Source: Antedon mediterranea
Lineage: Eukaryota > Echinodermata > Crinoidea > Comatulida > Antedonidae
Direction: 5' to 3'
DNA length: 64,000 bases
Assembly (NCBI RefSeq): GCF_964355755.1
Contig: NC_092677.1
Location: forward strand, 5,151,001 to 5,215,000
The notes beneath the pieces were generated by a model, which made no database searches, was not told the DNA's origin, and saw only the letters and a program-made list of their open reading frames with translations. Positions 1 through 64,000 of this stretch are shown here, piece by piece. The translations under genes and the position numbers were made by a program. Positions within the stretch are counted from its first letter, which is position 1, and each line of letters starts with the position of its first letter.

Positions 1-307
1 TGTTTATGATGGGATGTATTATTTTTGGTTCATTGTGTAATACAATGATGTAACAGATACTGTAATCAACTAATTACATGCCCTAAAATTGATGAAAGAG
101 CACAAACATTTTGTGGTAGCAATCTTTTACCGTCAATAAATGTGGTCAAAGGTCACTCAACAAAGAGTTCAGTAAAGTACTTTTAGAATTCTTATGTAAT
201 CAATCAGGCCGTCAAACAGCAAAATTGGTATTCTTCATTGAATGTATACTCTCTAGTTGAGTTGTTATTTAATAATTGTGAATTTACCAAAAGGCACAAA
301 AAAAGTT
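1..307. repeat. Direct repeat copy A (~307 bp)
   Basis: This block recurs in the same orientation at 2941-3246 with about ten substitutions or small indels. Both copies end in the same A-run after GGCACAAAA and then diverge. No coding potential is seen between the copies. The pair could be LTR-like ends of an old element or a segmental duplication. The window starts exactly at the repeat, so the left boundary is unknown. Confidence 0.8.
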
Positions 308-2940
308 GGCTATTCAGTCTCCCACTATTTAGATTACAATAGGAGCATAACAATGTTTAATTACATTACAGTGTATTGACCGAATATGTTTAATATAGTG
401 GCTATTCATTTTTAATTGGTAAGGAAATAATATAAAGTAAATTTCATACTTGAAAATTACTTAAATTGTTGCATCTACACCAAACTTGTTATGGGTCTGT
501 TTTACCGTACAAAGAAAATGACTTATTAAACTGAACTTAAATTTGGATCTCAATGGTACAAACTTTTAAGTTTCTTTAGGCAATTCTATTTTATCGATTC
601 TTTTATCTCCATCATCAAAATATATACAGTATCTATTTTGATGAATACATTTAGTCTTACTTTTCCTGTTCTATTTGTTGAGGTTTTGAACGAATGAATC
701 AACTAAAATAACTGGAATCAATGGGTTAATTAAATTATTTTTACATTTTTAGAACATTAACTTGCTTTGAAAAATAACTTACCTTTTGGTTGGGTACATT
801 TAATGCTAGATTTTCTTCTTCATTTTTTGTAGGACACTTTCTTGAAAGGAAAAGTTGACCACCCCTGTGATAATATACGTAAGAAGAAAAATAATTATTG
901 ATAATAAGAATTCTGTAATTGGTTCCCAACATATTTGCAATTATTTGATGTTTTATTATGTCAACACTGCATTTTCCCTCTTTATCTCTCTGGTTATTTT
1001 AATAAATACTGTATTATATTTATTTTATTTCCAATTTGTTGTTCCACTCAACTTTTGAGTATTCACATGGTGAAATAACACGCCTATTTCATTGTCTTCT
1101 TTACCCTGTGTAGTTACTACTTTCTGATATCATACACAAGGGTGCTTACAACCTATATTTCATTTATTTCTTTTTTCACAATATTTCTTTCATAAGTCGC
1201 TATTGATAGTGGTTTTAGCTTACCTTTGGCCATATCATTGTTAGGTGAGTTTTTCTTATCATTTACTATCTGGTTACTAGTTCCTATACAATATTTGTAC
1301 AGTAATAAAGTACTTGAGTACAGTCACGCTATTCACCATCAACTACGGTCAACAACCATCAACAATCATTAACAATTATCAACTATTCTCTAAAATAATC
1401 ATTACTATCATTTGTCAACTGCTATCCTGCCAACATTTCCACAACTAATTTAGATTTTAGATTGAGTATGTACAAACACGATAACACTACCTTTAAAATG
1501 TCAGGGAGCTAAGTTAATTGATCAGATATTTTCCCTCTTTGCCTAAATATCTATTGTCGGCATGCTTTAGGCCTACTATAATCTTAGAAAAAAAATTCAA
1601 ACAAACTAATTTGTATGAAAAAGAAAAACAGGCAAAGTAAGCCCAGTATACTCTGCTTTGTTTTCATCGAGATTATAATTCGTTCGATAGACGGAGCAAA
1701 GTTTATGACGTCATTTTTAAACTTGTCAACAACAACAAAAGTGGTCGATCAGTACGAATCAAATACATGCGGTAGGCCTAAGTTTTCAATTTTAGTTGCA
1801 AAATTTAAAAACATCATATTTTTTGTGAATTATATAGTATGTGTAGACTGAATTCACTTCGATTCTTCTAGATTCATTAACAAAATATATATATACATTC
1901 TCGTATGCTTCTTGTAAGGCTTTATTTAGTTGTTTTTAGTTCATCCTTTGAACTTTGCTAACCTAAAACCTAACATGGCTAATGCAGAAACCTATCAAAC
2001 ATGCCCACCAAGTCCTTGTGTACCGGGTCTGTGAGCTATATCTCAAAATAATTGTCAAACTCTGTTAATTACCATCCCCTTCGTTTACCGTTCTGCTAAA
2101 GATTCCCTATTATAACTAATAACCTACAACCAGAAATATTAAATTAAGGTGGCTATTTGCACTGTGGTCAGTACTACTATTCTAGGTACTATAGCAGGTA
2201 GCAGGGCGATACCTTTCTTTCTATTTCCACAATATTTCTTTCATAAGTCGCTATTGATAGTGTTTTTATGATTTAAATAATAACTTGAATATGTCGGCTG
2301 TATTATCTCTGATGTTAAAATAAACAATCTCAGTTATGCTGAATATGATACTTTCCCCATCCTTATCTGGGTTGCAGGGGCTTGTTGATATGCTGTGAGG
2401 AATATGCGTCTAATCATGATATCATATACAATTCAAAAAAATCTGTATGCATGTTATTTTGTCCAAAACGACGCAATGGTGATCAAGTACCTTGGTCACA
2501 CACATACCTTTAAAATGTCATAATTGTCAAAATTCATTATCTTTACATACATTCACATACACAAGTAACATAATCAAAGTTTTTGGCCTATATATTTTCT
2601 CTTTCTTTTAAAAAACAGTTTTCTAGCATTAGACTATATTTATTTTGAAACCGCTTTCTAGCATTTCTTTTCCCAAGTTTTTATTTATTTCATTTTTTTT
2701 TTCAGTTGAGTTTTAGCATTTTCAATCTTCAGTTGGATATTGTGATTGTAAATTTGGATTTATTTATACAGCAAAATGTTATATATTGTTAATGTTTTAT
2801 ATTGTAGAATTTTACTGACTAAATATGGAAACAAAAGTTTATGTTATGATAAAAATTAATATTGACAAATTCAAAAGATATATTTGTTATAATTGTGTAT
2901 TCTGAATCTAAATTAGTTGTTGATAAACAGTGTGACTGTC
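308..2940. other. Non-coding stretch between direct repeats
   Basis: I see no gene here. The stretch is AT-rich, with short tandem CAACAACCATCAACAAT-like wording near 1325-1400. A ~40-bp segment (ATATTTCTTTCATAAGTCGC and flanks) occurs at about 1180-1217 and again at about 2230-2265. Open frames are short, lack domain signatures and look random. Confidence 0.6.
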
Positions 2941-3246
2941 TGTTTATGATGGGATGTATTATTTTTGGTTCATTGTGTAATACAATGATGTAATGATACT
3001 GTAATCAACTAATTACATGCCCTAACATTGATGAAAGAGCACAAACATATTTTGTGGTAGCAATCTTTTACTGTCAATAAATGTGGTCAAAGGTCACTCA
3101 ACAAAGAGTTCAGTGAAGTACTTTTAGAATTCTTATGTAATCAATCAGGTCGTCAAACAGCAAAATTGGTATTCTTCATTCAATTTATACTCTCTAGTTG
3201 AGTTGTCATTTAATAATTGTGAATTTACCAAAAGGCACAAAAAAAG
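2941..3246. repeat. Direct repeat copy B
   Basis: This is the second copy of the 1-307 block, about 97 percent identical by eye, in the same orientation and 2.94 kb away. Sequence beyond the repeat differs from that following copy A. Confidence 0.8.
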
Positions 3247-4980
3247 TTAGCTTGATTTTGTGAGTTCCTATATTGAGAAATTTCTATTCAAATTTTGTCA
3301 CATATACACACTTGTAAAAGTAATTATTAATTGATGTAAAACAATTTGAAATAGTATCAATATGGGGGATTATGGGGATTGTTCTTACTTAAGAGGTAAT
3401 TTTTTATTTAAAAAGTGAAAAGTTTATTCCGTAAAGTAATAGTAGTATTAGTCTATAGGGAATATAGGCGCACACTGACAATGAAATATAAAATGGTTCA
3501 GGACCCCAACAAACTACACATAATACCACTAGCCACTAGTAGCATATTTAGAATCAATTTCTTTTTCATTTAGAAACATTTATTAAACAACCAAACAGTT
3601 ATTATCAACAGTAGAATAGGCACTGTGTTCATTCATGCATGGAATTCCCCCAAAATGTAGTGCCACAGGGGATTTTATTTTCCGTTCCGGAGTTCCTCCA
3701 TCGGTTTGTTTCGGACACGATCGAATCTTCGGTAAAGCTGCTCATCAATGCGTGACAATGTATCCACAATCACAATTTATATTTTTTTTATTCCTACACA
3801 CATCCATAGTCAATTGACCTGTGACGTCACAGCAATTTACGGCGATGGCTTTACGGCGAGCGTGTGCGGCAATATCTTTAATCTCGCGATTGTTCTGAAA
3901 TCATATGTACATCCCTAATACGTTGTAAAAATATGGTCCTCATCAAGTTGTCCTTTAAAAAGTAGGGTAAAAACAAACACGTTTTTTTCATGTGCGACAA
4001 ATTTTTTAAAACAAAAAACTCCTCAATCTAAGGTTTAGATACTAATATTTATGAATCAAGTAAAAACGAATTGGGGAAATTCTTTTGCGCTCCGTGCCAG
4101 AGCCACAAAGTTCTAAGAAATTCAAAGATCTTATTTATCCATGGCAAGATCAATAAGATGTACCTATTGTTCTCTATCTAGAGCTTTAAGCCAACCTTTT
4201 GCAACGAGAAACAAACTTTAAAGGTAAACTGAAAGGTCCTGAATATTTTTGAATTACATTTTATTATAAACACAAACTAAAAATAAATTGCTGGTCAAAT
4301 TTAAAAAACTAACCCATATAAGAAATTAAGCGATTACTATCTGAGCTCAACATTATAACTTGCTTAGCTTCATCAAGCCTGTTATGTTTTCCAGTAGGTT
4401 AATTTTTTGAGTAAATTGAACATTTTCGCATATACGCATGTGCAGTTTCATTTTTATAAACAAAGTTTTCCATTATTGCATGTGCTGAGTATATGTGGAA
4501 ATGTTCGATTTGCGTGAACAAATTCACCTAGTTGAAAACAGGCTTTATTTATTTATTAAACTTTGTAGCTCTAAGTAGCTCTAACAGCTGTACAGCTGAC
4601 TTGAAGAGGCCCTCTAACCTTTCCCATATATTAAATTGTTATTTCAATTCAATTCAAAATTAACATTTATTTCCAAAATGGTGGCGTCAACAATAAAGCA
4701 AAAGCTTGTGTCAGGGACGCCAAAACAAAACAAAACAAAAGCAAACAAAACATATATATACAACACAGAAATGAAAATAACAATAAGACATTTTGTATGT
4801 TTTCAAATTATGCTACAATTCTCATCGAAACAGTTTTATTGCGCTTTATGGTTATATCTGTTGTGGTATCAAGTTCGAGAGAAGTACAAATTTCTTGCAA
4901 CATTGGCAAAGAGAGTCTGGAGAGTTGTTCTTGACCTTTTAATTCACAAATTACTTTCAAATGTTACCCTTCCAGCTGTA
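3247..4980. other. Intergenic, no gene recognised
   Basis: This is AT-rich intergenic DNA. A small GC- and CpG-richer island near 3630-3900 contains a palindromic TGACGTCA (CRE-like) site at about 3822-3829. A CAAAACAAAACAAAA microsatellite lies near 4722-4745. No convincing exon was found on either strand. Confidence 0.5.
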
Positions 4981-5302
4981 TATTTCCTGCCTTCCTTCAA
5001 CTTTCACTTCACATACAGTATGTACTCTCCTGCATCTTCAGATCTAATGTTTCAGATCTTAAGATACACCTTATCCTTAATAATATATGCACATTGATAG
5101 GGATTGACTGAGAATGATTTTAAACTTTCATGTGAGGTTACCGATGTCAGGAACCTATTTGCTTCTCCTCCAGTATGCATATACCACTTGATATCATATA
5201 TTATAGCTGAATCATCAAAATATGTTATATTTAAAAGCAATTCAACAAATTGTCGTCCCACATTAGTAGTAACATCAGCAAGCTCCATTTTGAGAGCAGC
5301 TA
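4970..5302 (-). pseudogene. Decayed Ig-domain exon
   Basis: Read on the minus strand after an acceptor-like TTTTTATAG, one frame gives an Ig-like domain: a core tryptophan in IKWYMH and a diagnostic F-strand SEDAGEY motif. Both usual disulfide cysteines look replaced (VELLLNIT early, EYILYVK late). Two in-frame TGA codons interrupt the frame, one just before and one just after the SEDAGEY strand. The upstream partner half is at 5816-5918. It is best read as a dead exon of an Ig-superfamily gene; the parent gene is not identifiable. Confidence 0.6.
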
Positions 5303-5815
5303 TAAAAACAAGAACGGAAGACAAAATTTGTTTTATTACTTTCCTTTGGCATTGCTTACATGAGAATAATTTATCAGGCCTACAACAGCGTGTGTAGAGA
5401 AGTAAACAAGGTGTTTCTGCTATGTAATAAGGAAGGAGAGTGTCAGGCTGTCCAATGCCTAAGTAGTATTATATTATCCAGACTTCTGTAGAGTTTCTGA
5501 GAGAGATATGGTGGAATCTATAGGCCATTGCTCAGTTATGATGGTTTGGATGACTGCTTAATACAGTAGGCTCCTGGCACTCATATCTATTTCTCCTTTG
5601 TAGCTTTATAAAAATATTATCTGTAATTCATAATCCCAAGTCCTGTTTGGGCTTAACTCTACAGCAATTGGATTCCCTAACTATTGTAAATGTTATGTGT
5701 ATCTAAAACATGGAAAATGATTGAAATTCTTCCAAGCACAAAACCTTGCTGTCAAATTTTGCAATCTTTCATATGAAGGATTCACAAAGGAATTGAATAT
5801 AAAGTACAAAATTAC

Positions 5816-5918
5816 CTTTCCTAACTGTTAGCTGTGTAGTATCTTCCAGCTTCTTTTCCCAAACAACTGGCTTCACTTCACATTGATACTTGCCAACATC
5901 ACCAAGTACAACATTCTT
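5816..5918 (-). CDS. Ig-domain half exon (partial gene)
   Basis: Minus-strand translation reads as the C-terminal half of an Ig domain, with the motif GDVGKYQCEVKP followed by a G-strand ending QLTVRK at a GGTAAT donor (5811-5815). A plausible pyrimidine-rich acceptor precedes it, so the exon may be only about 100 bp. Sequence further upstream (minus sense) stops quickly in frame. It probably belonged to the same gene as the degenerate exon at 4970-5302. Whether the gene is alive is unknown. Confidence 0.5.
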
Positions 5919-6689
5919 TATCTTCAAAGATAACATAAAGAAAGTTGATTTATTTTAAAATGTTAAATGCATGTGCGCATGTAACTTTTTTTGAAACACA
6001 CATGTTTACTCCACAGAAAGTTTACCCTTTATATGAATTCAGTTTTCACCAAGTGTCAATAAAATATGACTTTTGGTCAATTTAGTTTACTATCAGGTGC
6101 CTAAAACCTTGAAATAATTTCCTATTTGGATCATAATATTACAGAAGAGAAATGTTTCTTTATTTGTTGATCCAGACTGTAAAAAAGACCAACAGTCTAC
6201 TTGAGAAAGCAAACTGAATGTTTGCCAAACGTTGTTGTAAGTACCATTTTAAGTACTTTGGATCTATTGTACAGTAACAACAAATAAGAAAAATAAAAGA
6301 AAAATTTCTCTTCTTATCAGCTGCCTATCTATAGATAGCTACATCATGTTTATTAGTAAACTTTTTCATGTTTGTTACTAAGGTCCTGTGTCTTTCTGCA
6401 AAAAAATAACCAGTTATTAACCATGTGAATAAATTTAACTCTAATTTCTTGGCAGTAGAAACAGAACAAATGTGTAATACCTGGTTAAATGGCAGCCTGA
6501 AAATAACGGTTAAAAACACTCAATTAATTTGTTGTTAGAACGCCATTGAACCGGTTAAACCCAAATGGAAAGTTCATGTCAAAAAAACATTTAAATGAAA
6601 TATAAACATTTAATACATATAATTTTACAATGTATTTTAATATTACATAGCCTATGTAAATACGTGAACGTGATTGGTTGAAACTGCAT

Positions 6690-6955
6690 CACATGACAAC
6701 CACTGCGAGGATCGTAAATCGTATATATCCTCGAGAACGATGATATTGACTGAGTAATTTTCGCGTAATTATCGTGTCCCTGTCATTAATCATATAAATT
6801 CTCGAGTTCGATGATATTGACTGTGTAATTTTCGTGTGGCAACACTCACGTTAAACAAAAGTCATCTACTGGATCTTGAACCTGCGATGGAATGCGGTGG
6901 AATTGTCACCTCCATCAAGAGACAACGCTTCACGCACTGCGCCACGGAACTTGCT
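6690..6955 (-). mobile_element. tRNA-derived SINE with internal tandem repeat
   Basis: On the minus strand a tRNA-like head runs from about 6950 to 6862. It has an A-box-like TGGCGCAGTGCG (6933-6944) and a B-box-like GGTTCAAGATCC (6871-6882) at tRNA-like spacing. The body downstream contains two ~37-bp near-identical blocks, at about 6730-6767 and 6800-6837, each carrying CTCGAG and GATGATATTGACTG. This is the structure expected of a SINE rather than a functional tRNA; no cloverleaf was verified. Confidence 0.6.
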
Positions 6956-7401
6956 TGAAGAAAATCAACTAAAATATTTAAACTATGCATACATAGCGCC
7001 CTCATTTGTTATTAGTCCTCCCTAGATGTGATGAAAGATCATTTGTGATTGGTTAATACTCACAGTAGTAACCGGTACGCGCGCGACGCACGATACTCGC
7101 AACTGAACATCCGGTGATTCGGCTCGAAGGAAGAAGACGAATTGTTATTTATTCGGCCTATGATAATATTATTATTATTAATGTAGGCTTATTGATGGAA
7201 ATTCTTCTGTTATTATTTAAACGACCTAGGCTAGTGAATATTTTATTGCCAAGGAATCATTAATTAGTAATTATCTGTATATTATTCTTCACAAGGTAAG
7301 GTGTCTAGGCAGCTTGTTTACATACAATACAACAAGGAGGCTTAGATAGCCTAGCCTAGCTTCACCCGACCCAGCAGACTTGTTCTTGGCTATGTAATAT
7401 A

Positions 7402-7588
7402 ACAGATATCGCCTTTTATATCGGTAAAATATAAGATTTAACATCCCCTCGGGATGATATTATGTTCTCGGGGAATTATATATATCCCTCAGCTGCCGCT
7501 TCGGGATATATATATTCCCTCGAACATAATATCATTCCCTCGGGGATGTCAAATCTTATATTTCACCTCTAAGCAGGCAATATCTGTA
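7402..7588. mobile_element. Fold-back MITE
   Basis: An almost continuous inverted repeat. Left-arm elements ACAGATATCGCCT and AAATATAAGATTT..ACATCCCC are mirrored by GGGATGTCAAATCTTATATTT and AGGCAATATCTGT on the right. The centre is CCCTCAGCTGCCGCTTCGGG. There is no coding capacity. It fits a miniature inverted-repeat transposable element able to form a long hairpin. Confidence 0.75.
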
Positions 7589-8102
7589 TAATGTTGATTA
7601 TTTATCTGATCACATGGCCTACAACATAATGATATGCTTATGAATAGAAATAATCTACAATAGGTAAATTGATAGAAAGTAAATTATTAAGTGTGATTTC
7701 ATTCCAAATATGGAAATGTGTACAAATTCACAATATTTTAGCATACTTATATTGTAGATAGATCATCAAATTCCTATATGTGTCCATTTTGTTACAAAAT
7801 TACTATTTATTTGTTACGATTTGAATAAAAGGCAGTTAGTGTAGAGTATAAGCTATAGAATATGCTATATGGTGAGTAGTTGTATATTAAAACAATACTT
7901 AACTAACTATAAATTGGTCAACTTCTTATTTCAGAAAACTAGATACAAAACTCATATTTAATAAACATACAACTTAAAAACCTAAAATTTATGACTGACC
8001 GACATATATCTATACATTGTATAGCCACCAACCCACTCTCATAATCAAAATGTTAGGTAGATATGGTACCTACCTCCGTTTTACGAGGCCAAGCTGCAAG
8101 CA

Positions 8103-11100
8103 TTACAATGGATTCGTAATCAACGCCTCGCAATCTTCTTTCACTTGCTCAAATGACGGCCGATCTTTGCGTTGCGTCATCCAACAATTTTGCATTATGT
8201 TATACGCGTCGTTTGATATGTTATACGCTTCAGAATGATCACGGCGTGGCTGCGACTGCTTTAGTCTACCGCCACCCTCAAGAAAATCAACAATGATTTT
8301 GATCGACACGTATTTTCCTTGATCATCGATATACCTGGATGGAAAATCAAACAAAAACCAAATTTAGGCTTAGTTTTTTACTCAAAAAAATTTAAAAGGA
8401 AACAAAATTATTTATTTACTTACGTTGGGGCATTTCCATATGTAAACATCTCCCACATCAACACACCAAAGCTCCAAACGTCACCCTCACGACTAAACTT
8501 CCGATGTCTGATGCATTCTGGTGCATACCTGAAAAAACAATAATACTCTTACATCACACCAAAGATTTCTCGAAAGAATTCAACGATTTACAAGAAGTGC
8601 TGCTTAAGTATTCAGCTAAAAGAAGGAAAATTCTATATTTTTATAAAAAGTACATTATTTACAATGAGGAAGGATTCATGCTCATGATGTACAATAATGG
8701 TTCACCAAAAAGCCTCCCATGTCAGGGGGATTACCACCTATCTGATAAGACAGTGATTAATTTAATATTGGTAATCCTTGGTCATTTGCCTAAAGACTTA
8801 TAAAAAATAAAAAGATAAATAAAAAATGTTTATATGTGCTCGTCAACGGTCAGCAAGGGAGCAATCTTGCATAAGACGTGGCATAATAAATACACACAAG
8901 TAGTGAAATGTATTATTAACAATGACACAAACTTACCATTTATAAGGCGTGTCTTCACTGCCTCTAACAACATAATAGTCACTATCTGACCCAAAACTCT
9001 TGGCTAGGCCAAAATCAGTGATTTTGACATGGTGTTCACTAGCCACTAGAATGTTGCTAGCAACTAGATCTCGATGCACAATACATGTGTCCTTGTGGTT
9101 GCCAAGGTAATGCATAGCCTAGAAAAATGAGTGATTATACAAATAATTATTTCATTTTGGCACATTGCCAAGGACTGTCAAAGGTTGATTTAACGTTTGT
9201 CCTTCGTCTATCATCCTCAAACGAAAGCTTGTTACATAGTGTATAAGTCCAGTATTAAACATTGGTTTGTTTAATTTGAATTTAATTGATAATTTGAAGT
9301 CCGGCCTTGATCTATCGATTCAAAAGTTACTTACTGCACAAATCTGAGTACAAAATAAATACAACACGTCATCAGACAGAATGGACTTTTTATCTTTTAG
9401 ATAATGTTTCAATGCACCAAGTGGAAAAAATTCTAAAACTAATCTGAGACATCTTCCTGCAAAATAAAGGAAAAAGATAATTAAATAAACAAATTGTCTA
9501 AATTACCTTTTTTCCTACAGCGAGCAACTTACCAAAACTGTCATGGACCTGCCAAATGGCAGATGACAAGGTAGACAAGGTAGGTATTTAAAATAACAAT
9601 AGATATCCAGATTCGAAAAGGGACAAAAAATGCATTAAAGTAAACAGTTTACCTTTTGAAACACCTAAAACTTTGACAATATTGTCGTGTTTTAAACAAG
9701 ACATCAACTGAATTTCACGCTTGAACGCATCGAAGTACTTGTCATAATTCTTCTCTTTCAACATTTTAACAGCCACAATTTTCTGAGGTTCAGTCGTGAA
9801 ACCAGAATCCACTTTCCAAATTGCTTTGTTAACTTTCCCATAAAAGCCCTTAAAAAATAGGAAATTAGATTAAACTATTTATTGCAATGACTGCCTCATA
9901 CATTTATACATTAAAAAAAAAATCATACATTATTACAGTACAAAAATGTAATTACTGCAGTAATAATTTTGACATTACGTGTCAATAACATAACATATAG
10001 TTTAAAGGTTTACAAGGCAATTAAATATTTAAAATACTTTTAAAGTCAGGTTTGCAGTATACAAGCATCACAACTGAACTATCAACTATACTTTATACTT
10101 TTTACAGAACGCTCCAAATCATAGAGGGTTGTTTCTTTTACAAGTTAATAGAGTTTTTTTACAAAAGCAGACTATAAATGAAGCATACCACTCCAAGTAA
10201 TTGTTTAATGTGGAGATTGCTGTCTGGTATGTAAGGCAAGTGAAACTCTTCATCTAAGGTAGGCATTGATTCCTCATCTATTTCATAGTCATCCTGCGAA
10301 AGCAAATACACAATACAATACAACTTTTGGAATAAAAAAAACAAACTTAAAAAGAGTAAATTTATCCTATAACATGGGTGTGAAAACATAGGCAAAATTT
10401 TCAACAGATTTGTGTATTTTACAAGAGCTATAAAAATACATATACAGTGAACACATCACTTAGGATACACCTATTTAGAGGACACTTTTGGGGTCCCAAA
10501 GGTGCCTTGTGAATAGAACAAGACCGTTAGGCACCAGTCATACAAATTAAGCACTGAATTTAACAAGCAAATATAGAATAATGTTCCTTATTCAAATATT
10601 CACAGGAAAAGTTGCGTTAAAGAGATTTGCATTCTGAGATGGCGGCAAAACTGGAAGGTCTGTTTAAAAAATAATGATACACAATATTAACTAGATTTAA
10701 TTCGTCACTATGACAAATTATAGGTTATATGCATTTGATTGAAATAAAGATAATTGATTTGTAAAAGATATATTGATTGATTGATTTTCTCAGAATCTTT
10801 AATTATTTATAATATATGCTAAGATCTTGCTAATGCAAATACAATAGCCGGTATCGCAATCCGATCAAAGATCCCTCTGCGTATAATGTCATAAACCATA
10901 TTTGTTACATAATAATAAAGACATAAGTTTCTTTTTATCTAGATTTCATTATAAATCATGTGTATAATCTATACACTAAGAAATAAAATTGAACAAACAA
11001 TACAAATAATAAAAAAAAAAATTTATTTCGTCTCGTTACCCAAGGTGAGGCTCGATCTCGGTACCTTGAATGCCATAATCACGAGCACAGACCACCGAGC

Positions 11101-14100
11101 CATACACAACTTACTAAAACATGTAGAAAGATTCCTCCGTGTATTTACTATTCAGTAGCCACTTTGGTGCAGATAGATTATTACATACCGCAATGAATTA
11201 TAATTTATTACTATGATGACATCTTTAAAAATTTAAAAAAATGATGCACTGTCAAACTATATACTTTTAACTTTAATATATGAACTTCTTAAGAAAGAAA
11301 GTTAATGTTAAGTTTGTTATTTCGGCCTAAGAAAATGTCAAAATTTGTTTGATTGTCGAAATAATTTTTTTTTAATTCAATATGCAATTAATGATGACTT
11401 AATCAACTTTTGTTCTCTTAATTTGATAATAAATCATACATATGATACATACACTTCAAGAAAATGAAATAAAAAATAGGTGTTCCCCAGCATTCTGACG
11501 ATATATATTAATTTTAAAATTTAGCATATTTTCACTATTTTGTTAACTTATACGTGCGTAGCCTGTCACTTTTGACGTGCTCGTATAACGCAATTTCGAG
11601 TTGAAAAGTGAATCAAATATGATGATATTATTAAAGAAAGGTTGTAAAACAGAAATCGGGAAAAAATAGTGCGCATTAACGTTTAACGCGCAGTGCGCGT
11701 GCAAAATTCTGCGCACTCGTGGCAATTTTTTAAACGCTTAAAATTGCCTGAAACGTACTCTAATTTCATCGAAAATAAATTTTGACAATTTTAAAACTTT
11801 TAAGCGCGCGTACGCATGCGTTATATGCGCTACGCACGTAATTATATTGCCATATGATGAAATATGACCTGAAATTTATGAGTACCAAATTTTGTTTAAA
11901 AGTGATTCGTGCTTGTGAAGATATGATTACAAACGTGATTTCATTAAATCGCGCATAGACCGCGTAATTTATGATTGCGCACCGTGAAAACATGACCACA
12001 TCGATTCCTGGCCATAAGGAATATACTCTGAAAAATTGACTTAGCTAGATGAAACTGATATCAAGATAATTCACGGACAAAATAGTGCTAAGGAAAGAAT
12101 AAATAAATAAATAAATAAAGATCCTGACAGAATCAAGAGGTTATATGCATATCATGCATATAACCTAATTATGCATTTAGTAACATTCTAGGTACCATTA
12201 TATAGTAATAGCAGAAGATTATGGGCCCGGTCAGGCTTAGTTATTTTAATTCGGTAAGTTGGTTCCTATCTACTAAATAATAATTGTGCCCATGAAACCA
12301 ATGACCCAATTAAATAGCTAAGTTTACGTTTACTTCCAAATGATTTGAAATTTCTAAATATGCATAATATTTAATTACAAGGTACAAACATCTTAATCTT
12401 AAAAATTATTATTATTATCCAATAAATATTATCTATACAAAAAAAAATATTTTCAGTGTTGTAGTTTTTGTACAATACACTAGGCCTAGAGAATTAACAC
12501 ATATTCCAAAACCAAATTATAATAAAGTATTGTATTTACCAACTTCTGTTAACCTTTTTTCCACATTGACAGCATTATTGTCACCACCAGGAAATGGTCT
12601 TTCATCTGGCATCTATAAACATAAAATAAATTATTAGAGTTGTTATTTCATTTAAAAAAAGGGACAAAAAAAAGCGCAGATTGCTGAAATTGTAAATATT
12701 TCAGTTCCCCAAGATGACATTTTGATACATTTAGAATTAAAATTGTATCTCTGCATAAATGTCAGCTTCTGGTAATGGTCTGTCACCTAGTATTAAAGTA
12801 CAACTTTACTCAGAACCATATTTTGACAACATATTTAAGGGATGTAATATGATTTCAGAACAATTGCGAGATTTACGATATCGCCACGTATATCATCATA
12901 CTTAAGTGGGCTTAGCGAAATCTCCCACATGAGTTTTCACTTTTGTTAACATACAATACAAGATATAGTTACCCATCATTTCATTTGCTATTTTGACCCG
13001 CATTAGGCTTAAATTTGCCAAAATGTTTAGTCTAATTAGCATAATTGTCACCTTCTGGTGAGCGCAATGAGCAATGACTTTTGAAATGGTGCTATATACA
13101 TCAACGATTGATAGTTTGATTGATATTGGTGTTGATGAAATGCGCTTTGGCCATTCATTGTGTGCTGATGATAAAACATAAAATAAGGAGCAATATCAAC
13201 CATGTTTCATGTCCAGTCTCGACAGCCAACACACTAACCGACCGTGCCTATAGAAAACTTGAAACAAATTAACTTAATCCATTTGTACCTTAAACCCACA
13301 AAAACAGTTTTACTACTTTCTTTCAAAAACCCCAGGCACATTTGAGTAAAACATTATTGAGATTGGATTTAAGAACACACCTCTATAAAATCTTTGACTT
13401 CAACCTCCATTGTAATAGACAAGTCCTGCATGGTTTGCAGTATATCTAAAATACTTGGCCTTTTCATTCTGTCTGTCTCCCAACAACTATGCATCATATC
13501 CTTTAACTTAGAGGGCATTTCATCATTTAGTGGGTAATTACCATCCACCTTCTCAGTTTTATGTGGTTCACGTAAGGTCCTCATTTCCCATATCACAACA
13601 CCATAAGAATATATGTCTGAACGCTTTGATACCATTATCCTTGACCCACGGCCTTTAAAAAATGCCTCAAAGTTTTCAGGAGCCATCCATGGAAGAGAAC
13701 CAGTATATGTAGTAGTAACTGTCTCATCAGTTATGCAGGAAATTCCAAAGTCACAAACTTTCAAATTATATTTATCAGTAATTAAAAAATTTAACGATTT
13801 GATATCACGATGAATTATATCAAGTTCATGAAGATACTGTATTGCAAGAGCGCCTTGCCGTGTCCAGGTGAAAAATGTTTCATTCTCAAGAAGTTGCTCC
13901 TGTTCTCGTTTCTGGCTTAAATAATGATGTAATGATCCATTAGCTGCATATTCCATTATCATACAATCCATATGATCTTTCTTACTAACCCCTAGAATCT
14001 CTGTTATGAATTTTCTACCAATATGTTTTTGTTCTTCGTCAGCTTTAATTTTTCTTAATACAACAATTTCAATTTCTCGAAAATGGTTGAGACGTTTAAT

Positions 14101-14272
14101 CGCAACAGGAAAATCTTTTTTAGTTTTCCAAACCCCTTTCAACACACTGCACGTTCCACCATGTCCAATAAGTTCTCCAAATTCAATATCATTACATGGT
14201 ATTTCTAAAATCTCAGGATATGGTTTGATCACTGTTTTATTACTTGCCATTATTGTTGCTCAAAGTGGAGAT
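8103..14272 (-). CDS. Tandem TKL + JAK-JH1-like kinase, 9 coding exons
   Basis: Coding exons on the minus strand, 5' to 3': 14250-13381, 12612-12540, 10659-10604, 10293-10189, 9848-9653, 9456-9335, 9118-8937, 8528-8424, 8334-8103. Phases join exactly and total 1941 nt, giving 646 residues. The 5' UTR part of exon 1 (14251-14272) has an in-frame TGA, which fixes the ATG at 14250. Kinase 1 (about 20-285) is TKL-like: [20 protein letters not shown]. An acidic linker of about 75 residues follows. Kinase 2 (about 365-640) has [20 protein letters not shown] in place of the tyrosine-kinase HRDLAARN, DFG, twin activation-loop tyrosines (DSDYYVV) and KWYAPE. The twin YY, WYAPE and the REIQL..HDNIV N-lobe are hallmarks of JAK JH1. 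Catalytic residues look complete in both. There is no FERM, SH2, signal peptide or TM, so it is presumably cytosolic. The 56-bp exon has a weak GTGAAT donor. An alternative is two separate genes. Confidence 0.8.
8335..13380. other. Introns of the tandem kinase gene
   Basis: The longer introns hold repeats: a tRNA-like SINE at 10999-11108, an (AAAT)n tail at about 12100-12120, and a perfect 13-bp-arm palindrome at 12138-12166. The stretch 11200-12000 is AT-rich with CpG-containing patches and no exon signature. Intron 12613-13380 has no recognisable element. Confidence 0.5.
10999..11108 (-). mobile_element. tRNA-like SINE
   Basis: On the minus strand there is an A-box-like TGGCTCGGTGGTC (11090-11102) and a B-box-like GAGATCGAGCCTC around 11047-11060, followed by an AT-rich tail with a homopolymer run. 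Spacing is tRNA-like but the ends do not pair as a tRNA acceptor stem. It lies inside an intron of the tandem-kinase gene. Confidence 0.5.
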
Positions 14273-14589
14273 CTGGAAAGACAAATAAATATGTACATTA
14301 TTATTTATACGCTATGTTTTTTACTCTTACTATCTCCACTCTCTATTCACCAGCCTGTGCCTTCTTTGTTATACTTCCTCCAATCCACTCTACTCAGGTA
14401 GCTATATTCTTACTTATTTCCAAGTATTCTCAGTAGCACAGAAGAAGGATTAGTGCTATCTAAAAAGCTTCCGGCTGTTTTAATTTATCATTTTGATTTA
14501 GCTTTTTTCTAGGTAGAGGAGGTCTCAAGTTAATAGCTAAAACCATTCCTAAAGAAAAATTACATCAACTGAGCCCTAACAAACCTAGA

Positions 14590-14830
14590 ATACTCTAGGT
14601 AGAAATCAATTTATTATTATTCATTTATTTATAAAGCACCTTTCCAAAGAAAGATCAAAGTTCTGTACATAAAATTAACAGTATTAGCAACAAACAAAAT
14701 ATAAATGTGCTACTGTACTTAGAAAACAAGTAAGTTTGGAGGTGTTTCTTAAAAACACTAGAACTAGAGCCTGGCCATCACCAAAGGGATGCTATTCAAA
14801 AGTTTAGGATAGAAAACGCACAGTCACCAA
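14590..14830. repeat. Interspersed-repeat fragment
   Basis: It begins with TTATTATTATTCATTTATTTATAAAGCACC, given here only as a landmark for a TTATT/TTTATAAAG-type repeat start. It continues through sequence that looks like a non-coding dispersed repeat. Related TATTATTATTACTTGTATAG starts occur near 26338 and 43970. Family unknown. Confidence 0.3.
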
Positions 14831-14856
14831 GCATTATGGTATAGATAATTACAAAG

Positions 14857-15075
14857 TTAAACCGTTTTGTTGTAAACATTTGTAAATTGATTTTCCAAAT
14901 CTATTTGTGTTACCATCATTGTACCACCAGTTATAGTACAGTATAAGTATTCATATCGCCCATCATTAAAGTTCAGCTGTGTCAAGAAAAAACAAAATTA
15001 TTAGTAATAGGACTTACTGTTTTGAAAATAGTCAAGTAGATCCTGATCAGATTGTACATCACTTTGTTGTGGCCT
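14857..15075 (-). CDS. Possible 3'-terminal exons of an unidentified gene
   Basis: Minus strand: a small exon-like unit at 15019-15075 is flanked by TGTTACAG and GTAAGT. It is followed by a second unit of about 120 nt starting after TTCTTGACACAG, open to a TAA at 14857-14859. A frame exists in which both are open and join in phase 0. No domain is recognised. They might instead be 5' UTR exons of the kinase gene, whose first coding exon begins at an acceptor at 14272. Confidence 0.25.
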
Positions 15076-15379
15076 GTAACATATATAAGTCAAAATCGTT
15101 AATTAGCATAAATTAAAAATGGCTGCTATTTACTATACCATTTTGAAACCCTGTATCTTCTTAACGGTTGGTTTTAGACCACCTAAGTGCATTACGAGTA
15201 GATATAAATAAGATATTAAACTTTCCAATTATCATATTATTAAAATAGGAATTTACACAAGCCTAGGTAGGCCAGATCATAGAGGAATTATTTCCTTACG
15301 ACAGCAGCCAGATGAAAAATAGCCAACCAAAGAAAAAGAAAGAGGTAGACAAGATATTATTATTATGTTTCAATCGTTA

Positions 15380-15680
15380 CAATATAAACCTGAGCAGCAC
15401 TGACGAGATCTAATAAGATCGAAACAGTACTGTCTGCAGATTGGATATATATTAAATATATTATATATTTAATTGAATAATTTAATTTTAACTTCTATAT
15501 GAATTTTATATAATCATTGTAAATTTATTGGCCTATATTATGTCATTTGAATATTTAATATTTTATGTGTTGTACTGTATGTATGTTTTATCGAGGGCCC
15601 TAAATGATCATGTCTATTAGGAACTGGATATGCTACCCTCAGTAAAGATGGTAATAAATAAATAAATAAATAATTAAACC
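15380..15680 (+). mobile_element. LINE 3' tail remnant
   Basis: The segment ends with a (AAAT)n tail at 15650-15675. It is preceded by TGCTACCCTCAGTAAAGATG-type sequence typical of 3' ends of CR1/Jockey-like LINEs. No ORF remains. Confidence 0.4.
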
Positions 15681-15900
15681 ACATATTATCCTACAACTAT
15701 TAGTAGTAGTATTACCAGGGAGTATTACCGAGTAGTAAAAAAAAATCAAAACAATACAAATATCAATTAATATAATAATTTATTCATTTGTTACACATTT
15801 GCCAGCTTATACATATACTGTAATACAGTATAAACTACAACTGATTAAATGATTTATTTCAATATATTTGAATATATTTATATTATTATTGCATTATTTT

Positions 15901-16844
15901 TTTTCCTATTAGGTTAAGTCAGAAACTATACAGGGCCTGAATCCACACATGAATATTCATGATATGACGGAAACCCTGGAAATAGTTTTCACTCGGTAAT
16001 TGAATATGATCTCTCATCGTGATGCTAGGGTAACTGCTGCAAAAACACTCACCAACCATGTAGCCGCACCTATGTATGTATTGTATAGTATTAAAAATTC
16101 TGTGTAGTAAATGAAATTGATAAAGAATTTGACACTAAAATGACATACATGTTTCATGTTAGTCTTAACATTGTACTTTCAGACATAACATGAATTATTC
16201 CCTATATAGGCCTAGGCCTATACATGAGAAAATCTTTGGAACTGCTATGCAAAAACAAAATAAATAAAAACGTTATAATACATATCTTGCTTATGTTTTT
16301 GAAATATTAATTTTGTTGACATCCAACAATTATGTACGTATCAAACGATTTAATAAAAACTCACACATAACTTTAGAATCAATTGTTATTATACAGGTAC
16401 ACATAGCTAGGCCTACATATTAACGGATTCTGCCAAAAAAAAAGAGCAAGCCGGCTAGGAAATATACCATATATATTACCACCATATATTTGTAAGATCG
16501 GACCATATTTGGCGGCCAAAAACAGTCCTACTGCCCGGACCGATTTTATCCAGGCCAGACCAATTTTGGCCCGGACTGATTTTGGTGTGACAGGCCTACT
16601 ACGGCACTCGTACGTATTTATTGTCGTCTTTGACTCGACGGACTCGCACAAAAAAAGTGTCGATAGATGAAGTCATTTCAATCATGTCGTTGGTTGATTA
16701 TCGCACATTATTTTCACAAAATCGAATCCGTTTCTATACGAGTGGATTTCCGCACAAGCGCCTGTCCGCTCTGCGCAGGCATCATGAATATTCATGATAT
16801 ATATGCATGTCCTCTATAGTTTCAGCCTTAACCTAATAGGAAAA
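15901..16844. mobile_element. Non-autonomous TIR DNA transposon (~944 bp)
   Basis: Terminal inverted repeats of about 30 bp: TTTTCCTATTAGGTTAAG.. continuing to GAAACTATA at 15901-15930, mirrored at 16815-16844. Just inside each end is a copy of ATGAATATTCATGATAT (about 15949 and 16785). The interior has no transposase. Target-site duplication could not be settled because the flanks are T/A-rich. Confidence 0.75.
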
Positions 16845-17270
16845 CAATTAATGCTGCCCGGCCGTGTGCGCCTCTCCAACACAAAGCATTGCACAAAGCG
16901 TTGAGTGTGTTTTGCTGAATAAGGGCCTGGCCTAGCCTAGACAGGCGTACGTAATAAATAAGCTATTTATTTACTGTTTAATTTTTAGGCTAGACTATAT
17001 TTTATTCAAATAATTAAGATATAGGTAGCCTGACGATAAATTTAAGTTACTAGCCTAGCTAGGCCTAGTCTCTAGCCATAGGCCTAGGTAGGCTAGGCCT
17101 AGGGGCCCTATTATTATGCGAAAATGTCCCTTTCGGCGCTTCCCCTCACAAGAAGTGAGGTTTCCATAGAAACCAGTTAACATAAGCTTGACGTTATAAT
17201 GCTGCTTTTCAATTAGTGCAAAATAGTAAATTCAAGTGACTAATAATAGGTTAAAACTATGGAACGCCGG
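16845..17270. other. Low-complexity TAGGCCTA-rich intergenic DNA
   Basis: There is no gene. Dense overlapping CTAGGCCTAG-type wording occurs at 17040-17110. The function of this motif is unknown. Confidence 0.5.
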
Positions 17271-17280
17271 GAGTGCCACT

Positions 17281-17640
17281 TTCGGCGACCTTTTAATGCG
17301 GCGACTGCTATTTCTTTCGGCGACCTAAGCATTTCGGCGACTTTGGTACTTTAATAGCGGCGACTTTTCCATGCGGCGACTCGGCGACTTTACCATTCAG
17401 CTGCAACTTTTTATGCGGCGACTCGGCGACTTTACCATTCACCTGCAACTTTTTATGCGGCGACTCGGCGACTTTACCATTCACCTGCAACTTTTTTATG
17501 CGACGACCCGGCGACTTTACCATTCAGCTGCAACTTTTTCATGCGGTGACTCGGCGACTTTAACATTAATTTTTATGTGGCGACTTTGTTTCGGTTGAAT
17601 AACTTTGTCGGCGACTTCTTTATTTGGCGACTTAAGGATT
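17281..17640. repeat. 42-43-bp GC-rich minisatellite (CGGCGACTTT)
   Basis: Five near-identical units starting at 17371, 17413, 17455, 17498 and 17541 have spacing 42, 42, 43 and 43. The unit contains ATGCGGCGACTCGGCGACTT and then ACCATTCA(G/C)CTGCAAC. Both sides carry shorter degenerate (T)CGGCGACTTT units. Because 42 is divisible by three, it creates spurious open frames on both strands. Confidence 0.85.
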
Positions 17641-18690
17641 AGGCAGCTTTGTTGTATGCCGACTAATTGCGCAACGATAACAGCTTAACCTTGGAAGGTC
17701 ACGAGACATTTTGCAACGTCTGGAATGAAAAGGCTAACCAACTTATCAGGATCAAATTACCTCTCTTATCTGTTGTTGCATGTAGCGCATGCCAGAGTGT
17801 TGATTCATTTAGTATTTTATTATTATTCATGTGTACATCTTTATGAAAGCACCTTCAAAATGAAAACTAATTTAGGACATCTTCATGTCAATTTTGAAAG
17901 AGAAAATGTAAGGATTTTTGTTTGTTTTTTATTTAGTAGAATAAGCTGGCCTCTATAGCCACCTATATCTCTACTAGGCTAGACCATGGAGTAAAGAATT
18001 CTTTACTCCATGGCTAGACCTAGCTAGATAGGGAGGCCCTATAATATTAATAGGCCTAAGCCTAGTAGGCCCCTATAACTTGTAAGGTGTAGGCCCGGCT
18101 AGACTCACATTGTCACAATAATTGAGAAATTTAGTAGTAGTTAATAGTAGTTTTATCCAAATAAATACATCATTAATATCATTACTGGTGCCATGATTCA
18201 TGAAGGAAAGTTCCTCCATGTCCATGGTGGTAAAAACTATGTATTGTAGGCCTACAAAACAGAAAAGGTCCAGCTTTCTAGGTCTGATAACTGATTAATT
18301 AATGGGTAAAACAGACCAATGTAATAATAAATTTGTTTGCCTATTTAATATGAAACCTACACTCAATAAACAATCTTTTTTCATCAAATCAAAGCAAAAA
18401 TGTTTATTTAAATCATTTGGAGAAGCTAATTTTTTAATTAGCCCTCATTAGTTTGCTTATTGCATGGTGCATGCAAGTATTTGCCATTGATCAATTTATA
18501 AAAGAGGTACTTTATTCTCTTGTCATTGTCCTTTGTCTGCCATTTTTAAAAAACTTTATTACATTTCTATGTTTATATATTTTATAATTATGTTTTTGAT
18601 AGAAAATAAATATATATTTTGATTTGATATTTCAAATATTGTTTGAATTTGGGTAAGATAAACATTTTTTTTTAAATAAAAATTATTTAG
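17641..18690. other. Intergenic, palindrome at 17984-18013
   Basis: No gene is supported. The stretch contains a perfect 30-bp palindrome with arms CCATGGAGTAAAGAA at 17984-18013, flanked by CTAGA on the left and CTAGAC on the right. TAGGCCTA-rich sequence lies at 18040-18110. SAM-domain exon 18691 begins the next gene. Confidence 0.5.
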
Positions 18691-21600
18691 ATTGATACTG
18701 CAAACATTGGTTCACTAACCAACTCTGAACTTGACATGCTGGGTGTAGTGTCGATAGGAGATAAGCACAGACTTCGTAACAAATTCAGATTAAATGGTAT
18801 GTTTTTACTGTTTCAATTAATTGCTAGCATACAGTACAGATAATAAATACTGCAACATTGGGACGCGTAGACTACGTTTCGTACGCGTGGCAACTTCGTA
18901 GGTTTCGCGTGGCGTAATCTACGCAAGCTAACATGCTACGCGTAGTCTACGCGTAGCCTACGAAGCGAGAGCTAGGAGGGGAAATCCCAATGTTCAGATT
19001 ATTGTGTACTGTGCTGCATGCACCACACACGGAATTAGTTAACGAATTTGAATACTAGTTTTCATCAAATTTAAAATGCGAGTTAATTACTGTGAAGTAA
19101 TAATAAATGTATTAATATTAGTATTAATTACTGTGTGTTGTGTTAAAATGGGACATTTATTTTTATGAAAGAAGAACAAGTGTACATCTATCACCGACCG
19201 GCCAACGTACGGACGGCGGTCGTCGTCTGTTTAAATTGTGTGAAATGGCCTCCGACTAGGCCTAGCTAGCTAGCTAAAAAGGAGGGTTACCGGCGTACCT
19301 ACCGACAGTTTAATTTTAAAATATGTGGTACGCCTATAGTACTTATAGGCCTACTTAGTAGTAGTACTGTATGATAATCCATACTGTGTACATCGTCAAA
19401 TACGATGTACATGGCGTGAAAATGTGAAATAATGTGGTATAGCCTAGGTGACAGAAGGATATTTCCTCGATACGACAGTTTTCGCCGTGAAGCTGCTGTT
19501 TACCCACGTGTGTGTATCGCGCAGTACTACTCTACTGTCTGAACTATGTTTGTTTACTAGGCTATATAATGAACAATGTTTCGTTTTAAAATTGCGTTTA
19601 AATGAAATATTACGCTTATTTAGTACTATGGGATAATATGGATTGTTTAAATACTGTAAATGTCAAAATAATAGAATACAAATACGATATTATTTTTGTT
19701 CCAACGGAAATCGAGACGGATCACTCCATTCGTAATTCATTCGCCCAGTGTGTTTATATATCCACGTGTATTTTGGCTTTATTTCTGTTATATATTTGAA
19801 GTAAATGAACAAAATTAAATACCACATACAATATAATTTTTTTAACATTATTATATACTAGATCTGATAGGCAAGAGTCTTTGACCATAGGAGGACCTTT
19901 AACATCAGCATCAACGTCAGCATCTTTCAGGTATATTTGTCTTATTTTTCAAGGCATAAATCAACTTTTTTATTTTTGGTGAAAAAATTATCAACTATAT
20001 AGGGCATTGTCTCTAATGCTTACAACAAATATATTTTTTCAGCTCAATTTCTTATAAATACTGTAGTTACTGTAATTTTAACAGTTCTTTCCTATTTTTG
20101 TGTGTAAGCAAAGACTTTACTGGATAATCTGTATGGTTCTTATTTGTGTTATATTATTTTTTTCAGCCAGTATTGCTCTATTTTAGAGGAGTCAATTTAT
20201 CTGTCTTCTGACTCTGCAGAAGATGATTATGATGATGAAGACATTTCAGTAGCAATCATGCGCAGCTTGATGGATGAGAAGTAATTTTTATTTTTATTTT
20301 CTGTATGTGTTTTTGTAAGTTTCCAGCAGTGTTAAATCACCGAATGGGTACAGTATTATGCTTTTTCACGATCATGATCATTCTACATTTACTATTTTCT
20401 ACTCTAACTTTTGCACTGTTTAACAATATAAACATGTCCAATTATTATTATTATTGAAATTGTAAATTAAAAAAAATATTTTAATACATCTGCAGTTCCA
20501 CTCTGCAGTTCCACTAAAGATTTTTTCTGTTTTCCAGACCTACTACATTGACTACTGCAGAGTTGTTTAACTCGTTGAATACAGCAAAATCAGACAGCAC
20601 AACAATTAGTATTTTCAACATCTGCAGGACTAGAATTTGGGATGGAGCAGTAAGAGGCCTGAAACGGAAAACATTTGATCCAGCCAACCGGATTTCCGTC
20701 AAATTCACAGATTCAATTGGGCAGACAGAAGGTGCAATTGATGTTAATGGCCCTCGAAGAGAGTTTTTTTCATTAGTTCTTGACCACATTAAAAACAGCA
20801 ATCTTTTTGAAGGACCACCTACCCAAAGAGTATTGGCAATGAATGGCACAGGTAAGATACTAGTATTGTTTTGTGTTGTAAAAAAAATAGCAAATTCAAA
20901 CTGAAAAAAGCTTGCATACACAAAACCCTGCCCCTTAACACTAATGTGAATTCTCTGTAAATAAATACTGGCATGATGGGAAAGATTGTAAGTGTAAAGT
21001 AATGGCTGTATCATTGATTATAGTAAAGTAGGACTAATTACTGTTTTACTAGTACAACCATCCAATATGTTTTATGTATGAGACAGGTCCTTGCTGTGTG
21101 TTTAATGGTAAACGGTAAAGCTTCGTATCCATCTTTACACATATTATACCAGACTTCCGACCACCATGTAATTAACATTACATAAAAAACATACCTGGGG
21201 CAAAATAATAGTAAGTTGATATATATATTTGTTTTTTTCCAGCTATGGCCAATGACAATTACTTTTATGCTGGACAATTGATTGCTATGTCTCTTGTACA
21301 TGGCGGTCCATCACCAACGTTTTTTTCCAACACTCTGTACGAGGCCATAGCCTATGGATACAACCGTTCAACTGCTGGACTTGATGATGTTGGCGACTTA
21401 GAAATACAGTCAAAATTGATGAAGGTAAACATTTATTATTGTAAAACATTACTTGCATAAACTATCATAAAATTAAATTGTTTGTTTATTTTATTTGTTT
21501 ACTACACACATTGTATGCAAATAATATATAGTAAGAACACTACAAAGTTTTGGATGAGAGTTTGGTGTATTGGTTATGTATCCAGCCTCTCACAGTTGAG

Positions 21601-23368
21601 ATCGCTGGTTAAGTTTTTTTTTCGTTTTTTTTTGTGGACCTTGATCTTTGACCCTGACCTTTCAAAATGTAACCACAATTATATAGAAGATACAAATCTT
21701 TCTTTATTCTGGATATTCATTCAATATTTGTACATTGTTCTTCCTTGAAGTCCAGTTAACACTTACAAATTACAAATATAAACAATAAAAATGGAAAATT
21801 ATGAAAACGTTTTTAAAGACTACAATATCACAAGAAGCAAGAGAAAAATACAGTTAGATCAAATTTTTAAACGATTGCAAAGTTAATGAATTTATAGAGC
21901 TGCAAATATCTGGTGAAAGATTATTCCAGAGTTTGACTGAGTTTGTTGAGAATCGGATAAAAACTGTGGTCTCTAGGCTGTTCACAGACACACACCAACA
22001 TACAGGGGTGAAAATATAACCATCTTGGCGGAGGTCAAATATAGCTATTAACCATCTTTGTGTAATCAAAGAATGCTCTCTTTTCTGTTATTATTCAACA
22101 TTCTTATTTATAGAATTTATTTAATATCCAATATGCCACTGAGCATTTTAGATTTTCCAAAGTTCAAATGTACTTAATGTTCAATTCCAGTTTGATTCAT
22201 GCTTAATGTTTTTATTTCTGTCTAGATTCAGTCATCCACTTCTGTTGAGTCACTACAATCAGCTGTGGATGAGGCTGAAGATTTTTTGAGTTTAGCGGGT
22301 GTGTTAACACACATAGACTCGCTAGATAAAAAAAAACAAAATTGTGTCCAATGCTGTAAGATTCTATGTCCTTGACAGGACACGATCAGCCTTTGAAAGG
22401 TTTGTAAATTTGTAAGAAATTGGTATATGTTAGATGTTATTGAGAATCGTTATGCAAAGGTCAAAACAATCTGTAGACAAAATGGAACAATTTATGTGAT
22501 CATGAAATAGACCATGCATTTCAATTTCAACATCATCAAAATGAAGGTTAACGATATATATAATTTCAATTCAAATGGGCAAAAATTAAAATAACTGTAA
22601 AATCTGAAATATTGTGTCTACTTGAAAGGTCAAGCTCAGCATCCCGTTATTAGATTTCCTTGGCCTGACTTTCCTTAATTCATTCATTTTAAAATTATAC
22701 GCAAATTCTTATTTATCCTTTTTTTGTAGAATGCTTTCCGGGCTTGAGACACTTTGTGTCCTGCAAATTGTCAGAGAAAATCCTGTAGCATGCAGGAAAT
22801 GCTTCCTACATATTGAAGTTCCTGCAATAACAGCAGAAACGCTGAGAGACGTCTTTTTTGTTGCTTATAGCGAGAGAGGAAGCAACAAAAGAGCAAAGGA
22901 AGAGGTAACTGCCGCTTTCTGGTATGATTACCTGCTTGACATTGAAGGTACAGTGTGAACAATTTTTAAATTGAGCGTATGTATGTAATGCAATTAGTGT
23001 ATTAATTGAACTACAGTATTATGTTATTGTCTATTGTATCTTTTATTTAAAAATACTTTGGTTGCATGGGCTTTTCTTAACATAATGAAAATTGTCCAAC
23101 TACACCTGTTTCATTTTTTTTTTCAGAGGGAACAGTCCAATCTACTCTAGCTGATGTATTGGCTTTTTCCAGCGGAACCACCAGCATCCCAATAACGACC
23201 TTTTCAGAATTGCCCACAATAAACTTTTCGCACAGCGATGAAAAATTCCCAACAGCAAACACATGCAGTGTGGTGCTTAGACTTCCAACTAGCCACTCCG
23301 ACTACATCAAATTTAAAGAAGCTATGGATTTTGGTATCCTAAATTCGCAGTCTTTCGGCACAGCATAG
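18691..23368 (+). CDS. SAM/UIM/HECT-type E3 ubiquitin ligase, frameshifted
   Basis: Exons: 18691-18796 (C-terminal half of a SAM-like domain, LTNSELDMLGVVSIGDKHRL), 19862-19930, 20167-20280, 20538-20851, 21243-21424, 22226-22399, 22730-22947, 23127-23368. Exon 20167 encodes an acidic stretch then ISVAIMRSLMDE, a textbook ubiquitin-interacting motif. The next exons form a HECT domain resembling G2E3-like ligases: GPRREFFSLVL, SLVHGGPSPTFFS, EGSN-like ERGSNKR, and the catalytic cysteine in FPTANTC. It would transfer ubiquitin through that cysteine. Phases agree from 19862 to the TAG, except exon 22226-22399, which is one nucleotide too long at an A9 run (22328-22336) and shifts frame. The 18796-to-19862 junction is out of phase, so an exon is probably missed. 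The N-terminus was not found. Confidence 0.78.
18854..18994. mobile_element. Small MITE inside the HECT gene
   Basis: Perfect 10-bp terminal inverted repeats, AACATTGGGA (18854-18863) and TCCCAATGTT (18985-18994). The interior is unusually CpG-rich, with repeated ACGCGTAG/CTACGCGT words in both orientations (TACGCGTAGTCTACGCGTAG), so the element folds on itself at several scales. It has no coding capacity. Confidence 0.65.
18995..19861. other. Intron-like stretch with unassigned exon
   Basis: It lies between the SAM exon and the next phase-consistent exon. At least one exon should lie here or the gene model is wrong. Short open frames around 19448-19799 show no recognisable domain. Confidence 0.35.
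21545..21630 (+). mobile_element. tRNA-like SINE head
   Basis: A-box-like TGGTGTATTGGTT (about 21563-21575) and B-box-like AGTTGAGATCGCTGG (about 21594-21607) are followed by T-runs. It sits in a HECT-gene intron and is too degenerate for a functional tRNA. Confidence 0.45.
21780..22090 (-). mobile_element. LINE ORF2 C-terminal fragment
   Basis: Minus-strand translation includes SVKLWNNLSPDICSS followed by LQSFKNLI. This is the signature tail of CR1/Jockey-like LINE reverse-transcriptase ORFs (W-N-x-L-P/S..I..S...FK). Only the last ~70 codons remain. It sits in a HECT-gene intron, antisense to the gene. Confidence 0.6.
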
Positions 23369-24130
23369 TATTTGTATAATTAGATGTAGCTGTAGTTTCT
23401 TTATAGTGTACGCCAAAAATTAAAGTGTGGAGCTCTATTACATCACCTACATCCCCTCTAAAAAATTTGTGCAAATCTTTGTTTTACTATTTCACATTTG
23501 TTTAAATAGTTCTTAGTTGCAATACATAGGTACCTTTCATTTTAAATTTCTATACCTAATGTTTGTTGTTGTTGTTCAAAATTTGAAATTGGTACAAGCT
23601 CCTTGTTTCAATTTGTTTGTATTTTTTTTCATTTTTAGACAAATGTAGATCTACAGTAGTATCTTTTATGTTGCTAAGTAGAGTGTAGCTTCCCCCATAT
23701 GGATTTATTGCTGTCTTTTCCAAATCAAAATACTGTGTAACATATTGCATCAATATTTAATACTTTTTTACCATACATTTTTCCATTTATTACAAAGTTG
23801 TTGTTGTATTATATGTACAGTTTATAAATTAGTCTAGTCTCTGTACAACTATGCATCATATTTTCTTTGCAATAAAAACTTTTTACTAATATTTGTTGAA
23901 ACTTATTTACAAACTTTCTAGTTAAGGTAATTACATAATACGTTATTCAATCAACAATACTTTCATTCCTGAATTTTGTATCTTTTAAGAGAAGCATAAA
24001 CAGGGATAGCAAAATAGAAAGGAAGTTGAGGGGCACTGGCTATTGATGAGTTATTTCTAAAATATTTTTATTCACTAACTTTATTCACAAATTTTGTATG
24101 TCAGGGATACTGTACTACAGTATTTAAAAA
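23369..24130. other. HECT 3' UTR and intergenic
   Basis: Downstream of the HECT TAG are AT-rich UTR-like sequence and an AATAAA at about 23871. Nothing else is recognised before the transposase on the opposite strand. Confidence 0.5.
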
Positions 24131-24137
24131 AAACGAT

Positions 24138-26034
24138 TTATTCATCAATAACATTATTACTGATGTACTGTAAGACATCACAATACACGTCTACACCATG
24201 CTGAGAGCTAGGTCTTAATGGGCTGATTTCTTCTTGTAGCTGATGATACACTTCATCCATCAGTAGATTTCGTGGCTCTTCAACTACTACATGCCCTCTT
24301 GCTCTTTCATCTAATTCCAGATCCGCTGCAACATGCTACCAAACAAAGAAATAATAAAAATCCATTATTTACCAAAATTTATTTATTTGGACCTTTTATT
24401 AATTTAGAAGAATTTCGAGGTTAATAATAAAGGGCAAAATGAGCTTTAGGATGTTTCGCCTCCAATTACATTTTCATCCAAAATAAAAATAAAATGTTGT
24501 CAATTACCTCTTGCAAAACATCATCAAAGCCAGTGTACTGTTCAACCTGCCCATCAACCCACAATTGCAAAGGAGTCTTTCTATTTTCCGTTCTTATTTT
24601 ATGGTTGATCCAACCATTAAACCAATCTTGAAGTGATCTATTAATTCTCGGAGTGAATACATATTGTAATGCAAACAATTGGATCTCATCTAATGTATCC
24701 AAATCCCCAGAGTTTTCCAAGTGGGAAAATAACTGATAAAAATACTGTTAACATCCTTGGAAAACGTCTCCCCAAAGTCTTTCTATTCTCTGGTTGTGGG
24801 TGCTCTTCCCAACTATTAGACCTGGTTCACCTGTAAAATGCACATTGCCAAGTTGTTGTAATATATTCAATTTTACTACAATATACAGTGTTAACAAAAA
24901 ATACCATAAACAATCAAGCATTCAAAATGTATAATTGCAAAAAAAAAAACCAAAACCGGAACTATAATGCTTCATTCCTATATTTACCTCTTTTTTGTGT
25001 TATGTACTGCCAAACTTTAACATTTTCTCCTCCAGCATCTGATCGGACACGTAATGGAAGCCCGTACATTTCAACTGCTTCTTGGAATGCTGTAAGCACA
25101 GTTGATGATCGATTGTTTGTAGAACATTTTAGGTATACTGGAAGACGACTATAACCATCAACGCCACCATGAACAACAAATCCCCATCTTAAAAAAAAAA
25201 ACCAAATTTGAAAATTCATAATACCCCTTTTACACAATTTTATTGGATTTTAGATTTAATATAAAAGAAAATGCAAATAATAAATTCTGAATAAATTTCA
25301 ATAGGGCTACCGTTTTACAAAATTACAATTAATTTATTTAAGCCTCTTTTGGTCAATAATGTGGCATGTAATTACTATTTTTCTTTTGAATTATTCTGTT
25401 ATATTATGTTTCAAATTATATCAAATTAAATAAAACTCTTTTGGTTTGAATTGAAACGCCTTTCTTAGTCTATCTAATCATCTTGTTTAAACCAAACAAA
25501 CCTTATTAATTTGTGGTTGCCATCAATATGCCAAAGGTGCTTAGGTCCTTCTACAGAGTAGACACGTCTGTGTAAACGTCTCCTCCTCCTAAAATCTGCC
25601 CCTCCACCATCAATCTGTCTTAATGATTTTCTCAGATCTTTTCTTGGTACAGTTATGTGTCTATGTTTTAAATAACCTTTCATCATGACTTCTCCAGTAT
25701 TTGGGTGACTCATTAATATAGAATGAACATTATCATCTAGTGTAGCTTCATCAATGTCACTATACATTCGAGAAGAAATGCCCAAACTTTGTAATCTTCT
25801 AAACACAGTTCGGCGGCTTACAGACAAATGAATTGCAATTGAGTTGACATTGTACCCAGAGTCAAGTAACCTTTTAATAATTTGATTGTCTGAATCACTA
25901 TCCTGTTGCAGATTTTCCTCCATTTCCATTACTCTTTGACATTCTTCTTTTAACTCTGAACATTGTTCTTCATCTTCAATTCCAAGTTGATGGAATTCCG
26001 CATCAGACAGTTCAGTAACTATTTCGATAGTAAT
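24138..26034 (-). pseudogene. Integrase-core (rve-like) transposase, one nonsense codon
   Basis: Four minus-strand exons with consistent phases: 26034-25502, 25187-24988, 24830-24508, 24335-24138. N-terminal acidic/coiled segment, then a helix-turn-helix (NVNSIAIHLSVSRRTVFRRL), then a DDE core: first Asp in LWHIDGNHK, second Asp in VRSDAGGEN, Glu in NQRIERLWGDVF. The C-terminal tail ends HGVDVYCDVL..IDE. Such intron-containing integrase-core proteins are widespread in fish and marine invertebrates and are sometimes assigned to IS3EU-like transposons; I cannot confirm the family. A single in-frame TAA (24748-24750) interrupts between DVFQGC and QYFYQLF. No TIRs were found. It is either a dying transposase or a nearly intact domesticated gene. 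Confidence 0.72.
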
Positions 26035-26527
26035 CTACATAAATTCAGTAAATTGATTATTACCTAAATTAAAGTTGTCATGAAAAACTAGAAATGTATT
26101 AATATTAGCAATACTACAGGGCATTTAATAATTATTTTTCTATTTATAATGTTGTTTGTGGGTCATACTAATCTACACCAGTAGGACTTTTATGGTATAA
26201 AAAAACACATCAACTACATGTTTTTAACATGGTCAAAGGTAAATTTAATTTATATTTATTTATTACTATTGCTCTTAACCCCCGAAGCAAATCAGCCTCT
26301 ACAAATTCCCATTTTCCTCACAATAAACATAACAATTAACATTATTATTATTATTACTTGTATAGTGCACATTACTGCCATGTATTTAAGTACACAACAC
26401 AAACAGTTTAATTTAAAGAGATCAGATCCTAGGCCTAGTACACTATATAGTAGAGAGGGCCTAACTAAGGCTAGAGTACTAGGCCTCGCCTAGTAGGATG
26501 AGGGGCCTACTAGCCTAGGTTTACAGC

Positions 26528-26563
26528 CGAAACGGCCGCCAACTGAAACGGCCGCCAATTGAA
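26528..26563. repeat. MULE left terminal inverted repeat
   Basis: It contains two tandem GAAACGGCCGCCAA units. It is mirrored by the right terminus at about 33515-33549 and again at about 33015-33049. Confidence 0.85.
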
Positions 26564-27670
26564 ACGCAATTAAATGTATGAAACGCCGCGTGTGCCGTTT
26601 GTCATACAAAACGACGTGTGGTTTAATACAATTGTTTTACTTTTTTTCAGATTGAAATGACTTTAGACGTATGTGACTTAATAAATATTAACAGATAGGC
26701 CTAGACGTTTTTTAATTATTTATGTATTATTATGTTTATCGTATAATAATGAATATTGTGTAAACATAATTGAGTTTTTTATATATTTTTTAAATGTAGG
26801 CCTATACAGTAAAAGTGTAAGGAAAAGAATTGGAATTGGACAAAATAAATGATAAATAATTACTATTATTATATTAAAATCTAAATTCTTCCTAGTACTA
26901 ATACTGTAGTAAACCTATATAGTTAAGTTCAATAAATGTTTAAATATCCTTATTATTAAATTTTATTCTTTTTTTAAGAATTAGTTTTTTAAGATACATT
27001 ACTTTTTTGTATTTACCGGTAACACTATTTCAAACAATTGTAGCGGTTTCGTTGCGGAAAATCATCATGTTCGCAATTAAATCATATAACATATAATTAA
27101 TAACAATTACGTTAGATAAGAAGACAACTTAGGGCGTTGACATCACAAACTCAACACAATCGATTCAACGCAACAATAGCGACTTTATTTACAAACAATA
27201 CACACACAGACACTAGCAAATGCTAAACAATACGCAACACGATTTTATTCAAAATACAAACGATGACATTTTATTCAGATTATTGTTATTTTAAATTGTT
27301 TACAATTAATGGTGGTCAAGGCTTTAATATTAAAAACAGATCATTATTTTTATTTCACATTACATTAAATATTATATTACAATTAGTAACCTTTATTAAC
27401 AACTGATTTATTTATGTATTATGAATCAAAACGAACTTTATAATTAATTTATTTCATATATGTACAATAAAATAGATTTCAATAATCATTAATAATAATA
27501 ATAAAATAATCAGATTGCTTAAATAAGTTAGTTTGCATACAGTAGATAGTAATTATAGAGAATTGATTTACACTTTATTTTTCAAAATATCTTAAATCAA
27601 ATATGTTTGTACATTAGCAAAGTTAATTAAATATTACACTATTTGTATTAGTGAAGTCTTGATTTGTATT
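26564..27670. other. MULE subterminal non-coding region
   Basis: It lies inside the element between the left TIR and the transposase stop. It is AT-rich and has no ORF. Confidence 0.6.
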
Positions 27671-30600
27671 CTAAGGATTACGTGCGTTTCGGCTGATGAC
27701 ACGGCTTGATGCTAACAGCAACGATCTTGCAGTTCGTGCACCTCTTACGTACTCGTCCCAGTATCCGTTCAATCGTTGTGTTGCAATGACGGCATGTCGC
27801 GACTGTCTTCGGATCTCATCCTCTCTAAAAATGAGCTCTGCATTGATGGCGACCATCTCACTCTCCTCGTGAAGAAGCTTACACAGCAAGTAGAAGTGAA
27901 GGTTCGCTGTAAAAGAGAACAAAACAATGTTAAATAACAAACTATACTAAAAACAAATGATGTTCAAAGAACAGAAAAAAAACTAACTTACCTCGCTTAG
28001 CTCTGTGATTGAGGCGTTGGTGGTAACCTTCCAAATCGTTGTTGGTGCGAATTTGCTGTCGGAATATCACCCAATCCATTGGACTGTAGATGTCACCATT
28101 AATCCAGTAGTCGTCCATGTAAGTCAGAAGTTCCTGGAGTTGAGGCGATTGCCCGGCGTTGCGTCGCATCCGTCTGAAGACAGCCTCCACATGTTCCACT
28201 GGTAGCGTCGGGAGAGCCATAAGTTGTCTGATGAAAAGTCGTGTTGCTGCTTGTTGGCGGTACGCTCTCTGCAGACCGACATCCTGCACCTTCCGAAAGA
28301 TTGCCTGTAAGAGAGAAAAATTAAATTGTTAGTTAAGAAAATTAAACGAAAAACGCCGAACAACGCATTTGTTGTACAAATAAAATCAATAAATAAAAGA
28401 CATCACATACCTGTGTGTAATGAAAAAGACATCCAGCAATTTCAACATTTGGTAGTACTTGGCGAATAGACTGCCATATGGATGCCTCATAGTCTGCCAC
28501 CACTTTCACCACGTTGTTTTCCGGCAACATCCGCATAACAGAGCGCAACACGGCCGTGTAGTCCACACTCCTCTTGCCTGACATCACAGCAAATAGTAGC
28601 GGTACTTGCTTCAACGATGTCCCCGTCCTGATAAAGCTGTGAATACTGAAGAGCTGGTAAAATGGATCTCTTATCAGCTTAAACGTACCGTCCAAGTACC
28701 TGTAAAGATAGTTTTAAAAATGTTATAAAACAAGTATGTACATTGTAATTTAAACAAAATGAAAGTGTACAGGGAAAAATTCTTACCACACTCTTGCTCT
28801 TCCCAGTATGAGGCCTAACAAAAAAAGCTCATTTACAATATATTAGGAAATTAAGTGTCGCCTGTGTAAATGGTGACTCCAAACGTTTTTTTAGTTATGT
28901 TAAGACAAGGCGTAAGACTGGACAAGTCAAAAACTTTGTTTTTAATGGTATACCCTTGGTTTCCGATATCGATGCGGTAAATGCATTTTCCACATTCTTT
29001 GCGTCAAACTTTAACGAACCTAATCGTAATTTCAATGTTAACCATGAGATCTGTAATTGTGTTCACCCAGATATTGTTCCCCTTAATAACATTAATATTA
29101 CTGAAAAAACTATTTTCGAGGCTCTATTGTCATTGAAACCCAACAAATCCCCTGGACCAGACGGGATTACACCTAAAATGTTATCCATGTCAGCTCCAAT
29201 TATTGCCCCAGTGTTGTGCAAAATGTTTAACAAGTTCTTAACGGATGGCTTTGTACCAAAAGATTGGAAACTCGCGAATGTCACTCCTATTTTTAAGTCA
29301 GGTAATCGTAACGATGTTAATAATTATCGACCCATATCGCTATGTTCTATTATAGGTAAGGTTTTTGAACGTATTATAGCAGATAACATTCTTTTTCATC
29401 TTCAATTTTTTGGATTTATAAGTCCCACGCAACACGGGTTTTATCCAGGTAGATCGTGTGTTACACAGGCCTCAGCGTTATATCATGATTGGTCACAAAC
29501 AATGGATGTTAGACAACCTCCTGTAATTGATGCAATATTCCTTGATTGGGAGAAGGCCTTTGACCGTGTTCCCCATGATTTAGTAATCAAGAAACTGCAC
29601 AACATGGGAGTATGTGGACCTCTCCTAAAGTGTCTTCACTCCTTTCTCAGTGACAGATTCCAACGTGTTGTTCTTAATAAGGAGCATTCTGATTGGGATA
29701 GAGTGGGCTCGGGTGTTCCTCAGGGATCAGTGTTAGGCCCGCTTCTATTTAATCTCTTTGTTTATGACCTACCTCTAAATACCTCTTCTGTTATGAAGCA
29801 GTATGCAGATGACACAGTAATTTATAAACCTGTATTCAGTCGTCATGATGCACTTACCTTACAACAGGATCTTTGTAAAATTTCCAAATGGTGTGAGGAT
29901 AATAAAATGAAATTAAATGCAAAGAAGTGTAAAGTCATGCACATAACTAGGAAACGTAATTATATCCCTCATTTTATTTATACAATCGAATCCAATCCCC
30001 TTGAAGCTGTTAATTCACATAAATATCTTGGTATTAACTTCTCACGTGATTTAACATGGTCTGCTCACGTTAATGATGTATCGATGAAATCAATGAGAAT
30101 GCTTGGGTTTATCAAACGGTTTGTAGGTTTCAATGACACCGAAATTTTACTACGACTTTTTAATGCACTATGTCGACCTGTTATTGAATATGGTGCTCCT
30201 GTGTGGGATCCACATCAAAAACAACATAATATAGCTATTAACAAGTCATTAAGACGGGTTACTAAATTGTGTGTTGAAGGCGATTTCACTGACAGGCTTA
30301 AGATACTAAATTTACCAGATATGGTTCAAAGAATGAAATTTCATAGTATAATTTTTGTAGTTAAGTGTTTGCATAATTTAATTGATTTTGATATATTTGA
30401 ATACCTTACAATTAATTCTCGGTATCCAGAGTCGCTCACCTTTAAACACATGTATGCTAGAACTAATGCATTTAAATACTCCCTGTTTGTTAATTTTCCT
30501 CGAATATGGGAATGTATCCCGCATGAAGTTCGTAACAAAGTCCTGTTTAACTTTGGGGGGTTTAGAAGGGATTTGAAAAAATGTATTACTGATATCGAAT

Positions 30601-32328
30601 TCATCTAGACTATCACTGTGTTTTTATGTCTTTTGCGTTTTTCGTACTATTAGTTGGGAAAGCCACTCGACAGTGCAGTTCTTTTGAACTGATCCACTTT
30701 TGGTTACCCGCAGGTGCTGATAGTACTTTGTTCTGTTTTGTTGAATGATGCCGTGCCTTGTTTATGATTTGTGTATGTTACCTGGAAATTGAATAAAATA
30801 AAATAAAATAAAATAAAAAAATGTCCATCATAGCATCAGTTGCAAATAAAACATGCCGTCCACCATCAATGACCACATCGTCTCGAAGAAAGCCTGGTGC
30901 TATGTTGGTTTTGGAGTTCGAATTGCAAGTTGGACGGATGCCTTGGTCTGGACAACTTTCGTCGTAGGTTGGCTTGTCTTGCGAGGCTGGAAGGTTTAGG
31001 CAGAGTAGGATGAAGAGCAATTTGACCAACACCGATGTCATCACGCATTATGGTGTCCACGATTTCAGCTGCTGAGTCGAAAGGTCGTTCCAGAGCTGTA
31101 GCTTTTATCTTACGACGGATCACGGCCACCTTACCACGTCCTGTAGAGTAAAGATGAAAGGGAAAAAGAAATACACACATTATTAATCAGTAATTCACGA
31201 TCATTTTGAGTTAAAGCGCATGATTTGCAAACATGTTTTTTTAGTTTTATATTGATCGAAACGTCGAGAAACTCAACAGTTTTCGAGAAACTCAACAGTT
31301 TTCGGAACAGATATACGTGGTGTACTTTATCAAAAATTTGATTTTGCCATGCATAATATATTGCTGAATAAAAAAAAAATGTGGATGTGAGATGATAAAA
31401 ACTATAAATGCACGTACCTGGCATCATCCCGCATATGTGCTCGTGGAGTCCTCTAGTATATACCCCATCTCTTTCTAAAACCGTTGCTTTACAGGTTAAG
31501 GCAGGAGTCCTACGGTAGCACCGCCAAGTTGTGTTCGCCCGCCTCCGATCAACCTTCTTTGTATATTGGTATCCTAGGCTATCTATCAAAGTTGCCTGTT
31601 AAATAAAAATGTCATATGATAATAAATCAAACGCAAAGAAAAGTTAGGCAAATCATGTTTCAACAGTTGGAACTTGCTTCAGAAGATCAACAAATAAAGT
31701 TTAAAATATTAATTTATAATTGGACCTGCCTCACTTCTTCCGGAGATTGCTTTATATTATTACATAAGAATAACATGTATAAGCACTGAAACAAATACTA
31801 TCTAATACGGTATAATTATTTAAAATAACAATAAGAATGTAAATTAAATCAATTCCTTTTATATCCTAGACGGATCTACTTTTTTTTCCGAAATAAAAGA
31901 TGAATGAATGAATAACAAAAATAAATTCTGAACTATGAAAAGAGCTATATAAAATACACCCTTACCTTTCCTTTCGCCGATGTGCCTTCCTCCACTACGT
32001 ACTGGATTTCGTCACCCTCGTCGTCATTTCCTGCCACAGGATTCGGCTGTGGATAAGGATTCTCCATCTCGACTTCCTGATGTACTTCTGGCTCAACAAA
32101 CTGTCCCAGGTCGGCGGCAAACACATCGATTTCATCTGGCATCGGTTGATCATTTTCAGAACATTGTCGGCAACTCCATTCAATATAACCATTCTCCACT
32201 CCTCTTAAATACTCTGCTCGCGTCACTCCACTATCACACTCGCGATGTTGCCATCTATCACACTCCTCACATAGCAGTCCTTCTTGATTCTCGATAACAG
32301 GTTGTTGGCATTCAATACAAGCGTTCAT
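27671..32328 (-). pseudogene. PHD-FLYWCH MULE transposase, broken
   Basis: Minus-strand exons: 32328-31966 (PHD-like finger, CIECQ..CEECDRWQHREC..WSCRQC), 31595-31418 (FLYWCH finger: GYQYTKK, TWRCYRR, CKA, HEH), 31141 down to about 30824, a short piece ending near 28786 (LGLILGRARVW), 28699-28411 (MULE core: YLDGTFK, Asp of VVADYEASIW, CLFHYTQ), 28304-27992 (ALPTLPVEHV, TNNDLEGYHQRL) and 27906 to the stop near 27673. The start chosen is MNACIEC at 32328. Two lesions are visible: a one-base frameshift near 30910-30925, between LQFEL and IAPGFLRDDV, and a ~2-kb LINE inserted after ATDAMMDI. The remaining splice junctions keep phase, so decay is recent. Confidence 0.85.
28817..30823 (+). mobile_element. 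5'-truncated CR1/Jockey-like LINE inserted in the MULE
   Basis: A plus-strand ORF is open from the very edge of the insertion (about 28820) to the TAG at 30606-30608. Reverse-transcriptase motifs in order: NKSPGPDGITPKML, NYRPISLCS, FLDWEKAFDRVPHDLV, GSGVPQGSVLGPLLFNLFV, QYADDTVIY (catalytic ADD), and a thumb/C-terminal region with KSLRRVTKLC. The endonuclease half is missing (5' truncation). The 3' end is a (AAAAT)n tail at 30790-30823. The RT ORF has no stop or frameshift, indicating a young insertion. Clade is inferred from motifs only. Confidence 0.88.
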
Positions 32329-32550
32329 GTTGATAATTTGATAAAAAGTAATGTTCAATTGGAAAAAACTCCATTTTAAAGGAAAACGCAAGCACCAAAA
32401 AGTGCGTGGCATTTCTGTGCAAATAATAGATTATTGTCTTTATGTAATGTTAGATGACGCCGATACGCGGAGCTCCACAGATAATGTGACTAGGCGCGGT
32501 TAATGCGCTAACATCTAACATAAATTCAAAACAATTAGCCCCGCGAAGGT

Positions 32551-33050
32551 GTTGTTGATACACATAATAGTAAAACAATAGGACACAACTTCATTTAAAG
32601 TGCTTTATTTGCACGTTAGAATGTTTGAATATTATTCCACAATTTCATATGTTATTGAATTTAATATAGACCTAATAAGTAACAATATAAATAGCTTTAC
32701 TACATAACATATATTAATATTATTACAGTACGTTTGTATTTGTTTTGCCTATTTCAACTTCAATAATTGATACAGTATTTGTTTGAATACGTTAAATAAA
32801 TTTATATTGCGCTTAGAATGGTGAATTATTATAATAAACATTATTTTTATAAAAACTTAACTAAAAAATACGTTTATTCTTTGATTTTATTCTTAAACAT
32901 ATTGGTTGGTTTCATTTATTTTTTTTCTCCATCATGGTTTCATAGGCTTTACTGTACGTTTATAATACTGCATTGGCTTGTTGTAGCTGCGGCGGTATTG
33001 GCGTCCCATAGAAAATGTTGGCGGCCGTTTCAGTCGGCGGCCGTTTCGGT
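32551..33050. repeat. 500-bp tandem duplication, unit 1 (with TIR)
   Basis: It runs from GTTGTTGATACACATAATAG to CCGTTTCGGT. It appears identical to 33051-33550. The junction shares the trinucleotide GGT. Each unit ends with the MULE right TIR. Confidence 0.92.
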
Positions 33051-33550
33051 GTTGTTGATACACATAATAGTAAAACAATAGGACACAACTTCATTTAAAG
33101 TGCTTTATTTGCACGTTAGAATGTTTGAATATTATTCCACAATTTCATATGTTATTGAATTTAATATAGACCTAATAAGTAACAATATAAATAGCTTTAC
33201 TACATAACATATATTAATATTATTACAGTACGTTTGTATTTGTTTTGCCTATTTCAACTTCAATAATTGATACAGTATTTGTTTGAATACGTTAAATAAA
33301 TTTATATTGCGCTTAGAATGGTGAATTATTATAATAAACATTATTTTTATAAAAACTTAACTAAAAAATACGTTTATTCTTTGATTTTATTCTTAAACAT
33401 ATTGGTTGGTTTCATTTATTTTTTTTCTCCATCATGGTTTCATAGGCTTTACTGTACGTTTATAATACTGCATTGGCTTGTTGTAGCTGCGGCGGTATTG
33501 GCGTCCCATAGAAAATGTTGGCGGCCGTTTCAGTCGGCGGCCGTTTCGGT
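33051..33550. repeat. 500-bp tandem duplication, unit 2 (element terminus)
   Basis: This is a perfect repeat of the previous 500 bp by eye. It ends at the outer TIR of the MULE. The identical small ORFs in the two units are AT-rich by-products, not genes. Confidence 0.92.
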
Positions 33551-34204
33551 CACACACCCTAGTTAGTAGGCCTACTACCGGGATCGGAGTACAGTACTAC
33601 TATTCTAGGCCTAGTTTGCTTTCAGGGTTTGTTTATATATATATTTAAGTCATATTTATTAAGTATTTGAGAAAACTCATTAAAAAAAACAAGGTAGAAA
33701 AGACCCAACAATATCTTTCAAAACACGATCGTTGCTGGTGGCCGAATGACGTACTTTCTGTACGCACCACGTTGTAGAGTTCATCCATTGAGTACACACA
33801 GTAATTGCTAGGCCAAATAATAACATAAAGGTTTTACCATTCCCCGTCGGGGAGGAAAACATTTATATAGTATTACAACGCCAGTATTGACATGCATGTA
33901 TTTAGCGCGGTAACTAATGTACACCCCTGTTACGGACTGGACCATTAATCGCTCCACGAAACCACGTTGGAGCGATTCTCCTCCGCACACAGCCAGAGCG
34001 AGAGAGAAGCGAGGTCGAATAAATACAAGTTTTTACCATTTCCCGTCCAGGGGAAATCAGTTCTCTTATAATTACAGCCCCGATACCGTGCGCATATGTT
34101 TACGTTGATATTATTTAATTGCACACCTCATTTTGGACTGTACCATTTTCGGAACCTTGTTTTGTTTTCATTATAAACATGGGCTGATGTCAGACAAATA
34201 TCTG
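33551..34204. other. Intergenic between two transposons
   Basis: Two loosely similar paragraphs (about 33838-33960 and 34037-34160) share wording around CCATT(C/T)CCCGTC, an ATTACA..CGCC/CCCCG segment and GGACTG(G/T)ACCATT. They look like an old duplication. There is no gene. Confidence 0.4.
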
Positions 34205-34361
34205 CGCCAGTAAGGCAAAAGGCACACCACAATAAAGACGACCGGATACGTAAGACTCAAGTAGAATAAGATCTTTATTCGTCAAAACCAAATATCACAA
34301 CAATAACATAACAACCAGCGGCCATGATATATATACCTAGATAGGGGGCGCTAGACTGGCG
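34205..34361 (-). repeat. 3' LTR (157 bp)
   Basis: It matches 39502-39658 except for GATACG/GACACG and AAGTAGAA/AAGAAGAA. It carries AATAAA on the minus strand. A possible 4-bp GCGC target duplication exists if the palindromic ends are trimmed to CAGT/ACTG; this is ambiguous. Confidence 0.9.
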
Positions 34362-34481
34362 TAATCATTTTTTTTTTCTCTTCTCATAAAACACAAAAGT
34401 CAAAAACAAAACAAAGCAAGCAAAAGCACTCAAAATCTAAATTGAATGGTCGAAACTTAACTATATAATACGAATGAAACA

Positions 34482-37400
34482 TTATAAATCAAGAACGTAG
34501 TCAGCGAGATGTCTAGGAAATCTGCGTGAACGTGTGGATGTGCGATGAGACAACTGTGCTGGAACTTCCATTGGTGATTCTTCCGGGGTCTGTATGGATG
34601 ATGACTTGTCGTTCACCTCATCAGGAGAGGCAGAAAGAGTTGACGGTACCTCGGGTGGAGGAAATAGAGACGGATCAACTGTGAAATCAGGTTCTTCATC
34701 AGAGGTGTCGCAGTGGCGTTGTGAGGTTGGTGTGGGAGAATGATGAACGTCAGTCGGTACAGTAAAACACTCTGATTTCTTTACACGATAAGTAGCGCTT
34801 CTCAATTGTGAGTGCGTAAACTTTCGGACGTTGCACCACTTTCCATCTACAGAAACAACGAGATAGCGATCTCGTGCACAGGTCTTGCGACGATCTGTCC
34901 ACAGGTAGACTAAATCACCAACCGTAATAGAAACGTCAGGTGCTGCACACGCGACGGATGCCTTAGACTTTTCGCTGTGCGCGTGATTAGAGGCTCTGAG
35001 GTGCTGTTGGCTGATAATCAACTTGCGGTCAGAAATAGGGATTTGGTCATGAGTGAACTGATCTCGCTGTGTCCACATTTCGCGAGACGACAATCCTCGT
35101 GTTCGGATACGGGAGTTAAGACGAGATGTGGCGACAGCAAGCACCGTCGGTGAGATGGGACCACCACCAGGCTCTTGCCGAAGTAACTCTTCTGACAATT
35201 CGCGTACAGCTTTCTCTCCAACCGGGTTTTTGTTGATGTTCTTAACTCTGCCAATTTCGATCGAAATCCTATGTTTCAGTAAGACGGGATCGTGGACGAG
35301 TGCCATGAAGCCCGGGGCAGGGTCTGTGCGGATGGTTGCTGAGGGGCCCTCCACGGGGCACATGCCAATGCATAAGCGAATCAAGGTATCGCGGCGGAGA
35401 GTATCGTGCTTCTCATCGCTGATTAAACACGAAAGGGTGTAAGACGTCACCGTCTCTCTGACAACAAGAATAAGTTGACGCTCGCGTTTTAGGACATCGG
35501 CGGCAAAGGTGACTCCGAGCTTCGACGGAGGATCATCAGTGGACTGCTCAATTGCAGTGGTGGGTACAGTACGGATCGAGCCACAGTGATGACACGATTC
35601 TGACACCTGTTCGATGGTTTTGTCCAAGTCAAGCGCAAAGAAGTGGCGGCGAACGGATAACTTAAGTTGGTGACTAGTTGGGTGATCTAGCCGGACGTGA
35701 AGTGATGTCAGCAGTCCGTTTAATACGGGGCGAGGGACAATAATACATTCATGCTTAAGTGAGAGTGGTTCAGTGCGGTTGACTACAAGGAGACCATCTC
35801 TTCCAATGGAACAACAGTTAAGGTACCGTTTAATGTCCCTGACATTGGTTAACTTTTTAGATGGGCGCGTTCCTTGAATAAGATGAGCTTTTACACGCCG
35901 AAGGTCAAGACACTCGGATTGGATGGCTAGCCGAGCTGGCCGACTGGTGAACGGGAGTTTGGCGTCTCCAGTAATGAAATCACGTATCGATGAACGTAGT
36001 ACCGTTGACTCTATCGCGCCGTTGACAAATGAGCAAACCTGACAGTTGTCAACTGAGCATGGTGGAGCATTGCGACTAGCAAAGTCGGATGGGACGTTGG
36101 CTGAGCCTGCCAGGTGCCGAATAGAAATCTGGTACCTGCTAGCGGTGGACAGGAAGGTGGACACACGGGGACTGACTGAGAATTCTCCCCTGCATAGCTT
36201 TTCAAGCGCTTGGACGCATGGCTTACTGTCAGTTAGGACACATGTGTTATGTCGAGACTGGATAATAAAAGGACTAAAATGTTTAACGGCTGCCGCGATA
36301 GCCAAAGCTTCGATCTCGCAGGGTAGCCATGTGACCTGACGCGCACGGAGTTTGGCACTAAAAAAGCCGGCTAACTGTGGTTTGGATTCACGAGTAACGT
36401 ATAAGGTTGCGCCTAGACCATGACTTTTAACAGCACCATCCGTAACGATCCACAGTTGGTCATCGGGATGAGGTAAAACTATGACCTTGTTTGAGTCAAG
36501 TGCGTTCTGTGCTACTTTAAATGCTTCATGTAAGGCATCGTACCAATGTATTGTTTCTTTGGACTGTAAGCCGGCTATGGCTTCTTCCAGTAAAGCGATG
36601 AGAGATGCGCACTGAGGTAAAACGCGTGCTAACACCTTATATGCCCCGATAAAGGAGCGTAAACCTTTTACCGTCGGTGGTGGAGTGCATGCCTTTAACG
36701 TTGAAATACGATGAGTATTTGCGCGAATAGAACCTAGGGACCAGGTCCACCCAAGAATGGTTGTAGTTTGTGGACAAATCACCGTTTTGCTAGCAGACAA
36801 TCGCAGACCACACTTGTAAATGCATTGGAGTAGACGCCGCCAATTGTAAATTAACTCCTCTAAACTGTCCCCTCCACAATAAAGGTCATCCGCAAGCTTT
36901 GCTACTACTCCCTCCTTAATCAAATCCCCCAGTACCCGACAAGTCAGCTCTTCGAGGGCGGTCTCTGAACCAGGCATACCCATGGCACACCGGGCATAAA
37001 CTCTCACACCTCGAAATGGTGTGGCAACGCCGCAGTACTTCATAGAAGCGCGAGACAAAGGAATCTGGTAAAAGGCCTTTGTGAGGTCAGTAGTGATTAT
37101 GTGCTTCCATTTTGCGATGTTACGTAGAACGGAGTTGACATCCGGCATAAGGGAGGGTTGGGGTTTTGCATATCGTCCGACCTCGGCGAATGCTGTAACC
37201 AGACGGTAACCACCACTCTCTTTTTTGACAAGGAAAGATGGGTTAAGATATTCGACTTGGACACCGACGTCCTCGGGGCGAACAAATACTCCCACTTCCT
37301 CAAGCTCATCAAATTTGTCCTGTAGCTCAACCAGTTTATCTCTGGAGTACTGAGGAACTCGACCTTTCCTCTGAGGAGGCTGTACAGGTCCCATGTTAAC

Positions 37401-38369
37401 AACAGCCTGGAATGGGCCAACAGAGCCGTTGTAGGCTTTAATCATAGGATCGAAAACAACATCGTATTCAGTAAGAATGGATTGGAATTGGGATTTCACA
37501 TTCTGTGGGAGGATATGGTCTGGATCTAGCTTGACATAATCAGAAAACGCGACAGAGGAAGGAGGCTTACAGGGCTTAGATGGCGACTTTTGGGGAATAG
37601 CATTTTCGGCCGACAATGGCACAAAGGTGGGTCGGACTTGGCAAAAATGTTCGTGTCGTTTGATGACCTGAGGTGTGTCGGTGGAGTTTGGGATACGTAC
37701 CCTTCCCGCAACACTAGAGACCAAGTCAAACTTTGGCCAGGTTCGAGGAAACGTACCCTTACTATGTGGTTCGAGAGCAAACACGTCATCTTGTTGGATG
37801 AAGTCAGACGGAATGGCTACCTCGATAAATTCTCCCGGCCATATAGTGGTCTCCTTTTCAGGAGCACGAAGCACACAAGCACGTCGAACCGTGTTATGGT
37901 GAAGGCCCTGTACCTGGGAACCATAGATGTACGTGGTACCGTCACCCAATTTGATTTCCCGCTTCGCAGGTCGGAGGGCGATATCATTTAGCTCCATAAA
38001 AGGAGTTCCGGCAAGAATGTCGACGTCAAGTTTTTCGACAACGAGACCCTCAAATTTGAATTCCCTGTCGTCCCTTGTGAGAATAATTGTGGTTTCGCCT
38101 ACGACCGAAAGTGGGGAAGATCCGTCAGCCTGATGGGCAGACTGAGAGCTACTTTTAATGGTGGCGCCAAGGGCAGTGGCAGCAGTAAAGGCAATCATGT
38201 TTCCTGTAGCCCCACTGTCTAGTGTGATTCTGGCTGTGTGGTGTTGGTGAAATGTGTCAAGGTATGGGGACTGGCGAACTTGGACTCGTAAAGCTGTCGA
38301 CGGTGCACTATTATCACCAGGTTCATCCGAGGTGTTATCATCATCGATGATGCCAACGATTTGTCGGGC
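34482..38369 (-). CDS. Pol polyprotein (protease-RT-RNaseH-integrase)
   Basis: The frame is open from about 38369 to the stop at 34482; the first Met of the long ORF is at 38198. The protease active site DSGATGN lies just upstream of that Met, so translation must enter from gag. RT follows ([13 protein letters not shown], and [10 protein letters not shown], where the usual YxDD box is LADD), then RNase H ([26 protein letters not shown]), an HHCC zinc finger ([18 protein letters not shown]) and a DDE integrase core ([26 protein letters not shown]). There are no stops or frameshifts across ~1290 codons. It is probably a competent or very recently active copy. The AADV first Asp of integrase is inferred. 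Confidence 0.88.
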
Positions 38370-39303
38370 TTAAGGCCATGTATTTCCTGTCTGACTCGGG
38401 CAAATGAGGGCATTCACTGAGGAAATGCTTGTCGTCCGATCGGCCGCTCTGTTTACAGATAGGACAGGACTTGTGTTGGGAAAACTGTGGTCGGGAGAAT
38501 GACTGCCGAGCATTGGAATTTCGGCGTGAATCAGTAGAGCGGGGTGTGAAAGCTGAAGGAGAGCGAAATGTGGATGACCGAAAAACACGCGCATCATCCG
38601 CAGTTCGTAACTCTTCTAAGAGAGAGTCTAAAGCTTGAGAAATCTCCGGTTTCACTGACGCTAGAGTTCGAGTGCGGAGCTCAGTGCCATACCTTTGCTT
38701 AACCAACTTAGGAAGGCCTTTGTGGATGAGAGAGAGCCAAGTAAGAACTACCAAATTTTCCAACGAGGGTGAAAGTTCTTCGTCCTCCTGTATTTGGGCG
38801 TCATGGTGGGAAATGCCCCCGTCTTGACGTAGTAAATTATCATGGACGAAAGCAACTAAGCGCTGATAGAGATCTTCCGGCCTTTCATTATCTTGTAAAA
38901 GTATATCAGCAAAATCAATAAAATGGGCGCCGGTTGACTGGAATCCATAATGCAGTCGGATAGTTTGCCAAATTTGTGAAAGTGAGGAGGAGCTTTTAAC
39001 AATGGTATTCCGGGAAATTATAGGGCAAAAATTAGCGATCTGACCGAGCATGAGTTCAAGGATAGTGAGTTTTTGTTGGGCGGTATGACGACGTGCAACA
39101 GGTACCTCCTCATTGTCGTCAGTTAAGCCGCGAAGGGGGGATGCCCTGGTTTTGGGACGCCAAACAGAACCATCTAGGAGAAATGGGGCAAAATTTGCAT
39201 CAAGTGAGAGTGTGTAGATAAGGTTTTGCTTCCAGTTTTCGAATGTATTTATAGTTTCGTTCTTGGTTAAGCACCATTGCTTGGGTGCTCTAGTACCGGC
39301 CAT
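38341..39303 (-). CDS. Gag-like protein with zinc knuckle
   Basis: The start is chosen at [10 protein letters not shown] (39303); an upstream in-frame Met at 39345 adds LTR-proximal residues and is less likely. The N-terminal region has [17 protein letters not shown]. The C-terminal zinc-knuckle-like [19 protein letters not shown] is the nucleic-acid-binding element of Gag. The stop at 38341 overlaps the start of the open pol frame (about 38369-38341), which is in the -1 frame. This implies a -1 ribosomal frameshift within about 30 nt. Confidence 0.85.
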
Positions 39304-39501
39304 GGTAAGAAATATATACAGAAGTCTAGGTGTTGTCAGTTGCACGTGTGAAGCAACAGCCGATCGGCGCCTGTGAAAGCGTAGAGTATGTGATGATATG
39401 CTAGCTCGATTTGTTGGGCTAGGCCTACTAGATTAGGTAGGCTACTCACCAGTACTAGTCGAATAATGGTGGGTGGGCTCGTAATCGTATAGCTGCCACC
39501 A

Positions 39502-39658
39502 CGCCAGTAAGGCAAAAGGCACACCACAATAAAGACGACCGGACACGTAAGACTCAAGAAGAATAAGATCTTTATTCGTCAAAACCAAATATCACAACAA
39601 TAACATAACAACCAGCGGCCATGATATATATACCTAGATAGGGGGCGCTAGACTGGCG
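39502..39658 (-). repeat. 5' LTR (157 bp)
   Basis: This is the partner of 34205-34361. The sequence just inside (minus TGGCGTGGTGGCAGC) is a candidate primer-binding site; the matching tRNA is not identified. Confidence 0.88.
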
Positions 39659-40473
39659 CTGCTTTAAACGTCAATTTAGCAACTTATTAAGTCGTTTCAT
39701 AAGCAGAGAATGTATAAAGCAAGTATACAATGCAGACATGTTAGATAGAAATATACTAAAAGACATGTAATAAACGTGTTAGAAGAACGTAATAATTGTA
39801 CTTTCTACACCGAGCGGCGGAAAACCCATTCACAGTCACAGTTATTTGAGCGAATACTGTACTTGGCCTAAAACACTAGCGCTGTATTTTAATTTAAATA
39901 TTTGGCTTACGGTTACGAAAATACAAGGAAACATCATTTTATAATTTTACTATTAATATTATTAGGCTATTTATTGACCTATTAAAGATCGCTAAATATG
40001 TTTTTTTTTGTGGGGGCTTAGGTACAGTAGCTCTCTATTCTAGCCTCCCTGTTGTACACTTCTCACTGTACGCCTCACATTATATAAAATAATACGACGT
40101 GAACTCTAAACAAAACCCCGATGAAAAACAATTTACATGAATTCTATAAACTTTCTTATTTATTGTTTGCCTAAACAATAGAGAAAAAATAAACTTTGTT
40201 ACATACAGTAACAGGCGGGTTCAGATTACCTAAATATGATGGTAGAGGCCTAAACAATAGAAACAAAACAAACTGATACCCACGTGTGTGTTGTCGCGGG
40301 CGTCGTACCGGGAGTTCCATATTTTACCAGTAAAAAGCTACAAAGTGATGACGTCATGGTCCACACGGCAAATACAGGCACGCGGCAATTACACATATTT
40401 TACACGCGCGACAAACGCGGGTTATGGTACATGATTTGTAGTCAGTACTGTAGTGTGTATTCATCTGTTGCAG
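39659..40473. other. Upstream region of the Ig-sialidase gene
   Basis: No exon can be confirmed. A signal-peptide exon ending in phase 1 should lie here or further upstream but was not recognised. The frame of the Ig exon stays open back to an ATG at 40284, but those residues look non-coding. Confidence 0.35.
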
Positions 40474-43400
40474 GAAAAACTGCAAAAATTCATTTTAATA
40501 TGTTCTTAAAACAAGAAATTAATCAATTTATTTTTTGTAAACTTGAATCCAATGAATGGAAGAAAATTGCCGATAGTTTTACAGATTGTGGCAGATTTGA
40601 AGTTCAATATGATAATAAAAAGCAGACTGGTTTTCTGGAAATATCTAAAGTTGAAACTTCTGATGCTGGTGAATACCGTTGCCAATATATGCCTAAAGAA
40701 AATGAGAATTTTATTTATTCAGCAAAAAGCCAACTACAAGTTTGTAAAACGTGTAAGTATACTACAAATTGTAGTTTTGCCATATTTACATTATAAAGGA
40801 CTGTTCAAATAAAATATTAAGATGCTGGAATGAAAACTATAAGTTAGGGAAAAATAAATTTGATTTTCTTTTTTTTTTTTTTTTATTTTTATCGTGTTTT
40901 GTTAGTACTTTACAAATCATTAGTGCGCACAAATCACAGATATTTTTGATACACTTTACAACACAGAATTTGACCTAAAATGTATTCATACTTTTAGATA
41001 TGACACATCCGGAAACAGGATTCTTGTGTGTGCAATGTAAGTACATATTTTGACTCTTTTATTGTCTCTATGAAAAATAGATGTGATAATTAACTGTTTA
41101 AGAGCATACTTTCTACTTTCTATTAAGCTATTATCTCCTAAAAAAATTATTAAAAATTTCTCGAAATAATATTAGATAGGACGCATCGTAACATATACAT
41201 TAAAGCTTGTCTACGACAATTGAATAATTGTACCAACGGCGTCGCCGTAGGCCTACTCAAGCTATAAGCATTTCAGTCGATCAATTTATACCGTTAACGG
41301 TATTATCATTGTAAACGGTTTATTTGACGGTTACTTTTATATTTTACGGAACTCACGTTTATTCAATGATTTAAATATGACGATTTTTTTAAATGATAAA
41401 TAAGTCTGTCTGATATTGTTTGAGTAATAACATAATGAAAATTGTAGGAAATTTGGATACGCTCGATTGAATGTGATGAACTGTGAAGAAAGTGATAATC
41501 CAATTTTTAAATTTCAGATTGCCATAATGCCGTCATAACAGACTGGTCAAAATTTTACTTTAAATCATATCTAAAGTTCATTAGCTTTTATTATAAGTTT
41601 TAAAAAGTATAGGGGTCATCAACCATCCTTAAGAGCTATAATCGGTTTAAAAGTGGCATATTTTATACAAATTTGCATTAAATTACAAATTTTCAAGTGC
41701 ACGATTTTTAGAGTTTGACGTGGACGTGAGATATATAATATTTTTTTTTCGTAATAAATTAAACAAGCACAAGCAAGTTATGGTATCTAGCCTATTGATT
41801 TTTATTTTTATAATGTAGGTGAGGTGTTTTCTACAGCTGATGGTAGTGAACCAGGTAACACATACAGGTAAATTGTGTTATTACTATTTTAACAATTCAG
41901 TAATATACTAATGATGTGAAAAATCAAAGGAAACTAATAAGTACTAGTATGTAACACCTAAAAAACTCTAGGTCTAGCTGCATTTATTAATGTATTTTTC
42001 ACAATAAATGTCCTAATCCTTTGAAAGTGCACATGATGGGTTAAATAGTAGGTCTCGGCCACGGCAAATGTGAATTTAAAATAATTAATATGAATTTCAA
42101 AACATGGCAGCATTTTTAATATGTCACAGCACAGCAAATTTAAAAAGCCACATGGCTGCCACAGGTTTTCAATTTGTCTTGCCTTTTCAATTTGTCATCT
42201 TTGCCAACTCCAATGCATAATGTGAGTTTTGTCATGGTATTACACGATTATAATATAGTTTGGAGTACTGTATTAATTCAATATTAACTTGTAAGTGTTT
42301 ACCATAACATGTGTTTACCTTAACATTATACCAGTAGGTTTTATAGGTTTTCATATTCGTCGAAACTATTGAAAACATTTTTATAGTTTCTATTTATCTC
42401 ATTTTTGTATATTTTTTCAATAAGTATAAAAATGTTCCTTTGTTGTTTTTTAAGATATCCTGCTGTAGTCTTTATAAATTCCCATTTTCTTGTCTTTTGT
42501 GAGAAAAACGACTCAGATATAATAATGAGGAGAGGAAAGATGAACAGTAACGGTTTGATTGAATGGGAAAATCCAAAAGTGATTTTACAAGAAAATGGTA
42601 CAAGGTATTAATTTATATAATGAGAACATTATTGATGCATGAGTAATAACAATTCTCATTTCAAATTGTACTTGTTAAAGTGTTCCTGATGTGTCTACCA
42701 TTGTTGGTGCCAAAAATGTTTTTGAAACTTGTTCTTCACATGATTAAAACATGTCAATAATTTGTTCTTTATTTATTTTTTTACAGATTTCAGAACCTGG
42801 TGCCAATTGTGACAGATGTGAAAATGGGAAAGGTGATTCTCATGTGTGTTAGACAAAATAACAAGACAAAAGAGAGGAAGATAATAAAGATGAGAACAGA
42901 TGATAATGGAGAGAATTGGAAAGGACCAAGTGATGTACAACTTGATTTGAAAGACATTCCAGTAGATAGTTTAAGTAAGTAGATTTTGATTTGTATTTGT
43001 AATGAGAGTATGGGTGGCGCATTTGGTTAAAACATTTGTACTCCAATCTTTATTTCTTTTTTAAAAATAGCACTGATGAATATTTTGTGACTATATACTT
43101 AAAAATGCTGGATTTGTGTAAATTTACATTTTTCAAGGAGGCATTTTTTGGTTGATTACATTTTATAGATGTCACTAGCGAGAAGAAGTATTATATAGGA
43201 TATCTTTTTTCAGGGTTATTTTATTTATTATTAGGCTATCGCTCTCTATAGAGTGATAGCCTATTGTAATTGTCAAAAATTTCATTTTTTCTGCTCATTT
43301 TTTGTGTCTCGCAGATCTCTAAAACGGCGAAAGCTGTTCAGCTGTAACTCGGCCAGTAGGTGCACGTATATATGTAGTTGTGCACCTGACTTTGGCTTAA

Positions 43401-46400
43401 TGAAAATATGGCCGCGTAGCGTAACTACGATTTTCTGAAATTCTTAAATTGACTATAACTTAAAAACTAACAGCCTTTTTTAAATGAAACTTGGACACAC
43501 GTAAGCTTCATGTCAAGGGTCATCTTTCTGTATCATCAGCAAAATTTTGAAGATTATGTTTTTTTCGCGTACGCGCGCTTTGAAAGTTAAAAATGCTCTC
43601 TACACGTTTCAAGACATTTTAAGCATTTCTACGGTGGCCTATAAGTGTCACAGCAACTTTCAAAAAATATCACGGCAATTTTTTCAAAAAAATCCACGGC
43701 AATTTGAAAAAAGCCACGGCAATTTGAAAAAAGCCACGGCAAATTAAAAATAAAACATCGCGGCAAATTAAAAATAAAACATCGCGGCAATTTAACAAAA
43801 ATACCACGGCAACTTAAAAATGAAACACCACGGCAAATTAGTATTGAAACACCACGGCAAATTAATAATGAAACACCACGGCAAATTACAGAATGCCACG
43901 GTGGAAGTGAAACCTTTGGAATCTTCGATTTTTTCTGAGGTAAGTCATTATTTGTGCATTGATGTAAATATTATTATTATTATTATTACTTGTATAGCGC
44001 ACATGTATACAACATTAATTATAATCAGCGTCGCTTCACATCAATTAGTATCGTAAATATTATATTATATTAATATATTTAACTGCAGCAGTTTACGTCT
44101 TTATTGCACTCTTCTTGAACTTTCTAGGCCGGGCTAGACCATAGGCCTTATTACAAGGTAGGCCTAGGCCCTATAACATTCTACAATGTTTTAATATATT
44201 TACAGTATAAATCTGTTTTTTATATAACAAGTTTTTTTACAGTAGACCTAGCTACTACTGTAGGCCTAAGGCCTATGCCTTAGGCTAGTAGTAGGCATAG
44301 CTAGACCTAGTGCAATAAACACGTAAATGCTGCATTTAATTAAATTAATAATAATATAATAATTATTTATTTACTTCAATGCACAAATAATTACTTTACC
44401 TCAGAAAAAATCGAAGATTCCAAAGGTTTCACTTCCGCCGTGGCATTCTGTAATTTGCCGTGGTGTTTCATTACTAATTTGCCGTGGTGTTTCAATACTA
44501 ATTTGCCGTGGTGTTTCATTTTTAAGTTGCCGTGGTATTTTTGTTAAATTGCCGCGATGTTTTATTTTTAATTTGCCGTGATGTTTTATTTTTAATTTGC
44601 CGTGGCTTTTTTCAAATTGCCGTGGCTTTTTTCAAATTGCCGTGGCTTTTTTCAAATTGCCGTGGCTTTTTTCAAATTGCCGTGACTTTTTTTTAATGTT
44701 GCCGTGATATTTTTTTTAAGTTGCAGTGACACTACCGTACATTTCACATTTTTCAAACAAATTTGCGTTGTGCACGTAGCCCATATGCAGCCTAGAAAGC
44801 CCGTTTTTGCGCTTGATTATTGTTCTATATATTTTTGTGATACATTTCTTTCATATTTGATGAATTATGAATGTAAAATAATGACACGCGTGCACGTCAA
44901 ACTTTAAAAATCATGCTCTTGAAAATTGGTAATTTTATGCAAATTTGTGTAAAATTATGCCTATTTTGAATCTATTATAGTTCCTCAGGATCAACAGTGA
45001 CCCCCGATATTTTTAACTTAATATGTAAGTAGATATGTTGTAGATATGAATCCATGCAGAATTTTTACCTCTCGGTGGTTGTAGACGTCATCGTATGGCC
45101 ACAGGAATGTAAAATATAGGAATTTTTTCTCTTTCGGCACAGGTCGACACATTCAATAGAGCGCATACCACGTAAACGTTTTTCAATATTCTATTACTAA
45201 AACAATTCCTCTTTAGACTTATGAACTTTTTTTTTAATTTAAAAAGGTCATCATTTTCAAACAATTGAATAAACGTGAGTTGTGTAAAATAAAAAACAAC
45301 CGTCAACTAAACCGTTTACAATGCTAATACCGTCAACTGTTGACGCTTATTGAACAATTTTGATCCAGCTGTTCGTTCGTTATAATCGTTTTAGTGTAGC
45401 CTACTGTAGACTGAGCATGATAAATAACATGTGCGTGTTACGATGCATTGGGCGATAGCCTAACTCGTCACCATGATGAGTTCAAATTTAGTTATTTTAT
45501 TATTATTTTCGCTTTAAAAAAATAAATACAAATAACTTGTTTTCCAGGCCTTTGTGATGGTGTATGCTTAAGTTCTGGGAAATTGGTTGTTGCAGGAGTT
45601 TGGAATCTGGAAAGTAATGACAGTAAGAAATTACATACAGTAATAAACAATCTATAATAGAGGTGATAAAATAAGGAACCTTTAAACCTTAAACAATTAG
45701 TTTAATTTAAGGCATTTTTCTAAATAAAAACACTTGCATTGCCAAACCTATTTTTGTTCTTGCATCATCAATGCGCGAGATTATGAAAAAGGGATGCAAT
45801 AACAATCATATTCTCCCATTTTATGATGATAATTATGTGATGTAGAATTTAATAAAATCATCTTAAAACAAGTTCCTTGATATACATAATTTACAACACA
45901 TGTACGAAAGTGTTATTTGTAGATACAGTACTGAGAATCAAATATTATACTGTACTTTATTTGTATTTTTCAAATTTCAAATTATTGATTGTTTATTTTG
46001 CAGATAATTTAATTGTAATGACAAGTACTGATGATGGTGATATATGGAAAACTGTGCCTGTCTCTAAACCAGGAGGTGTTACATTAGGAACACACATACA
46101 AGTAAGTTTAAAGAACACAAAAGTTAATTTTAGATTGGTTTCTTTGATACACATTATCTATATATTTGTTAACAAGCATTTGCAGCCTTTGTGCTGCTGT
46201 TTGTATGTTTTTATACAACTTACCGAATTAAATAAATAAATCACTATCACACACAAATATGTTTTTCTGCATTATACCAATTAGTCCTATAATGTGATTT
46301 GTTAATTAGATTGCTGAAAATGCAAATAATCAAGTTTGTATTCTCTGTTCATTGGAAGACTGCAAGAAGTCTGTTAAAGTTTACAGCAATGATGGATGTG

Positions 46401-47249
46401 AAACTTTAAAGATTCAGGATGCATTGTTAGAAATAAACGTAGGATGTCAGGTACAGTACCACAATTTCACCTACTTTGTTTTACACATACTACGGTTTTA
46501 TGTAGAGAACTAAAGTATATTAGCGTCATTCATTGTTTTCTATTTTATTAGTTTGACCTACACGTCATGTCGAAAAAAGCCTATTTCCCGAAATTTAATA
46601 AATATATTAATAAAACAACAATAATAAACACACAATTACGTAGTCTTAGTGTGATTTGTTAGTTTCGCAAAATAAGACAATTGGATTTTTAAAAAAAAGC
46701 TTAATACTATATCATAAAGTATGAAAAGAAGATACTGTAAATAAAATAAAGAAAGGCTATATTATTAAAATAGGCCTATAATTCCGTCTGTGTCATGTAC
46801 GTAAGCTGTCACGTCCAAAATATAAGCTGGGAAGGGTTGGCGTCGCTACGTTGTATGAACAACTCAAAGTTTTTTACTTGATCTAATCAATTATTGTATA
46901 AAAGCTAAAAATTTTATAACAAATAATGAACAATGATGTACCGCTACATATTTAAAAAAAATTATTCTATTGATTAATATTGCTTCTTCATTCATCATTT
47001 CACAGTTACTTATATTAACTGGGTGGTTTAGGCTCAATTTTTCCTTTATGGACGGTAATAATATTTAATTTAATCATAATTAATTAATTATGTATTATTA
47101 TCTAGGGTGGTATTGTACGCTTACCAACAAAGACAAATGTTTTGTTACATACAAATGGACGTACCTTGAAATCGGCATGCACTATATTGTTCAATAAAGA
47201 CACTGGTCGGAAACAAGATTCTATCATTATACTGAGATTAGGTTCATGA
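40474..47249 (+). CDS. Ig domain + NEU-type sialidase-like protein (copy 1)
   Basis: Exons, all phase-consistent: 40474-40752 (Ig domain, symmetric phase 1-1, FCKLES..SDAGEYRCQY), 40998-41036, 41819-41867, 42455-42604, 42787-42974, 45548-45622, 46004-46101, 46310-46450, 47106-47249. The sialidase part starts GNTYR|YPAVVF (the FRIP-type motif, split across a junction). It has DIIMRRG, Asp boxes RTDDNGENW and TSTDDGDIW, LSSGKLVVAG and GCQ|GGIVRLP, as in NEU2/3/4. The first arginine and Asp region are kept. The catalytic Glu position reads His (THIQIAE for ECQVAE) and the second triad Arg reads Leu (ILCSL for LNAR). The last exon diverges from copy 2 after PTKTN and stops early, with AATAAA at 47253. 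It is likely a secreted or surface pseudo-sialidase; a signal peptide was not found. Confidence 0.78.
41171..41745 (+). repeat. Partial copy of an intronic repeat arm
   Basis: It corresponds to the reverse complement of about 44860-45450. Shared landmarks are GCATCGTAACA, CATTGTAAACGGTTTA, AACTCACGTTTATTCAAT, AATTTTCAAG and GTTTGACGTG. It sits two exons upstream of the main inverted array, so this repeat family has been inserted more than once in this gene. Confidence 0.6.
43215..45480. repeat. Large inverted repeat with CACGGCAA array
   Basis: The left arm holds about ten 20-25-bp units beginning CACGGCAA(A/T)TT (43668-43905). The right arm holds about thirteen units in opposite orientation, AATTGCCGTGG (44440-44735). 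Unique sequence inside the arrays is also mirrored (CTGAGGTAA..ATTATTTGTGCATTGA and its complement). The centre (about 44090-44330) is TAGGCCTA-rich. The left arm has an extra ~110-bp insertion with a (ATT)n start. It all lies in the 2.6-kb intron between sialidase exons 42974 and 45548. Confidence 0.85.
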
Positions 47250-50100
47250 GTTAATAAACTCATGTGGAAAAAACTTGCATATCAAAAACAGTTTTGTCTG
47301 GCTAATCGGCTAGACTTCTTCAGCATGAGGTGATGTTATTAACTGTTCCGTCATTATAGATTTTTTTGTAACCTCAGTCAGAGGGTGTTTAATAATTAAC
47401 TGTTGTGTATTATAATTATACTTTAAGTAGTTTGTAGAATAAGGAGAGGATACTTTTTTTCGAATGAAAATATCTTCTATTATATTTGTTAAAACATCAA
47501 ATTGCAGTAAATTGATTCAATTACCTCGTTAGTCTAATAAAAAATAATTTATATCACATTGTAATTCAATTCAAAATTATTTAATCATCCCACACGGGGC
47601 AATTCAAATAAAAAGGTCTGGATTAAAATGATCTTACAAAATATACAAAATATCACAATACACAGTACAAAACAAGTTTAATCAGCAAACGATTCGGTCA
47701 GACCTCCTAAGATAATGCAAACCTTCTCGATTTAATCAAACTTTTAAACCCCGGTTACGAGGCGGGTTTGTGAAAATGATTGGGTTTGTCCGTCTGATTA
47801 TATTGAAATTGCTATTTCGCCGACATTCATTTTGTAGCGCACGTGGTTTTGCGAGTTTTAACGGATTGCGTTTATACCAGGACGAGGTCACTGCTTCCTT
47901 ACTAACCAGATATTTCCGTAATCACTGCAGTGTATATCAGGAAAATCTTCCTTTGAATTATAGGTCTTCGTTACGAGATTCGACTTTAGACTTGCATAAC
48001 TATTTATCCGTACTGTACATTGGGTTCTGCGTTACGGGCTTTCTGTGTGTGCACACTGTGCATTGCGTAGCGAGCTACCACAATGACGCACGCGGCATCG
48101 ACAGTTTGCGAGCAAATATTTTTCTACGAGGCCCTTAATTGTTTATAGTCCACGAATGACAACGTAGTCAGAGACTACGACATGCTATCGTTCATAAGAA
48201 ACGAAAGCAATCTTTTTCAACCAACGGTTGCCGTCCGTGGCCAATCATTAAGGACTTTACGTAATTTATGAAACACGACACGACGGGAAGCCACATGACG
48301 GTGCTCATGAATAATAATGTATGCACGAGCTTTAACAAAGTGGGCGGAGCTTAGAGTGAAATTCCGTCGTCTTTAACTTTTTGATAACGATAAAGTTGCC
48401 AATTTCCCGTTTACGGAGAACGACTAGAAATAATGTGTAAATATACAGTTCAAATTAACTTAAACGTGGAATTTTCTAACTCTAAATAATATTTGAACGA
48501 GGCCCTAACTAGGCCTATGCTGTATCACCAGAACCAAGCGATTCAGTAGAGCCCCGCGCCACGAAACAGGGGAGGGAGGAAGATCGTCGTCTCAGGGTTC
48601 GTTACTAATAAAACGGTTATGTTGGCTGTATACGAATTTACGCTCTAGCGAATACAGGTAATTCGTCTTCTCCCCTAACCGTCATGTTTTGTATGTCCCT
48701 ATTATCATGGCTAGTCTGGCTTTTAGTTCAGTTCCGAACCTTTATGAGTAAACACCATGGTTATAACTTAATTGGCTCGTCTAATTAGGAGAGCCATTCA
48801 TGTTTGATAACTATGGAAATTGCAAGAAGAGGTATATATGGATGGAAACAATTACCATCAATCAGTTTCGTATGTGAACGTCAAAGAAAGGCGGTACATA
48901 TTTTATCGTCCGTTAAGTCGTACAACACCGTTGGCGACTTAGGTTAACGTAACTCTCAACCGTACATACATTTTATAGACATAACAGTGGAAATCGGTTA
49001 TATCCGGGTAAACGTAATTTGGGTGTTGTGCGTTCTTAGCTATCCGCTGCGTAACGCACACCGTCCTGGTACGGATAAGGCGACGACGACAATTTCACGA
49101 GTGACAAAAGTATTCAGCCTACGACAGGCTATTTTTTTATAATATAAAAGGCTACGATCATATACGAAGCAGTGGAAGGATATCCTTTTACTTTATCGTG
49201 GACAATTATGTTTATTAAGCAGTAGGTCTACATTTAATGTATGGTCTATACGACGGCCACCAACTTAACTTTAATGGGCAACACACATCACTCACTACAA
49301 CCATGGACCTATAAAGTATAGGTCCATGCTACCACAACACCCACTTGAGTTATACCAAATAATTATACTGGGAGAGAGTGATGTTCCATTCATCGCCAAT
49401 CAATACGTTTGTATAAACGTATATTAAATAATATTAATTCTAGAAGTAGCGCACAATTCATATTACCGAATTTTGCCCTTGCGTAAATTTATATAGATTA
49501 TTGTAGTAGCAATTCACAACATTGTCAGTAGTCATTTCGAAAAGTAAAAGAAGCCCATCTTAAAAAAAACCCACCCAAGAGTACTACAAAAGGCCATGGG
49601 CTTCTTTTCGAAGCTTATTAATTTGTCTGATGTTAAAAAAATCTTTAAGATTATATTTTTGTTCTGTACATCAGTAGGCCATGGAATTTGTTCTGAAATA
49701 AAAGTTATTATTAATTGATAAGCTGAATCAACTTGCCTACAGAAGGAAAATCCTCAAAACAATGATGTATTAAATACCCGATATGCCCTGCTTTATAATT
49801 AATTAGAGCATTTCATACTATATTTTACGTTACACTAAATGTTTACTAGGACTACTGAATGTTAAACAAATAAAATTGATAATAAATCATTCATTCTTAA
49901 ATTATTAAATAGAATATCAATTTAAAAACACAATTTAATGAAGAAAGAACAATAATTAAAAATGTATATTCTGAATAAAATGGAGAAGCATAACTCACTT
50001 GTTTTGTGTGTAAAAATGATAATAAATACTATTAATTTATACATAAATTATAAAGGTAAACAAAACCTTATTTTGATCTATGTACACTTTTCTTTCTGTT
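47250..50100. other. Intergenic between sialidase copy 1 and duplicated block
   Basis: No gene is recognised. A 122-codon open frame at 47770-48138 lacks domain features. There are short perfect palindromes at 49302-49328 (arms CATGGACCTATA) and an inverted pair at 49546-49558 / 49596-49608 (AAAAGAAGCCCAT). Confidence 0.45.
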
Positions 50101-50795
50101 ACGACCATCAATACAGCCACCAGAGTTTCACATTATTTTTCTGTATATAAACTGTTCCCTACTATCACGTCTGCCGTCGCCTCTGTCACCAAATGAAGCT
50201 ACTAGTCCTTGATACTGATGATTTTTGCATTCGATTTAAATTTCTTCCTTTTCCTATAAACATGATAACATTAAGATTAGTTAAAATAAGTGTTTCTGAT
50301 TGTCTTTGGCCAGTTTAATAGTGATGTAAAGCAAGAATTTTATATGTTTACTTCTACTTTTGCAATGTATACTACTTTATTAGACGTAGGCTTGAAATAT
50401 CCCTCATCATCTCTGTCGACATCAGAGCTTGCTGAAACTTGGAGTCCTTGACTTGATAGTGATGTTGTTGACGTTCGATTTCTCTTGCTTCTCGCTGTTA
50501 ACAAATAAAATAATATATAGGTAAGTAAACGTGTATTGTTTATTTGGATAGCTTGTTATTCTATTATAGTTTTAGGTTGTTACTCTATGCTGAAATTTGA
50601 ATTGGTTAGCCTAACTTAGCATTTTTATTCAAATTGCTTTTGATTGCAATTCAATATAAAACCTGTGCCTTGTTTAGCCGAAATTGAATATAGAACGCTA
50701 ACAAAATGTTTACTTGTATTCTCGTTCTAGATCTTGCTTTATTTAACATCCTGGTATCACCAGACTTCACTTGTATTTCATTTCCATTCCCTTAT
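50100..50795 (-). pseudogene. Duplicated cytoplasmic tail of the Ig receptor
   Basis: Minus-strand remnants match the receptor at 58.8-60.3 kb in the same exon order. About 50795-50728 gives LNKARSRTRIQ before GTAAAC. About 50495-50388 gives QGLQVSASSDVD..DDEGYFKPTSNKV before GTATAC, but only after a frameshift from REAREIERQQHH. About 50260-50130 gives IECKNHQYQGL preceded by an in-frame TAA. The NPQY motif has become NHQY. No TM or Ig exons accompany it. It is a partial, decayed duplicate. Confidence 0.7.
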
Positions 50796-51689
50796 TTTTC
50801 TAGGCGATGTGTTTACTGAACAAGTTAAAACACACAGGTAGAATGATTTTCTTTTTTTTGTCTTGTGTGAGTTCTTCTCACGTTTATTTAAATTCTCATT
50901 GATGAATATATTATATACATATAAGTACATTTGTGACAATTAAAAGTAAGTGTTTAGAGTAGTTAAAATACCGGTATATTTACATAATAAGATGCCAGAA
51001 TTCATTATATTAACCATATATTTTCTCATTTAAAATTTTAGATACGATGTTAATTAAGTAGAAATGAAAAATGGCGGTAAAATACATGATTAAAATTGTC
51101 TTGTTAAACTATCTTATTTGTGATCTTATTTGTGTTCGAGTTTGTGTTCGAGTAGAGAGGCTATAAACTCAGGGGAGGAAAATGTAGTATCCTCCCTTTT
51201 CACCAAGATAAGATGGATGGTATGAAAAAAAGAGGAATGCAATAGGTTGAAAGTTAGTTATTTAGAATGATAGCATGAAATGGTATATTTAATGGAAACC
51301 GTAAGGTTAGAGTCCATACACGGTGCAAGTCCAAGATGCAATTTTGGCTCTGTGTGTATGTGAGACGCTTCATACCCGATGTCATCTTAGTACAACTACT
51401 ACTTACAATTTGTATTTACGGTATAACATATTATAGTAGTATAGAAGTATATATATTGAACAAATACACATACCTATAGATTAAATTGACACGTATACGA
51501 TATAAAATAATGCAAATATAGAAAGATATATATGTAAAACAAATACCAATACCTACAGATTATATTGACATGCTACATGTATTTGAACTATTGTCATCTT
51601 AAAAAGGTATACTGTATGTGATGCTTATAAACAGATTTTACGTTGATATGCAGGATTTGTGTCCATTATGATAAGGTAAGAAAGAAAAA

Positions 51690-52970
51690 GGAATCGATAA
51701 AATAATTAAATTATTAACATCAAGTCTTTAGATAGTTTTAATAATTTATCTTTTAGGTTATTCGTCCATTTCTTCTGAGCCTTATGTAAATTATTCATAA
51801 ATTCATTTGTTAATAAATGCTTTAATTCATAGTAAAATAATCTCCAAATTATTTTTGATTCCTGATTTTGTTTCTTTTCTTTTCTTATTACTAAACACGA
51901 TTTATAGATGCAAAAAGTAAATATTGAAATAAGTTCATTTACAGTTTTCGTTTCCGATCCTTTAACAATATTACGCCAGGTTATATCAATCTTTTGTACA
52001 AAACAGTTTGAGATCAAAAACTTAAATACAATCCATATGGGTTTAATCTTATTACATGAAAATAACAAATGTTTTTCATTTTCAATTTCACTATTACATC
52101 TTTCACATATGTCATTCATTGAAAGTTTCCAAATTTTTAACTTACTTTTACACGCAAGAATACGATGTAGTAGTTTGAAATTGAATTGCGCGACTTTTGT
52201 GATATGTGTCATAGAAAACACCTTGTTATACCATACGGTATCCCATGCAAAAGTGTAATTTTGAAATTCTATTTCCCATTTTTCTTGTGCTATAGGAGTT
52301 GATATTATATTTTCCACAAATAAATTATAAAATAGTTTTGCATTAAGTTGTTTTGTATGAAGCCAAAAGCAATCGGTGTTTGTTTGATTATTTACATTAT
52401 TCACCATTCAAAATAATTTCCTTCCATGATTGTGGTATAGCATTCATTAGCCCTATATATTCAATTAATCCATTTTGTTTCTGTGATAGTAATGGTAACA
52501 CTTCATTCATTGGTAATAATATATTCTCCTTAATTATGTCATTCATTGTTCTAAAGCCTGCATCAAGCCAAACTTTGAAATAGATTGACTTTCTATTTAA
52601 CTGTATACATTTATTTTCCCACAATTGTTGGTTTTTAACGTCTTCAATGTTTTGTGGGTCAGACCAGTTAAAGTTGTTAATATTAACTATAGCAATTATC
52701 ATTTCTCTATAGAAAACAGGCAATAATTTTAGATCAGGATGCTCTTCATTGTTAATTTGAGTGATATTAACAGTATACTTAATAGGGTGCATAAAATAAC
52801 TCGGTATACATTTCCATTTTCCTGGATCTGGGCTAAGGAGTCGCTTAACCCAATTTAACTTCAATGCTTTGACTTTTGCATTCAAATTAATCATATTTAA
52901 ACCACCTTTATCTGTTTTTCTATTGAGTGTGGTAAAATGATTTTCATTAAAAAAACACAAATCATTTTAA
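51690..52970 (-). mobile_element. 5'-truncated L1/Tx1-like LINE fragment
   Basis: Two overlapping minus-strand frames. 52960-52397 includes KGGLNMINLNAKVKALKLNWVKRL-type wording (landmark ALKLNWVKRLL) and ends IPQSWKEIILNGE. 52407-51706 resumes MVNNVNNQTN and carries a zinc-binding C-terminus, CERCNSEIENEKHLLFSC. A single-base frameshift at about 52400 separates them. This is the post-RT region of L1/Tx1-type elements; the RT itself is absent. It lies in the gap where copy-2 sialidase exon 4 is missing. Confidence 0.75.
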
Positions 52971-54011
52971 ATGAAAAGGAAACAAGGTAATTAGTATTGT
53001 GTTGACCAACAAACATTGGCAAACATTGTTTGCTGGTTATTATGTTTCTTACATTTAAGCAATCAATTATTAAGTTTCATTTGCTATGTTATTACCAATG
53101 ACATTAATATCAAAGAACATTTTGTAAATTGTATTTAGAAACAACTACGGTACAAAAGATGTCTCCAAAAAGTGGACAAGTTGATTCTAAAAATGTAAAA
53201 CATGTTTTTAAAGTAATTCTACACATTTACTATACAGTTTTCAGAATCTAGTACCAATTGTGACAGATAAGGAAAATGGAAAAGTGATTCTAATGTGTGT
53301 TAGACAAAATAACAACAAAAAAGAAATGAAGATAATAAGGATGAAATCTGATGATAATGGAGTCAACTGGACAGAACCAGAAGATGTACAATTTGATTTG
53401 AAAGGCTTACCCATAGATTTTATAAGTTAGTATAAGTTTATTTATTTGTATTGAAGTTGATATTAAATATCTGAGTTGTACATCATGGTTTTGAATTATG
53501 AATTAGTCATCTTAAGAACCATGGTGTGTGCCTCTATCTTAGTTTTTTCTGTTATTTATATTTTTCTAATGTCAGTACAAGTATTATTATTAAGATTATA
53601 AACCCATTTACTGATACCATACACAAAAAGCAACAATTAAAACAACCAGTTTTACACAAATGTTTTATGTAATTACCAAAATACTGATTTGTTATAGGGG
53701 TTTTATTTGTTTAAAGTTTTTTAATAAACATTTGTATAAAGAAAATTTTTACTTTTATCTATCTTGTTACTTATTGAAAAATGTTAATATATATTTGTTT
53801 TACTTTATGTAGTAAACAGTATAAATGTACTACAGTAATTAATGTGCAATTATATGAAATATGTATAAATTGTTTTTCAGGCCTTGGTCATGGGAAAATT
53901 GGCTGTTGAAGGAGTATGTAAGCTGAGGATATTGAGAGAATTATAGAAATTAATTTAATTAAGAAATCTTTTTAAAATTAAGGAGGTGCTCAAACATTTA
54001 TTATGTACATA

Positions 54012-54055
54012 AAGGTGGTTGTTGTTGAACTGTATAATTCAACAACAACCACCTT
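54012..54055. repeat. Perfect 18-bp stem hairpin
   Basis: The arms AAGGTGGTTGTTGTTGAA and its exact complement are separated by CTGTATAA. It lies where copy-2 sialidase exon 7 should be, and its right arm leads into the remnant TLGGHTQ coding sequence. Confidence 0.85.
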
Positions 54056-55260
54056 GGGAGGACACACACAAGTAAGAAACTTGGAAATGCCCAGGGTTTC
54101 ATTTCTAATTACAACATTTTAGTGCCACTGTGTCAAAAACCAGTATATGATTTGCTTATTAGGTTGTTGAATATGCAAATGATGATGTTTACATCAGCTG
54201 TTCATTGGAGGGACTGTAAACAACGTTTCCATGTATACGGTGATGAAGGATTTTTAAAAAGCGTTTGATGTCAAGACTGAGGATGCACACCAGGTGTACT
54301 CAACAATTTTTTTTTATTTGTGTCCCTTTTATAGTTTCATTATATCAATCAACGAGGCAGAGCTGAAATATAAAAAAAAATATTTTATATTCAACGAATG
54401 CAAATTATTCATAAATTCATATTGAATCATTGCTGAAGTATATGCCAGGATGCTAGGCCATTAAAAATGGCAGGGCTCCAATGCAGCGTTCTGGAACCAT
54501 TGCAACATGTAACTTGATAACAAACTGCTTATGTAATTTTTGTACACATTATAAGTTTAGATTTTATTTTCTATTCTAATATGAGATGTGGTTGTAATAA
54601 TAAATCCTGATCAATTGTTTTTGTTATAATTGTGAAACTGCTACCCCCCATATTCATTAATAATCAATTCATCAACAAGCAAGAATTTGGTGAGCGATAG
54701 CACACAATAAACTCATTTTGCGATAAGATTTTCTTTTAGAGGTAATTTGATTTCCACGATGAAAATTCTGTTCTATTCTACACAAGTTACCTGCATTTAT
54801 TAGCGTGTGGCCGGTATATAGTATCACACGTTTGCCTTGTGTGTAATAAAATCGGTTTTTTGGCTGAAATTTTTATTATAGAGGATATGCGAAACAAGCA
54901 TACCCCATAGTTACTTTAACATTATTTAATGATAATATCATTTTATGTTATTTTGGATTATATTATTATCTAGGGTGGTATTGTACGCTTACCAACAAAG
55001 ACAAATAAGTTCTACCAAATAGCAATGGCAAGTCATGGAAATGAAACAAATAAGGATCTTACACTTTACCTAAGTGAAGATGGTTGTAAAACCTGGTCTC
55101 AGTTTTACACGCTAGGTGCAGTGAATGCAGAAGAATCTGACCTAGCTTACTACAGTGTAAAAAAAAGGGAAAGAAGAAGCAAAAGGAATAGTGTGTGTTT
55201 ACAGTTATGGTTCAGAAACAAAGGGGTATAATATTGGAATGCAGTTGATGTTTGGTAAAT

Positions 55261-56414
55261 AATTAATTATGCCGGAAAAAAGAAATTCAGAAAAAGTTCA
55301 ATGCCTTTCCAAACCATGGCCACATTTTATTATTTGACTCTTTTATGTTTTGCTATATTTTGTCTTTGAATAATTCAGAATTTCCATAAACTTTAAAAAA
55401 AAAATGTTGTTTTTCTGTGGGTTCATTTATTCAACAAATTCACAGCAAATTGGATTATTAGCATTACAAAAATTGCACATAGAATATAATACTTACTGCA
55501 AATAGTCTGGAAAGAATTATTTAATTAACTTAAATATAATATTTTTACCGTAGTATTACAGTGGTGGTTAGGAAGCAAGTGTACTAATTAAATTACTTAG
55601 AAGTTTAGAATATATATTTCAAATTCCAAATTGTGAGAAAAAAGTCATACAAACATTTTAGACTTTAGATTTTATTAGAATTGCTAATAAAGAGTTAGCT
55701 GTCATTCGCGAATCACTATATTATTATGGGGTTTGTCTTTGAATAATTCAGAATTATTATGTGGTTGGGATATAAAGTAACTACATTATTTTATATCCTT
55801 TTTTGTTATTAGATTTTACAATTTCCATATCTTTAGTAGGGGCCAACTTTTAACATTAATATCATATGTATTATGTATGTAATGTATTAAGTAGTATAAG
55901 TACTATATTATTATAGTTTTTGAACATTCCTTTTCTTTTAATTCTCCTGTGCTCTGTAGTCTTGTTTGCCGTGTTGTAAATATTGATGTTCATGTCCCAT
56001 TTATAAATCTTCTCCACTGTTTTCATACTTTAATCATTTCCATGATAATAACAATAATAGTAATAATAACAATAGTTCATTCTTAACCCGGTCATTTTTG
56101 TGTGCCATACTATTTTGAACAAGATGTGCATAAACCGAACGTCATACGTTTTGCATAGTTCTTCAAAATAATTAATTTACTTATACAAAACATGAACTTC
56201 TATGTCACTGCAACAGTGATGAATGAATAATTTGTGATGAAGTCACAGAGACTACGTGAACATGAACCAAATAAAAAAAAACGCCGCGAAGAAACAGCAG
56301 TCAAAATAAGCTCCGCGCTGAAAGAAAATGTAATTATCATTTACAGAATTAAACACGGAGTAAAACAAGTGTTTTTTAATTGATTAAAATACCTGTATTG
56401 TGCTTCTTTTCATA
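55261..56414. other. Intergenic, nothing recognised
   Basis: AT-rich. A short wording TTTGTCTTTGAATAATTCAGAATT occurs at about 55360 and again at about 55733. There is no exon. Confidence 0.5.
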
Positions 56415-57095
56415 GTGCATTACACCTACATTTTTATTCTATTATGGCGTATAATTACCGAATGGTAGAAAGAAGCAGCGGCGACGGTAATAGCGTGTGT
56501 TTACACCTACATTTGTATTCTATTATGGCGTATCACCAAATGGTAGAAAGAAGCAGCAGCACCGACGACGGGAATAGCGTGTGTTTACACCTACATTTGT
56601 ATTCTATTATGGCGTATATCACCAAATGGTAGAAAGAAGCAGCAGCAGCGACGGAAATAGCGTGTCTTTACACCTACATTTGTATTCTATTATGGCGTAT
56701 ATCACCAAATGGTAGAAAGAAGCAGCAGCAGCGACGGAAATAGCGTGTGTTTACACCTACATTTGTATTCTATTATGGCGTATCACCAAATGGTAGAAAG
56801 AAGCAGCAGCACCGACGACGGGAATAGCGTGTGTTTACACCTACATTTGTATTCTATTATGGCGTATATCACCAAATGGTAGAAAGAAGCAGCAGCAGCA
56901 GCGACGGTAATAGCGTGTGTTTACACCTACATTTGTATTCTATTATGGCGTATCACCAAATGGTAGAAAGAAGCAGCAGCAGCAGCGACGGTAATAGCGT
57001 GTGTTTACACCTACATTTGTATTCTATTATGGCGTATCACCAAATGGTAGAAAGAAGCAGCAGTGGCGACGGTAATAGCGTGTGTTTACTGCTAT
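56415..57095. repeat. Minisatellite, unit ~80-90 bp, 8 copies
   Basis: Each unit contains TACACCTACATTTGTATTC, TATTATGGCGTAT, ATGGTAGAAAGAAGCAGC, a variable (AGC)n of 1-5 triplets, and GACGG(T/A)AATAGCGTGT. Unit length varies because the internal AGC microsatellite expands in threes, so frames stay open locally. No start context or splice support makes this a gene. Confidence 0.9.
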
Positions 57096-58783
57096 TGCTC
57101 TGGAAAATTATGCAAAGAGGACAACACAGAAAAATTCTGAAAAAAGGGAACGTGATACGATGGGTCTTGTTTCCACAACATTGCATGTTGATTACATATG
57201 CATGTTTCAGCAGTGAGAGGGTTTAATGATTATGATGGTACTGTGTGTGGACGTGACTCTTTACCCTTCAGATATTTTAGAAAATGGTAGAGTTTGGTTC
57301 AATTGCTTATAATAGGAGGCCTATACTTAATGCCTATAATAACATTTCAATCCTAGTTCAAAGTTAAAAATCTGTTATTGCATTCAATTGTGATTGAATG
57401 TTACAAGTTAATAAAAATATTAAAACATTAAGATAAACATTTACACTAAAACAGTTTTAATTAATGTATAATAATATATAAAAGCTATAATACATGCAAA
57501 CATTATAGTAAAATTTGTCGAAAATTCAAATACTAATGTAAGTGGAATATAAAATGTCTCCTTATTCTACAACTGTTTTGATCAATCATCACCTGATTTC
57601 ATCAACAGCTATTAGTATAGGCTAGATGATAATAATAAGCAAGACTCTAAATACACATATAATTATAACGCCAATAAACCAACTTTTTGATAAATTACGT
57701 TTGCTCTCAATCAACACGCTCCTCCTTTACCCTCTTGAACATAATATAATGTATTTGTTTCGATTTCGTAAAAAGAAGTCATTTTATTCTCGCTTTTTAA
57801 ACTAACTTCTGAGACAGGTAGTTAATAAGTTCGATTATATGCTCCTTGTTTTCCAGTTAAAATTATTATTTCTGCTACTCGGAAAAGTGTATTGTTTAAT
57901 TATTCAAATAGTGTAGTAAGAAAGGTACTGGCCACAAATGTATTGTTGATTGTTGTTAATATCAGGCAACACTGTGATTTTACTCTGCAGCAGCTGTGTC
58001 AGTTATTTCTAGCCTTCTGATTATAAACATGTTGCTAATTTATGTTTTATATTTTATACGGCAATAATATGACTTATTACATGTCTTAAAATGCCTCTCT
58101 GTAAAATAATTGTATACAGAAATGGTATCTCACTGGGTAGTTTAAACAATCCCCTTACTGACGTGCTTATTTAAATACTAATCGTATAGCACAAAAAATA
58201 ATCCTCAAAAATTGTGAAACACAAAGGAACTGTAGATTGATTATTAGAATATAATTAATATATTTTGTTGCTGTACATTTAAACTATGCGAGAAAAACAG
58301 TACAATTGAGAATAAACTATAATGAGCGTGTACATTTCTACCTATTTTACAATGCTCTAATTGTATTAGTAGGCCTAGTCCCCTAGATGACTATACATTG
58401 TTTTTTAGAATATAATTTTGTTGCTGTACATGGCCTTTAAACTACTACGCGAGAAAAAAGTACAATTGAGAATAAACTATGAGCGTGTACACAAATTTAA
58501 GTATAAACATTTCTACCTATTTTACAATGCTCTAGTTATATTAGTAGGAGGCCTACTCCCCTATAAATGATAATAACGAGAATAAACAAAACTTATTTTA
58601 TACATAAATTACGCTTAAGCAGCTTTCGATTGTTATTGTACTGTATATGTTTGTTTTGTTATGACTCTCATATACTCACAGAAAACCATTTTGTATAAGA
58701 CTTTCGCTTATATGTTTCCTCGTTTACCATCTACTTTATCTTTTATATTTATTTCCTTCCTTCAGAATTAAACAACATTTTAT
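57096..58783. other. Intergenic / receptor 3' flank, ~153-bp tandem duplication
   Basis: About 58251-58395 recurs at about 58405-58560, with shared TTTTGTTGCTGTACA, ACAATTGAGAATAAACTAT and ATTTCTACCTATTTTACAAT. This lies just 3' of the receptor stop and could be in its 3' UTR. Nothing else is seen. Confidence 0.55.
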
Positions 58784-61700
58784 TTAGTTATAGAACTGTT
58801 GAGAATAATGTGGTTCTTGAGTCTTTCCTTTTTGTGACGTACTAGTAACACTATCACGTGACATATGTCCTTCGTACTGGGGATTTTGACATTCTATTTC
58901 AATCTTTCCTCCTCTTTTCTGAAAACAATAACATGGATTATTATTTTGATTAATTGATTTTAAAAAATTAAAACTAATAATTAATCATCTTTAATGGACC
59001 TTGGCAGTAGATAGAACATCAATTTCATTGACTTCTTCAAACCCAAAAAACTTTTACAATTACAATTAATTGATTATTAAATCAGTTAGTGCCACACTCC
59101 AATTATTGTAGTATAGTGATCATAAAAATGTTAACCTCTAGTTTGCGCACTTCTTTCTGTGACGCATTAACGTGTTTATCTTTTTTTCTGTGTTTATTAG
59201 AAACTCCCTGCAGTCCTTGGTATTGAGGATTTTTTATTTCTATTTCATAAAAAAATAAATAAGTTAACATTGGTTGAAATGAAATACATAATACCCCAAT
59301 TTATTAATTTTTTAATACATACTACTTTATTAGACGTAGGCTTGGTATATCCATCGTCGTCCACGCAAGAGCTTGCTGACTCTTTCAGACCTTGGTACTG
59401 AGGATTTTTGCATTCGATTTCTATCACTTCTTAGTCGTTAGTTATAAGGGTATTGTTAAACGTCTTATGTGGCGATGCCCAGTGACATTATGGTTCGTTT
59501 AAAATGTTATAATTGTATTTTTGAAATACATACTATTTTAGACGTAGGCTTGACATATCCTTCGTCATCTATGTCAACATCAGGGACTGCTAAAACTTGC
59601 AGTCCTTGGTACTGATGATGTTGACTTTTGAATTCTCTTTCTCTCTGTTAAACAATAGATGGTCATGATCGTTAGGTCCAAACATAAATAATTTGTATAT
59701 TTTGCTTTCAAAAGTGTATCACCTGTCTTAGAAATACGAAAATAACTAAACTAAATTTTAACTTGACTTGGTTAAAGTTAGGAACTCACTATTGACCTTA
59801 ACTACGATTTTGATTTCAACTCACTTAACTACACATCAATTTGTAGCCAGGGAATGGTAACCATTTTTGTTGATCACCCATGTTTCTACTAGTGACTTTT
59901 CGATACATACTACCTTATTAGACGTGGGTCTGACATATCCCTCGTCATCTAAGTCGACATCATTGTTTGCCGAATTAACTTGCAGATCTTGGTAGTGATG
60001 ACGTTCAGGCTCGCTTAATCCTCTCTGATAAATAAATGGTTTGTGTTAGTATTATTGATGTTTAGTTGTGGTATTTGATATATAATTATGAGAAAAAAAA
60101 TTAAACTAGCACAATTGACTTTAAGATACGATAGTTTACATAGAAAGTTTACCTGTATTCTTGTCCTGGATCTTGCTTTATTTGACGTCCTGTTAGCACT
60201 AGCCTCCACTGTAGGACCTTTGTTGAGCTCTTTGTAATCTCCAGAATTTGAAGAAAATTGCAATGCTTGATTTTGTTGAGGAATTTTAGATTTTAAAAGG
60301 ATGTCTTCTTTTATTCGTTTTAGCTATAAAAATATCGGTAAACGCAGATACTATCTAATTAAAGTTTATCTGTGCTTTCAATTATTATAAGTTTCAAGAA
60401 AGTTAATATTTCATAAAAATTTAAAAGTACTTACATAGATATATCGGGTTATTATAAACGTAGGAACAGAGCAAAGAATTGCAGTTATTGCTATAGTTAT
60501 CAATATACTAATTGCATACGAACAACCACCTATAAATGTCAATGTAAAATTTTGAAATAATGTTATCTAACAAAACAATGTTATACTACAGAAACAATTA
60601 CAAACGAAGTCACACAATTTCATACATGCAACGTGCATCAACGTGCACAATATTCATCTAAAGTAATTTAATATTAAATTAAAACATTATTCTTCAACGA
60701 AGCAAGTGGGAGTTAGAGTTTGTCATATTGTTATTACTTTCGTCGTGGTCGTCGGCGTGTTGTCATTAACAAAGAAATTACACTCGATAGGGTGTGTTGT
60801 AATTAAAATTACCTGCTGTGTTTTTTTCATTTTCTGCATAAAATGTAAAACTTGTTTGACATATTTTATTAGTTCCTAAAGATGATGAATTTTGTATTAT
60901 CAGTACTGCTGGCGGTTTCGGATAGTCCTCTGCTGTACATGTTACAAGATCATCTTCAGGTTTAAATGTTACAATGATATCTAAACAAAACGAGTAATAT
61001 AACCTTGAGTACTGTTAATATTCTTTATTCTTTATTTAGGGTCCCAAAAATATATTATTGAATTATTGTATATTTTATGAACTTTATATACCATATATAT
61101 ACAACTGTCTTCCTTCACTTGTTTTAGCATCATCTCCTTTAAACTGATCACTTTCTGCTTTACATGTATATCTGCCACCATCTTCTTCAGTAGCTGATTT
61201 AATCTTAAGAACTGACTCTGTACTGTTATTTGCAATATCATATCTAGAAGGGTTGTTGGTGTTGACTGTATGTCCATCTTTATACCAAGTAATGTAAGGA
61301 ATAGGATCACCATCATGTTTAATACAGGTAAAGGTCACTGATTGACATTCATTGATGACATTTGCTGACGCAGAAAGAAGTGGTTGATCCAAGTCTGAGA
61401 AAAATTTAATAAAGTATCCATGTTACAAACTTGTTCTAAATGTTTGTAACAATATACTTACTTATTTGTTTCTAGTTTTACATATCTTCGATCTTACTCT
61501 TTACATACAATATATACCGTAATTTTAGAAATAAATACATGTATCTATATGATAATTTGGGTTTGTTATTGTAAAACTCGTTAGTGGGTGAATGGATGAC
61601 GCCCTATAAATATCACAATGTGTATTAGATGTAGTTCCATGTAAACCTTTTGATTTCGTTTTTAAAGCGGTTTTAATTTTTCTATAAAATACATTTTACA

Positions 61701-63603
61701 AAATACAAATTAATGAATGAGCTCACGCTATTCCACCTGGTATAGTACATTCTTCCGGCAAGAGAGACACGTTCGACAATCATTCAACGTTCAGTCCGTA
61801 AGTACCACCATTGTTCAATGCTTATTTCTGATATCACAATTAACCCTACCCCTCCCCACCTCCTGTTTTATGTGTAACACTTTAAATAAGATTCATGCAC
61901 GGTTTTATTAGGTTATAGAATTGTAATGTAGGCCTACTATAGGTAGTAGAAACTCTCGTTACAAGTTACATCGGCACGCCTTCTCCCCCTAATTGAATTT
62001 TGTGCCAATTTCTGATATACAACAAATCCGCAACGCTTGTTTAATGTTACAAACGATAGACCTAGATTCGCGTAGGCCTACTGTATTAATATTAGGCTTT
62101 TGGGTAACAAATGTCAGCACCCAAATCCAAGTATTCGAGTCATGTGAAAGTTACTGGTACTGGTAGCGAATTGTGTACATATTTCTTTAAGGTACACTTT
62201 TTATAACAACATTCATGTACTGCATACAGTATTCTTACTTTTACAACAGAAGCCATGGCCTAGGCTCAATCAGACACGATTGTCATTGCATCCAAATCCA
62301 CTTTCAATTTGGGTAATTATACTGGCACTTCACCATATTCAACTTTGTGCATATTTTAAAAATATATATAACCCGCCTCATTTGTGTGTAACAATTTATT
62401 AACATTCATGTACAATAAAAGTATAAATATATAAATTATGTACTAAATTGTGTATTTTTTTCTATCATTAATCAGACAGAAATGACAAACGAAAATCAAG
62501 CTAGAATTGATAAGGCAATAAAGGATTTCGGAAATGTGTCGAGATACAACAACATGTACTAAACAAAATCTCATATAACCAAGAAAAAATGTTCCCTTTT
62601 TAAAACTCTTTATACTCTCTCCAATCCAATGATTCCTCTTAACTGATTGAAACATTGTAGGCCTAGATTCAGTACTGAATTACTTATAATAAATAATAAG
62701 TATATGTAGTTGGCATATTTGATTTGTGTTAATAAAAAACCATCATTATGTTTTTCATTGTACAATAATAATAAAAATACTGTATATATAATATATATAT
62801 TTTTTTAATGTATATATTTATATGTAAAGAATTGATTATATTCTACTAAATTTATAATATAATAAGGATTGAGGGAGATACTCGTTGTGCATTATTCATA
62901 TAAAGGAAGTTATGTGTTAACTTACAATATACAGTTAGTATAGATGGATTTGATCTTTTAATTTCACCATCTATTGTTTGTATCTCGCACTGAAATGTTC
63001 GTTGAGAATCATCTCTGATTGGTAGTGACATCACTAAGTCTGCTTTCCCAGGTTTTATGTTTAATTTAAAACGCCCATTTACTAGCTTCTTATCATTCAC
63101 AAGGTTATATGTAGATCCATCTTCATCTAATGCATCCCATTGCATTGCAGCAGGTGTAGGAGTAACTCTTGAATGATTACAACTTAATACCACTTTAGTA
63201 TCACCTTCTTTGGCTTCCTGGTTAGATGTCAGTTGACCATGTGATTCTAACAAAATAAATTGTGTTTATTATTGTTTTGGTCCGTTTATGCGAACTACAA
63301 ACATACCACGATGGTATCATTTTAAGTTGAAATTCATTCTCATTCATTCGTTCGTTCTTGTCGTCTCACATTATAAGTGGTCAACGTAATGAAGATAACG
63401 TTTTCTGGCATATGCACAACTTTACCTACCAGTTTGTCATGGTTAAAATTAATTAATTACAATTAATAAATAGGCATATCAATACATTAATTAATTAATT
63501 ACAATTAATAAATAGGCATATCAATACATTTAGCGTTTTATACTATAATTAATTTACCGTCAAATGAATGTATAACAATTAGCAGCGTCAACCATAATGT
63601 CAT
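58784..63603 (-). CDS. Three-Ig single-pass receptor with repeated phosphotyrosine exons
   Basis: Minus-strand exons: 63603-63558 (signal peptide MTLWLTLLIVIHS), 63246-62926 (Ig1), 61394-61092 (Ig2, TFTCIK..GGRYTCKAE), 60980-60813 (Ig3, partial C2-like), 60529-60435 (TM, AISILITIAITAILCSVP), 60323-60153, 60024-59911, 59644-59534, 58918-58784 (stop). Phases join (Ig exons 1-1, tail exons 0-0) and total 488 codons with stop, 487 residues. The tail has YKEL; YQDL with DEGYVRPTSN; YQGL with DEGYVKPTSK; then NPQYEG. NPxY binds PTB domains, and pYxxP is the Crk/Nck-type SH2 motif. Two further tail-like exons (59323 and 59136) lack a phase-0 acceptor. It is likely a plasma-membrane recognition/adhesion receptor signalling through tyrosine phosphorylation. 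Ligand and orthologue are unknown. Confidence 0.82.
59136..59430 (-). pseudogene. Two extra receptor tail exons without usable acceptors
   Basis: About 59430-59323 reads IEIECKNPQYQGLKES then DDDGYTKPTSNKV before GTATGT. About 59245-59136 reads EIKNPQYQGLQG then a lysine-rich tail before GTTAAC. Both are homologous to the functional tail exons. In each, the only nearby AG (TAG just before AAAT) would put the NPQY frame out of phase with a phase-0 donor. They may be dead cassettes or read in a rare alternative combination. Confidence 0.6.
61395..62925. other. Receptor intron between Ig2 and Ig1
   Basis: No exon is seen. AT-rich, with an alternating TATA tract near 62780-62815 and scattered TAGGCCTA words. 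Confidence 0.5.
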
Positions 63604-64000
63604 CTGAAAAAAATGACGATCTGAAAATCTGAAACGATGTCTACCCTCTTTTACCGCTGCCGTCATCTTTTTCTTATGCCGACAACATCACTGTGAAATT
63701 CAAATTGTCTTTATTAATCCTTTGGAAAATTCATTTATTATATATATTTCGACAACTAGGCGTAAGTTGAGTGGCCCAACCGAATTTGAACCACTCCTTC
63801 CAACCTTTTACTTAACACCCTCCTCATCTATTCTGTTTCCCAACTGAGCTCTTAAAAGCCCCCGCTAAACGTTATTTTTTCAAATTGGCTGCTTTGCCTA
63901 CCAAACTTCCACCAATGCCGTTCCTGATAATATCAGTTGTATATTGTCAGAACTCAGCACGGAGGTGGTCTACGAAATACGCGATTTTCTACTAAAGGTA
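63604..64000. other. Receptor 5' flank
   Basis: Immediately upstream of the ATG (minus sense) is CAG preceded by T-runs. The start codon may therefore lie just after an acceptor, with a 5' UTR exon further out. No promoter element could be pinned down. The two TTAATTAATTACAATTAAT repeats near 63450 and 63488 are inside the first intron, not here. Confidence 0.35.

Follow-up and report, generated by a model that had tools for sequence, protein, structure and literature searches.

A candidate chimeric gene joining a TKL kinase to a JAK JH1 domain in the crinoid Antedon mediterranea

Introduction

JAKs consist of FERM, SH2-like, JH2, and JH1 domains (PMC3296744). In the BCR-JAK2 fusion, splicing connects BCR exon 1 with JAK2 exon 19, and the product is constitutively phosphorylated (PMC3288102). 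At the level of single residues, the arginine of the AAR motif (AAR Arg) hydrogen-bonds the hydroxyl of the substrate tyrosine (PMC4771162).

We analyzed a 64-kb stretch of DNA from Antedon mediterranea (C8:5151001-5215000, hereafter the window) against the 354-Mb genome assembly of this species, for which Illumina transcriptome data are described in PMC9793003. The window holds what is best filed as a chimeric kinase gene, and not as a JAK (FERM, SH2, and JH2 are absent) or a TKL-Death kinase (the Death domain is absent). Like the JAK family, it has a JH1 domain, a recent duplicate with the same exons, the twin YY, and the KWYAPE motif; unlike JAKs, it carries a TKL kinase in front in place of FERM, SH2, and JH2, and the AAR Arg has been lost. 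The TKL kinase domain is 55-70% identical to those of the crinoid TKL-Death kinases P0002-P0004 and is followed by the same exon-2 linker, but those proteins have a C-terminal Death domain and the window copy has none downstream. Human MAP3K20 (ZAK) and MAP3K7 (TAK1), the best solved-structure matches of this domain, are distant from it, and orthology is unsupported.

Like BCR-JAK2 and TEL-JAK2, as described in PMC3288102, the locus places JH1 on a foreign N-terminus without FERM, SH2, and JH2, and, as in BCR-JAK2, JH1 and its linker are cut from the rest within an intron. In contrast to these fusions (PMC3288102), the locus belongs to a germline assembly, pairs JH1 with another kinase where they use a coiled coil, and has lost the AAR Arg. 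By analogy, the locus would be a natural counterpart of BCR-JAK2-type fusions. A TKL-JAK JH1 fusion was not named in the titles and abstract openings that our literature searches listed, a scope that does not establish absence from print.

Results and Discussion

A nine-exon open frame links two kinase domains

An initial annotation of this DNA had proposed nine exons forming a single frame of 646 codons. This model was confirmed on the minus strand from 14250 to 8103, where all eight introns have GT/AG borders and the translation yields 646 residues with a sole, terminal stop. The gene edge at 14272 had to be corrected as the start, because coding begins at 14250, with the frame open from 14259 and a stop just upstream. 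All exons lie on the minus strand. Exon 1 (13381-14250) encodes a complete TKL-type kinase domain of 290 codons and ends in phase 0 at a strong donor, and exon 2 (12540-12612) encodes the post-kinase linker of the TKL-Death family and ends at a weak phase-1 donor, GTTG/gtaaat. Exon 3 (10604-10659, 56 bp) is a JAK JH2-JH1 linker exon, assigned on the basis of the canonical JAK exon, and exon 4 (10189-10293) contains JAK linker and the start of JH1. The remainder of JH1 is distributed over exon 5 (9653-9848; glycine loop, VAVK, and helix C), exon 6 (9335-9456), exon 7 (8937-9118; catalytic loop HRDLVASN, DFG, and twin YY), exon 8 (8424-8528; APE to helix F), and exon 9 (8103-8334; C-lobe and stop). 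The twin YY and KWYAPE reported earlier are present in the translation, and PF07714 matched the 646-residue protein in two stretches (E 3.3e-114).

A second route was also in frame. Joining exon 1 (phase 0, donor 9.8) directly to exon 4 (phase 0, acceptor 11.7) gave 603 residues; this model and the nine-exon model left the frame open, and omission of exon 2 alone or of exon 3 alone broke it. The splice scores given here and below are from a weight table.

Similarity and profile searches found no FERM, SH2, JH2, or Death domain in the 64-kb window, in line with the earlier statement that FERM and SH2 are lacking. Apart from the two kinase domains' own matches, the FERM-SH2-JH2 part of Anneissia JAK matched the window with E values of 1.7 or worse. 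JAK exons lie downstream on the same strand, as they would if a larger JAK copy harbored the TKL gene in one of its introns, but the roughly 50 kb of window upstream contain no FERM, SH2, or JH2, and the JAK gene with these domains lies 3.2 Mb away; we regard such nesting as extremely improbable.

The first kinase domain resembles crinoid TKL-Death kinases

Domain 1 had been described as TKL-like, and its nearest solved structures, in searches that included a profile search, were indeed MAP3K20/ZAK (114 bits) and TAK1 (MAP3K7, 96 bits). In a quick tree of 62 rows, from which eleven of the selected proteins were omitted beforehand, the window TKL domain fell among crinoid TKL-Death kinases (support 100). 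The idea that domain 1 is the counterpart of JH2 was not sustained, as it clusters with TKL kinases and away from the JH2 rows. The initial annotation had proposed phylogeny of the kinase domains as a check; in the 62-row tree, domain 1 fell with TKL kinases and domain 2 inside the JAK group.

P0002, P0003, and P0004 are crinoid proteins, annotated as MAP3K20-like or dlk-1-like, in which a kinase is followed by a Death domain. P0002 is an A. mediterranea protein; its kinase exon matches, at 100% identity, a gene on contig C1 that comprises exon 1, a 75-nt exon 2 ending in CAG/gtgagt in phase 0, and then a Death-domain exon. Eight loci are at least 65% identical to the P0002 kinase (C1, five on C4, and two on C8). 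Topology tests allowed the pairing of the window TKL with P0002 alone (p-AU 0.108) and rejected its pairing with P0003 alone (0.00245). As a separate observation, TKL-Death-type kinases show a dispersed expansion over C4 (five loci) and C8 (two loci).

The TKL-derived duplicon of the window (TKL-a, 12441-14603, minus strand) has its nearest copy in TKL-b (C8:5143271-5145715), which lies 20 kb downstream of the window TKL and is 93% identical over window 13061-14396 in blastn. Exon 1 is 91% identical to TKL-b (C8:5145165-5144296) and 69% identical to P0002. The window copy, TKL-b, and C4_32.85M formed a clade (bootstrap/SH-aLRT 100/99).

Exon 2 is homologous to the P0002 linker (none of 2000 shuffles was as good), and this homology to the linker of the TKL-Death family rules out a TKL gene ending at 13369. 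An exon-2 match was found near four of the seven non-C1 copies, and a fifth has a short match only. In the 1.4-1.5 kb below exon 1 of the non-C1 copies, there was no clear Death domain, and the best Death domain profile matches had E values of 0.48 in the window and 0.49 in the 20 kb around and below TKL-b. A 22-residue Death-domain-like stretch in intron 1 (13168-13103, minus strand) gave an E value of 0.057 over the whole window and 1.3e-4 in a 1.5-kb search, and a shorter stretch of this kind is present in intron 1 of TKL-b (E 0.015). The window stretch lies ahead of exon 2, which is the wrong order for the TKL-Death family; its significance varies with the search space. It may be a Death-domain relic, and it has no bearing on the junction. 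Judged by these comparisons, domain 1 comes from the crinoid TKL-Death kinase family, without the Death domain.

The second kinase domain is a copy from the species' own JAK gene

The canonical JAK gene was located at C8:1958627-1978727 by ordered matches to the FERM, SH2, JH2, and JH1 of Anneissia JAK, 3.2 Mb from the window on the same chromosome. Among the 119 matches listed, those above 60% identity occurred only at this gene and in the window. The JAK-derived duplicon of the window (6080-12400, minus strand) corresponds to the 3' half of the JAK gene, complete with introns, and the adjoining 3' flank; its parent segment is C8:1957535-1964180. In blastn, 11 of the 12 pieces were 74-96% identical to the parent and one intron piece was 69% identical; the intron piece adjoining the breakpoint (12168-12400) was 79% identical (E 1e-56). 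Two stretches of the window, approximately 6645-7577 and 10690-12167, have no counterpart in the parent JAK locus and look like insertions. All seven JAK-derived exons (exons 3-9) have the same borders as those of the parent, and the equivalent canonical exons, which alone were joined and read, are open when joined.

The assignment of domain 2 to JAK JH1 was upheld by the tree and by an identity of 308/332 residues between the JAK-derived part and the JAK of the same species. In the 62-row tree, the window JH1 paired with Anneissia JAK JH1 (SH-aLRT 100) inside a 16-row JAK JH1 clade (96), outside which two sponge JAK JH1 rows fell. Against solved structures, two chains matching in two stretches led, 9p9u (an EGFR entry) and 7t6f ("tyrosine-protein kinase"), followed by JAK3 (174 bits), TYK2, and JAK1, with ErbB-4 (165) between these and JAK2. 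The bit-score margin over other tyrosine kinases is small, and therefore the JAK assignment rests on the tree and the duplicated DNA.

Exon 3 had been put forward as a 56-bp exon of exactly the 2 + 54 nt needed. By itself this is a weak argument, because 66 frame-restoring GT/AG exons are possible in that stretch, among which the 56-bp exon ranks sixth by splice score, and the similarity to the Anneissia JAK linker was not significant (317/2000 and 3370/5000 shuffles). The shuffles and the 66 candidates suggested a chance bridge, which was ruled out by the species' own JAK exon: exon 3 and the canonical exon at C8:1963900-1963845 are identical at 55/56 bases, with the same borders and one synonymous difference. 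The exon itself is therefore real. The canonical JAK exon that precedes it (~1964420-1964317) has as its sole frame-keeping donor a phase-1 GC donor, AG/GCAAGT, and falls outside the duplicated piece.

The two pieces meet within an intron

The breakpoint was placed by pairwise alignment, with the switch at ~12440-12399, and then re-examined. The breakpoint region (12399-12440, unstranded) lies in intron 2 and separates TKL-derived from JAK-derived DNA. Both source genes could be traced and the junction falls within an intron, which are features of a chimeric gene, and the reading of two pieces from two different genes that meet within an intron was thereby substantiated. The JAK piece starts within a JAK intron and lacks the 5' half of the gene, so no JAK promoter came along. 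Just past the JAK piece, window 5791-5930 matches a ~1.1-kb tandem repeat downstream of TKL-b, which fits an insertion of the JAK segment in the 3' flank of a TKL locus.

Two repeats were observed besides. The tandem array below TKL-b occupies C8:5131001-5141800 (L021 and L020 1-800) with a period of ~1.05-1.13 kb. A ~90-bp repeat at 12793-12885 in intron 1 occurs again at 3868-3958 and in L020 near TKL-b.

The JAK-derived exons are constrained

Introns 3-8 of the window and of canonical JAK differ with a K of 0.154 and 32 gap runs (1256 columns after poorly aligned ones were dropped). Over 998 exon bases, there were 47 mismatches and 0 gaps, compared with 23.5 gaps expected at the intron rate, and the pairwise dN/dS of the JAK-derived exons was 0.31 (bootstrap 0.17-0.57). 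Polarizing the amino-acid changes by the Anneissia outgroup assigned 12 to the window copy and 3 to the parent and left 9 unplaceable; if all 9 are counted toward the window branch, its total is still at most 21 amino-acid changes, compared with 61 nonsynonymous changes expected if neutral. The absence of indels, the dN/dS of 0.31, and the small number of amino-acid changes indicate that the JAK-derived exons are constrained, and the JH1 exons are under purifying selection that is weaker than that on the parent.

These results weigh on the reading that the two duplications left only dead sequence here which, even if transcribed, yields no protein. The 12 polarized changes in the JH1 copy against 3 in the parent, with loss of the AAR Arg among them, would suit such decay, but the exons are free of indels, the amino-acid changes lie far below the neutral expectation, and the TKL frame is open with HRD, DFG, and Lys intact, so dead remnants seem quite improbable.

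For the TKL half, the signal of constraint was poor: dN/dS was 0.9 against TKL-b (window branch, N 11 and S 6) and 0.39 against C4_32.85M (TKL-a/C4_32.85M dS 0.133). The divergences are discordant, with K of 0.04-0.07 between TKL-a and TKL-b versus 0.154 between the JAK copies. Possible orders of events are that TKL-b was copied from TKL-a, or homogenized with it, once the fusion existed, or that the JH1 joined by the TKL copy was already constrained.

One gene or two neighboring genes

We favor, with modest confidence, a single, young chimeric TKL-JAK JH1 gene. A segment with the 3' half of JAK (the complete JH1 along with two linker exons and the 3' flank) was duplicated, and the copy now sits directly downstream, in the same orientation, of a TKL kinase gene copy that lacks a Death domain. 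Transcription from the TKL promoter would most likely lead to splicing of exons 1-2, or of exon 1 by itself, into the JAK exons, yielding the 646-residue protein; splicing of exon 1 to exon 4 would give the 603-residue product in frame as an alternative. We infer this joined mRNA, and all of the biochemistry discussed below, from the DNA. Evidence for one gene is that exon 2 belongs to the TKL gene, that the JAK borders are kept, that the breakpoint falls within an intron, and that the JH1 exons are constrained.

The single-gene model is weakest at the exon 2 donor. GTTG/gtaaat scored 3.9 and the C1 donor 13.6, and at the ancestral donor position the score has fallen to 2.0; TKL-b, which has no JAK behind it, carries the same donor, GTTGGTAAAT. 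Reading through exon 2 of the window leads to a stop at 12517, and in the sequence contexts of C4_32.85M and TKL-b, exon 2 likewise runs to a nearby stop. Since exon 2 meets a stop in C4_32.85M and its donor is shared with the JAK-less TKL-b, exon 2 may be a terminal exon.

Two neighboring genes, namely, a two-exon Death-less TKL gene ending in exon 2 (stop 12517) and a JH1-only gene with its own promoter, are thus a possible arrangement, though a doubtful one. The early stop shared with C4_32.85M and TKL-b agrees with it, as do AATAAA signals at 11209 and 11027 in intron 2 and the JH1 divergence, which is older than that between TKL-a and TKL-b. The older JH1 divergence, together with the little constraint of the TKL half relative to TKL-b, speaks against one gene, as does a separate NCBI model, P0238 ("ZAP-70-like [Antedon mediterranea]"). 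P0238, which is 100% identical over 70% of a 356-residue query made of exons 2-9, represents the JH1 part annotated by NCBI as a separate, shortened gene, whose model start is inside exon 5; its alternative last exon (window 6953-6862, minus strand) lies in the ~0.9-kb stretch that is absent from the canonical JAK locus. As annotated, however, P0238 has neither the glycine loop nor the catalytic Lys and is an incomplete kinase. Moreover, no Antedon JAK was among the best 120 of 7978 candidates in a protein search over lengths of 621-1975 residues, where the highest identity after Anneissia's own was 44%. Because the Antedon JAK gene exists and is absent from the listed proteins, annotation of this family in the species is incomplete and the start of P0238 is weak evidence.

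A start in exon 4 also meets difficulties. The in-frame ATG of this exon comes after three ATGs that are out of frame, the duplicated segment brought no JAK promoter, and the coding sequence ahead of the in-frame ATG is conserved. Over the 83 coding bases that lead up to the first in-frame Met of exon 4, the copies differ at 1 position, compared with 11.5 expected (P 6e-5 counting both branches and 0.012 counting one branch). The sequence upstream of a stand-alone start in exon 4 thus looks constrained, a sign that exons 3 and 4 are used as coding sequence.

Catalytic residues and possible function

The initial annotation had called the protein active-looking. This description suits domain 1, which retains Lys, HRD, Asn, and DFG, and is weakened for domain 2, which retains VAVK, HRD, Asn, DFG, YY, and APE but has lost the AAR Arg. 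The catalytic loop of domain 2 is HRDLVASN, compared with HRDLAARN in canonical Antedon JAK, so the Arg was lost in the copy only. Among the best 120 of the 7978 candidates, 115/118 proteins have Arg at this position, and in the other three the pattern matched elsewhere. As the AAR Arg contacts the substrate tyrosine, a JH1 without it may be weakened or altered in specificity, and this may hold for the window JH1.

Under the favored single-gene reading, the product would be a MAP3K-like Ser/Thr kinase with a JH1 freed from FERM-SH2 receptor binding and JH2 inhibition. Because JH1 has lost the substrate-tyrosine Arg, the TKL domain would probably be the principal enzyme, with JH1 as a second domain that is weakened or regulatory, opposite to the arrangement in JAKs. 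More tentatively, the locus could encode an inherited double kinase, in which an active MAP3K-like TKL domain drives or scaffolds a JH1 released from receptor and pseudokinase control, the combination being tolerated as JH1 is detuned. That the copy alone has lost the Arg hints directly, and testably, at such detuning. If expressed, the gene would be an inherited version of the leukemia JH1 fusions and would illustrate how an animal copes with a JH1 without inhibitory domains. The locus also appears to catch kinase exon shuffling early, with the JAK parent, the TKL relatives, the breakpoint region, and later divergence readable in one genome.

Occurrence of the fusion and other elements in the window

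In a protein search in which 7991 candidates of 355-1130 residues were scored, nine proteins of the best 120 covered at least 75% of the query; the tree included each of these nine, and none joins TKL to JAK JH1. Four proteins among these best 120 of 7991 candidates are named as crinoid. With these listed proteins as the comparison, the fusion was seen in the A. mediterranea genome only.

Elsewhere in the window, an LTR-retrotransposon-like element has a long ORF with reverse transcriptase and RNase H (34482-38369, minus strand), preceded by a second long ORF (38341-39432, minus strand). A LINE-like 598-codon ORF with a reverse transcriptase domain occupies 28812-30608 (plus strand), and a MULE transposase domain is found at 28342-28713 (minus strand). 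Weak helix-turn-helix and integrase-core matches under curated cut-offs at 25474-26034 (minus strand) are perhaps a transposon remnant, and an immunoglobulin V-set exon lies at 40254-40796 (plus strand).
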